A stretch of DNA of 64,000 bases from Lucinisca nassula (taxonomy: Eukaryota > Mollusca > Bivalvia > Lucinida > Lucinidae): the NCBI GenBank assembly GCA_963580285.1, contig OY757020.1, forward strand, positions 101,249,497 to 101,313,496, written 5' to 3'. Every line of letters starts with the position of its first letter. The first letter of the stretch is position 1. Below, one piece after another: positions 1-64,000 of the stretch. The position numbers were made by a program, and so were the translations under genes. The notes under the pieces are model-generated. The model made no database searches. It had not been told where the DNA came from and saw only the letters and a program-made list of their open reading frames with translations.

Positions 1-47
1 TTAACACGTGCGAATGGGTATGACTAAGTATGCAGGTGTGAGAGTAC

Positions 48-54
48 TATATAA
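48..54 (+). promoter_or_regulatory. LTR TATA box
   Basis: TATATAA lies in the LTR, with AATAAA about 230 bases downstream, as expected for a U3/R boundary. The same box is at 22630-22636 in the 3' LTR. It probably drives the genomic RNA of the gypsy element. Confidence 0.6.
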
Positions 55-278
55 GGAGCGAGTGCGAGGGAGCAGGGGAGTTGGATTTCAGATTGATACC
101 AGACTCTGAAATGGTTATACGTGTATTTACAAGATTTGGTTTTTACAACCTTGGACATGGATTCGGCTTTAAGATGATATCTCAGAAACATTAGAACTTC
201 TAGTCAGTATTATATAGACACTGGTAGGATGTGATTTGGTATGAGAGAGACTCCTGTGGCGTATTACAGTATGTTGTC

Positions 279-284
279 AATAAA
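279..284 (+). terminator. LTR polyadenylation signal
   Basis: AATAAA downstream of the TATA box in the LTR; the matching copy at 22861-22866 would be the one used to end the element RNA. Confidence 0.55.
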
Positions 285-389
285 CTAAATATTGTATCAG
301 AATGTCTTTATTCGTTCCTACCAACCCAGAAAACACAACGCGAAGGATAGACTAAGAAACAGTAATTACGTAACATGCGTAAACCTTTT

Positions 390-408
390 TGGTGCCAAGT
401 GACCAGGA
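390..408 (+). promoter_or_regulatory. Putative tRNA primer-binding site
   Basis: TGGTGCCAAGTGACCAGGA starts 15 bases after the LTR end. It begins TGG, as sites complementary to a tRNA 3' CCA end do. I cannot assign the tRNA without a tRNA set for the species. Confidence 0.5.
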
Positions 409-498
409 TATGGACTTAACTCAATGAACATAAAATAGTGACATTTTTGGCTGTGAAAATAATTGGATACCCTGTGGAATATATAACATTTGGATTTA

Positions 499-506
499 AG
501 GTAAGC
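499..506 (+). promoter_or_regulatory. Candidate splice donor in gag leader
   Basis: AG|GTAAGC is a near-perfect 5' splice site between the primer-binding site and the gag start at 539. Paired with the acceptor at 12777-12778 it would remove gag and pol and produce an env mRNA, as in Drosophila gypsy. Inference from sequence only. Confidence 0.5.
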
Positions 507-538
507 CTAGTTTGTTTTCTAAATTTCATTTTACCATA

Positions 539-1462
539 ATGGCAGACGCAGACGCAAACATTGGACATGTATTTCAAAATCTGGCACAGGAGATGGGTAA
601 AGTCTCCACGGCTTTGGGGGCCCAGGGTATAAGTCAAATAATAGCACCATTTGATGGGGAAGCACGAAAATTTAAGGATTGGGTTAAATCTATAGAAAAG
701 TATGCACTTTTGACGGACCTGGATGATGCGACAGTTAAACGTGTTGCATTCCAATCAAGTAGGGGGCCAGTAAGTGATTTTATTCGTAGATATCAGGCAA
801 CACATCCAGCTGTCAACTGGAATGTATTTAAAGGGGAATTAGCGAACAGATTTTCTGAAGTAGTGGATGAGCAGCATGCATTTATGCTTCTCAGAAAGGT
901 ACACCAAAAACATGGGGAAACAGTACAAGTTTATGCCGAAAGGCTAATTACATTATCAGAAGAGGCATTTCCTCTACAACAAGGGCCTGTCATACAAAGA
1001 CAGTTGATTGACATTTTTGTCGATGGGTTACTTGAAGATCATCTAAAAATGAAAATTTTAAGGGAAAACCCTAATAATTTAGAGGCAGCAATTACATCTG
1101 CTACGAACGAACAAAACATTCGTAGGAGATTCAATTTAAGAACTAGACATCCTCAGATACCTGATGAGGAAGAAATGGAAGTAGACCATTATCGGCCTGC
1201 TCCACGCTGTTTTAGGTGTAAGAGAACCGGGCATAGGGCAAAGGACTGCAAGGCAAAAGTGACTGTTAATTCATTGGAGGGAACAGATAAAAATCAGGGA
1301 TATTACGGGCAGGACCGGCTTTGCTGGTATTGCAATAAAAAGGGACATTTTAAAAGGGACTGTCGTAAAAGGCAAAATGATCTTAAAAACCTAAATCAAG
1401 GAAGACAATGGGGACAGAAAAACTCAAATACTAATAATAGTAATGCTAATCAGGAAAACTAG
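539..1462 (+). CDS. gag: Gypsy Gag polyprotein with two zinc knuckles
   Basis: Gag of the gypsy element, forming the particle shell and binding RNA. I choose the ATG at 539, which opens with Met-Ala-Asp-Ala-Asp; the reading frame stays open a little upstream without a better start. The middle resembles the Retrotrans_gag region (Arg-Phe-Ser-Glu to the Tyr-Ala-Glu-Arg-Leu segment). Two CX2CX4HX4C knuckles follow, at about residues 224-237 and 262-275, in a basic, Asn-rich C-terminus. At about 307 residues it has the usual Ty3/gypsy size and looks intact. The pol frame overlaps its end at 1450-1462, shifted by one base, so Pol is likely made by -1 frameshifting. Confidence 0.85.
   Translation: MADADANIGHVFQNLAQEMGKVSTALGAQGISQIIAPFDGEARKFKDWVKSIEKYALLTDLDDATVKRVAFQSSRGPVSDFIRRYQATHPAVNWNVFKGELANRFSEVVDEQHAFMLLRKVHQKHGETVQVYAERLITLSEEAFPLQQGPVIQRQLIDIFVDGLLEDHLKMKILRENPNNLEAAITSATNEQNIRRRFNLRTRHPQIPDEEEMEVDHYRPAPRCFRCKRTGHRAKDCKAKVTVNSLEGTDKNQGYYGQDRLCWYCNKKGHFKRDCRKRQNDLKNLNQGRQWGQKNSNTNNSNANQEN
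1450..1462 (+). promoter_or_regulatory. gag-pol overlap, candidate -1 frameshift site
   Basis: The gag stop is at 1460-1462. The protease frame is open from 1450, just after its own stop at 1447-1449. Gag phase to pol phase is a -1 change. The overlap includes GGAAAAC, a weak relative of the XXXYYYZ slippery heptamer, followed by a short GC-rich stretch (GCCGCCGG at 1483-1490). Suggestive, not decisive. Confidence 0.4.
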
Positions 1463-2139
1463 GGCACTCCTTTCGTAATGAAGCCGCCGGAAGGAGTGAT
1501 AGGTTTAAAAAGAAAAAGGACATTCCAAATTACACTATAGCATTGACAGGTAGTCCAAATTCTTGTTTAATTCAGATAGGGAAAAATAAATATAGGTCAT
1601 TGGTAGACTCAGGAGCCGAGGTGTCTCTGATACATAGACGTGTATATAATGCACTTAAAAAGAAACCACCATTAATCCGTAAGACAGCTAATCTACAGTC
1701 AGTTAATGGCGGACGATTGAAAATTGACGGGTGTGTTATTATCAACCTTAAAATAGGAAATGTAGAAATAAAACATGAATTCTTTGTTTCGCCTTCTATA
1801 AACAGAAATCTTATCTTGGGTAGAGATTGGCTTGTACAAAATGGTGTTAGGCTTTATTTTGATTTAGGCTTCCTGAGAATAGGAGAAACTTCTGTACCTT
1901 TGGAGGAAGACATTCATATTTCTTGTCTAGTAAGGTCAAGGTCAAAAGTTTTACTTAGACCACAGACGGCTACTGTCTGTTTGGGAAAGGTCAAAAATAC
2001 GGCTGAATTTCCTAGATCTAATTTATATTCAGTTTCGGCCATTGATACAAAATTTACAGCTTCAGAACCAGGGCTTATGGTTTCAAACTCATTGGCTAAA
2101 TTAGGTAAGGGTGTGTCATTGCAAAAATTGAGGCAATAG
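1450..2139 (+). pseudogene. pol: Gypsy pol, retropepsin-like protease part
   Basis: N-terminal part of pol. The aspartic protease active site is visible as Val-Asp-Ser-Gly-Ala-Glu at about 1600-1620, followed by the Leu-Ile-Leu-Gly-Arg-Asp-Trp segment near 1810-1830 that retropepsins carry (hydrophobic-hydrophobic-Gly). The frame is open from 1450, inside the end of gag, and closes at 2139. The RT frame begins by about 2121, so a one-base change in the A run near 2115-2120 breaks continuity. I call it a broken gene because several further frame changes follow, although the protease segment itself is complete. Confidence 0.8.
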
Positions 2140-2870
2140 ACATTGATAGTGTGCGAGACGTAGATCGTCTGACAAATCAGAACACATTTGAAACTTGTGA
2201 TTGGACGTCTGACGTAGACGTGCCCGCCGAACACAGACATGACATTGTGCAATTTCTCAAAAACAACTTTGATTTATTTGCTTTAAAAGACTCTGAGTTA
2301 GGACACACAGATACTATAAAAATGAAAATAGATACACAGGATCACCCACCCATTAAATTAAAGCCTTACAGGACACCCTTAAAAGACAGGGAAGTTGTTG
2401 ATCAGGCTGTTGATGAAATGCTTGAAGCAAATGTAATCCGAAGGTCAAAATCACCTTGGAGTTTTCCCGTTGTTATCGTCGATAAGAAAGACGGGTCAAA
2501 ACGATTCTGTGTAGACTTCAGAAAACTTAATCAAATTACTAAACCTAATTCTTACCCTCTTCCTTTGATTGATGATATTTTGGCAAATTTAGGAAAAGCA
2601 AAATACTTTACATCTTTAGATTTAAAGTCTGGTTATTGGCAGGTTCTTATGGATGAAAAGGACAAGGAAAAGACGGCATTCACTTGTCATAGAGGTCTCT
2701 TTGAGTTCAATGTTATGCCATTTGGACTTATGTCAGCACCGGCCGTGTTCCAAGAAATGATGTCTATCGTATTGCAAGGTTTGAGTGATTTTTCAACGGC
2801 ATACCTTGATGACATTTTGATATACAGTGAAACTAGAAGAACACCTTTTTCACCTTCAGACAGTCTTTAA
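2121..2870 (+). pseudogene. pol: Gypsy pol, reverse transcriptase N-terminal part
   Basis: Reverse transcriptase fingers and palm. A linker is followed by Leu-Lys-Pro-Tyr-Arg, the Ser-Pro-Trp-Ser-Phe-Pro motif, Val-Asp-Phe-Arg-Lys-Leu-Asn, Phe-Thr-Ser-Leu-Asp-Leu-Lys-Ser-Gly-Tyr, the Phe-Asn-Val-Met-Pro-Phe-Gly-Leu segment, and the catalytic Tyr-Leu-Asp-Asp at about 2803-2814. All are typical of Ty3/gypsy RT. The frame is lost near 2840, directly after the catalytic motif, and continues in the next reading frame. The catalytic residues are present but this copy cannot make a continuous protein. Confidence 0.85.
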
Positions 2871-3789
2871 TAGGCTAAGGGAACATGGCCTTAAATTAAA
2901 ACTTAAGAAATGCTCATTCTTGCGAGCAGAAACAAATTACCTTGGGTTTATTATCAATGGTAAGGGAATCTGTCCTGATCCACAGAAGGTAGAGGCAATT
3001 AAATCTTTGCCAGCACCAACTTGTGTGCGAGAAGTTCGATCCTTCATAGGGATGTGTTCTTATTACAGAAGGTTTGTTCCGAACTTTTCGGAAATAGCAG
3101 AACCAGTTGTGGCATTGACGAGAAAACATGCACGATTTCGCTGCACGGACGAATGTCAGTCTGCCTTTGACTATCTTAAACAGAGTCTGACAGTCGTTCC
3201 ATTACTAGCATATCCAGACCCGAATGAACCATATGTTCTGTATACAGATGCCAGCAATTCTTGTATAGGGGCGTGTCTGACACAAAAGTGTGACGAAATT
3301 GACAATGTGTTCCATAATGTGAAAAATGAGAAACCCATCTACTACCTTTCCCACAAATTAAGTAGAACTCAATGCAAGTGGTCCACCATAGAAAAAGAAG
3401 CTTTTGCAATTCACTATGCATTGCAGAAACTTGACTACTATCTGCATAATGCAAGATTTGTGATAAAAACTGACCATAAACCTCTGAAATACTTGTTAGA
3501 GTCCCCGATTCAAAACAAGAAAATTAGCTTATGGGCTCTTGGCATGTCTGGCTATAACTGCTCATTAGAATACATACCAGGTACAGAAAATACCTGTGCT
3601 GACCTACTTTCTAGGAAACCAGACATAAATCATGTCCAATCAGATGAACCCTTTGTCTTAGACATTAATGACAATACCTTTGAGGTAGGGGCTATCAATT
3701 CAAATGAGATGGAGCCCAAACAATTTGCAAATTGTAAGGTAGCAGAGCAAGGTGCACCGGAAGTCCCAAATACAGAGTTGTCCGTCTAA
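2827..3789 (+). pseudogene. pol: Gypsy pol, RT thumb and RNase H part
   Basis: Continues RT after the frame change near 2840. It contains the Tyr-Leu-Gly-Phe-Ile segment, the Arg-Ser-Phe-Ile-Gly-Met connection and then RNase H: Leu-Tyr-Thr-Asp-Ala-Ser near 3240 (first Asp), Glu-Lys-Glu-Ala-Phe-Ala near 3400 (Glu) and Lys-Thr-Asp-His-Lys-Pro-Leu near 3470 (Asp). It degrades the RNA strand during DNA synthesis. The spacer before integrase ends at a stop at 3787-3789, and integrase resumes in another phase. Confidence 0.85.
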
Positions 3790-3791
3790 AT

Positions 3792-4382
3792 ATGGTTCGT
3801 GAACAGGCAAAAGACAGTGAAATTTTAGATCTCAAGACTATTTTGAAGCATGTGGGACCTTCTCAAGCAGTAAGGCGGCGATACGTCATCGACAATGATG
3901 TGCTTTACTACTTGTCGGATCCAAATGACAACCCCACGTTACGACTGTTTGTGCCGCAACACTTACGACAGTGTGTCGTGAAGCAATATCATGATGACAA
4001 TGGTCACATGGGAGTGCAAAAGACGTATGACTCTATCAGGCAGAAGTATTTCTGGCCTAACTTATTTCAAGAGCTGAACGAGTATGTTTCTTCTTGTGTT
4101 TTATGCCAGACAAGATCCGCACAAAGGACAAAACCTTTGCTGCAAATGCCTGACTTACCACCTTACCCTATGGCTAAGTTAAGCTTAGACTTATCTGGGC
4201 CATATCCCAAAACGTTGTCAGGGAACAAATACATAATTGCCTTCGTTGACTGGTACAGTGGATGGCCGGAAGCCTTCGCAGTGCCAGATAAAACAGCCGA
4301 TACTGTGGCGCACTTGATTATCAATGAGATTTTCCCGCGCTTTGGCTGTCCGTTAGAAATTGTGACGGAGGTGAAAACGTAA
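3792..4382 (+). pseudogene. pol: Gypsy pol, integrase N-terminal part
   Basis: Integrase zinc-binding domain (His-X3-His, visible in the Asp-Asn-Gly-His-Met-Gly region, then Cys-Val-Leu-Cys) followed by the start of the DDE core with Leu-Asp-Leu-Ser-Gly-Pro near 4185-4205 giving the first Asp. The core runs to the Pro-Leu-Glu-Ile-Val-Thr segment near 4350-4368. There the sequence departs from the family: the segment that should hold the second catalytic Asp is missing, and the frame closes at 4382. A small deletion is the simplest explanation, and it would make the integrase inactive. Confidence 0.8.
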
Positions 4383-4387
4383 ATCGT

Positions 4388-5130
4388 GTGGTTAAAGAAA
4401 CCCTACAAAGCCTCAATATACATCATGTAACCACTTCGGTCTGTAACCCGAAGGCTAATAGCAAAGTTGAAAGATTTCACAGGACACTGCACGATATATT
4501 AGCAAAACGGTTACAGGGTAATCAGTCCACCTGGGATTTACATTTGAACCAGGTACTGGCCAGTGTTCGCTTTAATATAAGTGAAGCCACTGAATACTCG
4601 CCATACTATTTATTGTATGGTAGAGATGTTGTCTTACCCATTGATAACCTGTTGAGGCCTAGACGGAAATACCAAGGGGAGGATATGCATCAAATATCTC
4701 TCCAGGAACAGCATAAAGCTTTTATGTTTGTTCATGGTCGTTTACGAAAGCAACAGCGTAAACAAGAAAAACACGGTAACAAAAACCGGAAGGATATTTC
4801 GTATAAAGTAGGGGATCCTGTCTTCTGGCAGAAATACAAACGTGAAGGTAAAATGGACAGAAATTTCATTCCATTTTACAGAGTCATAGAACAGAAATCA
4901 CCAGTGACTTATATTATCAAAAATCAATTAGACGGTACCACAGAAAAGGTGCATGCAGACCATTTGAAGCTGGCTAAGGTAGACCAGTGGGAAATCCCCA
5001 AAACAGCTGCTGGTCAGCCTCGTCGGCGAGCTGCATATGTCGCGCCTCCACCGTCTGATTCTGATGACAGTTCGTCAGAGTCGTCTGACTCAGAACCAGA
5101 AAAACCTCGAAACAAGCTGATTAAGCTTGA
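4388..5130 (+). pseudogene. pol: Gypsy pol, integrase C-terminal part (split by LINE insertion)
   Basis: Resumes the DDE core in a new phase. Asn-Pro-Lys-Ala-Asn-Ser-Lys-Val-Glu-Arg near 4450-4475 gives the third catalytic residue (Glu). It is followed by a basic stretch and a GPY/F-like C-terminal domain (Tyr-Lys-Val-Gly-Asp-Pro-Val-Phe through His-Ala-Asp-His-Leu-Lys). A Ser/Asp/Glu-rich tail follows until the LINE insertion at 5131. The open frame runs on to 5203 only because it reads into the LINE 3' end, which adds four Asp codons from its (ATC)n tail. The gene's own tail resumes at 12173. Confidence 0.8.
5118..5130 (+). repeat. 13-bp target-site duplication, left copy (composite B/A)
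   Basis: TGATTAAGCTTGA here and at 12160-12172. It encloses the whole 7-kb composite LINE insertion, and no second duplication lies between copies A and B. Confidence 0.9.
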
Positions 5131-6347
5131 TGATGATGATTTCGTGTTTAACGACGCGTCAACCCTCTTTGTGGGTCATAAGCGTCAAACGGTTAATGGT
5201 TAAACGGCATGAATAATTATGATGATATTAAAAGTAAAAAGTCAGAATGATAATGTATAAAAATCTAAAACAGTTAAATCTTATGAAAAAGTCCAATTTC
5301 TTTTAAGAATAAAATAATATTATCAACAGGTACATCTCGAAACAGTTGTTGCAAAGTGTCAGCTTTGAAATATAAAATACGTGAGTGTGAAAAGTCAACA
5401 CAGTCAATTAAGATATGTTTCACAGTGAATGGCTGATCACAACCTACACAAGAAGGCTGATCATCACCATTAAAAATATAAGAATGAGTAACTCTAGTAT
5501 GGCCGATGCGCAGTCGTGTTAATACTACGTCCTCTTTTCTGGAAAACTGTGGAGGAGAGCATTTTGTACTAACGACAGGTTTAATGGCATGGAGTTTGTT
5601 ATTTATTGCACGTTCCCATTCGCCTTGCCATTCCGACAAGATGTATCTGTTGATAAATGGTTTAAAATTGTTAAAAGGAATTTTAAAAACAGATGGATCA
5701 AGATTGAGCGATTCCTTTGCTTTCTTGTCAGCATATTCATTGCCGACAATGCCAATATGGCTCGGAAGCCAACAAAACAAGATTTGGTGTGTTTTAGAAA
5801 TTTCATGATGTTTTTCGATCAATTTTTGAATTTGAGGATTTTTAGATGATGAATGGTCTAAAGCCTTAAGCACAGAAAGTGAATCCGAAAATATAATTGC
5901 TTTTTGAATTGTTGAAGAACTGATAAAATCTAAAGCTAGGTCTATTGCTTTGGCTTCAGCTGTAAAAATAGATGAACCATCTGGAAGGCGCATGGTTTTG
6001 TGCGTATCTTTAGAAACATACGCACAGCCAACTTTATCTCCTTCTTTGGAACCATCAGTATAGACTTGCTGGTAATCATTGTAACGTGACTGCAGTACCT
6101 GAAAGTTTTGTTTGAGAAGTATTGGATTTGATTCGGATTTTTTTCCATCATGTAAGTCGAACAGAATAGAAGGTTGTTTAATACACCAAGATGGAACTTC
6201 GGCGGTTTCATGTTTTTGAATATTTTTAAGGTCGATACCTGAATTTTCCAGCAGTGGTAAAATACGTAATCCAAAAGGTTTGATTGCTGTGGGTTTTGTT
6301 TCATACTTATCTACAAATTGAGGTCGAAATGAAATTTTGGATGCCGG
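5131..6347 (-). mobile_element. I-like LINE copy A, 5'-truncated, 3' member of composite
   Basis: Minus-strand copy beginning (as read on plus) with the TGATGATGATG tail and running through the 3' UTR into ORF2. It is cut within ORF2 at GGATGCCGG (6347), where the tail of copy B starts. It differs from copy B at roughly ten sites in 1.2 kb, for example near 5391, 5618 and 6173. It therefore came from a different RNA or has since diverged. It has no duplication of its own on the copy-B side. Confidence 0.9.
5274..6346 (-). pseudogene. Copy A ORF2 fragment (linker and RNase H)
   Basis: C-terminal third of the LINE ORF2: the Tyr-Thr-Asp-Gly-Ser RNase H motif, Ala-Glu-Ala-Lys-Ala, Phe-Ser-Asp-Ser-Leu-Ser and Asn-Glu-Tyr-Ala-Asp-Lys, then the terminal CX2CX8HX4C-type zinc motif. 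No endonuclease or RT remains because of 5' truncation. It ends in Leu-Phe-His-Lys-Ile where copy B has Leu-Phe-Leu-Lys-Ile. Confidence 0.85.
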
Positions 6348-6496
6348 TGATGATGATGATGATTTCGTGTTTAACGACGCGTCAACCCTCTTTGTGGGTC
6401 ATAAGCGTCAAACGGTTGATGGTTAAACGGCATGAATAATTATTATGATATTAAAAGTAAAAAGTCAAAATGATAATGTATAAAAATCTGAAACAG

Positions 6497-9400
6497 TTAA
6501 ATCTTAAGAAAAAGTCCAATTTCTTTTAAGAATAAAATAATATTATCAACAGGTACATCTCGAAACAGTTGTTGCAAAGTGTCAGCTTTGAAATATAAAA
6601 TACGTGAGGGTGAAAAGTCAACACAGTCAATTAAGATATGTTTCACAGTGAATGGCTGATCACAACCTACACAAGAAGGCTGATCATCACCATTAAAAAT
6701 ATAAGAATGAGTAACTCTAGTATGGCCGATGCGCAGTCGTGTTAATACTACGTCCTCTTTTCTGGAAAACTGTGGAGGAGAGCATTTTGTACTAACGACA
6801 GGTTTAATGGCATGGAGTTTGTTATTTATTGCACGGTCCCATTCGCCTTGCCATTCCGACAAGATGTATCTGTTGATAAATGGTTTAAAATTGTTAAAAG
6901 GAATTTTAAAAACAGATGGATCAAGATTGAGCGATTCCTTTGCTTTCTTGTCAGCATATTCATTGCCGACAATGCCAATATGGCTCGGAAGCCAACAAAA
7001 CAAGATTTGGTGTGTTTTAGAAATTTCATGATGTTTTTCGATCAATTTTTGAATTTGAGGATTTTTAGATGATGAATGGTCTAAAGCCTTAAGCACAGAA
7101 AGTGAATCCGAAAATATAATTGCTTTTTGAATTGTTGAAGAACTGATAAAATCTAAAGCTAGGTCTATTGCTTTGGCTTCAGCTGTAAAAATAGATGAAC
7201 CATCTGGAAGGCGCATGGTTTTGTGCGTATCTTTAGAAACATACGCACAGCCAACTTTATCTCCTTCTTTGGAACCATCAGTATAGACTTGCTGGTAATC
7301 ATTGTAACGTGACTGCAGTACCTGAAAGTTTTGTTTGAGAAGTATTGGATTTGATTCGGATTTTTTTCCATCATTTAAGTCGAACAGAATAGAAGGTTGT
7401 TTAATACACCAAGATGGAACTTCGGCGGTTTCATGTCTTTGAATATTTTTAAGGTCGATACCTGAATTTTCCAGCAGTGGTAAAATACGTAATCCAAAAG
7501 GTTTGATTGCTGTGGGTTTTGTTTCATACTTATCTACAAATTGAGGTGGAAATGAAATTTTGGATGCCGGGTTAGATGGATTTGCAGCAAGTCTGATAGC
7601 ATACTGAAGAGAAAGTTTCTCTCTGCGCGAGGTTAAAGATGGTTCACCTGCTTCTACATAAAGGCTTAATACGGGAGAAGTACGGAAGGCTCCCATGGCC
7701 AGACGAAGGCCTTGGTGATGGATAGTATCCAAGGATTTTAAATAGGACTTTCTGGCAGAACCATAAACAACAGACCCATAATCTAATTTAGATCTTATTA
7801 AAGACCGGTAAAGATGTAATAAAGTATACCGATCTGCTCCCCAACTTGTATGAGCTAAAACTTTCAAAAGATTCAAAGCTTTTAAGCATTTCGCTTTAAG
7901 ATATTTAATATGTGGAATAAAAGATAACTTTTGATCAAATATGACCCCAAGAAATTTGGCTTCTTCAACAACAGGAATTTGTGATCCGTATAAAAACAGG
8001 GAAGGATGTTCGTGTTTCTTCCGTAGTTTACAAAAATGAACACACTGCGTTTTCGACTTGGAGAACTTGAAACCATTTTTATCAGTCCATTCTTCTATTC
8101 TTTTTAAATTTTGTTGTAACTTTCGTTCAATTGTTTTCATATTTTTTGAACGGTAACATATACAAAAATCATCAACATACAATGAACAATCAGTTTTGTC
8201 GTCCAAACATTGTACAATATTGTTTATTTTGATGTTAAATAGCGTAGTTGAAAGAATACTACCCTGTGGGACACCCTGTTCTTGATCATAGAAATCTGAC
8301 AGGGTAGACCCCACACGCACCTGAAACATGCGCTCCCCTAAAAAGCTTTCAATAAAACTGGGAAGTTTTCCTCTTAAGCCAATGTTATGTAGATCTTTCA
8401 ATATTCCATAACGCCATGTTGTATCATATGCTTTCTCCAAGTCGAAAAAGACAGCCACTACGTGTTCTTTGTTAATAAAAGCATCTCGTATAAATGTTTC
8501 TAGTCTTATTAAATTGTCATTGGTACTACGTTCCGAACGAAAACCCGATTGATATTCTGAAATGAGGTTGTTGGACTCTAAGTACCAGACTAATCTCTTG
8601 TTTATCATTCTCTCCAATGTTTTACACAAACAACTTGTCAAAGCTATCGGACGATAATTTGTAGGTTCTGCATGATCTTTCCCTGGTTTCGGAATTGGTA
8701 CAACTGTAGCTACACGCCAACTCTCAGGACAGACCCCCGTTTCCCAAATATTATTAAAGATATCTAAAAGTGTTGTAAGAGAACTTTTTGGCAGATGCTT
8801 AAGCATCTGATAATGAATTTCATCGGGGCCGGTTGCCGTATCATGTGATTTTTCAATGGCTTCAACGAGTTCGGATAAGTTAAATGGTGTGTTGTATTCT
8901 TCGTGATTAAGGGATTTGAAGTTAAGTTTTCTTTTCTCCTGGTCCTTTTTGAAATTTCTAAAAGTGTCAGAATAATTACGCGATGATGAATTTCTCAAAA
9001 ATGTGTGACCAAGAGTATCTGAAATATCTTTTTTTGTTGAAGCTATTGTGTCAAATTCAGTATTTAAATGTGTAAAACTAGAAGACTTTGTTTTTCCTGA
9101 AATTTTTCGTACCATATCCCAAACCTTTTTAATGGGGGTTTTATAGTTCAATTTGGAGACATATTCTCTCCATGACTTTCGTTTGGAAGCTCGGATTGTT
9201 CGCCGAGCTTTAGCTCTAAAAACTTTTACGTCGTTGAGCTTTTCTGAAGTGGGATTTTTGCAGAACTTATTTAGAGCCTGTTTACGCTTTTTAATAGCTT
9301 CTTTACAGTCATTATTAAACCAAGGCTTGCTTTTCTTAGTATTTGTGGAGGTCTTTGGAATGCATTGTTCTGATATGTTAATAAGTGTATCTGTGAAATC

Positions 9401-10183
9401 AGAAACAATGTCAGATGATTCATTTAAGTGATCAACTGATAACTCTTCTTCACATAAATTATGGAATAATTCCCAGTCGGCTTTATTCATTTTCCATTTC
9501 TGGTTACAGTCTTCATCTGGTTCGTTTACGCTCTCTATTATAACAGGAAAGTGATCACTTCCGCACTGATCATCATGAACAGACCAGTCATAGTCCAAGA
9601 AGAGAGATGGGTGACACAAAGAGAGATCTAAAGAAGACAAATGACCTGTCGCAGGGTGAAGGTAAGTATAAGATTTATCATTCATCAAGCAAAGATCGTT
9701 CTTTGCAATAAAATCTTCAACAAGTGCTCCTCTGTTATTGACATCTTTACAGCCCCATAGAATATTGTGACCATTGAAGTCGCCAACTAAAAGATATGGC
9801 GATGGAAGTTGACTCAGCAATGAGTCAAGATGTTCGGGCTTTAAAGAAAATGAGGGTGGGATATATAGAGAGCAAACTGTAGTTTCTTTATCCAGAGAAA
9901 CCGATACTGCTACAGCTTGAAGGTCGGTTTTTAATTTGATCTCTCTTTGTGGTAAACATGATTTAACAAAAATTGAGCTGCCACCAGATGGTTTGTTACC
10001 ATCAGAATAGATATAGTTGTATGTATTGAAACCCCTGACATCTATGTTGTCATCAGTTTTTAAAAAAGTTTCTTGCAAACAAAACACCGATGGGGTTAGT
10101 AGCGAAATAAGTAATAAGAGTTCATTATAATTTGATTTAAGACCTCGACAATTCCATTGTATTATTTTGTGTTTTAAATCCAT
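6497..10183 (-). CDS. LINE copy B ORF2: endonuclease, RT, RNase H (1228 aa)
   Basis: Replicase of the LINE; it nicks target DNA and reverse transcribes element RNA from the nick. An apurinic-type endonuclease occupies residues 1-230 (Trp-Asn-Cys-Arg-Gly near 10, catalytic Glu38, Gly-Asp-Phe-Asn at 134-137, Ser-Asp-His-Phe-Pro at 209-213). RT follows at roughly 440-720 (Asn-Tyr-Arg-Pro-Ile at 509-513, Asp-Leu-Glu-Lys-Ala-Tyr-Asp at 581-587, Gly-Val-Pro-Gln-Gly at 637-641, Tyr-Val-Asp-Asp at 669-672). RNase H lies at about 965-1090 with Asp969, Glu1002, Asp1026 and Asp1078. A Cys/His motif lies near the C-terminus. The frame is unbroken. The last residues read Leu-Phe-Leu-Lys-Ile. Confidence 0.9.
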   Translation of the reverse strand: MDLKHKIIQWNCRGLKSNYNELLLLISLLTPSVFCLQETFLKTDDNIDVRGFNTYNYIYSDGNKPSGGSSIFVKSCLPQREIKLKTDLQAVAVSVSLDKETTVCSLYIPPSFSLKPEHLDSLLSQLPSPYLLVGDFNGHNILWGCKDVNNRGALVEDFIAKNDLCLMNDKSYTYLHPATGHLSSLDLSLCHPSLFLDYDWSVHDDQCGSDHFPVIIESVNEPDEDCNQKWKMNKADWELFHNLCEEELSVDHLNESSDIVSDFTDTLINISEQCIPKTSTNTKKSKPWFNNDCKEAIKKRKQALNKFCKNPTSEKLNDVKVFRAKARRTIRASKRKSWREYVSKLNYKTPIKKVWDMVRKISGKTKSSSFTHLNTEFDTIASTKKDISDTLGHTFLRNSSSRNYSDTFRNFKKDQEKRKLNFKSLNHEEYNTPFNLSELVEAIEKSHDTATGPDEIHYQMLKHLPKSSLTTLLDIFNNIWETGVCPESWRVATVVPIPKPGKDHAEPTNYRPIALTSCLCKTLERMINKRLVWYLESNNLISEYQSGFRSERSTNDNLIRLETFIRDAFINKEHVVAVFFDLEKAYDTTWRYGILKDLHNIGLRGKLPSFIESFLGERMFQVRVGSTLSDFYDQEQGVPQGSILSTTLFNIKINNIVQCLDDKTDCSLYVDDFCICYRSKNMKTIERKLQQNLKRIEEWTDKNGFKFSKSKTQCVHFCKLRKKHEHPSLFLYGSQIPVVEEAKFLGVIFDQKLSFIPHIKYLKAKCLKALNLLKVLAHTSWGADRYTLLHLYRSLIRSKLDYGSVVYGSARKSYLKSLDTIHHQGLRLAMGAFRTSPVLSLYVEAGEPSLTSRREKLSLQYAIRLAANPSNPASKISFPPQFVDKYETKPTAIKPFGLRILPLLENSGIDLKNIQRHETAEVPSWCIKQPSILFDLNDGKKSESNPILLKQNFQVLQSRYNDYQQVYTDGSKEGDKVGCAYVSKDTHKTMRLPDGSSIFTAEAKAIDLALDFISSSTIQKAIIFSDSLSVLKALDHSSSKNPQIQKLIEKHHEISKTHQILFCWLPSHIGIVGNEYADKKAKESLNLDPSVFKIPFNNFKPFINRYILSEWQGEWDRAINNKLHAIKPVVSTKCSPPQFSRKEDVVLTRLRIGHTRVTHSYIFNGDDQPSCVGCDQPFTVKHILIDCVDFSPSRILYFKADTLQQLFRDVPVDNIILFLKEIGLFLKI

Positions 10184-10215
10184 TTTAAGGAGAGATATTT
10201 AAAGACTAGAAACTA

Positions 10216-11609
10216 TTATGGAGGTGCAATTGGTGATATAGATCTGCTACCACCAGCTCGTGGTGTGGCAGACCTCGATCTGTTATTGCCACTTGGTGAT
10301 GATGGAGTTTCAGTCAACTCTATATCACTGTCACTCAAAGATCCGAATCTGTTCTGAAATTTTATATTGTCTCTTTCCATTTTACGTTGTCTGTCTGTTT
10401 GTCTTTGAGAGAATTGATGTTTTTTTATCGGATCTTGCGACCCCTTATTAGTTCGACCTGGGTCGGGTTTCTCTTTTACATTCGGCGCTGGCTTCGGTAC
10501 GGTCGCTGTCGACCGATCCGAAGCAACCTGGATTGCGCCTTTTGATAAATTGGTTGAACTTTGTGGTGCTGGAGTGGATTTACTCCATGCACCAGACTTT
10601 TTCAGTTCAGCAATGTATGATTCAGCAGTCTGTGTTGCGGAGCTGGTACATTTTACACCAGCACCCTTTGTGATGCTTGCGAAACTGGTGGTTGGTGTTA
10701 TGTATCGCTCTTCGACAATCTTCCGCGCTTCCGGGAATGTTATCCCCTTTGGTATTTGACGGTAAGTATTTCTTTTTCTTTTTTCCACGCCGGACAGTCT
10801 CGGGAGAAAACAGCATGTTTGCCATCACAATTTACGCATTTGGGTTCATTTTTGCAGTTGAGGTGATTATCAACATGCTTTTCTTCACCACAATTAGGAC
10901 AGAGTTTTTTTCTCTGACATCTGCTTTCGTGATGGCCAAAAGCCTGACAAGAGTAACATCTAAGAGGGTTTGGGATGTATACCTCTACGTTAATGGAAAG
11001 ATATGCTACTTTGATTTTCTTGGGTAGAATTGGTGTATTAAAAGTCAACACATAAGTTGCTGTTGGTTTTAGTACACCATTTCTACGAACTTGAATGTTA
11101 CGAACACCAACAACTCCCTGATCCTTAAGGTTATCGACTATCTCTTCATCTGAGCAAGGACGCAGTTCTGGACTGCGAATCACTCCCTTAGATGAATTGA
11201 GCGTGTTATGTAAAGCGACTTTAACTTTTAGATCAAAGAGTTTGTTGGTGTTTAGCAGGCTTACCACTTGCTGTTTTTTCTCGACTTCCAAGAGAAGATC
11301 ACCCGATTTGAGTTGTTTTATACTCTTAGGGTGTCCGGCAATGGAGAGAATACTTTTCTCGATGACGAAGGGGGAAAGGCTAGATACAGTTCGTGTATCG
11401 TCAAGTGACGTAACGACCAAGAAACGCGGAACATTGTCAAAATTTGGTTCAGCAGACTGCTGACTAGATTGTTGACTTGACTGCTGACTGGATTGTTGAC
11501 CGTGTTCATCCGATTCGGATGAATCTTCTTGTTTTTTACGTTTAGGTGCGTTGTGGTTAGGTGATTTGCGGTTAGGTGATTTGCGGTTATGTTTTTTTCC
11601 AGGAGCCAT
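10216..11609 (-). pseudogene. LINE copy B ORF1, single frameshift
   Basis: Gag-like RNA-binding protein of the LINE. The N-terminal part (11609 down to about 10745) and C-terminal part (10788 to 10216) are in different phases. Copy C has TATCCCCCTTTGG at the corresponding site, while copy B has one C fewer (near 10742-10747). This single-base deletion falls shortly after the three zinc knuckles. The rest matches copy C almost residue for residue. Confidence 0.9.
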
Positions 11610-12159
11610 AAGAAAAAAATTCTAGTTTCGTCCCAAGTGCTCTCCGCCCTCCGTGGAGCCCTACAAGGGAACACCATACTGGAGTGGTTATCCAACTCGC
11701 AGATGTTAGAGATACACGTGAGATATACTCGTATAAACAAAATGCCTACACGATTGATCCGTTAAGCCACCGCCTTCTAGAGATAAAAAGACAGAAAAGG
11801 GTAAGGTAAATGGGCATATGGTTGGTATCAGGAAAGATACAAAAAGAGTTGAAGAGAAAGCAAAGCGGTATCTCTAGGGCTCGGCGTGACCAGCCGATTG
11901 ACCGTGCCGGACCGCACGGCCACCCGTCTACACCGAAAAGCCAGGCCAAAGAGGCGTGTTGGGCACCTGAAGCACCGCCACCTCAGGTAACCCTCAACCT
12001 CCAGGATCCCTTCTTCCGGTTTACAGGACGCCACCCACGGCAAACGGGTGGTACTTCCTTTAGCTCTTCCCAGTGGGCACATTGACCACAGCAGCAACGT
12101 GCCCAGTGGGAATTGAGCCCCCAGGGCCACGGCAAGGCAGGAAGTCTAATACCTGGGGG
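11610..12159 (-). promoter_or_regulatory. LINE copy B 5' UTR
   Basis: About 550 bases between the element start and ORF1. The first 150 bases are GC-rich and near-palindromic (GCCCACTGGGAAG with its partner CCCAGTGGG; ACCCGTTTGCCGTGGGT). I-group LINEs carry internal promoters in the 5' UTR; no specific promoter motif can be assigned here. Confidence 0.5.
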
Positions 12160-12172
12160 TGATTAAGCTTGA
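12160..12172 (+). repeat. 13-bp target-site duplication, right copy (composite B/A)
   Basis: TGATTAAGCTTGA, identical to 5118-5130. The gypsy pol tail continues in frame directly after it. Confidence 0.9.
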
Positions 12173-12506
12173 ACGTAGGCAAAGAGAGGATTCTGGAGAT
12201 GAGGATGACATACCACTGATGGAACTGGCTGGACGCTTACGCGAACGGGAGGGTCGCATTAATACAGAACATGATGAGTCTGCGGAAAGCGTAGATGTAT
12301 CGGACGACGCAATGTCGCCAGACTGTTCGGACTCTGAGGCTACAGTTGACTATGACTGGTCCGACTCAATGATGGTGGACGAGGTTCGAGCCCCATCTAA
12401 AGTTCAAAGCACTGAGATTATCAGGCAAAGAAACAAGAAAATGACAAACAAGGGCGATAATGCCCAGGTAAAGACACTGTTAAATGCTATAGCGGGAATG
12501 TTCTAA
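12173..12506 (+). pseudogene. pol: Gypsy pol, acidic C-terminal tail
   Basis: Continuation of the pol frame after the LINE insertion. About 111 codons are rich in Asp, Glu and Ser (for example Asp-Ser-Gly-Asp-Glu-Asp-Asp) and end at 12504-12506. No known domain is seen. The reading frame across the removed insertion and one copy of the duplication is continuous, which supports it being the true end of pol. Acidic tails after the GPY/F domain occur in some gypsy elements; its role is unknown. Confidence 0.7.
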
Positions 12507-12801
12507 AGAAATAAATAAAGGCTTCACCTGTAAATAGGTTAATATATGTATGTTTTAATATGATGTGTGCACACATAACAGAAACAGTCAAGTTTCGGGG
12601 TACCCGGTAAAAGGGGGTAATTAAGTAATTAGGAATAAATATTACTTTGAGGAACGATTAGGTCCTTGTTATTCGTGAAAAATTAAAACGTGTAAATATG
12701 TCATTGTACATGGAAAGTATATATTGTATAAGCGGTTTTACTGCAAGAAAACTTAAGAGTATGTCTGTATCTTTGCAGGACAGACAGACACACAGTACAA
12801 G
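12507..12801 (+). promoter_or_regulatory. Gypsy pol-env spacer with candidate env splice acceptor
   Basis: A 295-base AT-rich spacer with no long ORF. Near its end TGTCTGTATCTTTGCAG (AG at 12777-12778) is a good 3' splice site, 23 bases before the env ATG at 12802. Paired with the donor at 500/501 it would create a spliced env RNA. Confidence 0.5.
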
Positions 12802-12887
12802 ATGAGTCTCTCTATAATATTTTTATTGGCTGGCTTTGCATATGGGGTCATAGTTCATGAGAACGTCATTTTTCATAAAGTGAATGA
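12802..12887 (+). pseudogene. env: Gypsy env, first 28 codons (signal peptide)
   Basis: Starts at ATG 12802. Residues 1-17 are a hydrophobic stretch typical of a signal peptide (Ile-Ile-Phe-Leu-Leu-Ala-Gly near residues 5-11). The frame runs to the insertion of LINE copy C at 12888 and is in phase with the rest of env at 18714, so the insertion is the only break in this gene. An envelope precursor of about 676 residues would have existed before the insertion. Confidence 0.7.
12875..12887 (+). repeat. 13-bp target-site duplication, left copy (copy C)
   Basis: ATAAAGTGAATGA, repeated exactly at 18701-18713, flanking LINE copy C. Confidence 0.95.
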
Positions 12888-12915
12888 TGATGATGATGAT
12901 GATTTCGTGTTTAAC

Positions 12916-12949
12916 GACGCGTCAACCCTCTTGGTGGGTCATAAGCGTC
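12916..12949 (-). promoter_or_regulatory. Conserved LINE 3' UTR stem-loop (copy C)
   Basis: GACGC pairs with GCGTC, and an inner ACCC pairs with GGGT, just before the trinucleotide tail. The same arrangement is seen in the other copies and, with different loop sequence, in the diverged copy E at 44158-44188. It may be the RT recognition structure; this is inference. Confidence 0.5.
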
Positions 12950-13036
12950 AGTCGGTTAATGGTTAAACGGCATGAATAATTATGACGATATTAAAAGTAA
13001 CAAGTCAGAATGATAATGTATAAAAATCTGAAACAG

Positions 13037-16000
13037 TTAAATCTTATGAAAAAGACCAATTTCTTTTAAGAATAAAATAATGTTATCAACAGGTACATCT
13101 CGAAACAGTTGTTGCAAAGTGTCAGCTTTGAAATATAAAATACGTGAGGGTGAAAAGTCAACACAGTCAATTAAGATATGTTTCACAGTGAATGGCTGAT
13201 CACAACCTATACAAGAAGGCTGATCATCACCATTAAAAATGTAAGAATGAGTAACTCTAGTATGGCCGATGCGCAGTCGTGTTAATACTACGTCCTCTTT
13301 TCTGGAAAACTGTGGAGGAGAGCATTTTGTACTAACGACAGGTTTAATGGCATGGAGTTTGTTATTTATTGCACGGTCCCATTCGCCTTGCCATTCCGAC
13401 AAGATGTATCTATTGATAAATGGTTTAAAATTATTAAAAGGAATTTTAAAAACAGATGGATCAAGATTGAGCGATTCCTTTGCTTTCTTGTCAGCATATT
13501 CATTGCCGACAATGCCAATATGGCTCGGAAGCCAACAAAACAAGATTTGGTGTGTTTTAGAAATTTCATGATGTTTTTCGATCAATTTTTGAATTTGAGG
13601 ATTTTTAGATGATGAATGGTCTAAAGCCTTAAGCACAGAAAGTGAATCAGAAAATATAATTGCTTTTTGAATTGTTGAAGAACTGATAAAATCTAAAGCT
13701 AGGTCTATTGCTTTGGCTTCAGCTGTAAAAATAGATGAACCATCTGGAAGGCGCATGGTTTTGTGCGTATCTTTAGAAACATACGCACAACCAACTTTAT
13801 CTCCTTCTTTGGAACCATCAGTATAGACTTGCTGGTAATCATCGTAACGTGATTGCAGTACCTGAAAGTTTTGTTTGAGAAGTATCGGATTTGATTCGGA
13901 TTTTTTGCCATCATGTAAGTCGAACAGAATAGAAGGTTGTTTAATACACCAAGATGGAACTTCGGCGGTTTCATGTTTTTGAATATTTTTAAGGTCGATA
14001 CCTGAATTTTCAAGCAGTGGTAAAATACGTAATCCAAAAGGTTTAATTGCTGTGGGTTTAGTTTCATACCTATCTATAAATTGAGGTCGAAATGAAATTT
14101 TGGATGCCGGGTTAGATGGATTTGCAGCAAGTCTAATAGCATATTGAAGAGAAAGTTTCTCTCTGCGCGAGGTTAAAGATGGTTCACCTGCTTCTACATA
14201 AAGGCTTAATACGGGAGAAGTACGGAAGGCTCCCATGGCCAGACGAAGGCCTTGGTGATGGATAGTATCCAAGGATTTTAAATAGGACTTTCTGGCAGAA
14301 CCATAAACAACAGACCCATAATCTAATTTAGATCTTATTAAAGACCGGTAAAGATGTAATAAAGTATACCGATCTGCTCCCCAACTTGTATGAGCTAAAA
14401 CTTTCAAAAGATTCAAAGCTTTTAAGCATTTCGCTTTAAGATATTTAATATGGGGAATAAAAGATAACTTTTGATCAAATATGACCCCAAGAAATTTGGC
14501 TTCTTCAACAACAGGAATTTGTGATCCGTATAAAAACAGGGAAGGATGTTCGTGTTTCTTCCGTAGTTTACAAAAATGAACACACTGCGTTTTCGACTTG
14601 GAGAACTTGAAACCATTTTTATCAGTCCATTCTTCTATTCTTTTTAAATTTTGTTGTAACTTTCGTTCAATTGTTTTCATATTTTTTGAACGGTAACATA
14701 TACAAAAATCATCAACATACAATGAACAATCAGTTTTGTCGTCCAAACATTGTACAATATTGTTTATTTTGATGTTAAATAGCGTAGTTGAAAGAATACT
14801 ACCCTGTGGGACACCCTGTTCTTGATCATAGAAATCTGACACGGTAGACCCCACACGCACCTGAAACATGCGCTCCCCTAAAAAGCTTTCAATAAAACTG
14901 GGAAGTTTTCCTCTTAAGCCAATGTTATGTAGATCTTTCAATATTCCATAACGCCATGTTGTATCATATGCTTTCTCCAAGTCGAAAAAGACAGCTACTA
15001 CGTGTTCTTTGTTAATAAAAGCATCTCGTATAAATGTTTCTAGTCTTATTAAATTGTCATTGGTACTACGTTCCGAACGAAAGCCCGATTGATATTCTGA
15101 AATGAGGTTGTTGGACTCTAAGTACCAGACTAATCTCTTGTTTATCATTCTCTCCAATGTTTTACACAAACAACTTGTCAAAGCTATCGGACGATAATTT
15201 GTAGGTTCTGCGTGATCTTTCCCTGGTTTCGGAATTGGTACAACTGTAGCTACACGCCAGCTCTCAGGACAGACCCCCGTTTCCCAAATATTATTAAAGA
15301 TATCTAAAAGTGTTGTAAGAGAACTTTTTGGCAGATGCTTAAGCATCTGATAATGAATTTCATCGGGGCCGGTTGCCGTATCATGTGATTTTTCAATGGC
15401 TTCAACGAGTTCGGATAAGTTAAAAGGTTTGTTGTATTCTTCGTGATTAAGTGATTTAAAGTTTAGATTTCTTTTCTCTTGGTTCTTTTTGAAATTTCTA
15501 AAAGTGTCAGAATAATTACGTGATGATGAATTTCTCAAGAATGTGTGCCCGAGAGTATCTGAAATATCTTTTTTTGTTGAAGCTATTGTGTCAAATTCAG
15601 TATTCAAATGTGTAAAACTAGAAGACTTTGTTTTTCCTGAAATTTTTCGTACCATATCCCAAACCTTTTTAATGGGGGTTTTATAGTTCAATTTGGAGAC
15701 ATATTCTCTCCATGACTTTCGTTTTGAAGCTCGGATTGTTCGCCGAGCTTTAGCTCTAAAAACTTTTACGTCGTTGAGCTTTTCTGAAGTGGGATTTTTG
15801 CAGAACTTATTTAGAGCCTGTTTACGCTTTTTAATAGCTTCTTTACAGTCATTATTAAACCAAGGCTTGCTTTTCTTAGTATTTGTGGAGGTCTTTGGAA
15901 TGCATTGTTCTGATATGTTAATAAGTGTATCTGTGAAATCAGAAACAATGTCAGATGATTCATTTAAGTGATCAACTGATAACTCTTCTTCACATAAATT

Positions 16001-16723
16001 ATGGAATAATTCCCAGTCGGCTTTATTCATTTTCCATTTCTGGTTACAGTCTTCATCTGGTTCGTTTACGCTCTCTATTATAACAGGAAAGTGATCACTT
16101 CCGCACTGATCATCATGAACAGACCAGTCATAGTCCAAGAAGAGAGATGGGTGACACAAAGAGAGATCTAAAGAAGACAAATGACCTGTCGCAGGGTGAA
16201 GGTAAGTATAAGATTTATCATTCATCAAGCAAAGATCGTTCTTTGCAATAAAATCTTCGACAAGTGCTCCTCTGTTATTGACATCTTTACAGCCCCATAG
16301 AATATTGTGACCATTGAAGTCGCCAACTAAAAGATATGGCGATGGAAGTTGACTCAGCAATGAGTCAAGATGTTCGGGCTTTAAAGAAAATGAGGGTGGG
16401 ATATATAGAGAGCAAACTGTAGTTTCTTTATCCAGAGAAACCGATACTGCTACAGCTTGAAGGTCGGTTTTTAATTTGATCTCTCTTTGTGGTAAACATG
16501 ATTTAACAAAAATTGAGCTGCCACCAGATGGTTTGTTACCATCAGAATAGATATAGTTGTATGTATTGAAACCCCTGACATCTATGTTGTCATCAGTTTT
16601 TAAAAAAGTTTCTTGCAAACAAAACACCGATGGGGTTAGTAGCGAAATAAGTAATAAGAGTTCATTATAATTTGATTTAAGACCTCGACAATTCCATTGT
16701 ATTATTTTGTGTTTTAAATCCAT
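13037..16723 (-). CDS. LINE copy C ORF2: endonuclease, RT, RNase H (1228 aa)
   Basis: Same architecture and length as the copy B ORF2. Endonuclease motifs (Glu38, Gly-Asp-Phe-Asn, Ser-Asp-His), the RT motifs including Tyr-Val-Asp-Asp, the four RNase H acidic residues and the terminal Cys/His motif are all present. It differs from copy B at about a dozen residues, such as Thr-Val-Ser for Thr-Leu-Ser near 628 and Ile for Val in the final zinc motif. It ends with Leu-Phe-His-Lys-Ile. With the intact ORF1 upstream and clean target duplications it is likely a functional replicase; activity is untested. Confidence 0.93.
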   Translation of the reverse strand: MDLKHKIIQWNCRGLKSNYNELLLLISLLTPSVFCLQETFLKTDDNIDVRGFNTYNYIYSDGNKPSGGSSIFVKSCLPQREIKLKTDLQAVAVSVSLDKETTVCSLYIPPSFSLKPEHLDSLLSQLPSPYLLVGDFNGHNILWGCKDVNNRGALVEDFIAKNDLCLMNDKSYTYLHPATGHLSSLDLSLCHPSLFLDYDWSVHDDQCGSDHFPVIIESVNEPDEDCNQKWKMNKADWELFHNLCEEELSVDHLNESSDIVSDFTDTLINISEQCIPKTSTNTKKSKPWFNNDCKEAIKKRKQALNKFCKNPTSEKLNDVKVFRAKARRTIRASKRKSWREYVSKLNYKTPIKKVWDMVRKISGKTKSSSFTHLNTEFDTIASTKKDISDTLGHTFLRNSSSRNYSDTFRNFKKNQEKRNLNFKSLNHEEYNKPFNLSELVEAIEKSHDTATGPDEIHYQMLKHLPKSSLTTLLDIFNNIWETGVCPESWRVATVVPIPKPGKDHAEPTNYRPIALTSCLCKTLERMINKRLVWYLESNNLISEYQSGFRSERSTNDNLIRLETFIRDAFINKEHVVAVFFDLEKAYDTTWRYGILKDLHNIGLRGKLPSFIESFLGERMFQVRVGSTVSDFYDQEQGVPQGSILSTTLFNIKINNIVQCLDDKTDCSLYVDDFCICYRSKNMKTIERKLQQNLKRIEEWTDKNGFKFSKSKTQCVHFCKLRKKHEHPSLFLYGSQIPVVEEAKFLGVIFDQKLSFIPHIKYLKAKCLKALNLLKVLAHTSWGADRYTLLHLYRSLIRSKLDYGSVVYGSARKSYLKSLDTIHHQGLRLAMGAFRTSPVLSLYVEAGEPSLTSRREKLSLQYAIRLAANPSNPASKISFRPQFIDRYETKPTAIKPFGLRILPLLENSGIDLKNIQKHETAEVPSWCIKQPSILFDLHDGKKSESNPILLKQNFQVLQSRYDDYQQVYTDGSKEGDKVGCAYVSKDTHKTMRLPDGSSIFTAEAKAIDLALDFISSSTIQKAIIFSDSLSVLKALDHSSSKNPQIQKLIEKHHEISKTHQILFCWLPSHIGIVGNEYADKKAKESLNLDPSVFKIPFNNFKPFINRYILSEWQGEWDRAINNKLHAIKPVVSTKCSPPQFSRKEDVVLTRLRIGHTRVTHSYIFNGDDQPSCIGCDQPFTVKHILIDCVDFSPSRILYFKADTLQQLFRDVPVDNIILFLKEIGLFHKI

Positions 16724-16755
16724 TTTAAGGAGAGATATTTAAAGACTAGAAACTA

Positions 16756-18150
16756 TTATGGAGGTGCAATTGGTGATATAGATCTGCTACCACCAGCTCG
16801 TGGTGTGGCAGACCTCGATCTGTTATTGCCACTTGGTGATGATGGAGTTTCAGTCAACTCCATATCACTGTCACTCAAAGATCCGAATCTGTTCTGAAAT
16901 TTTATATTGTCTCTTTCCATTTTACGTTGTCTGTCTGTTTGTCTTTGAGACAATTGATGTTTTTTTATCGGATCTTGCGACCCCTTATTAGTTCGACCTG
17001 GGTCGGGTTTCTCTTTTACATTCGGCGCTGGCTTCGGTACGGTCGCTGTCGACCGATCCGAAGCAACCTGGATTGCGCCTTTTGATAAATTGGTTGAACT
17101 TTGTGGTGCTGGAGTGGATTTACTCCATGCACCAGACTTTTTCAGTTCAGCAATGTATGATTCAGCAGTCTGTGTTGCGGAGCTGGTACATTTTACACCA
17201 GCACCCTTTGTGATGCTGGCGAAACTGGTGGTTGGTGTTATGTATCGCTCTTCGACAATCTTCCGCGCTTCTGGGAATGTTATCCCCCTTTGGTATTTGA
17301 CGGTAAGTATTTCTTTTTCTTTTTTCCACGCCGGACAGTCTCGGGAGAAAACAGCATGTTTGCCATCACAATTTACGCATTTGGGTTCATTTTTGCAGTT
17401 GAGGTGATTATCAACATGCTTTTCTTCACCACAATTAGGACAGAGTTTTTTTCTCTGACATCTGCTTTCGTGATGGCCAAAAGCCTGACAAGAGTAACAT
17501 CTAAGAGGGTTTGGGATGTATACCTCTACGTTAATGGAAAGATATGCTACTTTGATTTTCTTGGGTAGAATTGGTGTATTAAAAGTCAACACATAAGTTG
17601 CTGTTGGTTTTAGTACACCATTTCTACGAACTTGAATGTTACGAACACCAACAACTCCCTGATCCTTAAGGTTATCGACTATCTCTTCATCTGAGCAAGG
17701 ACGCAGTTCTGGACTGCGAATCACTCCCTTAGATGAATTGAGCGTGTTATGTAAAGCGACTTTAACTTTTAGATCAAAGAGTTTATTGGTGTTTAGCAGG
17801 CTTACCACTTGCTGTTTTTTCTCGACTTCCAAGAGAAGATCACCCGATTTGAGTTGTTTTATACTCTTAGGGTGTCCGGCAATGGAGAGAATACTTTTCT
17901 CGATGACGAAGGGGGAAAGGCTAGATACAGTTCGTGTATCGTCAAGTGACGTAACGACCAAGAAACGCGGAACATTGTCAAAATTTGGTTCAGCAGACTG
18001 CTGACTAGATTGTTGACTTGACTGCTGACTGGATTGTTGACTGTGTTCATCCGATTCGGATGAATCTTCTTGTTTTTTACGTTTAGGTGCGTTGTGGTTA
18101 GGTGATTTGCGGTTAGGTGATTTGCGGTTATGTTTTTTTCCAGGAGCCAT
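16756..18150 (-). CDS. LINE copy C ORF1: gag-like RNA-binding protein (464 aa)
   Basis: Nucleic-acid chaperone of the LINE RNP. It starts Met-Ala-Pro-Gly-Lys-Lys, with a basic then Ser/Gln-rich tract (repeated Ser-Gln-Gln-Ser at about 38-52). A folded region at about 60-215 follows, and then three CCHC-type zinc knuckles at about 218-231, 237-252 and 258-272. The tail is Ser/Thr/Pro-rich and basic and ends Ile-Ala-Pro-Pro. ORF2 starts 32 bases downstream in element orientation. This copy is unbroken, whereas copy B has lost one base. Confidence 0.92.
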   Translation of the reverse strand: MAPGKKHNRKSPNRKSPNHNAPKRKKQEDSSESDEHSQQSSQQSSQQSSQQSAEPNFDNVPRFLVVTSLDDTRTVSSLSPFVIEKSILSIAGHPKSIKQLKSGDLLLEVEKKQQVVSLLNTNKLFDLKVKVALHNTLNSSKGVIRSPELRPCSDEEIVDNLKDQGVVGVRNIQVRRNGVLKPTATYVLTFNTPILPKKIKVAYLSINVEVYIPNPLRCYSCQAFGHHESRCQRKKLCPNCGEEKHVDNHLNCKNEPKCVNCDGKHAVFSRDCPAWKKEKEILTVKYQRGITFPEARKIVEERYITPTTSFASITKGAGVKCTSSATQTAESYIAELKKSGAWSKSTPAPQSSTNLSKGAIQVASDRSTATVPKPAPNVKEKPDPGRTNKGSQDPIKKHQLSQRQTDRQRKMERDNIKFQNRFGSLSDSDMELTETPSSPSGNNRSRSATPRAGGSRSISPIAPP

Positions 18151-18700
18151 AAGAAAAAAATTCTAGTTTCGTCCCAAGTGCTCTCCGCCCTCCGTGGAGC
18201 CCTACAAGGGAACACCATACTGGAGTGGTTATCCAACTCGCAGATGTTAGAGATACACGTGAGATATACTCGTATAAACAAAATGCCTACACGATTGATC
18301 CGTTAAGCCACCGCCTTCTAGAGATAAAAAGACAGAAAAGGGTAAGGTAAATGGGCATATGGTTGGTATCAGGAAAGATACAAAAAGAGTTGAAGAGAAA
18401 GCAAAGCGGTATCTCTAGGGCTCGGCGTGACCAGCCGATTGACCGTGCCGGACCGCACGGCCACCCGTCTACACCGAAAAGCCAGGCCAAAGAGGCGTGT
18501 TGGGCACCTGAAGCACCGCCACCTCAGGTAACCCTCAACCTCCAGGATCCCTTCTTCCGGTTTACAGGACGCCACCCACGGCAAACGGGTGGTACTTCCT
18601 TTAGCTCTTCCCAGTGGGCACATTGACCACAGCAGCAACGTGCCCAGTGGGAATTGAGCCCCCAGGGCCACGGCAAGGCAGGAAGTCTAATACCTGGGGG

Positions 18701-18713
18701 ATAAAGTGAATGA
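18701..18713 (+). repeat. 13-bp target-site duplication, right copy (copy C)
   Basis: ATAAAGTGAATGA, identical to 12875-12887; env continues in phase after it. Confidence 0.95.
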
Positions 18714-20658
18714 AATTACAACCACACGGGCTAGGTGGCTTGTAACGTTGGTGCAAGATTTAGGTCCCTTTAAATACTTCTTAGCAGGCATTGCTGCGGA
18801 CATAAATCGGGCCGCAAATGTAACTGACGTACTCATAGAACGCTATGGTCCTAGAGGGGATATTTTTCATGAAACTCTCACAAATTTACGGGAAGAGGTA
18901 GATTCTCTTGGCAGAACCTTGAACGGTATACTCCAGAGCTACACTAGTTATAAGTCAATAGGGTCGAGGACGCGTAGATCTTTGATTCCGGGGGTTGGAT
19001 CGGTGCTTTCGTTTCTTTTTGGCACTCTCTCAGAGAGCGACCTTGAGAACGTCAGGCGTGGCGTAAATGACCTGTCTAAAAACCAACAAACCATTATCCA
19101 TGTACTGGAAGAACAAATGTCTCTGCTCAATGTCTCTAGGGTACAAATTGCAGAAAATCGTGATGCTATAATGGATCTAGTAAAGTGTGTCAATCTTTTG
19201 GATAAAAGGCTGCGAAGCTTTGCTAATCTTCTCATGAAACGTTTTGAAGAAATAGAATTGTTCATGAACCTGCACATTCAAATGGACCTAATATTGAGTG
19301 GTATAAAAGATGCACTGCAACGTGCAATGCTATATTTGGAAAATTTGAGGGTAGAATTGAATATGCTGTCACTTAATCATCTTTCACCAAGTACAGTAAC
19401 TCCGCGACAGTTGCGGTCATTACTACTTCAAATCAAAATGAAATTACCGTCTTCACTTAAATTACCGGAGGATCCGGAGAAAAACATTTGGTACTTTTAC
19501 AAAGTTTTAACATGTTCTACGATTTTAGAAGGGGACAAAATTCTTGTTTTAATTAGTATACCACTTTTGGATTACCAGGGGGAATTTGAGGTATACCAGG
19601 TACACAGCATTGCTGTACCGCCTGGTCCTAATCTAAACAGTAGGAAAAGCTTTCCCAATATGGTAGCTAAATACAATGTTGAGTCGTCAGGATTCTTGAT
19701 CAATAAAGCGAGAAATCAATACGCCTTATTAAGTTCTGAAGAATTGCAAACTTGTAGCAATCCAGTTACAAAATATTGTAGTCCCAAAAATGCCGTTCTG
19801 CCTGTAAATTTGAATAAATTATGTATTCTGGCATTATTCTTTAAAGATAACAGAAAAGTTGATAAATATTGCGTAAGGATGGTGCAGCCCAATGCAGTAT
19901 TACCCTCTGCCCAATATATCTCTTCAGGTAACTGGGTAGTAAGTGCTCGCGAACTCTTAAAATTCTCAATTGTATGTTTAGCGTCAAATGGGCGTAGATC
20001 ACCTATGACGCAACAAACTCAAACAATGACTTCTTACGTAGATGTAATAAAACTTAAAAGTGGTTGTTACGCTGCAAATGATTACCTAAATCTGCCACCA
20101 TACTATGAATTTGAGGGGTATAGGGTGGATACAATGGACCCTTTGAGCGGATTGTTGAGAGTTCAAAATCAAACTAAATTTCGCATATGGGATTCATTTG
20201 AACAGGCATTGCCTAACTTCACGGGGTTAAACTTACCTAAGAATTTGGACGCCATTGACCCGATCCCTATGAAATACATGTTACAAAAATTAAGGGGGCT
20301 TAAAGGTGTCGAGGTATCGGACTCGTCCATACCTATCTGGGTCTACATTGTAATAAATCTATCAATATTGTTAGTACTCATAGCCCTTGTATGTTTCTGC
20401 TGTAAACATAAGAAAAACAAACACAATTGGACCCCTACATGTTCATGTTTGCGTTGCTTAGCCAAGCCTGGTAAAAATGAAGAGAGAGCAAACGACGGCG
20501 AACCTGAGTGCCGACAGTCTACAGGGGACAACGACGGTCAGGCAACGTATATGTTGCTCGAAGGTAGTGAAAACCTCGCCTGTGGACAGGAGAACCAACA
20601 AACATTGAAATCTATCCGATTTAGTCAGCTTCTGAATTCGTCGAATAGTTCATCCTAA
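18714..20658 (+). pseudogene. env: Gypsy env, main part (F-like fusion glycoprotein)
   Basis: Class I-type envelope glycoprotein resembling the insect gypsy / baculovirus F family. A furin-like Arg-Thr-Arg-Arg site at 18967-18978 is followed by a Gly/Leu/Phe-rich fusion-peptide segment (Pro-Gly-Val-Gly-Ser-Val-Leu-Ser-Phe-Leu-Phe-Gly). Next come heptad-like stretches, a Cys-containing ectodomain, a transmembrane segment at about 20329-20403 and an 84-residue tail with a Cys cluster and a Tyr-Met-Leu-Leu sorting-type motif. It is open to the stop at 20656-20658. Separation from its start and signal peptide by LINE copy C makes this copy non-functional. The family call rests on motifs, not on a search. 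Confidence 0.75.
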
Positions 20659-20890
20659 AGTGTTGTTGTCACGTAGAAAGAACATTAGCCACATGTTGTA
20701 CTGTTAGTTGGTGTGAAATAACTAATGACATTGTTTTGAACAGTAAGACATTATCACCAGTCCAACCATGACGGCAGATGCTTGTTTCCCATTTCGCATT
20801 GATAATTTCTACTTAATGGAATTTGCCACCAGAAAACTGTGAAACTAACATTAATATTCAGCCTTTTCGGAGACAGTAATTACTTTTGAT
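20659..20890 (+). other. Gypsy env-LTR spacer
   Basis: About 230 bases with no ORF or repeat that I recognise, ending at the polypurine tract. Confidence 0.5.
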
Positions 20891-20897
20891 AAAGGGG
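20891..20897 (+). promoter_or_regulatory. Polypurine tract
   Basis: AAAGGGG lies directly before TGTGACGG, the usual arrangement of plus-strand primer and LTR start in Ty3/gypsy elements. No comparable tract is found immediately before 22583, the first base that can be matched to the window start. Confidence 0.6.
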
Positions 20898-22957
20898 TGT
20901 GACGGAGATCCAAAAGTTCCGTATAATTAAACGTTTTGATGTGCTAAGTGGACTGAGCCATTCACGCCTAACATGGAAAAAGCCATCATCTGAATATTCT
21001 ATGAACATGTGTTATTCGGATATCCTCACATAAATGAGAACAGTTGGGGAGAACTTCATTCTGTTTCTAACTTTTGTCAAACCAAAATATACTCAGTAAA
21101 AACGACTTAAAAACAACTCAAAATATGGCGAAAAATTTCAAGGCAGCTTGTGAGCAAATAGTTACTGCTAGGGACATAGAAAGTTTAGCTCCGGGACAGA
21201 CGCCATGCAAGCAAATGTCCCCGGATGCTATAGTTGCAAAGGTTGTCTTCAGTGAAGAAATGTGCAACAGGGCGCACATCCACAGGAACAATGAACAGGA
21301 GACGGACTGCGCAAGTAGTCTTTGTAGTGGAAATTCGGACTACATTCGGAAATTCGCACTTTGTGGGAAGAGGATGAAACAAGCGACGATATAATATTGC
21401 CGCATATCATGACATTAGATATGGACAATACGACAGATGATGATGATCTGGATTATTTGGCGGGTATCGAACCCATTTCACCAGTAAATCAGTACAGCGA
21501 AGTCACCTCCACATTCAGGTGGCCAGTGGTTAGCCAGCCATCGGGAATGGGCCTTAGGCCAGGTGAGATAATGATACCGGCTGGCGCGGAGGACGGCAGT
21601 GATGATTTCTATAGGGACGGCGAGGCGGACGACGTCGGGATTGTTCAGGAGTACTACAGAGATAGTGTGGAACATTTTTATTCAAACTTGTGAAGTGCCG
21701 GGAATATAAACTCTCATGTAGGAGATATTCTCGAAGGACTTATGTAGAAAGACTTAGTTAGTAGTGAATTTACATGTTTAATGTTGGATGTTGTAATTTT
21801 GGTTGTATACAATTTTGGCCACAGGAGTGAATAGGTATTTAGGTAAGATTTATAAAATTTCAAGTTACATGTATATTGCAATGTAAGGTTTGTTGTGTAA
21901 TTAAATTGCAACAAATGAGAATGTTTAATATTGAATTGCAATGGTTAGTACATGCACTTCGAATTAATTACGGTATTTAGGGATAAAATTTCTTGAATAT
22001 GTATATGAACTGATTTTAAATGATCTGTTTAAGGCTATTATATACATAATATGTTAAGAAATGTGTATGGTTGTGTATGTACGTATGTGAGTCGTAAAGT
22101 TTTAGCTAATGTTCTTTGAAATAATCCAAGATCATTGCTTGGCAAGGGGACGCTTGTAGCGTAATGCTTAGTAGGCCGTAAGATTTTCTAAAAACTGAGA
22201 ATTTTACGTTCTTAGTTTGGTAGAGAGAGTGTTTTGACACCTCATTATTGATTTGGTCTTTAGTGAAACTTGATAATGGAAAATCTGCGGGGTAGTTGTT
22301 AAATTGTCATTGATTAAGTATTTAGCTTCACGCCCCTCTTTTTCCAATAATGGACTTGTCACCACTCTATGAATTATAAACGTGTACTGTCACCACCACA
22401 TGCTTGACAAATGTATTTATCACCTTGTTAAGGGTTTCCAGGTGCTAATGTCTTTTATTAATGTATAGGGGTGTTTAAATATTCCAGTTAGTAAAAGATT
22501 TTCACACTATTTATGAGTTCATTCACTTTACAGATATGTTAATATGGTAAAATGATCTTCGGGCTTTTCTTACTAATGGGTTTTAACACGTGCGAATGGG
22601 TATGACTAAGTATGCAGGTGTGAGAGTACTATATAAGGAGCGAGTGCGAGGGAGCAGGGGAGTTGGATTTCAGATTGATACCAGACTCTGAAATGGTTAC
22701 ACGTGTATTTACAAGATCTGGTTTTTACAACCTTGGACATGGATTCGGCTTTAAGATGATATCTCAGAAACATTAGAACTTCTAGTCAGTATTATATAGA
22801 CACTGGTAGGATGTGATTTGGTATGAGAGAGACTCCTGTGGCGTATTACAGTATGTTGTCAATAAACTAAATATTGTATCAGAATGTCTTTATTCGTTCC
22901 TACCAACCCAGAAAACACAACGCGAAGGATAGACTAAGAAACAGTAATTACGTAACA
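20898..22957 (+). mobile_element. Gypsy 3' LTR, about 2.06 kb
   Basis: Bases 22583-22957 match 1-375. The LTR most likely starts at 20898: a polypurine tract lies just before it, and the ends TGTGAC and GTAACA form a five-of-six inverted terminal repeat with TG/CA ends. The start cannot be proven because the other LTR is cut by the window. The flank after 22957 is repeat R1 (GTTTCTTGC...), and the uninterrupted R1 at about 45100 shows the site that was hit (CAGTGGTTTCTTG). Confidence 0.65.
21125..21693 (+). pseudogene. Acidic ORF(s) inside the presumed U3
   Basis: Two overlapping frames are open: 21125-21394 (basic/mixed, starting Met-Ala-Lys-Asn-Phe) and 21361-21693 (rich in Asp and Glu, including a run of four Asp, ending Phe-Tyr-Ser-Asn-Leu). 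They could be one gene of about 190 codons with a one-base change near 21361-21394, or two chance frames. I recognise no domain. If the LTR really starts at 20898 this would be a coding region in an LTR, which is uncommon; otherwise it would be an accessory gene after env. Confidence 0.35.
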
Positions 22958-23428
22958 GTTTCTTGCTGTCGAGTCCTCACCGTTGTCTCACCTCTGTTGT
23001 TCTTTGATTTTTGTGTTCACGGAGATGTTGCACTGATGAGTTAGGAGGCCTTCATGCGGACTGAACAAATTATTTGTCTAAATCGCGACGGAAGTAAGGG
23101 CGAGGATTGTGGCCACGTAAAATCGATTTAAGCCCCCCCCCCCCCCCCCAGTGGAAATCTTCCACTGACCGTTCCAAGGCGGCTCTTCTGTGGCGATTTA
23201 TTTATGTTGTTGTTTGTTGCTTGCTGTGTGTGTCGCTTGTGTCTTTTGGTTTTGGATGGCCATATGGCGATTTTGTGGGAAAGTAACTGTCCTTATGGCC
23301 TTCCTTTGTTTGGTTTTCCATTATGGTCTGGTCGTTTAATGTTTGTATTTCTTTCCCTTTGGTGTCTTTTATGGGTGGAGTAAGTTAATTGTATCAATTC
23401 CTGATCTTTGTTTTACTTCTACTTCCCA
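22958..23428 (+). repeat. Repeat R1, copy a (interrupted by gypsy)
   Basis: Part of an unclassified interspersed repeat of about 0.7 kb, best seen at 44865-45575. It begins at the gypsy insertion point and ends in TTTTACTTCTACTT. It contains a C14 run at 23133-23148. No ORF of note. Confidence 0.75.
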
Positions 23429-23690
23429 AGTGTTTGACTTAAAAACTCATTATGTGTCTCATAGACACATTTCCTAGAAATGAAAAGATAGTTTGTGACC
23501 ATCAGTATCATTGATACCTTACAATTATTATCAAACATGGTGTGCTTTGAAAAGAAATACTTTCATTAGCACAACATATTTTAAGGCATTATAAGACGTT
23601 GCATCAAACATCTCTCTCACATTTATAAGCTGTTTGTCCGTTTTCACCTCTTCAACTCCATTTCATGTCTTTTAAACCAGAATCTCTCTA
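23429..23690. other. Stretch with no recognised feature
   Basis: AT-rich sequence between R1 and the Penelope-like fragment. It may belong to the same Penelope-like element, but no motif supports this. Confidence 0.4.
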
Positions 23691-23694
23691 AAGT

Positions 23695-24050
23695 TTCAAG
23701 AAAAGCTTAATGATTTAATTGAATGGGCTTTTCACAGAGAAGATGCTCTCTATCTTGCATGTAATGTCAGAAATGCATTTTTGCACTTCTAAAGAGCATG
23801 AGAATTATACACTTTGGTCATGTCAGAAAGTGTGTGATGCCCTCACCTTTCTACTTGACAATATTTATATTAGATTCGGTACTAAGTTATTTAGACAAAT
23901 TGTGGGTATTCCGATGGGTACGAATTGCGCACCTCTTGTGGCTGATCTGTTCTTGTATTGTTATGAAAGAGACTTCATGTGGTCGCTTTCAATTGGTAAC
24001 AAATCTTAAATTATTGACGCTTTTAGTTCTACTTCTAGATATTTAGATGA
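23695..24050 (+). pseudogene. Penelope-like element RT fragment
   Basis: Two frames together give a Penelope-like RT: an upstream piece with Leu-Asn-Asp-Leu-Ile-Glu-Trp-Ala-Phe, and 23719-24009 with Gly-Ile-Pro-Met-Gly-Thr-Asn-Cys-Ala-Pro-Leu followed by Ala-Asp-Leu-Phe-Leu-Tyr. These are hallmark segments of that RT group. It then continues in another phase to Ser-Arg-Tyr-Leu-Asp, where it is cut, within the catalytic motif, by a LINE 5' UTR fragment. Frameshifts and truncation make it dead. Confidence 0.7.
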
Positions 24051-24291
24051 GGCGTGTTGGGCACCTGAAGCACCGCTACCTCAGGTAAACCTCAACCTCC
24101 AGGATCCCTTCTTCCGGCTTACAGGACGCCACCCACGGCAAACGGGTGGTACTTCCACCTACGGCAAACAGGTGGTACTTCCTTTAGCTCTTCCCAGTGG
24201 GCACAGACCACAGCGGCAATGTGCCCAGTGGGAATTGAGCCCCCCCCCCAGGGCCACGGCAAGGCAGGAAGTCTAATACCCCAGGGACACA
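24051..24291 (-). mobile_element. Orphan I-like LINE 5' UTR fragment
   Basis: Matches the first ~240 bases of the LINE (compare 11955-12156), including the CCCAGTGGG region and the AGTCTAATACC end. It contains a small tandem duplication (ACGGCAAAC[G/A]GGTGGTACTTCC twice). LINE fragments normally keep the 3' end; this one keeps only the 5' end, so it came from rearrangement or an unusual insertion. Confidence 0.75.
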
Positions 24292-24297
24292 AGTCAG

Positions 24298-24513
24298 AGG
24301 CACAGGACGATAATTACGGGCAAGAGCCCTACCTCCTTTTTCAAGAGGGGACAGTTGTTTGCTAGAGCCATTCATTGGGGGATTTCACCCGTATCAAGAG
24401 ACTGTTGAAACAAGTCTGCAAAAACTGGACCCAAAAACTTGACCCAACTCATTTGCTAGTTCCTTCAGGACTATTGGTTGAAACTCATCAGGTCCTAAGG
24501 CCTTATTGGGGTT
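24298..24513 (-). pseudogene. LINE reverse transcriptase relic of another family
   Basis: Read on the minus strand it gives Pro-Asn-Lys-Ala-Leu-Gly-Pro-Asp-Glu, a Leu-Lys-Glu-Leu-Ala-Asn segment and Ala-Arg-Asn-Tyr-Arg-Pro-Val-Pro-Leu-Thr-Cys-Val, the RT motifs 1-2a of jockey/CR1-type LINEs. Frameshifts separate the pieces. It stops where the orphan 5' UTR begins. Confidence 0.6.
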
Positions 24514-24921
24514 TAAAGTAGAAGTAAAACAAAGATTATGACGGGCCTCCGTGGCCTAGTGGATAAGAGCGCTGACTCTTAGTCATTAGGTCTCTCACCG
24601 CCGTAGGTTCGAGCCTCGCTCGGGCCACGTGTGAGACGCCAAGTTCTGCAACGGAAGTTCAGGTGGTTTTTCTCCGGGTACTCCGGTTTTCGCCCACCTC
24701 TGATTAACGATCGGCTCGATATGAGTGAAATAATCTTGAAAGGGCCGTAAAACCCAAACCAAAAAAAAAAAAAAAAAACAAAGATTAGGAATCGATACAA
24801 TTAACTAAGCGACCAGACCATAATGGAAACCTAAACAAAGGAAGGCCATAAGGACATTTACTTTCCCACAAAATTGCCATTTGGCCATCCAAAATAAAAA
24901 GACACAAGTGATACACACAGT
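24514..24921 (-). repeat. Repeat R1, copy b (split by SINE)
   Basis: Minus-strand R1 end piece starting AAAGTAGAAGTAAAAC, interrupted at 24539-24778 by the SINE. It then continues AAAGATTAGGAATCGATAC and on through the GGCCATAAGGAC region. Confidence 0.7.
24539..24778 (+). mobile_element. tRNA-derived SINE with Meta-type core
   Basis: The head has RNA polymerase III boxes: A box TGGCCTAGTGG (about 24551) and B box GGTTCGAGCCT (about 24606). The body TTCTCCGGGTACTCCGGTTTTCGCCCAC matches the conserved core of the Meta-SINE superfamily as I remember it (written here as spans: TTCTCCGGGTACTCCGG, then TTTTCGCCCAC). It ends AAACCCAAACC plus an A18 tail. AAAGATTA at 24531-24538 and 24781-24788 is the likely target duplication, inside R1. 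Confidence 0.8.
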
Positions 24922-25545
24922 AAAGTAGAAGTAAAACAAAGATCGGGAATTGATACAATTAACTTACTCCACCCATAAAAGACACCAAAGGGTTTGTAAT
25001 ACTCATTTTGGATAATAAGGTTGCTCATTTTGGTTAATAAGGTTAATAAGTAACAAACGCCAACATAAATAAATCGCCACAGAAGAACCGCCTTGAAACG
25101 GTCAGTGGAAAGATTTCCACTGTGGGGCTTAAATCGATTTTACGTGGCCACAATCCTTGCCCTTACTTCCGTCGCGATTTAGACAAATAATTTGTTCAGT
25201 CCGCATGAAGGCCTCCTAACTCATCAGTGCAATATCTCCGTGAACACAAATAATCAAAGAACCACAGAGGTGAGACAACGGTGAGGACTCGACAGCAAGA
25301 AACCACTGAAATGCTGGAGCAAAAGAAAACAAACAGTTAGACTCCGATGGGCCCGACCAGACACAGAGCATCAGGCACCAACCAACATTACCAAGAATTA
25401 GATATCTCAAATTCTCAATAAGCCTTTACGTTGGAACCGTCATAGAATCTGAGGCCTGACCCACCGGCGTGCAATTAAAGAGGGAAGCAAAGTTGCCAAC
25501 CGTGATTGGGTTAACTACCATACATGCAGTCTGTCATATAATATC
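24922..25545 (-). repeat. Repeat R1, copy c (nearly full length)
   Basis: Minus-strand R1, from AAAGTAGAAGTAAAAC to the CATGCAGTCTGTC end, collinear with 44865-45575 in reverse except for a short scrambled stretch near 24990-25060. Confidence 0.75.
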
Positions 25546-25718
25546 CATGTTGTCCCCAATCTTTTTATATCGATGATGATGATGATTTCGTGTTTAACGA
25601 CGCGTCAACCCTCTTTGTGGGTCATAAGCGTCAAACGGTTAATGGTTAACGGCAATTAGAATTATGAGGATATTAAGAATAAAAAAGTTAGTTTGATATG
25701 TATAAAAATCTTAAACAG

Positions 25719-28700
25719 TTAAATATTATGAAAAAGTCCAATTTCTTTTAAGAATAAAATAATATTTTCAAAAGGTACATCTTGAAACAATTGTTGCAAA
25801 GTGTCAGCTTTGAAGTATAAGTTACGGGACTGTGAAAAGTCTACACATTCAATTAAAATGTTTCACAGTGAATGGCTGATCACAGCCTACACAGGAAGGC
25901 TGTTCATCACCATTTAAATTAAAAGAATGAGTAACTCTAGTATGGCCAATGCGCAGTCGTGTTAATACTACATCCTCTTTCCTGGAAAACTGTGGAGGAG
26001 AGCATTTAGTTCCAACGACAGGTTTAATGGCATGGAGTTTGTTATTTATTGCACGGTCCCATTCGCCTTGCCATTCCGACAAGATGTATCTATTGATAAA
26101 TGGTTTAAAATTATTAAATGGAATTTTAAAAACAGACGGATCAAAATTGAGCGATTCCTTTGCTTTCTTGTCAGCAGACTCATTGCCGACAATACCAATA
26201 TGGCTCGGAAGCCAACAAAACAAGATTTGGTGCGTTTTAGAAATTTCATGATGTTTTTCGATCAGTTTTTGTATTTGAGGATTTTTAGATAATGAATGGT
26301 CTAAAGCCTTAAGCACAGAAAGTGAATCAGAAAATATAATTGTTTTTTGAAATGATGAAGAACTGATAAAATCTAAAGCTAGGTCTATTGCTTTGGCTTC
26401 AGCTGTAACAATAGATGAACCATCTGGAAGGCGCAAGGTTTGGTGCGTATCTTGAGAAACATACGCACAACCAACTTTTTCTCCTTCTTTTGGAACCATC
26501 AGTATAGACTTGCTGGTAATCATCATAACGTGACTGCAATACCTGAAAGTTTTGTTTGAGTAGCATTGGATTTGATTCGGATTTTTTACCATCATGTAAG
26601 TCAAACAGAATAGAAGGTTTTTTAATACACCAAGATGGAACTTCCGCCGTTTCATGTTTTTGAATATTTTTAAGGTCGATACCTGAATTTTCTAGCAGTG
26701 GTAAAATACGCAATCCAAAAGGTTTGATTGCTGTGGGTTTAGTTTCATACTTATCCACAAATTGAGGTGGAAATGAAATTTTGAATGCCGGGTTAGATGG
26801 ATTAGCAGCAAGTCTAATAGCATACTGAAGAGAAAGTTTCTCTCTGCGCGAAGTTAAAGATGGTTCACCTGCTTCTACATAAAGGCTTAATACGGAATAG
26901 GTACGAAAGGCTCCCATAGCCAGACGAAGGCCTTGGTGATGGATAGTATCCAATGATTTTAAATAGGACTTTCTGGCAGAACCATAAACAACAGACCAAT
27001 AATCTAATTTAGATCTTATTAAAGACCGGTAAAGATGTAATAAAGTATACCGATCTGCTCCCCAACTTGTATGGGCTAAAACTTTCAAAAGATTCGAAGC
27101 TTTTAAGCATTTCGCTTTAAGATATTTAATATGGGGAATAAAAGATAACTTTTGATCAAATATGACCCCAAGAAATTTGGCTTCTTCAACAACAGGAATT
27201 TGTGATCCGTATAAAAACAAGGAAGGATGTTCGTGTTTCTTCTGTAGCTTACAAAAATGAACACACTGCGTTTTCGACTTGGAGAACTTGAAACCAATTT
27301 TATCAGTCCATTCTTCTATTCGTTTTAAATTTTGTTGCAACTTTCGTTCAATTGTTTTCATATTTTTTGAACGGTAACATATACAGAAATCGTCAACGTA
27401 CAAGGAACAATCAGTTGTGTCGTCCAAACATTGTACAATATTGTTTATTTTGATGTTAAAAAGCGTAGTTGAAAGAATACTACCCTGTGGGACACCCTGC
27501 TCCTGATCATAGAAATCTGACACGGTAGACCCCACACGCACCTGAAACATGCGCTCCCCTAAAAAGCTTTCAATAAAACTGGGAAGTTTTCCTCTTAAGC
27601 CAATGTTATGGAGATCTTTCAATATACCATAACGCCATGTTGTATCATATGCTTTCTCCAAGTCGAAAAAGACAGCTACTACGTGTTCTTTGTTAATAAA
27701 AGCATCTCGTACAAATGTTTCTAGTCTTACTAAATTGTCATTGGTACTACGTTCCGAACGAAAACCCGATTGATATTCTGAAATGAGGTTGTTGAACTCT
27801 AAGTAACAGACTAATCTCTTATCATTCTCTCCAATGTTTTACACAAACAACTTGTCAAAAGCTATCGGACGATAATTTGTAGGCTCTGCATGATCTTACC
27901 CTGGTTTCGGAATTGGTACAACTGTAGCTACACGCCAGCTCTCAGGACAGACCCCCGTTTCCCAAATATTATTAAAGATATCTAAAAGTGTTGTAAGAGA
28001 ACTTTTTGGCAGATGCTTAAGCATCTGATAATGAATTTCATCGGGGCCGGTTGCCGTATCATGTGATTTTTCAATGGCTTCAACTAGTTCGGATTAGTTA
28101 AAAGGTGTGTTGTATTCTTCGGGATTAAGGGATTTGAAGTTAAGTTTTCTTTTCTCCTGGTCCTTTTTGAAATTTCTAAGTGTCAGAATAATTACGCGAT
28201 GGTGAATTTCTCAAGAATGTGCTCCCAAGAGTATCTGAAATATCTTTTTTTGTTGAAGCTATTGGGTCAAATTCAGTATTTAAATGTGTAAAATTAGAGG
28301 ACTTTGTTTTTCCTGAAATTTTTCGTACCATATCCCAAACCTTTTTAATGGGGGTTTTGTAGTTCAATTTGGAGACATATTCTCTCCATGACTTTCGTTT
28401 TGAAGCTCGGGTTGTTCGCCGAACTTTAGCTCTAAAAACTTTCACGTCGTTTAGCTTTTCTGAAATGGGACATTTGCAGAACTTATTTAGAGCCTGTTTA
28501 CGCTTTTTAATAGCTTCTTTACAGTCATTATTATACCAAGGCTTGCTTTTCTTAGTATTTGTGGAGGTCTTTGGAATGCATTGCTCTGATATATTAATAA
28601 GTGTATCTGTGAAATCAGAAACAATGTCAGATGATTCATTTAAGTGATCAACTGATAACTCTTCTTCACATAAATTATGGAATAATTCCCAGTCGGCTTT

Positions 28701-29398
28701 ATTCATTTTCCTTTTCTGGTTACATTCTTCATCTGGTTCGTTTACGCTCTCTATTATAACAGGGAAGTGATCCTTCCGCACTGATCATCATGAACAGACC
28801 AGTCATAGTCCAAGAAGAGAGATGGGTGACACAAAGAGAGATCTAAAGAAGACAAATGACCTGTCGCAGGGTGAAGGTAAGTATAAGATTTATCATTCAT
28901 CAAGCAAAGATCGTTCTTTGCAATAAAATCTTCGACAAGTGCTCCTCTGTTATTGACATTTTTACAGCCCCATTGAATATTGTGACCACTGAAGTCGCCA
29001 ACTAAAAGATATGGCGATGGAAGTTGACTCAGCAATGAGTCAAGATGTTCGGGCTTTAAAGAAAATGAAGGTGGGATATATAGAGAGCAAATTGTAGTTT
29101 CTTTATCCAGAGAAACCGATACTGCTACAGCTTGTAGGTCTGTTTTTAATTTGATCTCTCTTTGTGGTAAACATGATTTAACAAAAATTGAGCTGCCACC
29201 AGATGGTTTGTTACCATCAGAATAGATATAGTTGTATGTATTGAAACCCCTGACATCTATGTTGTCATCAGTTTTTAAAAAAATTTCTTGCAAACAAAAC
29301 ACCGATGGGGTTAGTAGCGAAATAAGTAATAAGAGTTCATTATAATTCGATTTAAGACCTCGACAATTCCATTGTATTATTTTGTGTTTTAAATCCAT
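25719..29398 (-). pseudogene. LINE copy D ORF2, multiply broken
   Basis: The order is that of the family ORF2. The endonuclease part is 29398-28754; a deletion at the Ser-Asp-His motif (GTGATCCTTCC at about 28768) shifts the frame. The linker is 28781-28176. The early RT (28175-27662) has an in-frame stop in the Leu-Ser-Glu-Leu region and other lesions. RT and linker resume at 27661-26399, and RNase H at 26655-25849 after an extra base near 26490. Tyr-Val-Asp-Asp and the RNase H residues can still be read. It cannot make a protein. Confidence 0.88.
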
Positions 29399-29430
29399 TT
29401 TAAGGAGAGATATTTAAAGACTAGAAACTA

Positions 29431-30813
29431 TTATGGAGGTACAATAGGTGATATAGATCTGCTACCACCAGCTCGTGATGTGGCAGACCTCGATCTGTTA
29501 TTGCCACTTGGTGATGATGGAGTTTCATTCAACTCCATATCACTGTCACTCAAAGATCCGAATCTATTCTGAAATTTTATATTGTCTCTTTCCATTTTAC
29601 GATGTCTGTCTGTTTGTCTTTGAGACAATTGATGTTTTTTGATCGGATCTTGCGACCCCTTATTAGTTCGATCTGAGTCGGGTTTCTCTTTTGCATTCGG
29701 CGCTGGCTTCGGTACGGTCGCTGTCGACTGAACCGGAGCAACCTGGATTGCGCCATTTGATAAATTGGTTGAACTTTGTGGTGCTGGAGTGGGTTTACTC
29801 CATGCACCAGATTTTTTCAGTTCAGCTATGTATGATTCAGCAGTCTGTGTTGCGGAGCTGGTACACTTTACACCAGCACCCTTTGTGATGCTGGCGAAAC
29901 TGGTGGTTGGTGTTATGTATCGCTCTTCGACAATCTTCCGCGCTTCCGGGAATGTTATCCCCCTTTGGTATTTGACGGTGAGTATTTCTTTATCTTTTTT
30001 CCACACCGGACAGTCTCGGGAGAAAACAGCATGTTTGCCATCACAATTTACGCATTTGGGTTCATTTTTGCAGTTGAGGTGATTATCAACATGCTTTTCT
30101 TCACCACAATTAGGACAGAGTTTTTTTCTCTGACATCTGCTTTTGTGATGGCCAAAAGCCTGACAAGAGTAACATCTAAGAGGGTTTGGGATGTATACCT
30201 CTACGTTAATGGAAAGATATGCTACTTTGATTTTCTTGGGCAGAATTGGTGTATTAAAAGTCAACCCATAAGTTGCTGTTGGTTTTAGTACACCATTTCT
30301 ACGGACTTTGATGTTACGAACAACAATAACCCCTTGATCTTTCAGGTTATCAATGATCTCTTCGTCTGAACAAGGACGCAGTTCTGGACTGCGAATCACT
30401 CCTTTAGATGAGTTTAGTGTGTTGTGAAGAGATATTTTTACCGAAAGATCAAAGAGTTTTTTGGTGGCGAGCAGGCTTACAACTTGCTGTTTTCTCTCGA
30501 GTTCCAAGAGAAGGTCACCTGATTTGAGTGATTTAATACTCTTTGGGTGTCCGGCTATGGCGACAATACTTTTCTCGATAACAAAGGGAGAAAGGCTTGA
30601 CACAATTCGTGTATCGTCAAGCGACGTGACGACCAAGAAACGCGGAACATTGTCAAAGTTTGGTTCAGCAGACTGCTGACTTGATTGTTGACTTGACTGC
30701 TGACTGGAATTTTGACTGTGTTCATCCGATTCGGATGAATCCTCGTCTTTTTTACGTTTAGGTGCGTTGCGGTTAGGTGCGTGGGTGCGGTTATGTTTTT
30801 TTCCATGAGCCAT
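29431..30813 (-). CDS. LINE copy D ORF1 (about 460 aa), open
   Basis: Gag-like ORF1 of copy D. I start at the ATG at 30813 (Met-Ala-His-Gly-Lys-Lys), the homologue of the copy C start; the frame extends upstream to 30843 without support. Ser/Gln tract, conserved N-terminal region, three zinc knuckles and a basic tail are all present. It differs from copy C in many residues (for example Arg-Ile-Val-Ser-Ser for Arg-Thr-Val-Ser-Ser). It survives as an ORF although its partner ORF2 is dead. Confidence 0.8.
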   Translation of the reverse strand: MAHGKKHNRTHAPNRNAPKRKKDEDSSESDEHSQNSSQQSSQQSSQQSAEPNFDNVPRFLVVTSLDDTRIVSSLSPFVIEKSIVAIAGHPKSIKSLKSGDLLLELERKQQVVSLLATKKLFDLSVKISLHNTLNSSKGVIRSPELRPCSDEEIIDNLKDQGVIVVRNIKVRRNGVLKPTATYGLTFNTPILPKKIKVAYLSINVEVYIPNPLRCYSCQAFGHHKSRCQRKKLCPNCGEEKHVDNHLNCKNEPKCVNCDGKHAVFSRDCPVWKKDKEILTVKYQRGITFPEARKIVEERYITPTTSFASITKGAGVKCTSSATQTAESYIAELKKSGAWSKPTPAPQSSTNLSNGAIQVAPVQSTATVPKPAPNAKEKPDSDRTNKGSQDPIKKHQLSQRQTDRHRKMERDNIKFQNRFGSLSDSDMELNETPSSPSGNNRSRSATSRAGGSRSISPIVPP

Positions 30814-31255
30814 GAGAAAAAAAAACTCATAGTTTCGTCCCAAGTGCTCTCCGCCCTCCGTGGAGCCCTACAAGGGAACACCATAATGGAGTGGTTATCC
30901 AACTCGCAGGTGTTAGAGATACACGTGAGATATACTCGTATAAACAAACCTACAAATGCCTACACGATTGATCCGTTAAGCCACCGCCTTCTAGAGATAA
31001 AAAAAAACAGAAAAGGGTAAGGTAAATGGGTATATGGTTGGTATCAGGAAAGATACAAAAAGAGTTGAAGAGAAAGCAAAGCGGTATCTCTAGGGCTCGG
31101 CGTGACCAGCCGATTGACCGTGCCGGACCGCACGGCCACCCGTCTACACCGAAAAGCCAGGCCAAAGAGGCGTGTTGGGTACCTGAAGCACCGCCACCTC
31201 AGGTAACCCTCAACCTCCAGGTTCACGGCAAGGCAGGAAGTCTAATACCTGGGGG

Positions 31256-31675
31256 AAATACAGGTAAAGAGAAATTACACTGTGGCAATTATTTTATATC
31301 TTAGGAGTAAATACTCCAAACACGAGACACCGTGTTCTACGCAATACAGAGTATGTATTGTATATATTGTTTTCAAATATAAACCTTTTCTAAAAGTCAT
31401 GTTCGGTAAACTGCTTGGCTCAATATTCACTACCTGACTTGGTTCGATATTCATTATCCGGCAACTCTAAATTTGAAAGCAAATGTATTTTGTCGATAAG
31501 AATAGTTTCAGGTTGTAACACTCTTAGCAGTAAATATACATATACTTAATTGAATACTGATCAATTGCTCTGGAAGCTTGCATGCTGAATCCTACTAGTA
31601 ATACTACCATAGTCATCATTATCAGGGCTTTCTTATATATTCCATTTTTAGCTCAAGTCAGAACTCTGAGTTATT
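31256..31675. other. Stretch with no recognised feature
   Basis: AT-rich sequence, no ORF above background and no repeat that I can match elsewhere in the window. Confidence 0.5.
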
Positions 31676-31946
31676 AAAAGTAGAAGTAAAACAAAGATCA
31701 GGAATTGATACAATTAACTTACTCCACCCATAAAAGACACCAAAGGGAAAGAAATACAAACATTAAGCGACCAGACCATAATGGAAACCCAAACAAAGGA
31801 AGGCCATAAGGACAGTTACTTTCCCACAAAATGGCCATATGGCCATCCAAAACCAAAAGACACAAGTGATACACACAGTAAGTAACAAACAACAACATAA
31901 ATAAATCGCCACAGAAGAGCCGCCTTGGAACGGTCAGTGGAAGATT
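31676..31946 (-). repeat. Repeat R1, copy d (partial)
   Basis: Starts AAAGTAGAAGTAAAACAAAG and follows R1 in reverse to the GGAACGGTCAGTGG segment, then stops. Confidence 0.75.
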
Positions 31947-32439
31947 TCAAGTCTGCCTAAATGAACTTAAGTTGTTCAACATTAATCATTTAAGATATAC
32001 CTACAACAAAACTTAATTGAAAGTTAATAAGAAATTATCAGGAACTGATACAATCAAATCCAACGTCTTCCCCACAATATCACCCATATATATAACTTAT
32101 TGGTTTTGTACAACCCCATCTACATGTACAGCAACAACAGTCTATGCAATGCTTCTGACAATTTAGATTTAAGGTTTAACTTAGCATATAGTACTTGGGA
32201 CCATTTTTTGTGGAAGAGGGTGAGTGATATGCCCCAGGTTTGATGGTGTGCCGTCCATGGAGGTACATCTACAACAACAACAACAACTTCGGCACTCTCC
32301 GGACATTTCCGTGGATGTCACTGACATTCGCCTGCACGAGATTTTCCTGGGGTTTGTGGCCACGTTGTTCAGTCTCTTCGCCTCCAGCTCCTGAACTGAT
32401 TAGACGTCCCAGGGTACAGCTCCGGACTTGGTAAGTTAT

Positions 32440-32640
32440 AGGCGTATTAAAATCTAAAAGATCTGTGAAAGAAATTACAGAACCATGCGGGTATTGTGGT
32501 AGAAAAGGACATGGGAGCCACGCACCACCCCACATCAGAAAATAAGAATGCCCCGCATATGGAAAAATGTGCGACCGCTGCCACAAAAGCAACCACTTCC
32601 CCCAGGTATGCAGAGGGGCTAAGCAGCCGCGTCTTGTATT
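32440..32640 (+). pseudogene. Gag-like zinc-knuckle remnant
   Basis: One frame reads Cys-Gly-Tyr-Cys-Gly-Arg-Lys-Gly-His-Gly-Ser-His, a stop at about 32530, then Glu-Cys-Pro-Ala-Tyr-Gly-Lys-Met-Cys-Asp-Arg-Cys-His-Lys-Ser-Asn-His-Phe with a final Cys. Paired knuckles with the Cys-Pro-Ala-Tyr-Gly-Lys spacer occur in gag-type proteins of animal LTR retrotransposons. The flanks have no matching RT, so this is an isolated, dead piece. It is preceded by a CAACAA microsatellite at about 32271-32287. Confidence 0.5.
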
Positions 32641-32789
32641 TCTTGTATTTCTTCTAAACGGTGACAATCAAAGTACTGTGAGAACTGGGATTCTCTCTTT
32701 TTTCTGTTTACCTTAAGTTGGCAGAACTTTGTGTCTTATTATTTTTTTTTTTTTCAAGGTTTGATATTACTCACAAGAAGTGATTGTTT

Positions 32790-35700
32790 TATGTTATGCT
32801 CATACACGGGCTTGACATTTGTTTTCTTAATGTTGGTGGTTTGAAATCAAAAAATTATGATAAAACCAAAGATGATATATTTCTGAAGAGCATATCGGCT
32901 CATGATATTGTGTTATTAGCTGAAACTCATATGGGTTACAATGATAGTGTCAGTATACTCGGTTATCATTATTTTCAGGTTTCCCTTTGGTTTCTTTCCC
33001 TTTGGTGTCTTTTATGGATGGAGTAAGTTAATTGTATCAATTCCTGATCTTTGTTTTACTTCTACTTTGTAGACCAGTTTCTCGAAACAATCGCCACTAT
33101 GGTGGCATTGCTATTCTAACGAAGTCTTGTATAAAAATGGTGTTAAAATTTTGCCTATTAGTAATACCAATTATCATTGGATTCAGCTGAGAAAGGAATT
33201 TTTTAATATATCCAAAGATATTTTTATATGTACAGTCTATTATCCTCCAAGCAGTTCGGCATATTTGGCTGATGAGGATGACTGTGAAATTTTTCAGTTG
33301 ATTGAAAAAGATATCTTTAGGTATCGAAATTTAGGTGATATAATCTTATGCGGAGATTTTAATGCACGTTGTGGCAACGAAAATGACTTTGTTAACGATG
33401 ATTTGGATGACTTTGTGCCTATTGGCTCAAATTATGTTGCTGATTTTTCCAAGAAAAGACATAGTAAAGACTCTAAAATTGATTCAAGAGGAAAAGAACT
33501 GCTTGATTTTTGTATTGGTAACAACCTGCGAATTTTAAATGGTAGACTGCTTGGAGATAGTATGGGTAACTTTACATGTTTCAATGTACATGGCCAAAGT
33601 GTTGTTGATTATGTAATCACATCTGAGGAGTTATTACGCCATTTAATTACCTTTAAAGTTTCAAGTTTTAACCATATGCTATCTGATACTCATTGTAAGC
33701 TTTCATTTAAGCTGATGGCTTCTTATGCTGATAATATGCATGTTTATGACAGTCTTAGTTCTATGCCTATGCAATATATCTGGGATAAAAATTCAGCGAA
33801 AAATTTTGTACATATTTTACAAATGCTAATACTTCACAGAAACTGATTGATTTTAATAGGTCTTGTATTAAGAATGGTGTTGATGTTGATACATGTTGCT
33901 CTGATTTTGAAGGCATTATCATTTCTGCTGCTGATAAAACTTTGAGGAAACCTAAAATTTGTTCAAAATCTGGTAAGAAAGCAAATCAAAAATGGTTTGA
34001 TGCTGATTTACATATTTTGCGCAGCAGACTTCTAAGTAAAGGCAGGTTAATGAGTAAATTTCCCTTTGACCCAGGAATCAAGGGGAATTATTATAAACTG
34101 TATAGACAGTACAATAAAATCCGAAAATTTAAGAAAAGGACTTTTAAACAAAATATTCTAAATCAGCTAGATGAACTTCAGTCCTCTGATCCAAAAGCAT
34201 ACTGGCATCTTATTGATACACTAAAGGAGAATAAAAACGGTTCACAGTCGTCTATAGATCCAACTATTTGGGAAAACTATTTTAAATCATTAAATTCTGT
34301 TCCCGGTAAATTTCAACAGAAACTGAATTATTTGAATGACCTCCTTCAAAATCTTGAGCAACAGAATGTTTCAACTTTTAATTCATTAGATTTTAAGATT
34401 ACTGATAAAGAAATTACGGATGCTATTTCAAAGTTGAAATCCAATAAATCTGGGGGATTGCAATTAATAAGTAATAATATGGTTAAAAGTGTACAAAATT
34501 TTATTTTACCCAGTTTAAAAATTTTGTTCAACAAAATATTGCTTCTGGGAGTTTATCCTAAAAATTGGGCTGTTGGCTACATTTCCCCTATTTTTAAAAC
34601 TGGTTGCAAAGAAGATCCAAATAATTACCGTGGAATAACGGTTGCAGGTTGTTTAGGTAAATTGTTTAATACCATATTGAATAATAGGCTTGATCTTTTT
34701 TTATCTGAAAAAAAAATCTTATAAGTAAGTGTCAGATTGGATTCTGCAAAAACTCACGTACATCTGACCATATGTTTGTAGTTAAATGCATAATTGACTA
34801 CTATTTTTCTACAGGCTCTAAAGTATATTCTTGTTTTGTGGACTTCCAAAAAGCTTTTGATTCGGTTTTACACACTGCTATTTTGATCAAACTAGTCAGA
34901 ATGAATATTCAAGGCTTATTTTATAATATTATTAAAAGTATGTACTCCCTATCTTTGCTATGTGTGAAAGTTAATGATAAGATTACAAAAACTTTTAAAT
35001 CCTCAGTTGGGGTTAGGCAGGGTGATGTTTTAAGTCCAAATCTGTTTAAAATTTTTATTAATGACTTGCCTAATTATTTACTGTCATCTCCAGATCCTAT
35101 ATACTTAAATAACAAAAGAATAGATTGTTTAATGTATGCTGATGATGTTATTTTGTTATCATCCACACCGGAAGGTCTACAGCATAAACTGGATTTATTA
35201 CAAGCTTTTTGTGAAGATTGGTGTCTCTCTATAAATATTGAAAAAAAACAAAAGTTTTGATTTTTAATAAGGCAGGTAGATTAATTAATACACATAGATT
35301 TTCAATCTTTGGTAATACTCTATGTTGTACTACTTCCTATAAGTATCTTGGAATTCTTTTTTCCGCTTCTGGCACCTTCACACCCGCAAAAAAAACAGCT
35401 ATATGATAAGGCAGTGAAAGCTTTATATTCCCTTAAGCGTAATATTTTATCACTGAACCCTAGTATTTTTACCAGTTTGCATATTTTCGATCATACAATT
35501 AAACCTATATTGATGTATGGTTCAGAAATTTGGGCATGTTCTTTATCCAAAAAAGCTACTCTTGATGATTTATTTGATTTTTCTAAAATTTCCAGAAGTT
35601 TTTATTCTGAAAAACTGCACATTCATTTTAACAAATATATTTTAGGTGTTCATAAAAGAAGTTCTAACTTTGCTGTTTGCTCAGAACTCGGAGATACCCC

Positions 35701-36383
35701 ATTCAGATTAGTATTATTCTTTCTGCCTTATCATATTGCCAAAGGTCCACTGATTCAGATTTGCTAGCAGATGCTTTTGCTTGTTCTAAAATACTACATA
35801 AGAAAGGTATTTACACATGGTATACTTCTGTTTGTAATATGAACAAGTTACTTGATTCATCCATTACTTCTGAAACATTTTTGAATATGAGCACAAATAC
35901 TTTAAGAAGTTAATGAAAAATATCATTTTAAATAAATATAAAGATTTTTGGAAACGCTTTCGTGCAAATCATATTGATGGAAAATTAAGGACATATTTCT
36001 CATTTAAAGATGATCTTCAGTTTGAGCAATATTTGAATATTATTAAGGATTTTGATAAAAGAAGATCTCTTACTAAATTGCGTATAAGTTCTCATAGACT
36101 TCAGATTGAAAGAGGTAGGTATTCAAAACCTCCTACTCCTTTAGAAAACAGAGTTTGTGATTATTGTCCACAAGAAATTGAAGATGAAATTCATTTTTTG
36201 ATTAAGTGTCCAAAATATGCTCATATTCGTAAACGTTTCTTTGCACTGGTTCAAAATCAGTGTAAAAATTTCATTTTGTTAAATGATAACTTGAAATTTA
36301 ATTGGCTTCTATCTAACACTGATAATCTTATTATATTTGAGCTTTCGAAATTCATATATGAAGCCTTCCTTATTCATAGCTAG
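32790..36383 (+). pseudogene. LINE L ORF2: endonuclease and RT, broken
   Basis: The endonuclease starts Leu-Asn-Val-Gly-Gly-Leu-Lys-Ser, with Leu-Ala-Glu-Thr-His (catalytic Glu) near 32920. It is interrupted at 32981-33069, then resumes with Cys-Gly-Asp-Phe-Asn-Ala-Arg near 33350. A linker runs 33942-34724, with Asn-Tyr-Arg-Gly-Ile-Thr near 34620. RT palm at 34772-35260 has Asp-Phe-Gln-Lys-Ala-Phe-Asp, Gly-Val-Arg-Gln-Gly-Asp and Tyr-Ala-Asp-Asp near 35138. The C-terminal piece 35913-36383 has Leu-Arg-Ile-Ser-Ser-His and a CX2CX8HX4C-like motif. Frameshifts occur near 33846, 34724, 35255 and 35700-35910. Confidence 0.82.
32981..33069 (+). repeat. Repeat R1, copy e (short, inside LINE L)
   Basis: About 90 bases matching the R1 3' end (TTTCCCTTTGGTGTCTTTTATG and on to TTTTACTTCTACTTTG), interrupting the endonuclease reading frame. 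It shows R1-like ends can occur as short independent insertions. Confidence 0.7.
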
Positions 36384-36851
36384 TCATTCTGAGCAGTGCC
36401 TCATGTGAGGTAAATATATATTGTATACACACCAGAATCTCTTTATAACACTATTAATGGGGTCCAAGACAGAAACCGTGTTATGTCCAAACAAAAATGT
36501 ATGGATTGTATAGAGGAATGACCATTTATGGTCATTTTTCTATGCAATGTATACGTTTTTGGGATCCATCTTGAAACCGTGTTATATCCAAAACTGTGTT
36601 ATAATGAATCATGTTATAACGAGGTTGTGGTGTGTAGAGCTGATTATACTCAGGATTATGTCTTCTTTGGCAACCTCTTTGTAGCACTGCCGTTGGTTAT
36701 CCAAAAAACTAATGGTGTAACGAGCAGTGTTATAATGAGGTTGTAAGGTATTAATTTTTGTGTTTCTTTGTTCTAATCATATTCAATCATAGTAGGGAGA
36801 TTTTCTCCTTTGATTATATGTCCTTTAGGGGCCCTTAATTGGTAATAAATC
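36384..36851 (+). other. LINE L 3' UTR, probably with an inserted repeat
   Basis: The first and last ~60-100 bases look like LINE 3' UTR, ending GGGCCCTTAATTGGTAATAAA before the tail. The middle (about 36440-36746), with ATAACACTATTAATGG and GTTATAATGAGGTTGTAAGG, looks like a separate insertion but has no second copy here to prove it. Confidence 0.4.
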
Positions 36852-36876
36852 CATTGTCATTGTCATTGTCATTGTA

Positions 36877-37919
36877 TTTAGGTACACCAGATAGATATAT
36901 TTTGTAGCGGTGTATTTGTAGCTGTATGTTTCGTTTTCTAGGTCGTTTTCACCGAGTCGTTTCGCCCTGATTAAGTGGGTTGTTTCGCCCTTATTTTTTC
37001 AAGCCTTACGTTTGTTTTGGTATACTAAGGGGTTGATGGGCGGGGGGGGAGGTATCGGAAGTCCCGGAAAACATTGTAATAACCTCTTTTGGTTACTGAC
37101 GACTTATACGTCAGGTTTGAGCAAATGAGCTACCCCCTTTTTGAGAAAGAAATTCGAGCTCACATTACATAAATATTCACCATATTTGCATTATTTGCTG
37201 GCTCCCAGCTTGCACATTGGCAATAGCCCCGCGCCTGCCCGGGGGTAGAAATATGGCGGCTGCCTTCGGGAGTGTGGCAGAGTGGTAAGACCCCACCGAA
37301 AACAGTCCCACTGCCGAGACCACCCGGTGCCTCGAAATAGGTGGCTGCCTTCAGGTTCTGTGGCAGTTGGGTAAAAGCCTCCAACATACAGAACGATCGT
37401 CCGTTCGACCGGTATTATTTTGTAATTCAATTTATTCAAATGCATCTTACCAAATTTTTTTACAATTCACTACGCGAGATCTATCCTTTTAAACCTTTCC
37501 TGTCTCATGTTACTACCACGCTTCATTTGTACGTGTATCATCATTGCTCGTGGGTCGCGCACCACAAAGAAGAAACCTCATCTGTATATGTTTGTACTGT
37601 GTATGTGTCACTTTTTCATGCTCCTTCACTCTGCACATCAATAAAAGATGCATTTTGTATACGTTACTAGATAAGTAACTTGTCATTTCATGTTACCTCA
37701 AAGTTATTTTATGTTACATCAATGTTAACAGAATTGGATACTTATCACGAAGTTCTGAAGTGTTCGTCATCATCTAACACAGCTTTATTCTTTATTAGTT
37801 TATAAAATCCTTCGTTCTCTCTGAAACTTATCACCTCAATAATTTCTTACCATAATCGTGGATCTCATATTTAGCAAAGGATCTCCTGTTTTCAGAGCCA
37901 AGCTTTTATTTAAGCAAAC
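36877..37919. other. Non-coding stretch with a possible degenerate SINE head
   Basis: No gene. At 37347-37410 TGGCAGTTGGG and CCGTTCGACC lie about 40 bases apart, like A and B boxes of a tRNA-derived SINE. An imperfect second copy of the same head (GTGGCAGAGTGGTAAG) is at about 37273. A G8 run is near 37041. Weak. Confidence 0.3.
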
Positions 37920-38782
37920 GTTTTCGGCCTCCCTTGTCTGTAGGGAATAAAATATACAGATCACTTTCCTTCTGTAGTGAATGGGGATGAAATTCCTTGT
38001 TGAAACAGGAGCCACTTGTTTGCCGTGAGTGGAGTCTCGTATGCTGGAAGAAGGGATCCTGATGATTGAGAAAAGCCCAGGGATCTCCAGCTTTTCAACA
38101 CATCATTTTGGCCCATATTTCAGATAGAAGAGGGGTTTGGGCTAGATCCGGCCTGAATCATTCGGCTCAGTCGTGCCAAGCTCTAGAATCGCACAGCTTG
38201 TCCTTATCTTCCTTCTTTCTTTTTTACGTATCTTTATGGTACAAACCGGGTGTAATTTTGTCTTATTCCTCTATCTTTGAGTGTTATTTGATGGGCGGCG
38301 GCTGATGGATCAATCGGTGGGCTTGTACTAGGGAATTTCAGCAGAAGCTTCTGTGAGGGAGAGAATATGGGTGGGGATGGGTCCCAACTGTTCCTCATTT
38401 TTTCATTGAAATCTGGGTGCATAGTTGGGAGTCATAAAACAGAAGTGGAGCGGAAGGACTCTGGTCCTGTCATCGAGTATAATAGCAATGTAGCCTTGGC
38501 GTTGGAAATAGGAGATCCATTTCCATTAAACGTCCCCTTGTAGGGCTCCAAGGAGGGTGGGGCGCATAGCTATCGAATCATTTATTATCACCATGGGATC
38601 CAACACAAGAAAAAGAGCATTTTTAGACCTATCAGATGACGACCCGGAACCGACAACTTTCAATTTTAAAGCCAATGAAAATTTCGCTCGATTTTTAGTG
38701 ATTTCGAGCAAGGAAGAAAAGGCCATTACCACTCTGTCACCATTCATTATCGAAAAACAAATTGAATCAATTATAGGAATAT

Positions 38783-38998
38783 GTTCTATAAAAGGGTTAT
38801 CCTTTGGAAGCAATGAATACACCACAGAAGTGAAAATATGGAGTGTACATGTTTTCTGGGCCAGACTAGCTAGTTTCGGCCAATTAGGCCTCATCAGTGA
38901 CCCTCAGATATTTTCAAAATTCCACAATGGAATCAATGATCCCAAAGGACAAGAAAATACAATCTACACTATGATGTAGGGCAGGGAGACGTTTTACA
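38783..38998 (-). mobile_element. Hammerhead-bearing small repeat in copy E ORF1
   Basis: On the minus strand this reads AAAACGTCTCCCTGCCC... and is clearly related to the 383-bp unit at 45668-46388 (AAAACGTCTCCCCGTAC, CATAGTG, GTCCTTTG, and the ribozyme core). It is a single truncated unit. The boundaries are set by loss of ORF1 homology. It may be a Penelope-like terminal repeat or a retrozyme-type element. Confidence 0.7.
38858..38903 (-). ncRNA. Hammerhead ribozyme motif
   Basis: Read on the minus strand: stem I 5' side GGGTCA, CTGATGA core, stem II GGCC-TAATT-GGCC, GAAA, a short self-complementary stem III CTAGCTAG, then T and C (NUH triplet GTC, the classical cleavage site), and stem I 3' side TGGCCC with one G-U pair. 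All conserved core bases are present. Stem III has no loop, as in ribozymes that act as dimers in Penelope-like and retrozyme repeats. Confidence 0.8.
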
Positions 38999-40134
38999 AA
39001 CTCCAAAAAACGTCAAAAAATTAAAAAATGGAACTCTTTTGGTCGAAACAAACAGGAAATCTCAAACAGAAAATCTACTCAAAATAAATAAATTTTTCAA
39101 TTTGAATGTCTCTGTCACGGAGCATAAAACACTAAATTCTTGCAAAGGTATTATCCGTGACAGAATGTTAAAACAAGAATCTGAAACTAGCATCGTCGAA
39201 TATCTCAAAGATCAAGGAGTAATGGCCTGCAAACGATTTAAGATTAAAAAAGATGGAAAACTCATTGACACAAATACGTTACTTCTAACATTCAACACTA
39301 CTTCCTTGCCGAAGTCACTGAAAATATTTTACAGGATAATACCGGTTGACATTTACGTGCCCAATCCTCTGCGATGTTTCAATTGTCAGAGGTTTGGACA
39401 CCACGAAAACGACTGTACTGTCCCTGACGGATCTGTTTGTGAGAAGTGTGGTGGTACCGATCACCACACTACAAACTGCAAGAATTCTCCAAAATGTGTG
39501 AACTGCGGAAAAGATCATTTGTCTAAATCCAATGTCTGTGAAGTTTGGAAAACAGAAAAAGAAATCATGAAAATCAAAGTTACACAAAACGTCACCTATT
39601 TGGAAGCAAAGAAAATTCAACAAAACAAACCAGAAAACACATTCGCCAAAGTTGTACAATCCCTTACCAGCAAACCTGAAACAAAAGAAACATCCACACA
39701 ATTTAATGAGAAAGATTTTGAAATTAAACCCCATTCTAAAGTTATTACCTCTTCTATAAAACCCAAAACCACATCGTCACAACCTACATCTTCACAACCT
39801 ACTACATCGTCACAACCTACTACATCTACTCATCATTCAAGAACCGAATCTAGACAAACTGCACAGACCAGTTCACAACCTAACGGCAAACATTCTAGCA
39901 GATCTCACTCCCGATCCACGTCGGGGACAGCAGATCAAAAAGAAAAAAACGGCAAAGAAAAGCATAAAGGATCAAACCCAAACAGTAAAGGGGCGTCTGC
40001 TGATCCAGTAAAACTGGCTAATCAGTACGTCGCCCTTGAGGACATGGAGTTGGACGTTGATCCCTCCACGTTCTCAAAGTCTAATAAAAGATAAAGGATT
40101 AAATTCCTTGTTTTAATCTTCTCTCCATTCAACC

Positions 40135-43100
40135 ATGGATAAGAAGTCAATAATTCAATGGAATTGTCGAGGACTGAAAGCCAATTTTAACGAACTTTTA
40201 ATTTTAACTACACTTTTTTCTCCTAATGTCATTTGTCTCCAAGAAACTTTTTTGAAAACTACAGATAATATTAATTTCAAAGGTTACAGTATGTACAATC
40301 ATATCACAACGGATAATCAGAAGGCATCAGGAGGTACATCAATCCTGGTAAAATCTGACGTTCCTCATAGGAAAATAGATGTAAACACTAATTTACAAGC
40401 TGTTGCTGTAAACGTCACTTTATCCAAATATATAACGATTTGTTCTGTCTACCTACCACCACACTATAATTTTTCTAAAAAAGAATTAGAAAATTTAACA
40501 AATCAATTACCTAGTCCTTATATACTATTAGGAGATTTTAATAGTCACAGCAAATTATGGGGTTGCTTGGATACAAATGACAAAGGAGAAATCATAGAAA
40601 ATTTTATTGCTGAAAATGATTTATGTTTATTTAATGATAAACAACCAACATATCTTCATTCTCCCACAAGAAATTATTTTGCTTTAGATCTTTCAATTTG
40701 CTCTCCAAATATTTATCTAGATTTTGATTGGTCTGTTGTGGACGATCTCCATGGGAGCGATCATTTTCCGATAGTAATTGAAGAAATTGCATCGACCCAT
40801 GAGGATCGTCACCCCAGATGGAATTTGAATAAAGCAAATTGGGAAAAGTTTAATCAATTATGTGATGAAAAATTCGACCCTGAACTTTTTAAAACTGCAA
40901 GTGATATACAAGATTTTACTGATGAATTGATTGATATTGCTGAAAAATGTATTCCTAAATCCTCGACTTTTTCAAAAAGAAACAGACCTTGGTTTAATGA
41001 TGAAGTTAAAACCTCAATCAATAAAAGAAAATCTGCATTACGAAAATTCAATAAACAACCAACAAAAGAAAATCTTATCCATGCCAAACATATGCGAGCT
41101 AAAGCTCGCAAAACAATAAAATCGGCCAAAAAAGCATCTTGGCAGCAATACGTCTCCAAACTGAATACCAGAACACAAACTAAGAAAATATGGGACATGA
41201 TTCGAAAAATTAGTGGCAAAAATAAATCAAATAAACATGTCCATATCAAATCGAACGGAAATATATGTTCAACGGCTAAAGACATTTCCAATGCCTTGGG
41301 GGAAAATTTTCAGAAAAGCTCCTCGAGCTCAAATTATTCTGAAAGCTTCCAAAATATTAAACAAGAACAAGAGAAAAAAAATTTAAATTTTTCATCATTA
41401 AATCATGAAAAATATAATTTACCTTTCACTACTAAAGAATTATTAGATGCTCTCCATAAATCTCATGATACTGCTGCTGGCCCCGACGACATACACTATC
41501 AAATTTTAAAACATTTACCCAACAAGGCATTGGAAACATTATTAAACATTTTGAATGATATTTGGATCACTGGAAAATTCCCTGAAAACTGGAGAAAAGC
41601 TACCATTATTCCTATTCCGAAACCTAATAAAGATCATACTGAAGCCACTAATTACAGACCTATTGCTTTGACAAGTTGCTTATGTAAAACAATGGAGAGA
41701 ATGATTAATGATAGGCTGGTTTGGTTCTTAGAATCAAACCAGCTTATCACTAAATTTCAAGCTGGTTTTAGAAAAAACAGCTCTACTAATGATCATTTGA
41801 TTCGCTTAGAATCATTTATACGTGATGCCTTTATTAAAAAAGAACATGTCGTAGCTGTATTCTTTGACCTAGAAAAGGCCTACGATACCACTTGGAAGTA
41901 TGGCATCATGAAAGATTTACACACATTGGGCCTTAAAGGCCGATTACCACTTTTTGTTCAAAATTTCTTGTCCGATCGAACATTTAATGTTCGCTTAGGA
42001 AATACATTATCGGACACATTTGATCAAGAACAAGGTGTACCACAAGGTAGTATTTTATCACCAACCTTGTTCAGCATAAAAATTAATAATATAGTTAAAT
42101 GTGTAAAAGACCCAGATTGTTCGCTTTTTGCTGACGATTTTGGAATCTTTTATCGATCCAAAAATATGGAAACCATTGAATTTAAACTGCAAAGGTGTTT
42201 AAATAATATAGAAACTTGGGCAACAGAAAATGGTTTCAAATTTTCTAAAACAACAAGATGTGTTTGTGAAACACTGATGCCCCCGGACAGCGACAATGTT
42301 AATGTTTTTAAAAATTTTGAAAAAAATAGGTCAAAGGTCAAGTTCAAGGTCACGAGATCAAAAATTATGGTACCACTGGAAAGGTCTTGTGATAAGGTAT
42401 ACACATGTGAAATATGAATGCTCTATCTATTACCATTCAAAAGTTATGCCCAATGTTAAAGTTTTTGCAGACGGACAAACAGACAAACAGACGGACAGAC
42501 CAAAAACTATATGCCCCCGAATCTCTTAGATTCCGGGGGCTTAAAAACTCAGTGTGTTCATTTCTGCCAAATTCGAAAGATGCATTTAGATCCTGTTCTT
42601 ACTATATACGGCAGTCCAATTCCAGTCGTCACTGAAGCGAAATTTTTGGGTCTTTTATTCGATAACAAATTGTCTTTTATTCCCCATATCAAAGCTTTGA
42701 AAGCTAAATGTTTAAAAGCTCTTGATATTCTTAAAGTCCTGTCCAGTTCCGACTGGGGAGGAGATCGCACTGTTCTTTTAAATCTTTATAGGTCTTTAAT
42801 TCGTTCCAAATTGGACTATGGCTCCATAGTCTATGGATCTGCTAGGAAATCTTATTTAAAATCTTTGGATACTATACATCATCAAGGTTTACGTCTAGCA
42901 CTAGGTGCCTTTCGCACCTCACCTGTTGAAAGTCTTTATGCTGAATCGAATGAACCATCACTGTATGTTAGAAGGGAGAAATTGTCTCTTCAATATGCTA
43001 CAAAATTGGCCGCCAATCCACGAAATTCAGCATATGACATTGTTTTTAATCCTAATTTCGAACGATTCTACAACAAACCATCGGCTATTAAACCGCTTGG

Positions 43101-44097
43101 CCTAAGAATCAAGCCATTATTTATGGAGGCCAATATTAATATTAATAATATTCAATCTTTTACGTTACCATCAAAAGAGCCATGGACGTTAAGTGCTCCA
43201 AAGATTATTTTAGATTTAAATAAAAATAAGAAAACAGAAGTAGAATCTCATATTTTTAAAAACGAATTTTTAGAAATCAAATCCAATTTTAAACGTCACA
43301 TTTCCATTTACACTGACGGTTCGAAACAAGATGAGAAAGTTGCTTGTTCTGTCATTAGTCCGAATTTTACTGACAGCATTAGATTACCCGATAATAGCTC
43401 TATTTTTACCGCTGAAGCGAAAGCAATTGATATAGCACTCTATCATATACGAGATCAATCCGAAAAACAATTTATCATTTATTCTGATTCCCTTTCTGTA
43501 TTAAAAGCTCTAAAAGAACAACAGCACAGGAACCCCTTGATTCAACAAATTTTACGAAAATATCATTACCTTTCTGTCTGCAAGGAGATTATATTCTGCT
43601 GGCTTCCAAGTCATGTTAATATTCGTGGAAATGAATTGGCTGACTTGGAAGCCAAGTCGGCATTATCGTTAACTATTACAAATTTAAAAATTCCTTTCTC
43701 TGATTTCAAATCAAACATCAATAAATATATAAAGAAAAAATGTCAATCAATTTGGGACAATGAAACTAATAATAAATTAAATAAAATTCAACCTAATTTT
43801 TACAGTAAATGCCTATTTTTGAACTATAGCCGAAAAGATCAGACAAAAATTACGAGATGCCGTATTGGACACACACGACTCACACATTCCTACATTTTAA
43901 AAAACGAACAAGCACCTTTCTGTATATCTTGTAACGAACCGTTCACTGTTAAACACTTTCTCATCTCATGAATTGAATTTAATCATATACGCTCAAAATA
44001 TTTTAACATGACTACAATGAAAGATCTTTTTAATAATGTTCCTTTTTACCAATTAATCAATTTTCTTAAAGAAATCGGTCTTTTTAACAAGCTGTAA
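40135..44097 (+). pseudogene. LINE copy E ORF2, broken by insertion and nonsense change
   Basis: Homologue of the copy C ORF2. The endonuclease (Trp-Asn-Cys-Arg-Gly, Leu-Gln-Glu-Thr, Gly-Asp-Phe-Asn-Ser-His, Ser-Asp-His-Phe-Pro) is followed by RT with Asn-Tyr-Arg-Pro-Ile, Asp-Leu-Glu-Lys-Ala-Tyr-Asp, Gly-Val-Pro-Gln-Gly and Phe-Ala-Asp-Asp near 42127-42138. The frame meets the 42251-42541 insertion and resumes at about 42546. RNase H has Tyr-Thr-Asp-Gly-Ser, Ala-Glu-Ala-Lys, Tyr-Ser-Asp-Ser and Asn-Glu-Leu-Ala-Asp. A TGA at 43969-43971 stands where the family has the last zinc-ligand Cys; the frame is then open to 44097. Confidence 0.85.
42251..42541 (+). mobile_element. Small non-autonomous element in copy E ORF2
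   Basis: About 290 bases with a 5' near-palindrome (GTGTTTGTGAAACAC) next to ATGCCCCC, and a 3' hairpin CCCCCGAATCT/AGATTCCGGGGG. TAAAA flanks both sides. Internal GGTCAAGGTCA-like and GACGGACAGACC segments resemble the elements at 58441-59080 and 60531-62398. No coding capacity. Confidence 0.7.
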
Positions 44098-44157
44098 TTA
44101 TTAAAATTTTAATTGTTTAATCTTGCACAATTTTATGTATAATATATAACTGTTTTA

Positions 44158-44188
44158 GACGCTATATGCCCTATTAGGGTTGAGCGTC
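44158..44188 (+). promoter_or_regulatory. LINE copy E 3' UTR stem-loop
   Basis: GACGCT pairs with AGCGTC, with inner CCCT/AGGG. Same position and outer stem as in the main LINE family, although the loop and flanks have diverged. Confidence 0.5.
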
Positions 44189-44230
44189 TTTAAATAAAAC
44201 ATCCATCCATCCATCAACATTGGCAATATT

Positions 44231-44343
44231 GGAAAAACAGGTAACCAGACCCCCCTGACCTTGAAAGGTCAGGGGGGGTCTGGTTACCTGTTTTTCACCC
44301 CCTGACCTTGAAAGGTCAGGGGGGGTCTGGTTACCTGTTTTTC
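44231..44343. repeat. Long inverted repeat with a duplicated arm
   Basis: The arm 44232-44262 (GAAAAACAGGTAACCAGAC, then CCCCCCTGACCTT) is the reverse complement of 44265-44296. 44298-44343 repeats the loop and right arm again. The stem is about 31 bp with almost no loop. Confidence 0.85.
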
Positions 44344-44864
44344 AAACACTGAAAACCTTCAGACTAGGTACCAGCAGATAATGCAAATAAGGTGTATAAT
44401 GTGGTTATGTCTGTGAAAATGACAGTGTATATGTAAAAATATGACATATTTCTCTCTCTGCTCGAAACTTAGATTGCGTGTTTGAACTGTCTAATTGTGT
44501 ATGTTTTAGAAACCGAAATAAGAAAAATAAAGTATGTGTGAAAACCCACTGTTCACTGTATAAAGTGAGGTTCGGAAGAGGTTTTTTTTTCCGTTTGATT
44601 TGAGGTTTAACGTCCCCGTTACCACTGTATAGGTCATTTTGGAGACGTTGCTTCCAATTTCGTGGGACTTTTACCCGACACTAAGATAAAATGACATCTC
44701 AAGCCCTGTCGCCCAATGAAAACAATATGGTTTATAGGCATTGATGGTCTGACTCACACCACTTTGCATGGAATGGCTTAGATCCTCTTACAGTTTACCA
44801 GTACTTGTGTGTGGTCGGTTTCAAACCATTCTTTGATATAAAACGATTGGGTACAACATAAATG
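44344..44864. other. Stretch with no recognised feature
   Basis: No ORF or repeat recognised. Confidence 0.4.
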
Positions 44865-45575
44865 TTACAGGACAGACTGCATGCATGGTAGTTAACCCAA
44901 TCACGGTTGACAACTTTACTTCCCTCTTTAATTGCACGCCGGTGGGTCAGGCCTCAGATTCTATGACGGTTCCAAGATAAAGGCTAATTGAGAATTAGAG
45001 AGATCTAATTCAAGGTAATGTTGGTTGGTGCCTGATGCTCTGTCTCTGGTCGGGCCAATTAGAGTCTAACTGTTGTTTTCTTTTGCTCCAGCATTTCAGT
45101 GGTTTCTTGCCGTTGAGTCCTCACCGTTGTTTCATCTCTGTGGTTGTTTGATTATTTGTGTTCACCGAGATGTTGCACTGATGAGTTGGGAGGCCTTCAT
45201 CCGGCCTGAACAAATTATTTGTCTAAATCACGATGGAAGTAAGGGCGAGGATTGTGGCCAGGTAAAATCTATTTAAGCCCCCAGTGGAATAAGTTTCTGC
45301 TGACCGTTCCAAGGCGGTTCTTCTGTCCGGGTTTGTTTTTGTTGTGGTTTGTCTTTGGGTGTTGGTGTCGCTCATATTTTTTTTATTTTGGATAGCCTAT
45401 TGGCTATTTTTGTGGGAAAGTAACTGTCCTTTTGGCTTTCCGCTATTGATGTTTCCATTAGGGTCTGTTGTTTCATGGTTGTGTAATGTGTTTCTTTCCT
45501 GTTGGTGTCTCTGATGGGAGCTGTGGGTTGAATGTATCGATTCCTGATCATTGCCTAAACTTCTATTTTTCAGCA
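44865..45575 (+). repeat. Repeat R1, copy f (reference full-length)
   Basis: Longest plus-strand copy of the interspersed repeat found at eight or more places. It has the uninterrupted CAGTGGTTTCTTGCCG site in which the gypsy element sits in copy a. No ORF or terminal repeat that would classify it is visible. Confidence 0.75.
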
Positions 45576-45898
45576 TTGCATGGACGCATCATGCAGCCCA
45601 TCTATGACTTCAAGCCCCGATGGGCGGGGTCCATAAGGTTCAGAAGGGACTTAATTGCATAGACTTACTCCCCGTACATCAACCATAGTGCAGTTTATAT
45701 TTTACTTTTGGTCCTTTGAGATCAGCGTGAATATTCTAAGAAATCAGAAATAAATTATTGGTTTAGACTCAATAGTCTAGACAGGTTTTTAATTATTTGG
45801 ACCCATTTTGATTTATACCAGTCTTTGAATCGACTGCCTATTAGAAATTCGCAAAATTGCAGTATGTTTCCTCTGGCTTTCTTTGCCGGATCATTACA

Positions 45899-45944
45899 GG
45901 GTCACTGATGAGGCTTTATGAGCCGAAACTACGTAGTATGACCC
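45899..45944 (+). ncRNA. Hammerhead ribozyme motif 1
   Basis: Stem I 5' side GGGTCA (45899-45904), CTGATGA (45905-45911), stem II GGC-TTTATGA-GCC (45912-45924), GAAA (45925-45928), self-complementary stem III CTACGTAG, T, A (NUH triplet GTA, cleavage expected after 45938), and stem I 3' side TGACCC (45939-45944). All core positions are canonical and stem I is six perfect pairs. Confidence 0.88.
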
Positions 45945-46281
45945 ATCTTCTTTCTTATGAATGTTTTCATTGCTCTTAAAGGAACTCCTTTTTGATTTTT
46001 ATTAGCCTTCACTGCAGCTGGTGTTGTGCCGTGTGGCGGCCGTAAAACGTCTCCCCGTACATCAACCATAGTGCAGTTTATATTTTACTTTTGGTCCTTT
46101 GAGATCAGCGTGAATATTCTAAGAAATCAGAAATAAATTATTGGTTTAGACTCAATAGTCTAGACAGGTTTTTAATTATTTGGACCCATTTTGATTTATA
46201 CCAGTCTTTGAATCGACTGCCTATTAGAAATTCGCAAAATTGCAGTATGTTTCCTCTGGCTTTCTTTGCCGGATCATTACA

Positions 46282-46327
46282 GGGTCACTGATGAGGCTTT
46301 ATGAGCCGAAACTACGTAGTATGACCC
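46282..46327 (+). ncRNA. Hammerhead ribozyme motif 2
   Basis: Identical to motif 1, 383 bases downstream. Cleavage at both would release a 383-base RNA with ends suited to circularisation. Confidence 0.88.
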
Positions 46328-46388
46328 ATCTTCTTTCTTATGAATGTTTTCATTGCTCTTAAAGGAACTCCTTTTTGATTTTTATTAC

Positions 46389-47471
46389 TAACATGTTTTA
46401 TTTACTTAATAGATGTTTCTCAACAAATAGTGACGTAAGTCTGTGCGTAAGTAATAAGTTTATACGAATAAAGTATTGACACGACAAGATATACTGGAGA
46501 AGTACCATATAACTGGTTACATTGTTACCTAATCAGTCTTTACTGGGACGTCAAAACTTAATTCAAACAAACAAACTAATTTTAAAGAGTAATAATCAAA
46601 TACATATACAAAGTAGTGGTTTTAGAATATAAGTGTACATAAACTATATATAGTTATGTACATGTCTTCACAACCAGAATACTCAACCCACTAAGTTATC
46701 CTCATCCCAGTTGTTTTGGTTAGGGTTATTTTGAAAATGATGCATTTTTTCATCGCAACATTGTGTACAACTTTACGCAAGTTTTAGCAGATGAAAAAAG
46801 TAACAGTACTGTTACCTCAGGTCACTTTTACCATTAACAATAAACTGACAATCAGGAAGGGCTTGTAGTTTAAGCAGACGAAAAGGTAACAGTACTGTTA
46901 CCTCAGGCCACTTATATCATTAACAATAAACTAAAAAGGTTATTTTTAAGTTGATACATAGTTCCCTGTAATGTTATGTGTTTATTAAAGTGGTCATTTC
47001 CAAGTCTGTCTCTTCGTCCACAAACTCCCGACTTTCCACTATTTTACATAGACTTTAATCAGATGCGGAATACTTGGCGTGGGCATCACGAAACTCCCAG
47101 TCCGGGTCTGTACTAAACCGCATGTCCATTGTCTTCATGTCTGTTCGCTCAAATTTGGGTCTTTTGTCTCTATTTCCACACACAATGCTATTTTTTAGCT
47201 TTAATCTTGTCCGTCATCTCCCATCAGGAATTTTAGTAGACGATTTTTTTATGTTTAAGAAGTTGGGTAAATGTCAGTCAACACACAATCAGCCGAGGCT
47301 AAGTTGAGATTAGACTGGCCAGTGTTATGTAGCGCATTACAGTCACATAGACAAATTCAATTGGGTTTCTATGAAATCCTTTATATTTTCTCCTTTACTT
47401 TTCAGTCTGTTAACAAGCTCTATATATATAATAAACCGCGAGAGCACTGAGCGATTAACTCCAGTGACTTC
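46389..47471. other. Non-coding stretch with duplicated 16-bp palindrome
   Basis: No gene recognised. GTAACAGTACTGTTAC, a perfect palindrome, occurs at 46800-46815 and 46886-46901, each followed by CTCAGG[T/C]CACTT and ATTAACAATAAACT, so a segment of about 86 bases is imperfectly duplicated. Confidence 0.5.
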
Positions 47472-47783
47472 AAAGTAGAAGTAAAACAAAGATCAGGAAT
47501 CGATACAATTAACTTACTCCGCCCATCAAAGACACCAAAGGGAAAGAAACACAAACATGAAGCGACCAGACCATAATGGAAACCTAAACAAAAGAAGGCC
47601 ATAAGGACAGTTACTTTCCCACGAAATGGCCATCCAAAATAAAAAAGACAAAGGCCTTCCTTTGTTTAGGTGTTCATTATGGTCTTGTCGCTTCATGTTT
47701 GTGTTTCTTTCCCTTTGGTGTCTATGATGGGTGGAGTAAGTTAATTGTATCGATTCCTGATCTTTGTTTCACTTCTACTTTAA
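47472..47783. repeat. Foldback of two R1 ends (copies g and h)
   Basis: 47472-47646 is R1 in minus orientation and 47647-47783 is R1 in plus orientation. AAAGTAGAAGTAAAAC at the left mirrors GTTTCACTTCTACTTT at the right. Together they make an inverted repeat with arms of roughly 140 bp and a short spacer. Confidence 0.75.
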
Positions 47784-48084
47784 TATCCTTTATTCTAATT
47801 AATAGGTTGTGCTCATTCATTAGGTCTTCAAATATTAAACTCGCAAAGTTTGTTTTAATACTAAAATCTATATTTATCTGTGGACGTCCCACAACTCCAC
47901 CGATCTCTAATACATGTTTTCTTATTTTAATTGTCGGTAATACATATGATGTAAACAGTTCTTCGTCAGACATCTGCCTTTTTACAGCTGTTTTCTCCTC
48001 TATCTTTACCTTTTCCCTATTTAGAAAATTTAATCCTTTTTGAAAAGACGCTCTATCCTCAACAGGCATTTCTCTAAAAGCCAT
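47780..48084 (-). CDS. Unidentified ORF, about 100 residues
   Basis: The frame starting at 48084 (Met-Ala-Phe-Arg-Glu-Met-Pro-Val) has a natural-looking charged composition, for example Glu-Lys-Val-Lys-Ile-Glu-Glu-Lys-Thr and Met-Ser-Asp-Glu-Glu-Leu. It ends where R1 begins, so its C-terminus is lost or replaced. I do not recognise the family. It may be a host exon or part of an unknown element's gag-like ORF; chance cannot be excluded. Confidence 0.3.
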
Positions 48085-48192
48085 ATCCTAGGCGTCTTCA
48101 GAAAACTTTGCAATCGTTTTAATGTCTTTAGCCTTAGTGAGTTGTTAGACCAAGTGGGGGTGCGTTTTGCACTTTGAGCTGATATCTACTTT

Positions 48193-48205
48193 ATCTTAAC
48201 AGCCG
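48193..48205 (+). repeat. Target-site duplication, left copy (composite F/G)
   Basis: ATCTTAACAGCCG, repeated at 56100-56112 (15 bp if the preceding TT is counted). It encloses copies F and G together. Confidence 0.9.
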
Positions 48206-48765
48206 CCCCCAGGTATTAGACTTCCTGCCTTGCCGTGGCCCTGGGGGCTCAATTCCCACTGGGCACATTGCCGCTGTGGTCTCTGTGCCCACTGGGAAGA
48301 GCTAAAGGAAGTACCACCCGTTTGCCGTGGGTGGCGTCCTGTAAGCCGGAAGAAGGGATCCTGGAGGTTGAGGGTTACCTGAGGTGGCGGTGCTTCAGGT
48401 ACCCAACACGCCTCTTTGGCCTGGCTTTTCGGTGTAGACGGGTGGAAGTGCGGTCCGGCACGGTCAATCGGCTGGTCACGCCGAGCCCTAGAGATACCGC
48501 TTTGCTTTCTCTTCAACTCTTTTTGTATCTTTCCTGATACCAACCATATGCCCATTTACCTTACCCTTTTCTGTCTTTTTTTTATCTCTAGAAGGCGGTG
48601 GCTAAACGGATCAATCGTGTAGGCATTTTGTTTATGCGAGTATATCTCACGTGTATCTCTAACACCTGCGAGTTGGATAACCACTCCATTATGGTGTTCC
48701 CTTGTAGGGCTCCACGGAGGGCGGAGAGCACTTGGGACGAAACTATAATTTTTTCCTTATGCCTA

Positions 48766-50106
48766 ATGGAAAAAAAACATAACCGCAACGCATCCAAACG
48801 TAAAAAAGATGAGGAATCATCCGAAACGGATGAACCCAGTCAGAAGTCTAGTCAACAGTCAAGCCAGCAGTCTGCAGCACCAAAGCAACTTAATTTTCCA
48901 CGCTTCTTGGTAATGTCTTCATGTGAAGATACACGCACTGTGTCAAGTCTATCCCCATTCGTGATAGAAAAGAGCATCATGTCCATTGCCGGACATCCCA
49001 AAAGCATAAAAACGCTTAAGTCAGGTGACCTTTTATTAGAAGTCGAGAGAGAGCAGCAGGTGAAAAGCCTGCTTGGTACCACAAAGCTCTTCGATCTCAA
49101 GGTCAAAGTATCTCTGCATAATACACTTAATTCGTGTAAAGGTGTTATCCGCAGCCCAGAGCTCCGTCCTTGCAGTGATGCAGAGATAGTTGAGAACTTG
49201 AGATCGGAAGGCGTCATTGGTGTACGTAACATCCAAGTTCGTAGAGGTGGTGTATTGAAGCCAACGGGTACCTACGTGTTGACTTTTAATACACCAGTTC
49301 TGCCCAAGAAAATAAAAGTAGCATATCTTTCAGTTAACGTGGATGTATATATACCAAACCCTCTCAGATGTTACTCGTGTCAGGTTTTTGGCCACCACGA
49401 AAGCAGATGTCAGAAGAAAAAACTCTGTCCAAATTGTGGTGAAGAAAAACATGTCGATAACCATCAAAACTGTAAGAATGAGGCCAAATGTGTAAATTGT
49501 GGTGGCAAGCATGCTGTTTTCTCTCGAGATTGTCCGGCATGGAAAAAAGAAAAAGAAATACTTACTGTCAAATACCAAAGGGGGATAACATTCCCAGAAG
49601 CGCGGAAAATTGTTGACGAGCGATACACAACACCAACCACCAGTTACGCCAGCATCACAAAGGGTGCTGGTAAACAAGTTTCAAGCTCAGCAACACAGAC
49701 TGTTGAATCATGCATAGCTGAATTAAAGAAATCCGGTGCATGGAGCAAATCCACTCCAGCACCACAAAGTTCAACCAATTTATCAAATGGCGCAATCCAG
49801 GTTGCTGCGGATCGGTCGACAGCGACCGTACCGAAGCCAGCGCCGCATGTAAAAGAGAAACTCGACCCAGGTCGAACTAATAAGGGATCGGAAGATCCGA
49901 AAAAGCAATTGTCTCTAAAACTAACAGACAGACAACGTAAAATGGAAAGAGACAATATAAAATTTCAGAACAGATTCGGATCTTTGAGTGACAGTGATAT
50001 GGAGTTTGAAGCTCCATCATCACCAAGTAGCAATAACAGATCGAGGTCTGCAACACCACGAGCTGGTGGTAGCAGATCTATATCACCAATTGCAGCTCCA
50101 ATATAG
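48766..50106 (+). CDS. LINE copy F ORF1 (about 446 aa)
   Basis: Gag-like ORF1 homologous to copy C. The family start (ATG at 48759) is out of frame because the A run at 48770-48777 has one extra base. The next ATG, at 48766, gives Met-Glu-Lys-Lys-His-Asn and an open frame to 50106. The upstream open frame from 48598 is 5' UTR. Ser/Gln tract, conserved region, three zinc knuckles (near 49370-49530) and a basic tail are present. Possibly still functional with a slightly shortened N-terminus. Confidence 0.8.
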   Translation: MEKKHNRNASKRKKDEESSETDEPSQKSSQQSSQQSAAPKQLNFPRFLVMSSCEDTRTVSSLSPFVIEKSIMSIAGHPKSIKTLKSGDLLLEVEREQQVKSLLGTTKLFDLKVKVSLHNTLNSCKGVIRSPELRPCSDAEIVENLRSEGVIGVRNIQVRRGGVLKPTGTYVLTFNTPVLPKKIKVAYLSVNVDVYIPNPLRCYSCQVFGHHESRCQKKKLCPNCGEEKHVDNHQNCKNEAKCVNCGGKHAVFSRDCPAWKKEKEILTVKYQRGITFPEARKIVDERYTTPTTSYASITKGAGKQVSSSATQTVESCIAELKKSGAWSKSTPAPQSSTNLSNGAIQVAADRSTATVPKPAPHVKEKLDPGRTNKGSEDPKKQLSLKLTDRQRKMERDNIKFQNRFGSLSDSDMEFEAPSSPSSNNRSRSATPRAGGSRSISPIAAPI

Positions 50107-50888
50107 TTTCTAGTCTTAATCTCTTCATAAAATGGATTTAAAACACAAAATAATACAATGGAATTGTCGAGGTCTTAAATCAAATTATAACGAACTGTTA
50201 TTACTTATTTCGTTATTAAACCCATCGGTTTTTTGTTTGCAAGAAACTTTTTTAAAAACTGATGACAACATTGATGTCAGGGGTTTCAATACATACAACT
50301 ATATCTATTCTGATGGTAACAAACCATCTGGTGGCAGTTCAATTTTTGTTAAATCATGTTTACCACAAAGAGAGATCAAATTAAAAACAGACCTACAAGC
50401 TGTGGCAGTGTCAGTTTCTCTGGATAAAGAAACTACAATTTGCTCTCTATATATCCCTCCCTCATTTTCTTTAAAGCCCGAACAGCTTGACACATTGCTG
50501 AGTCAACTTCCATCGCCATATCTTTTAGTTGGCGACTTCAATGGTCACAATATTCTATGGGGCTGTAAAGATATCAATAACAGAGGAGCACTTGTCGAAG
50601 ATTTTATTGCAAAGAGCGATCTTTGCCTGATGAATGATAAATCTTATACTTACCTTCACCCTGCGACAGGTCATTTGTCTTCTTTAGATCTCTCTTTGTG
50701 CCACCCATCTCTCTTCTTGGACTATGACTGGTCTGTTCATGATGATCAGTGCGGAAGTGATCACTTCCCTGTTATAATTGAGAGTGTAAACGAACCAGAT
50801 GAGGACTGTAACCAGAAATGGAAAATGAATAAAGCCGACTGGGAATTATTCCATAATTTATATGAAGAAGAGTTATCAATTGATCATT

Positions 50889-52795
50889 AGCTCACCTGTC
50901 ACGTAGTGACGAGGTGAGCTTTTGGGATCACTTTTTGTCCGTCGTCCGTCGTGCGTGCGTGTGTGCGTGTGTGCGTGCGTGCGTGCGTGTGTGCGTAAAC
51001 TTTTTCTTCAAATGACATCTCCTCCTAAACCACTGATCGGATTTTGACCAAACTTCACAGGAATGATCCTTAGGTGGTCCCCTTTCAAAGTTGTTCAAAT
51101 GGTTCCGGTTCATTGCACATCTGGGTCACAGGAGCTAAAAATAGATTTTTGAAATGAAAACTTTAAAAATCTTCTTCTCTGAAACCAAAAGGCCCAGGTC
51201 TTCGATATTTGGTATGAAGCTTCATCTAGTGGACCTCTACCAAGATTGTTCAAATTATGGCCCTTGGGCCAGAAATGCCCCCGCCCCTGGGGCCTTTGTG
51301 TTTACATAGGCTTATAAAGGGAAAATCTTTAAAAATCTTCTTTTCTGAAACCACAAGGCCCAGGTCTTTGATATTTGGTGTGAAGCTTCACCTAGTGGAC
51401 CTCTACCAAGATTGTTCAAATTATAGCCCTAGGGCCAAAAATGCCCCCGCCCCGGGGGCCTTTGGTTTTACATAGGCTTATACAGAGAAAATCATTAAAA
51501 ATCTTCTTCTCTGAAACCGAAAGGCCCAGGTCTTTGATATTTGGTATGAAGCTTCATCTAGTGGACCTCTACCAAGATTGTTCAAATTATGGCCCTTGGG
51601 CCAGAAATGCCCCTGCCCCGGGGGCCTTTGGGGTTTACATAGGCTTATATAGGGAAAGTCTTTAAAAATCTTCTTCTCTGAAACGGCAAGGCTCAGATCT
51701 TTGATATTTGGTGTGAAGCTTCATCTAGTGGACCTCTACCAAGATTGTTCAAATTATAGCCCTTGGGCCAAAAATGTCCCCGCCCCGGGGGCCTTTGGTT
51801 TTACATAGGCTTATATAGGGAAAATCTTTAAACATCTGCTTCTCTGACACCACAAGGCTCAGGTCTTTGATATTTGGTGTGAAGCTTCACCTAGTGGACC
51901 TCTACTAAGATTGTTCAAATTATAGCCCCAGGGCCAAAAATGCCCCCGCCCAGGGGGCCTTTGGTTTTACATAGGCTTATACAGGGAAAATCTTTAAAAA
52001 CCTTCTTCTCTGAAACCGAAAGGCCCAGGTCTTCGATATTTGGTATAAAGCTTCATCTAGTGGACCTCTAACAAGATTGTTCAAGTTATGACCCTTGGGC
52101 TGGAAATGCCCCCGCCCCGGGGGCCTTTGGGGTTTACAAAGGCTTATATAGGTAAAATCTTTAAAAATGGTCTTCTCTGAAACCACAAGGCCCAAGTCTT
52201 TGATATTTGGTATGAAGCTTCACCTAGTGGACCTCTACAAAGTTTGTTCAAATTTTAGCCCTAGGGCCAAAAATGCCCCCGCTGGGGGGCCTTTGGGTGC
52301 TTATATAGGGAAAGTTTTAAAAATCTTCTACTCTGAAACCACAAGTCCCAGGTCTTTGATATTTGGTGTGAAGCTTCACCTAGTGGACCTGTACCAAGAT
52401 TGTTCAAATTATAGCCCTGGGGCCAAAAAAGCCCCTTGGCGGGGGCCTTTGGTTTTACATAGGCTTATACAGGGAAAATCTTTAAAAATCTTCTTCTCTG
52501 AAACCGCAAGGCTCAGATCTTTGATATTTGGTGTGAAGCTTCATCTAGTGGACGTGTACCAAGATTGTTCAAATTATAGCCCTCGGGCCAAAAATGCCCC
52601 CATCCCCGGGGCCTTTAGGTTTTTCATAGGCTTATTTATGGAAAATATTTAAAAATCTTCATCTCTGAAACCACAAGGCTCAGGTCTTTGATATTTGGTA
52701 TGAAGCTTCACCTAGTATAGCCCTTGGGCCAAGAATGTACTAGAGACACTGATTCTCAGGTGAGCGATTCAGGGCCCTCTGGGCCCTCTTGTTTT
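50889..52795 (+). mobile_element. R3: non-autonomous element with ten ~165-bp repeats
   Basis: Begins with a hairpin, AGCTCACCT-GTCAC / GTGAC-G-AGGTGAGCT (50889-50920), followed by a CGTCC/GTGCGTG microsatellite. About ten tandem units (51170-52740) each contain GATATTTGGT[A/G]TGAAGCTTC and CTAGTGGACCT. It ends AGGTGAGCGATTC and a GGGCCC palindrome (AGGGCCCTCTGGGCCCT, 52771-52787) before CTTGTTTT. No transposase. Terminal hairpins plus internal satellites suggest a Helitron/Helentron-type passenger; this is inference. Confidence 0.75.
51170..52740 (+). repeat. Satellite array, about 10 units of ~165 bp
   Basis: GATATTTGG recurs near 51205, 51370, 51535, 51702, 51869, 52034, 52201, 52359, 52522 and 52689, spacing 158-167. 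Units differ at many positions, so the array is not freshly amplified. Short ORFs within it are repeat artefacts. Confidence 0.9.
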
Positions 52796-55700
52796 AATGA
52801 ATCATCCGACATTGTTTCTGATTTCACAGATACACTTATTAACATATCAGAACAATGCATTCCAAAGACCTCCACAAATACTAAGAAAAGCAAGCCTTGG
52901 TTTAATAATGACTGTAAAGAAGCTATTAAAAAGCGTAAACAGGCTCTAAATAAGTTCTGCAAAAATCCCACTTCAGAAAAGCTCAACGACGTAAAAGTTT
53001 TTAGAGCTAAAGCTCGGCGAACAATCCGAGCTTCCAAACGAAAGTCATGGAGAGAATATGTCTCCAAATTGAACTATAAAACCCCCATTAAAAAGGTTTG
53101 GGATATGGTACGAAAAATTTCAGGAAAAACAAAGTCTTCTAGTTTTACACATTTAAATACTGAATTTGACACAATAGCTTCAACAAAAAAAGATATTTCA
53201 GATACTCTTGGGCACACATTCTTGAGAAATTCATCATCACGTAATTATTCTGACACTTTTAGAAATTTCAAAAAGGACCAAGAGAAAAGAAATCTAAACT
53301 TTAAATCCCTTAATCACGAAGAATACAACAAACCTTTTAACTTATCCGAACTCGTTGAAGCCATTGAAAAATCACATGATACGGCAACCGGCCCCGATGA
53401 AATTCATTATCAGATGCTTAAGCATCTGCCAAAAAGTTCTCTTACAACACTTTTAGATATCTTTAATACTATTTGGGAAACGGGGGTCTGTCCTGAGAGC
53501 TGGCGTGTAGCTACAGTTGTACCAATTCCGAAACCAGGGAAAGATCATGCAGAACCTACAAATTATCGTCCGATAGCTTTGACAAGTTGTTTGTGTAAAA
53601 CATTGGAGAGAATGATAAACAAGAGATTAGTCTGGTACTTAGAGTCCAACAACCTCATTTCAGAATATCAATCGGGCTTTCGTTCGGAACGTAGTACCAA
53701 TGACAATTTAATAAGACTAGAAACATTTATACGAGATGCTTTTATTAACAAAGAACACGTAGTAGCTGTCTTTTTCGACTTGGAGAAAGCATATGATACA
53801 ACATGGCGTTATGGAATATTGAAAGATCTACATAACATTGGCTTAAGAGGAAAACTTCCCAGTTTTGTTGAAAGTTTTTTAGGGGAGCGCATGTTTCAGG
53901 TGCGTGTGGGGTCTACCGTGTCAGATTTCTATGATCAAGAACAGGGTGTCCCACAGGGTAGTATTCTTTCAACTACGCTATTTAACATCAAAATAAACAA
54001 TATTGTACAATGTTTGGACGACAAAACTGATTGTTCATTGTATGTTGATGATTTTTGTATATGTTACCGTTCAAAAAATATGAAAACAATTGAACGAAAG
54101 TTACAACAAAATTTAAAAAGAATAGAAGAATGGACTGATAAAAATGGTTTCAAGTTCTCCAAGTCGAAAACGCAGTGTGTTCATTTTTGTAAACTACGGA
54201 AGAAACACGAACATCCTTCCCTGTTTTTATACGGATCACAAATTCCTGTTGTTAAAGAAGCCAAATTTCTTGGGGTCATATTTGATCAAAAGTTATCTTT
54301 TATTCCCCATATTGAATATCTTAAAGCGAAATGCTTAAAAGCTTTGAATCTTTTGAAAGTTTTAGCTCATACAAGTTGGGGAGCAGATCGGTATACTTTA
54401 TTACATCTTTACCGGTCTTTAATAAGATCTAAATTAGATTATGGGTCTGTTGTTTATGGTTCTGCCAGAAAGTCCTATTTAAAATCCTTGGATACTATCC
54501 ATCACCAAGGCCTTCGTCTGGCCATGGGAGCCTTCCGTACTTCTCCCGTATTAAGCCTTTATGTAGAAGCAGGTGAACCATCTTTAACCTCGCGCAGAGA
54601 GAAACTTTCTCTTCAGTATGCTATTAGACTTGCTGCAAATCCATCTAACCCGGCATCCAAAATTTCATTTCCACCTCAATTTGTAGATAAGTATGAAACT
54701 AAACCCACAGCAATCAAACCTTTTGGATTACGTATTTTACCACTGCTAGAAAATTCAGGTATCGACCTTAAAAATATTCAAAAACATGAAACGGCCGAAG
54801 TTCCATCTTGGTGTATTAAAAAACCTTCTATTCTGTTCGACTTACATGATGGCAAAAAATCCGAATCAAATCCAATACTTCTCAAACAAAACTTTCAGGT
54901 ACTGCAGTCACGTTACAATGATTACCAGAAAGTCTATACTGATGGTTCCAAAGAAGGAGATAAAGTTGGTTGTGCGTATGTTTCTAAAGATACGCACAAA
55001 ACCATGCGCCTTCCAGATGGTTCATCTATTTTTACAGCTGAAGCCAAAGCAATAGACCTAGCTTTAGATTTTATCAGTTCTTCAACAATTCAAAAAGCAA
55101 TTATATTTTCTGATTCACTTTCTGTGCTTAAGGCTTTAGACCATTCGTCATCTAAAAATCCTCAAATTCAAAAATTGATCGAAAGGCATCATGAAATTTC
55201 TAAAACACACCAAATCTTGTTTTGTTGGCTTCCGAGCCATATTGGCATTGTCGGCAATGAATGTGCTGACAAGAAAGCAAAGGAATCGCTCAATCTTGAT
55301 CCATCTGTTTTTAAAATTCCTTTTAATAATTTTAAACCATTTATCAACAGATACATCTTGTCGGAATGGCAAGGCGAATGGGACCGTGCAATAAATAACA
55401 AACTCCAGGCCATTAAACCTGTCGTTAGTACAAAATGCTCTCCTCCACAGTTTTCCAGAAAAGAGGACGTAGTATTAACACGACTGCGCATCGGCCATAC
55501 TAGAGCTACTCATTCTTATATTTTTAATGGTGATGATCAGCCTTCTTGTGTAGGTTGTGATCAGCCATTCACTGTGAAACATATCTTAATTGACTGTGTT
55601 GACTTTTCACCCTCACGTATTTTATATTTCAAAGCTGACACTTTGCAACAACTGTTTCGAGATGTACCTGTTGATAACATTATTTTATTCTTAAAAGAAA

Positions 55701-55872
55701 TTGGTCTTTTTCATAAGATTTAACTGTTTCAGATTTTTATACATTATCATTCTGACTTCTTACTTTTAATATCGTCATAATTATTCATGCCGTTTAACCA
55801 TTAACCGACTGACGCTTATGACCCACCAAGAGGGTTGACGCGTCGTTAAACACGAAATCATCATCATCATCA

Positions 55873-56099
55873 ACAACTGTTTCGAGATGTACCTGTTGAT
55901 AATATTATTTTATTCTTAAAAGAAATTGGACTTTTTCATAAGATTTAACTGTTTCAGATTTTTATATATTATCATTCTGACTTTTTACTTTTAATATCAT
56001 CATAATTATTCTTGCCGTTTAACCATTAACCGTTTGACGCTTATGACCCACAAAGAGGGTTGACGCGTCGTTAAACACGAAATCATCATCATCATCATT
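55873..56099 (+). mobile_element. I-like LINE copy G, 5'-truncated, 3' member of composite
   Basis: Last ~227 bases of the LINE, from the ACAACTGTTTCGAG segment of ORF2 to the tail. The 3' UTR is subtype 1 (CACAAAGAGGG, CCGTTTGACG), whereas copy F is subtype 2 (CACCAAGAGGG, CCGACTGACG), so the two come from different source RNAs. Confidence 0.9.
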
Positions 56100-56112
56100 A
56101 TCTTAACAGCCG
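56100..56112 (+). repeat. Target-site duplication, right copy (composite F/G)
   Basis: ATCTTAACAGCCG, identical to 48193-48205. Confidence 0.9.
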
Positions 56113-56270
56113 ACTGTCTTGACGAAAAAGAACGAACTAACGACGCATTTATGAAACAGTCGGTCAAAAATTAAGTTGAGAAATGACTTTTTTTTCAATA
56201 GAGTTATATGTCTGCCAAGTCAACAGTTAAGGATAAGCCGTCTGATCAGGATCATCACTTTACAAATACA

Positions 56271-56409
56271 GATGATGATGATGATGATTTCGTGTTTAAC
56301 GACGCGTCAACCCTCTTGGTTGGTCATAAGCGTCAGTCGGTTAATGTTTAAACGGCATGAATAATTATGACGATATTAAAAGTAACAAGTCAGAATGATA
56401 ATGTATAAC
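56271..56409 (-). mobile_element. I-like LINE copy H, 3' end fragment
   Basis: GATGATGATG tail plus ~120 bases of subtype-2 3' UTR in minus orientation, cut before ORF2. No clear target duplication. Confidence 0.8.
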
Positions 56410-57645
56410 AAGAAAAAGTATAACATGTAGTTACATGTTATACATAGGCGTTGCCAAATGTGTATATATCATTACATTAGCGATCACCTTATACACTGAA
56501 ACACCGAGATAATTATGGAGATTCCCTAAACCCTAGGTCATTAAAGAGCAACATTATGAATCCTCTAGACCATATAATGAAACCGAAAACCTAAAAGTAA
56601 AAGAAAGCTTTTCAAACCCCACCGAAACGAAGTAAGCTACATACGAAGGCAAGGCTTAACTGACGTGTGGTTCAAGAGATGTCGCAGAAAGTGTTGATGC
56701 CAGACGACGATAACAGACTAAAACGATAAATACGTTGAACAACTGACCATCCCATAATCTACTAGGAACATATTGCTCTGGTGAGGTACAAAGCTTCTAT
56801 ATATCTGTGAAGTTTCATCCAGATATTCCATATAGTAAGGGAACTAGAGGCCAAAAACCATTTTTCAGATACTTCAAAGGGCAATAACTCTGACAAACAA
56901 AAAATAACGAATTTTGCCCATCAACAATCCCAAACCACTCATCCCCGATACTAATATGTATGCAAAATTTGAACAGAATCCGTGAAAAAATACTCGTTTT
57001 CCGTAGGAATCGAAGTGCGGACGGACGGACACCGGAAGGTATAACATAATACCCTGTCTCATTGAGGTGAACATTTCTGCCAAGTAATATTTAAATCCAT
57101 CAAGAAATAAGAAAGTAATTGCCCGGACAAGACAAAACCTTTTTTAATATATTTAACCTCTAAGTATGACCTTGACCTTTGAGGTACGGACCTGGATCTT
57201 GCGCGCGACACTGTCTCATTGAGGTTAATTTTTCTGCCATGTAATAGTTAAATCCATCCAGAAATAAGTAAGTTATTGATCGGACAGGACAAAACTCATC
57301 CTTTTACCTTTAACCTTAAAGTATGACTTGACCTTTGAGGTATGGACCTGGGTCTTGCGCGCGAAACTGTCTCATAGAGGTGAACATTTCTGTCAAGTTA
57401 AAATTTGAATCTATCCAGAAATAAAATAGTTATTGATCGGACACGACAAAACCCATTTTTTCACCTTTAACCTCTGAGAAAGACCTTGACCTTTCAGTTA
57501 CGGACATGGGTTTTGCGCCAACTGACCAAATATTAACGAAATTGTATCAAAGGGTTGAGGAGATATGGAGCGGACAAGAAAGTGCCACGGACGGAGAGAC
57601 GAAGGGCATTCCTATAATCCCCGCTCTGCTTCGCAGCGGAAGATT
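56410..57645 (+). repeat. Repeat-rich stretch with a ~158-bp tandem array (R5)
   Basis: From about 56760 the sequence has the style of bivalve non-autonomous elements (GGGCAATAACTCTG, GCGGACGGACGGACACC). At about 57052-57520 three units of ~158 bp share CTGTCTCAT[T/A]GAGGT and GACCTTGACCTTT. It ends near CCTATAATCCCCGCTCTGC and its partial complement GCAGCGG. The first ~350 bases show nothing I recognise. Confidence 0.6.
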
Positions 57646-57722
57646 AATAAGAAATTCTCCAACTCCAGTTTATCTGTTCAGAGAAACTGGAGTTTACAGG
57701 GATGCACATTTATTTTTTATTC

Positions 57723-57809
57723 TTGCTCTAAGAGACAGGACGTGGGTGCCTGTTGCTACTGCTTAGTGAGGCAGCTTTAACGAGTACCCACAGTCTACGA
57801 CTAGAGCAA
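57723..57809 (+). other. Long imperfect hairpin
   Basis: TTGCTCTA (57723-57730) pairs with TAGAGCAA (57802-57809), AGAC (57733) with GTCT (57793), GTGGGT (57742) with ACCCAC (57786) and GCCT (57748) with AGGC (57769). The order is collinear, giving an 87-base stem-loop. No known RNA family recognised. Confidence 0.5.
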
Positions 57810-58440
57810 ATAAAAAAAAAATGTTGCTGCCTTCCACCACTATTTTTTATTTCTGCAACGCAGACTTTTTTGTGCTTGGGAACTAAATGGAGAACATAAA
57901 GACACAAGAGTACATGCAGCAAAAATAAATTTTAATGAATGTAGTTGCAGCACCTGACATGTATGGGAGATCACTTCTCCCTTGAATGGCAGAGACATCT
58001 GTAGTTAAAATCACCTTCAGCCTACCCCTTGGAACTGCTCAAAAGTGGGCGCCAAAGCAACTTTTGAACAGTCTCAAAAGGGGGACATCTAGCTTATAGA
58101 AAAACCAGAGGTACCGACCAAATAAAAACTTATAAAAGCATATAACTAGATGTAATTTTTTGATGGGACTAACAGCGATGCGATTTTTACTGTATTATAA
58201 TAATAAAGTACAGACTACCTGCATTATTTCAAAACTCCATATCAAAAACTCCATGTCGGGAGATACTATTTCTTTTGTTTTACTCCCATCGTTCTTTTAG
58301 ACAAACTTATGAACCTGGGACTAAAATCCATGCAATACCAAAATATTGTTATTGCATACTGAAGCTTTTGTTTTGCAGATTGAGATAATGAGAGTAATTA
58401 TTTTTTGGCACATTTATGCATTTAATGCTGGAATGAGACA
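57810..58440. other. Stretch with no recognised feature
   Basis: AT-rich, no ORF of note, no repeat partner found. Confidence 0.4.
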
Positions 58441-59080
58441 GACAAAATAAACAAGAGACACATGAGCCTCTATGCCCCACCAAAGGCCAAGCTCAAAATC
58501 TTGCCCTAGTTTCCATAGGTTCCTGTGAAATAAACATGTTTTAATTTTCATACCTAAATGACCTTCAGCCAAGGAATAACCTTGACGACTCCAACTGCTT
58601 CATCCACTTCTTTAGTCTACCACTGCATTTACTGGAAAGGGCTTGTGAAAAAGAATGCACACGTGAAATATGGAAGCTCTGTCACTTTCCAATTGAAAGT
58701 AATGGCCTATGTCAAAGATTGAAAAAAAGCAAAACAACATAAAAGTAAAAGACCACGAGGCCAAAAAATATACCACCAGTAGAAAAGTCCTGTGAGAAAC
58801 ATGAAAGCCCTACCATCACCCAAAATGAAAGGTACGGCCAATGACAAAGCTCTAAAAAAGGAGCTCAAACATAGGCCAAATGGCAGGGGTATGAGATCAA
58901 AATTTTTGGCACCTCCTAAATGGACCTGGGACAAGGAATGCACATGTGAAATATGGACAAAATCTATCTGTTACCGCCTAAAAAGTCATGTCCAATGTCA
59001 AGATTTTTTGCAGGCAGGCAAACAGAAGGATGAACAGACCAAAAACATTATGTGCACCTGATTCTGAGGTTATGGAGGCC
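58441..59080 (+). repeat. Diverged small non-autonomous element (R6)
   Basis: Starts near ACAAGAGACACATGAGCC...TATGCCCC and ends near CAGACCAAAAACATTATGTGCACC. Internal CACGTGAAATATGG and CACATGTGAAATATGG segments (about 58662 and 58940) match the element at 42251-42541 (CACATGTGAAATATG). Boundaries are approximate. Confidence 0.5.
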
Positions 59081-60294
59081 ATAAAAAGGGGAGATAATTC
59101 AGCCTAAATTGCAAGATAGAGCCATTGAACTAGGGTAGTAGGTGAATCTTTGTTTTTTTTCAACCCACAAATGTCTCGGGGACATATGGAAACTGGACCT
59201 CAGTTTAAGACTCCTGCGTTCTAGGTCTGACGGTCCTGGATTCCTGATTTACCGAAGAAGTAAAATTAGCATTACACCACACAGGCTCCAAAAGTTGAGC
59301 TAAATGTAGCACTAATGAAGTTAAATGTGTATGAAGCTCCATGGCAGGAGACCAAATACTTTTAAAAATATGGCTAAGGTTGAGGTTTATTGACTAAATC
59401 TTTGAAAAATAGGCCAAAGCTCAGACACCAAGAACACAGGTAAAAATGTGGGGTACTGCTGAAAAGACTTTTTTTGTCCCAAGGAGCTCCAATTTAAAAG
59501 CTCGAAAGACGCGGTAGAATGCTGCTGAAAAGAAGCAGAATATGGGCTGTAGAAAAAAAATCAAAAGGAGGGGTTGATGATCCGGCCAAAACCCAACAAT
59601 AAAGTTATGGCCCTTAGTCAGAATGTAGTACTTAAGATGGAGAGTATTTATGTGAAATTCCATGATGCTTAGGCTTTATACTTATTTTTTAAGTTTGTAG
59701 CCAAGGTTTAGTTCTCCTGGAATAACAACGATGAGTGATATCAATAACAGCAAAGTTTTTTTTCTTCATCATTTAAAAATACAGACAAGCTAATAATGTG
59801 GGCGACAGAAGGTACGCACAGAAAAATAAGGATCTTATGATGTCAATGTCTATCTGGACATTCCCATCAATTAAAGGGACATAATGGCACACAGACTACT
59901 AACCAACACAACACTAATATGGCAGCTAAAAACATGGCTTTAACCCTTACCTTGTCCAATACTCAAATTAGCCGCATCATTTCTTATCTTCAACAAATCA
60001 GATAACTTGGTTTAATGCACCGCTAGAAAACCCATAAACTGAATGTCAATGTGGAGCATGAGCCTATGCTCTCTGTAGAAGCAATGTATTCTGGATCTAC
60101 ACTGGTTGCAAATAGAGGGGCTGCTGTAAGCAGCAAGATAAGGCCAAGTATTTAGATGATACAGTTGCACAAGTGATATTTTGCATGTGATATCTATAAC
60201 AATGCAAATCTTTAGGATGCATTGAACTTGGTGTACAACCTTATATACTTGTGATAGAATTGGAGCCTTAATGGTTGTTTAACACAACGACATA
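59081..60294. other. Stretch with no recognised feature
   Basis: No ORF above background and no repeat identified. Confidence 0.4.
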
Positions 60295-60530
60295 AGCATG
60301 TATACAAATTAAAATTGGCACTTCAGAATATGCCATATACAAAGCGACATAACATTGAAGAAAAAGCATACAAAACATAAACCAAACTGAAAGCGAACTT
60401 GCATATAAATACATAGAAGACTAAACCACACCTGACAGTATTGGTATATTGCATATAGCACAACCTTTGTATAACACCACTGATATTAGCTCGGACCAGA
60501 AACTGTTTGCATTACTAAACGTATACAAAC
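60295..60530 (+). repeat. ~230-bp tandem repeat, unit 1
   Basis: AAAATTGGCACTTCAG... to GTATACAAA. Matches 62399-62624 and 62625-62845. The array is split by element R4. Confidence 0.8.
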
Positions 60531-60612
60531 TAGAAATGTGTCAACACGACACAGATGCCCCTGCCAGGGGCCAAATGTAACATGACAGCATAGCTCACCT
60601 GCTTCACACTTC

Positions 60613-61680
60613 AATCACTGAACCATGAAATACAGGTCACATTGACCTAGATATATTTCGAAGTCAATCATGGGGCCATATGGAAGTAATAATCCAGATA
60701 TAAGGTTTCTCTATCAATGAGTATTCAAGATATAAGGCAAAATCACTGGACCATGAAATACAAGTCACACTGACCTAGATTTATTTCCAGGTCAATTATT
60801 TAGTCACACAGAACTAATCATCAAGGTATGATGTTGGTATTCAATATATAAAGCAAAATCACTGAACCATGAAATATAGGTCACACTGACCTAGATTTAT
60901 TTCGAGGTCAATCATGGGGTCACATGGAACTAATATAACTGGTTTGACATTTCTCCATCAAAAAGTATTCAAGATATAAGGCAAAATCACTGGAGCATGA
61001 AATATAGGCCACAATGGCCTTGATTTATTTTGAGGTCAATCATGGGATCACATTGAACAAATATACCTGGAATATTATTTCCCCATCAAATAGTATTCTA
61101 GATATAAGGCAAAATCACTGAACCATGTAATATAGGTTAAACTGACCTCAATTTACTCAAAGGTCAATGATTGGGTCACATGAAAACTAACATACCAGGT
61201 ATAACATTTCTCCATCAAATAGTATTCAAGATATAAGGCAAAATCACAGGACTGTGAAATATAGGTCAAACTGACCTAGGTTTATTTCGAGGTCAATCAT
61301 CAGGTCATATGGAACTTATATACCCGGTATGAATTACCTCTTTCAAATAGGATTTAAGATATAAGGCAAAATCACCATACCATGAAGTATAGGCAACACT
61401 GACCTCAATTTATTTCCAGGCCAACCATGGGGTTACATGAAACTAAAATACCAGGTATATCATTTCCCAACCAAATAGTATTCAAGATATAAGAGAAAAT
61501 CACTGGACCATGAAATATAGGTCACATTGACCTAGATTTATTCCAAGGTCAATTGTCAGGTCACATGGAACCTATATACCAGGTATAACATTTCCCCATC
61601 AAATAGTATTCAAGGTATAAGGCAAAATCATTGGACTGTGAAATGTGGGTTACCATGACCTTGACCCCTTTACACTTGAA
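60613..61680 (+). repeat. Satellite array, 9 units of ~128 bp
   Basis: AATCACTG[G/A]ACC or close variants near 60615, 60741, 60857, 60985, 61113, 61243, 61370, 61498 and 61626. Each unit also has GATATAAGGC and CACA[T/C]TGACCTAGATTTATTT. Confidence 0.9.
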
Positions 61681-61762
61681 GCAATGTCACATAGCTGGTT
61701 GACGTGCAGCCCATTGTGTCTTCAAACAATTAACATAAAGGAAATCTAGTATAACTTATTAC

Positions 61763-62300
61763 TTAACCTGAGCCTTTAACATTAAAAGTTTTTAAGTCAA
61801 TGACCTTGACCTTGAAGACATTGGCATGGCCGCATCGGTGGGGGCATTGGCGAATCAAACTTTGGATCTATATGTATTATTATGTCAAATATGTACCCAA
61901 AGACACTGTAAAAAATCTGTTTCTACCTGTTATAAATACCTTAACCTGAGTCTTTAAAATTAAACATTTCTAAGTGCATGACCTTGACGACATTAGCATT
62001 GTAGGGGGCATTGGTGTATAAACTAGATGTATATCTATTACAATACCAAGTATGAACCAAAGTCATCATAAAAGTCAGTTTGTACCTGTTACAAATACCT
62101 TAACCCGAGCCTTTAATAAACAAAATTGCTAAGCCTGTGACCTTGACCTTGAGGTCATTGGCATGGATGGGGTTATCACCAAATTAAACTTTGGACCTAT
62201 ATCTATCATCATATTAAATATGAATTGATTCCATCAAATGGTTTGGAAAATATGACTTCTAGGAATTTCAAAAACCTTAACCTGAGGTTACAGGAAGACG
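61763..62300 (+). repeat. Satellite array, 3-4 units of ~160-178 bp
   Basis: CTTAACC[T/C]GAG recurs near 61763, 61941, 62100 and 62277, with GACCTTGAC and GGCATTGG-type segments between. Confidence 0.75.
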
Positions 62301-62398
62301 TACGGATGTACGTAGATATGCACGTACAGACATATGTACACACGTACGGAAAAACCGAAAAACTATATGCCCCTGGCATCGCCGATGCGGGGGCCATA

Positions 62399-62845
62399 AT
62401 AAAAATTTGGCACTCCAGGGGAATATGCCATATACAAAGCCACATCACTAAAGGAAAGCATACAAAACATAACCAAACTTGAAAGTGAACATGCATATAA
62501 GTACAAACAATACTACAACACACCTGACAGTATTGGTATATTGCGCACAGTGCAACCTTTGTATAACACCACAGATATCAGCTGAGACCGGAAACTGTTT
62601 GCATAACTATATGCGTACAAATAAAAATTGGCATTCCAGGAGAATATGCCATATACAAAGCCACATAACATTAAAGAAAAGCATACAAAACATAAACCAA
62701 TTTGAAAGCGAACATGCATATATATATACATACAAAACTTCACATCAGATGGTATTGGTATATTGCATACAGCACAACCTTCTGTATAACATCACTACTC
62801 AGCCCAGACCAGAAACTGCTCACATTACTATGCAACCTTTAATTA
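62399..62845 (+). repeat. ~230-bp tandem repeat, units 2 and 3
   Basis: Two units starting AAAAATTTGGCACTCC and AAAAATTGGCATTCC. Shared landmarks are AATATGCCATATACAAAG, GACAGTATTGGTATATTG (GATGGTATTGG in unit 3) and CAGAAACTG. Confidence 0.8.
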
Positions 62846-63584
62846 ATGCATTATAGGTTTTTTGGGTTCACCAGTGCAAATCGCTTGTATAGCCCTGGAA
62901 CAGTGTCAAAGCAGCGGATAGCAGTGCCATATGAAGGCTGTGACGCAACAAGAAAAAACAGCATGCCATATGCAGCAAAAAAGGAAAAAATATGTATTTG
63001 CTCTTCATGTATTCTAACAATAACATTTAGCCAAAATACGCATCTTGCGGATTATGCAAACACGTACTCAGACATTGCCATTTTTTTTTCCTGCAAAGCT
63101 AGCCAGACCCAAAGCCACAAGCTAATTTTTTTATTTCCCCCTAGTATGGCAAGCTCTTGGCACAAATTTTCGTTTTTTGCATGGATATAAAGCCTGCGTA
63201 AGGGACAAAGATGTTTTTTTTGTATCTCAATAAACCAAATGCTACGTCCTATGCAAACTTTTCCCTGTAAGTAGGGCAAATGCAAGGCCAAAAGCTTTGT
63301 CAGGGCAGATATAGACCTAGATTTCCCAGACCAGGGCTTAAAATGACTAAATACAACATCTGCTAGACATACACCAGACAAGAAATGGCAAGCCCTTACT
63401 ACTGGCCAACAAAACTAAATTAATGCGCTATTACAAGTATGTGTTTACCCTATGTATAACTCACATCACAGAAACAAGATAAAACAATAACCTGTGTACT
63501 CCCACAGCAATGTAATTACATATCAACAACAAAAAAAAGGCAAATCCTCATGTGCAGGAGCATAGAGTAAATACAATACATATA
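62846..63584. other. Stretch with no recognised feature
   Basis: No supported gene or repeat. Confidence 0.4.
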
Positions 63585-63640
63585 ACAAGAGGGCCGGGTA
63601 TGCTCACCTGACTTGATGCAAAAACAATGTAAGCGTACAT
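63585..63640 (-). mobile_element. R3-family element terminus, minus strand
   Basis: ACAAGAGGGCCGGGTATGCTCACCTGA is the reverse complement form of the R3 3' end (TCAGGTGAGC...GGGCCCTCTTGT). Written in parts: ACAAGAGGGCC, then GCTCACCTGA. The element should continue to the right, beyond the window. Confidence 0.6.
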
Positions 63641-63902
63641 ACTGTTTTTCTGTGGTAACTTCTATACAGAATGTCAAGAGCAAAAAACAGTTAGTCTGGA
63701 AAAAAAAGCCAAAAAGCTGAAATAAAACATGTTGTAAGCAGAATTCCAGCTGTGGTACTTATATTCAAATGTATTGAACCCTAAGGCACCCATTTTTTTT
63801 TTGCAAAAAACATTTTTCAGCAAAAAATGTCAGTTACATTGTTATTGCACCAAACGACGATATACCGGTAATGAGACATGAATACAAGGTATATATATGT
63901 TC

Positions 63903-63990
63903 TGCGCAAAGTGAGAATCGGTACAATTCCGGAATTGTCCTGCGCAAAGTAGGAATTCTCACTTTGCGCAACAATTCCGGAATTGTACCG
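63903..63990. repeat. Interlocked palindromes at the window end
   Basis: TGCGCAAAGTGAGAAT (63903-63918) is complementary to ATTCTCACTTTGCGCA (63955-63970), and CGGTACAATTCCGGAATTGT (63919-63938) to 63971-63990. ACAATTCCGGAATTGT is itself a perfect palindrome and occurs in both. The two pairs interlock rather than nest. Confidence 0.9.
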
Positions 63991-64000
63991 GTTCAATTCT

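Follow-up and report, generated by a model that had tools for sequence, protein, structure and literature searches.

A composite LINE insertion in the clam Lucinisca nassula joins copies of two subtypes within one target-site duplication, and composites of this kind recur in the genome

Can one insertion event unite the RNAs of two copies of the same LINE family? A stretch of 64,000 nucleotides from the lucinid clam Lucinisca nassula (GenBank assembly GCA_963580285.1, contig OY757020.1, here C13; hereafter the window) raises this question, as its first-pass annotation described a full LINE copy, F, fused at its tail to the terminal piece of a second copy, G, and proposed that template jumping had made this join and is frequent for the element. 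We find that the F/G composite is real and recurrent, a LINE-LINE version of known LINE chimeras.

The insertion unit lies at 48193..56112 on the + strand, where copy F is joined straight to the 3'-terminal piece G and both sit within one target-site duplication (TSD; Table 1). The duplicated sequence, ATCTTAACAGCCG, occurs only twice in the window, at 48193 and 56100, and there is none between the pieces, both of which the annotation had placed within these duplications; extended to its maximal match of 15 nt it reads TTATCTTAACAGCCG, with no gap between the left TSD and the 5' end of F. The first bases of F, CCCCCAGG at 48206, are the exact 5' end of the element, as in copies B, C and D. F had been called full, and both of its ends are indeed intact, but its ORF2 is split by a foreign insert of ~1.9 kb that is missing from copies B and C. 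This insert (50887-52792) consists mostly of tandem units at ~166 bp spacing, as seen in self-matches, starts with AGCTCACCTG and ends near CAGGTGAGCGATTCAGGGCCCTC. The junction shares two bases, CA, again as annotated, and target DNA between the joined pieces is absent both here and at the B/A junction. Folding of the 3' end of F was unremarkable (z -0.8).

Table 1. Features of the F/G insertion and of the other copies of the LINE family in the window
Feature	Position	Strand	Remarks
Left TSD of F/G	48193..48205	+	13 nt, ATCTTAACAGCCG; maximal match 48191-48205
Copy F, LINE	48206..55872	+	5' and 3' ends intact; subtype 2 3' end; ORF2 interrupted
F ORF1	48634..50106	+	490 aa; three zinc-knuckle-like motifs (pattern)
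F ORF2 part 1	50132..50890	+	AP-endonuclease domain (Pfam)
Foreign insert in F ORF2	about 50887..52792	+	~1.9 kb; internal tandem repeats
F ORF2 part 2	53105..55723	+	reverse transcriptase and RNase H domains (Pfam)
Internal tail of F	55857..55872	+	(ATC)5A; ordinary length
F/G junction	55871..55872	+	2-nt overlap, CA
Piece G	55871..56097	+	last 227 nt of second LINE RNA; subtype 1; element 5587-5813
Right TSD of F/G	56100..56112	+	13 nt; maximal match 56098-56112
Piece A	5128..6347	-	3'-terminal 1220 nt on B's tail; 0-nt overlap
Copy B	6348..12159	-	5' piece of composite B/A; 5' end intact
TSD of B/A	12160-12172 and 5118-5130		13 nt
Copy C	12888..18700	-	simple insertion, full length; 13-nt TSD; used for comparison and as reference
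Copy D	25572..31255	-	older simple insertion; 9-nt TSD
Solo 3' piece	56272..56411	-	~139 nt; subtype 2; no clear TSD (by eye)

The two pieces come from different copies. At six sites in the last ~230 nt of the element, F and C share one state and A, B and G the other; G diverges from F at ~4% of sites and carries the opposite state at 6/6 diagnostic sites, which bears out the assignment of F to subtype 2 and of G to subtype 1. As G has the other subtype at all six sites, it did not arise by duplication of F's tail. Of these sites, four are covered by the 139-nt piece at 56.3 kb, which has the F/C state there; D, an older copy, matches A, B and G at 5/6. A seventh site sets F apart from A, B, G and D, which are alike, but F and C also differ there.

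Within the window, two composites had been counted among about eight copies. Both are real, but they are better expressed as two of the five insertions in which a 3' end survives (B/A, F/G, C, D and the solo piece of 139 nt), with seven 3' ends between them. The LINE family makes up 39% of the bases of the window, and a related LINE with a (CATC)n tail lies at 39165-44217 (~65-70% identity where aligned). In copy D the 9-nt TSD and the 5' end are separated by 36 nt of unrelated sequence; 16 other resolved insertions have no gap there, and the extra 36 nt perhaps reflect a further jump or a start site upstream. The stretches 539-5203 and 19117-20658 hold frames like the gag, pol and integrase of LTR retrotransposons and, on the far side of LINEs B/A and C, one like a baculovirus F envelope protein; these frames are possibly one element interrupted by the LINEs.

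To count composites genome-wide, we searched the 2.93-Gb assembly with a query from the ORF2 of F alone, which cannot favour composites, and took the best 40 of 539 candidates, all 100% identical after rounding. As the query came from F, these copies resemble F most, and the survey describes near-identical copies rather than older ones. We read the 3' sides of 30 loci, and of 10 more as 441-base stretches. One copy (L026) is cut by another copy before its tail, leaving 39 tails: 22 run into other DNA, these simple copies being known from the 3' side alone, and 17 run into a LINE of the same family, 15 in sense and 2 in antisense. Among the 5' flanks of the 16 LINE-entering copies besides F/G, a 5' end was found in 14 and was intact in 13; that of L072 lacks 16 nt, and for L073 and L076 no element 5' end was found in the fetched flanks.

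These flanks separated two kinds of join. Nine of the 39 tails belong to nested insertions (L025, L027, L030, L036, L042, L043 and L072 in sense, L044 and L079 in antisense), with host sequence on both sides, called by a TSD of 12-14 nt in eight and by host coordinates in L072; as the duplication lies inside the host copy, these nine look composite only from the 3' side and were rejected as composites. The copies at C14:0.84 Mb and C13:40.2 Mb were set aside on the same ground, and the fetched 5' side of the C14 host copy shows no element 5' end. F/G, L037 and L075 are proven composites, with a TSD only after the second piece, and the remaining five tails (L032, L033, L048, L073 and L076) were counted as possible ones. 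The composite rate among these 39 of the best 40 of 539 candidates is thus 3/39 proven and at most 8/39 (2 to 7 of 38 without F/G). Since 9/17 LINE-entering tails are nested, a composite rate must be counted with 5' flanks. The idea that jumping is frequent therefore stands as to recurrence, but at a rate of 3/39 to 8/39 and not about a quarter.

The same survey illustrates how the family is distributed. This one genome contains at least 40 near-identical copies of the LINE, together with some hundreds of candidates. C13 (140 of 2926 Mb) holds 25 of the best 40 near-identical copies (of 539 candidates), and the LINE looks strongly concentrated on this one chromosome. Dense same-family arrays occur at C17:43.48-43.53 and 43.69-43.71 Mb (L010-L014 and L018-L019), where several nesting levels are mixed with multi-piece joins and with a tandem duplication of 7.83 kb; these arrays were kept out of the proven composites. 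Self-insertion is common (9/39 tails; L025, L036, L072 and others), and dense clusters may be enough to explain it. Simple motif counts did not favour sense-strand targets, and the orientation of self-nesting, 7 sense against 2 antisense in the survey of 39 tails, is too weak to claim a sense bias.

A genome survey for other composites had been set as a test of the annotation, and four turned up outside the window, bringing the TSD-proven composites to six: F/G, B/A, L037, L075, C13:104.56 Mb and C13:101.88 Mb. Each has a single TSD of 12-15 nt, and its pieces are all in sense and directly joined. In L037 the downstream piece is 606 nt long and in L075 about 685 nt, the first piece of both having been read at its two ends. 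A second search, with the F/G junction as query, listed 47 matches, with the best 40 of 1390 candidates scored, and favours composites near G's length. It led to C13:104.56 Mb, with a downstream piece of 512 nt and a 13-nt TSD, whose left flank recurs farther downstream, placing the site within a local repeat. The composite at C13:101.88 Mb, which this search also brought up, is tripartite: an element with a foreign stretch after position 319 is followed by element positions 4339-5810 and then 5570-5813, with a 12-nt TSD after the third piece. The six composites thus have seven junctions, at seven different breakpoints. The first piece starts at the intact element 5' end in 6/6 composites, and 7/7 downstream pieces are 5'-truncated, at about 0.23-1.47 kb. 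Where joined pieces cover the same part of the element, they differ by 0.8-6.3% (five composites, L075 left out), from 0.8% in B/A, of which later mutation could be a partial source, to 6.3% between the third and second pieces of the tripartite insertion.

We consider that F/G is probably one insertion made from two LINE RNAs of different subtypes, by end-to-end template jumping during target-primed reverse transcription. The LINE endonuclease would nick the target, and copying of a 5'-truncated RNA (G) would be primed by the exposed DNA end at that RNA's (AUC)n tail. On reaching the 5' end of G, the reverse transcriptase would carry on, without letting go, into the 3' tail of a second, full-length RNA (F) and copy it through to its 5' end, after which second-strand synthesis would close the insertion and create the target duplication. 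The locus has one TSD around both pieces, an exact F 5' end, a full internal tail and two source lineages, and the arrangement recurs with different breakpoints. From this we infer the order of synthesis, a jump during reverse transcription rather than prior joining of RNAs, and a G RNA that was already truncated. Purified R2 and human L1 reverse transcriptases are reported to yield template-jumping products (PMC11371274, PMC10830420). Against jumping stands the excess of nested insertions (9/39) over proven composites (3/39, F/G included).

The annotation had named template jumping as the cause, and one insertion from the RNAs of two subtypes fits it, but prior RNA ligation would give the same product. 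Here the 3' end of the F RNA would be joined to the 5' end of the G fragment, by RtcB-type ligation or trans-splicing, and the chimera inserted once; identical architecture and a single TSD are expected, and ligation has been proposed beside template switching for U6/L1 chimeras in the account cited here (PMC13174262). The junctions speak to both explanations. A survey of junction microhomology, suggested by the annotation, gave short overlaps of 0-6 nt (2, 0, 1, 6, 2, 1 and 3 nt at the seven junctions of the six composites, the 2 at C13:104.56 Mb read by eye because of a mismatch), but their mean of 2.1 nt, which leaves out two unproven junctions (L033, 0; C14 host, 1), is above the random expectation of 0.76 nt (20000 draws; P 0.005), an excess owed to L075 and one of the tripartite junctions. 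Such overlap is not required by blunt end-to-end jumping, and its presence counts against that account; ligation requires none either, yet the excess is there, and the tripartite case would require two ligations. We regard ligation first as unlikely.

That a truncated copy arrived later, in the (ATC)n tail of a copy already in place, and that the repeat conceals its own TSD, is an improbable account of the composites. The family does insert into its own copies, as the nine nested tails illustrate, the (ATC)n tail matches the priming sequence, and truncated pieces occur on their own, one of 139 nt at 56.3 kb and another, 2.3 kb long, that sits nested within the L033 chain. Single tails measure 10-23 nt (mean 16.4, n=22) and nested tails 12-20 nt (n=9); the internal tails of composites are of ordinary length, and their terminal tails (13-20 nt, n=6) do not differ from the 31 others (Mann-Whitney P 0.63). 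An extra TSD of 12-15 nt hidden in the repeat would bring the sum of internal and terminal tails to ~46 nt, but in the five bipartite composites the sum is 27-41 nt with a mean of 32.8, exactly twice the single mean (32.8) and ~13 nt short of that prediction, with the caveat that (ATC)n tails are microsatellites whose lengths may have altered since insertion. Tail insertion would also be expected to leave long second copies, as 16 of 20 sampled single-match rows of the junction query are still within the element 2.4 kb upstream (3 show no LINE and 1 another copy), and yet all seven downstream pieces are truncated; the comparison, made on the first 20 of 30 otherwise unexamined single-match rows, is rough, as two of the seven downstream pieces are shorter than the 0.27 kb required of the 20 rows.

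Propagation of a composite, whereby a donor locus already carrying both pieces was transcribed and inserted as one RNA, would likewise leave one TSD, and breakpoints are similar (5570-5594) at several loci, though the junction query favours that range. F/G's junction appeared at no other place among the 47 matches listed (best 40 of 1390 candidates scored), where a copy with the same junction should rank near the top; the two most alike places, on C17, reflect the local 7.83 kb tandem duplication, and some donor would still have had to form the composite. We judge this very improbable for F/G. That F's own 3' end was duplicated in tandem or exchanged unequally has next to no chance of being correct: tail microsatellites can slip, but duplication is refuted by the ~4% divergence and opposite subtype of G, and an unequal exchange involving a second locus would destroy the match between the two copies of the TSD.

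F itself is an internal mosaic. When F, B, C and D are compared, 36/38 sites uniting B with C lie at element positions 196-2613, and 13/14 of those shared by F and C at 3180-5768; F and B are united at three sites. The divergence of F from C reaches 26% per 200 columns in ORF1 and is 0-3.5% beyond 2800. Judging from these sites, F joins the 5' part of one lineage to the 3' part of another, with a switch near 2750-2975. The switch region is close to the foreign ORF2 insert. RNA template switching would explain the mosaic, and gene conversion at the DNA level would do so too. Taking jumping and mosaicism together, we tentatively raise the possibility that jumping from a truncated RNA, unable to complete insertion, to a full-length RNA is a rescue route, so that finished insertions are nearly always 5'-intact, and that the same switching makes mosaic lineages, as a routine form of RNA-level recombination.

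The family to which these copies belong has an ORF1 with three knuckle-like motifs (a pattern match in F ORF1; ORF1 gave no Pfam match) and an ORF2 in which Pfam recognises AP endonuclease, reverse transcriptase and RNase H domains, the plan of I-superfamily LINEs. This predicted domain content would place it in the I superfamily (Nimb or Ingi). Across the molluscs studied in one survey, only Nimb and Ingi are described as I-superfamily clades, besides an unknown octopus clade (PMC10294476). The first protein relative listed is a sea-spider protein at 54% identity, most of those listed being without names; several that do have names (up to 88%) derive from clam-symbiont assemblies (Thiodiazotropha; Lucinoma), Thiodiazotropha being a symbiont of lucinid clams. 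Pattern and protein searches of viral contigs returned no relatives, Rfam gave no match at gathering thresholds, and one 21-base pattern match in a bacterial genome collection falls in coding DNA and looks like chance.

Several known systems offer comparisons. Chimeras of U6 and other small RNAs with LINE-1 are described as TSD-flanked, typically with a full-length upstream RNA fused in sense to a LINE part that is 5'-truncated more often than genomic LINEs, and as independent events, usually without propagation (PMC13174262). The present composites share the flanking TSD, the full-length upstream part, the sense fusion and the truncated downstream part with those chimeras as described; by contrast, both partners are LINE RNAs of the same family, the tail is (ATC)n rather than the L1 poly(A), and the kind of LINE and the host are different. 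For the MGL LINE of the rice blast fungus, MINE and tripartite chimeras within direct repeats are attributed to single or double template switches, and switches between LINE templates are said to be able to yield mosaic LINEs (PMC2104539). Our composites are likewise bipartite and tripartite, but the MGL partners in that account are a non-coding RNA and a SINE, with a GCC*A/U consensus at the switch sites, whereas here LINE joins LINE.

Natural joins of two LINEs are reported as R2/R1 hybrid elements in Drosophila, non-autonomous and with internal deletions (PMC3414825), and an R1-R2 fusion is also mentioned elsewhere (PMC2718515); F/G and B/A resemble these, by description only, in that two LINEs are naturally joined. 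R2 end-to-end template jumping is described as continuation from a finished template onto another RNA (PMC11371274, PMC2718515), on evidence that in these sources is in vitro or transgenic, whereas our composites arose in nature, from a LINE that has no fixed target site. The R1 tandem arrays of Drosophila are head-to-tail copies separated by a 14-bp target duplication, each reported to be a separate site-specific insertion (PMC2718515); no target duplication separates the copies at F/G or B/A. Among the titles and openings of abstracts listed from an open-licence library, we found none on LINE-LINE self-composites in a mollusc.

As far as the sources cited here describe them, natural chimeras mostly join a LINE to a foreign RNA, and in this clam LINE is joined to LINE. 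About half of the surveyed tail-to-LINE joins are nested insertions, so that 5' flanks are needed to separate the two. Subtype differences, TSDs and a short repeat tail make single events readable base by base, and the copy number in one genome makes the rate of composites, their breakpoints and the choice of partner countable, and the rescue of 5'-truncated cDNAs by jumping testable.
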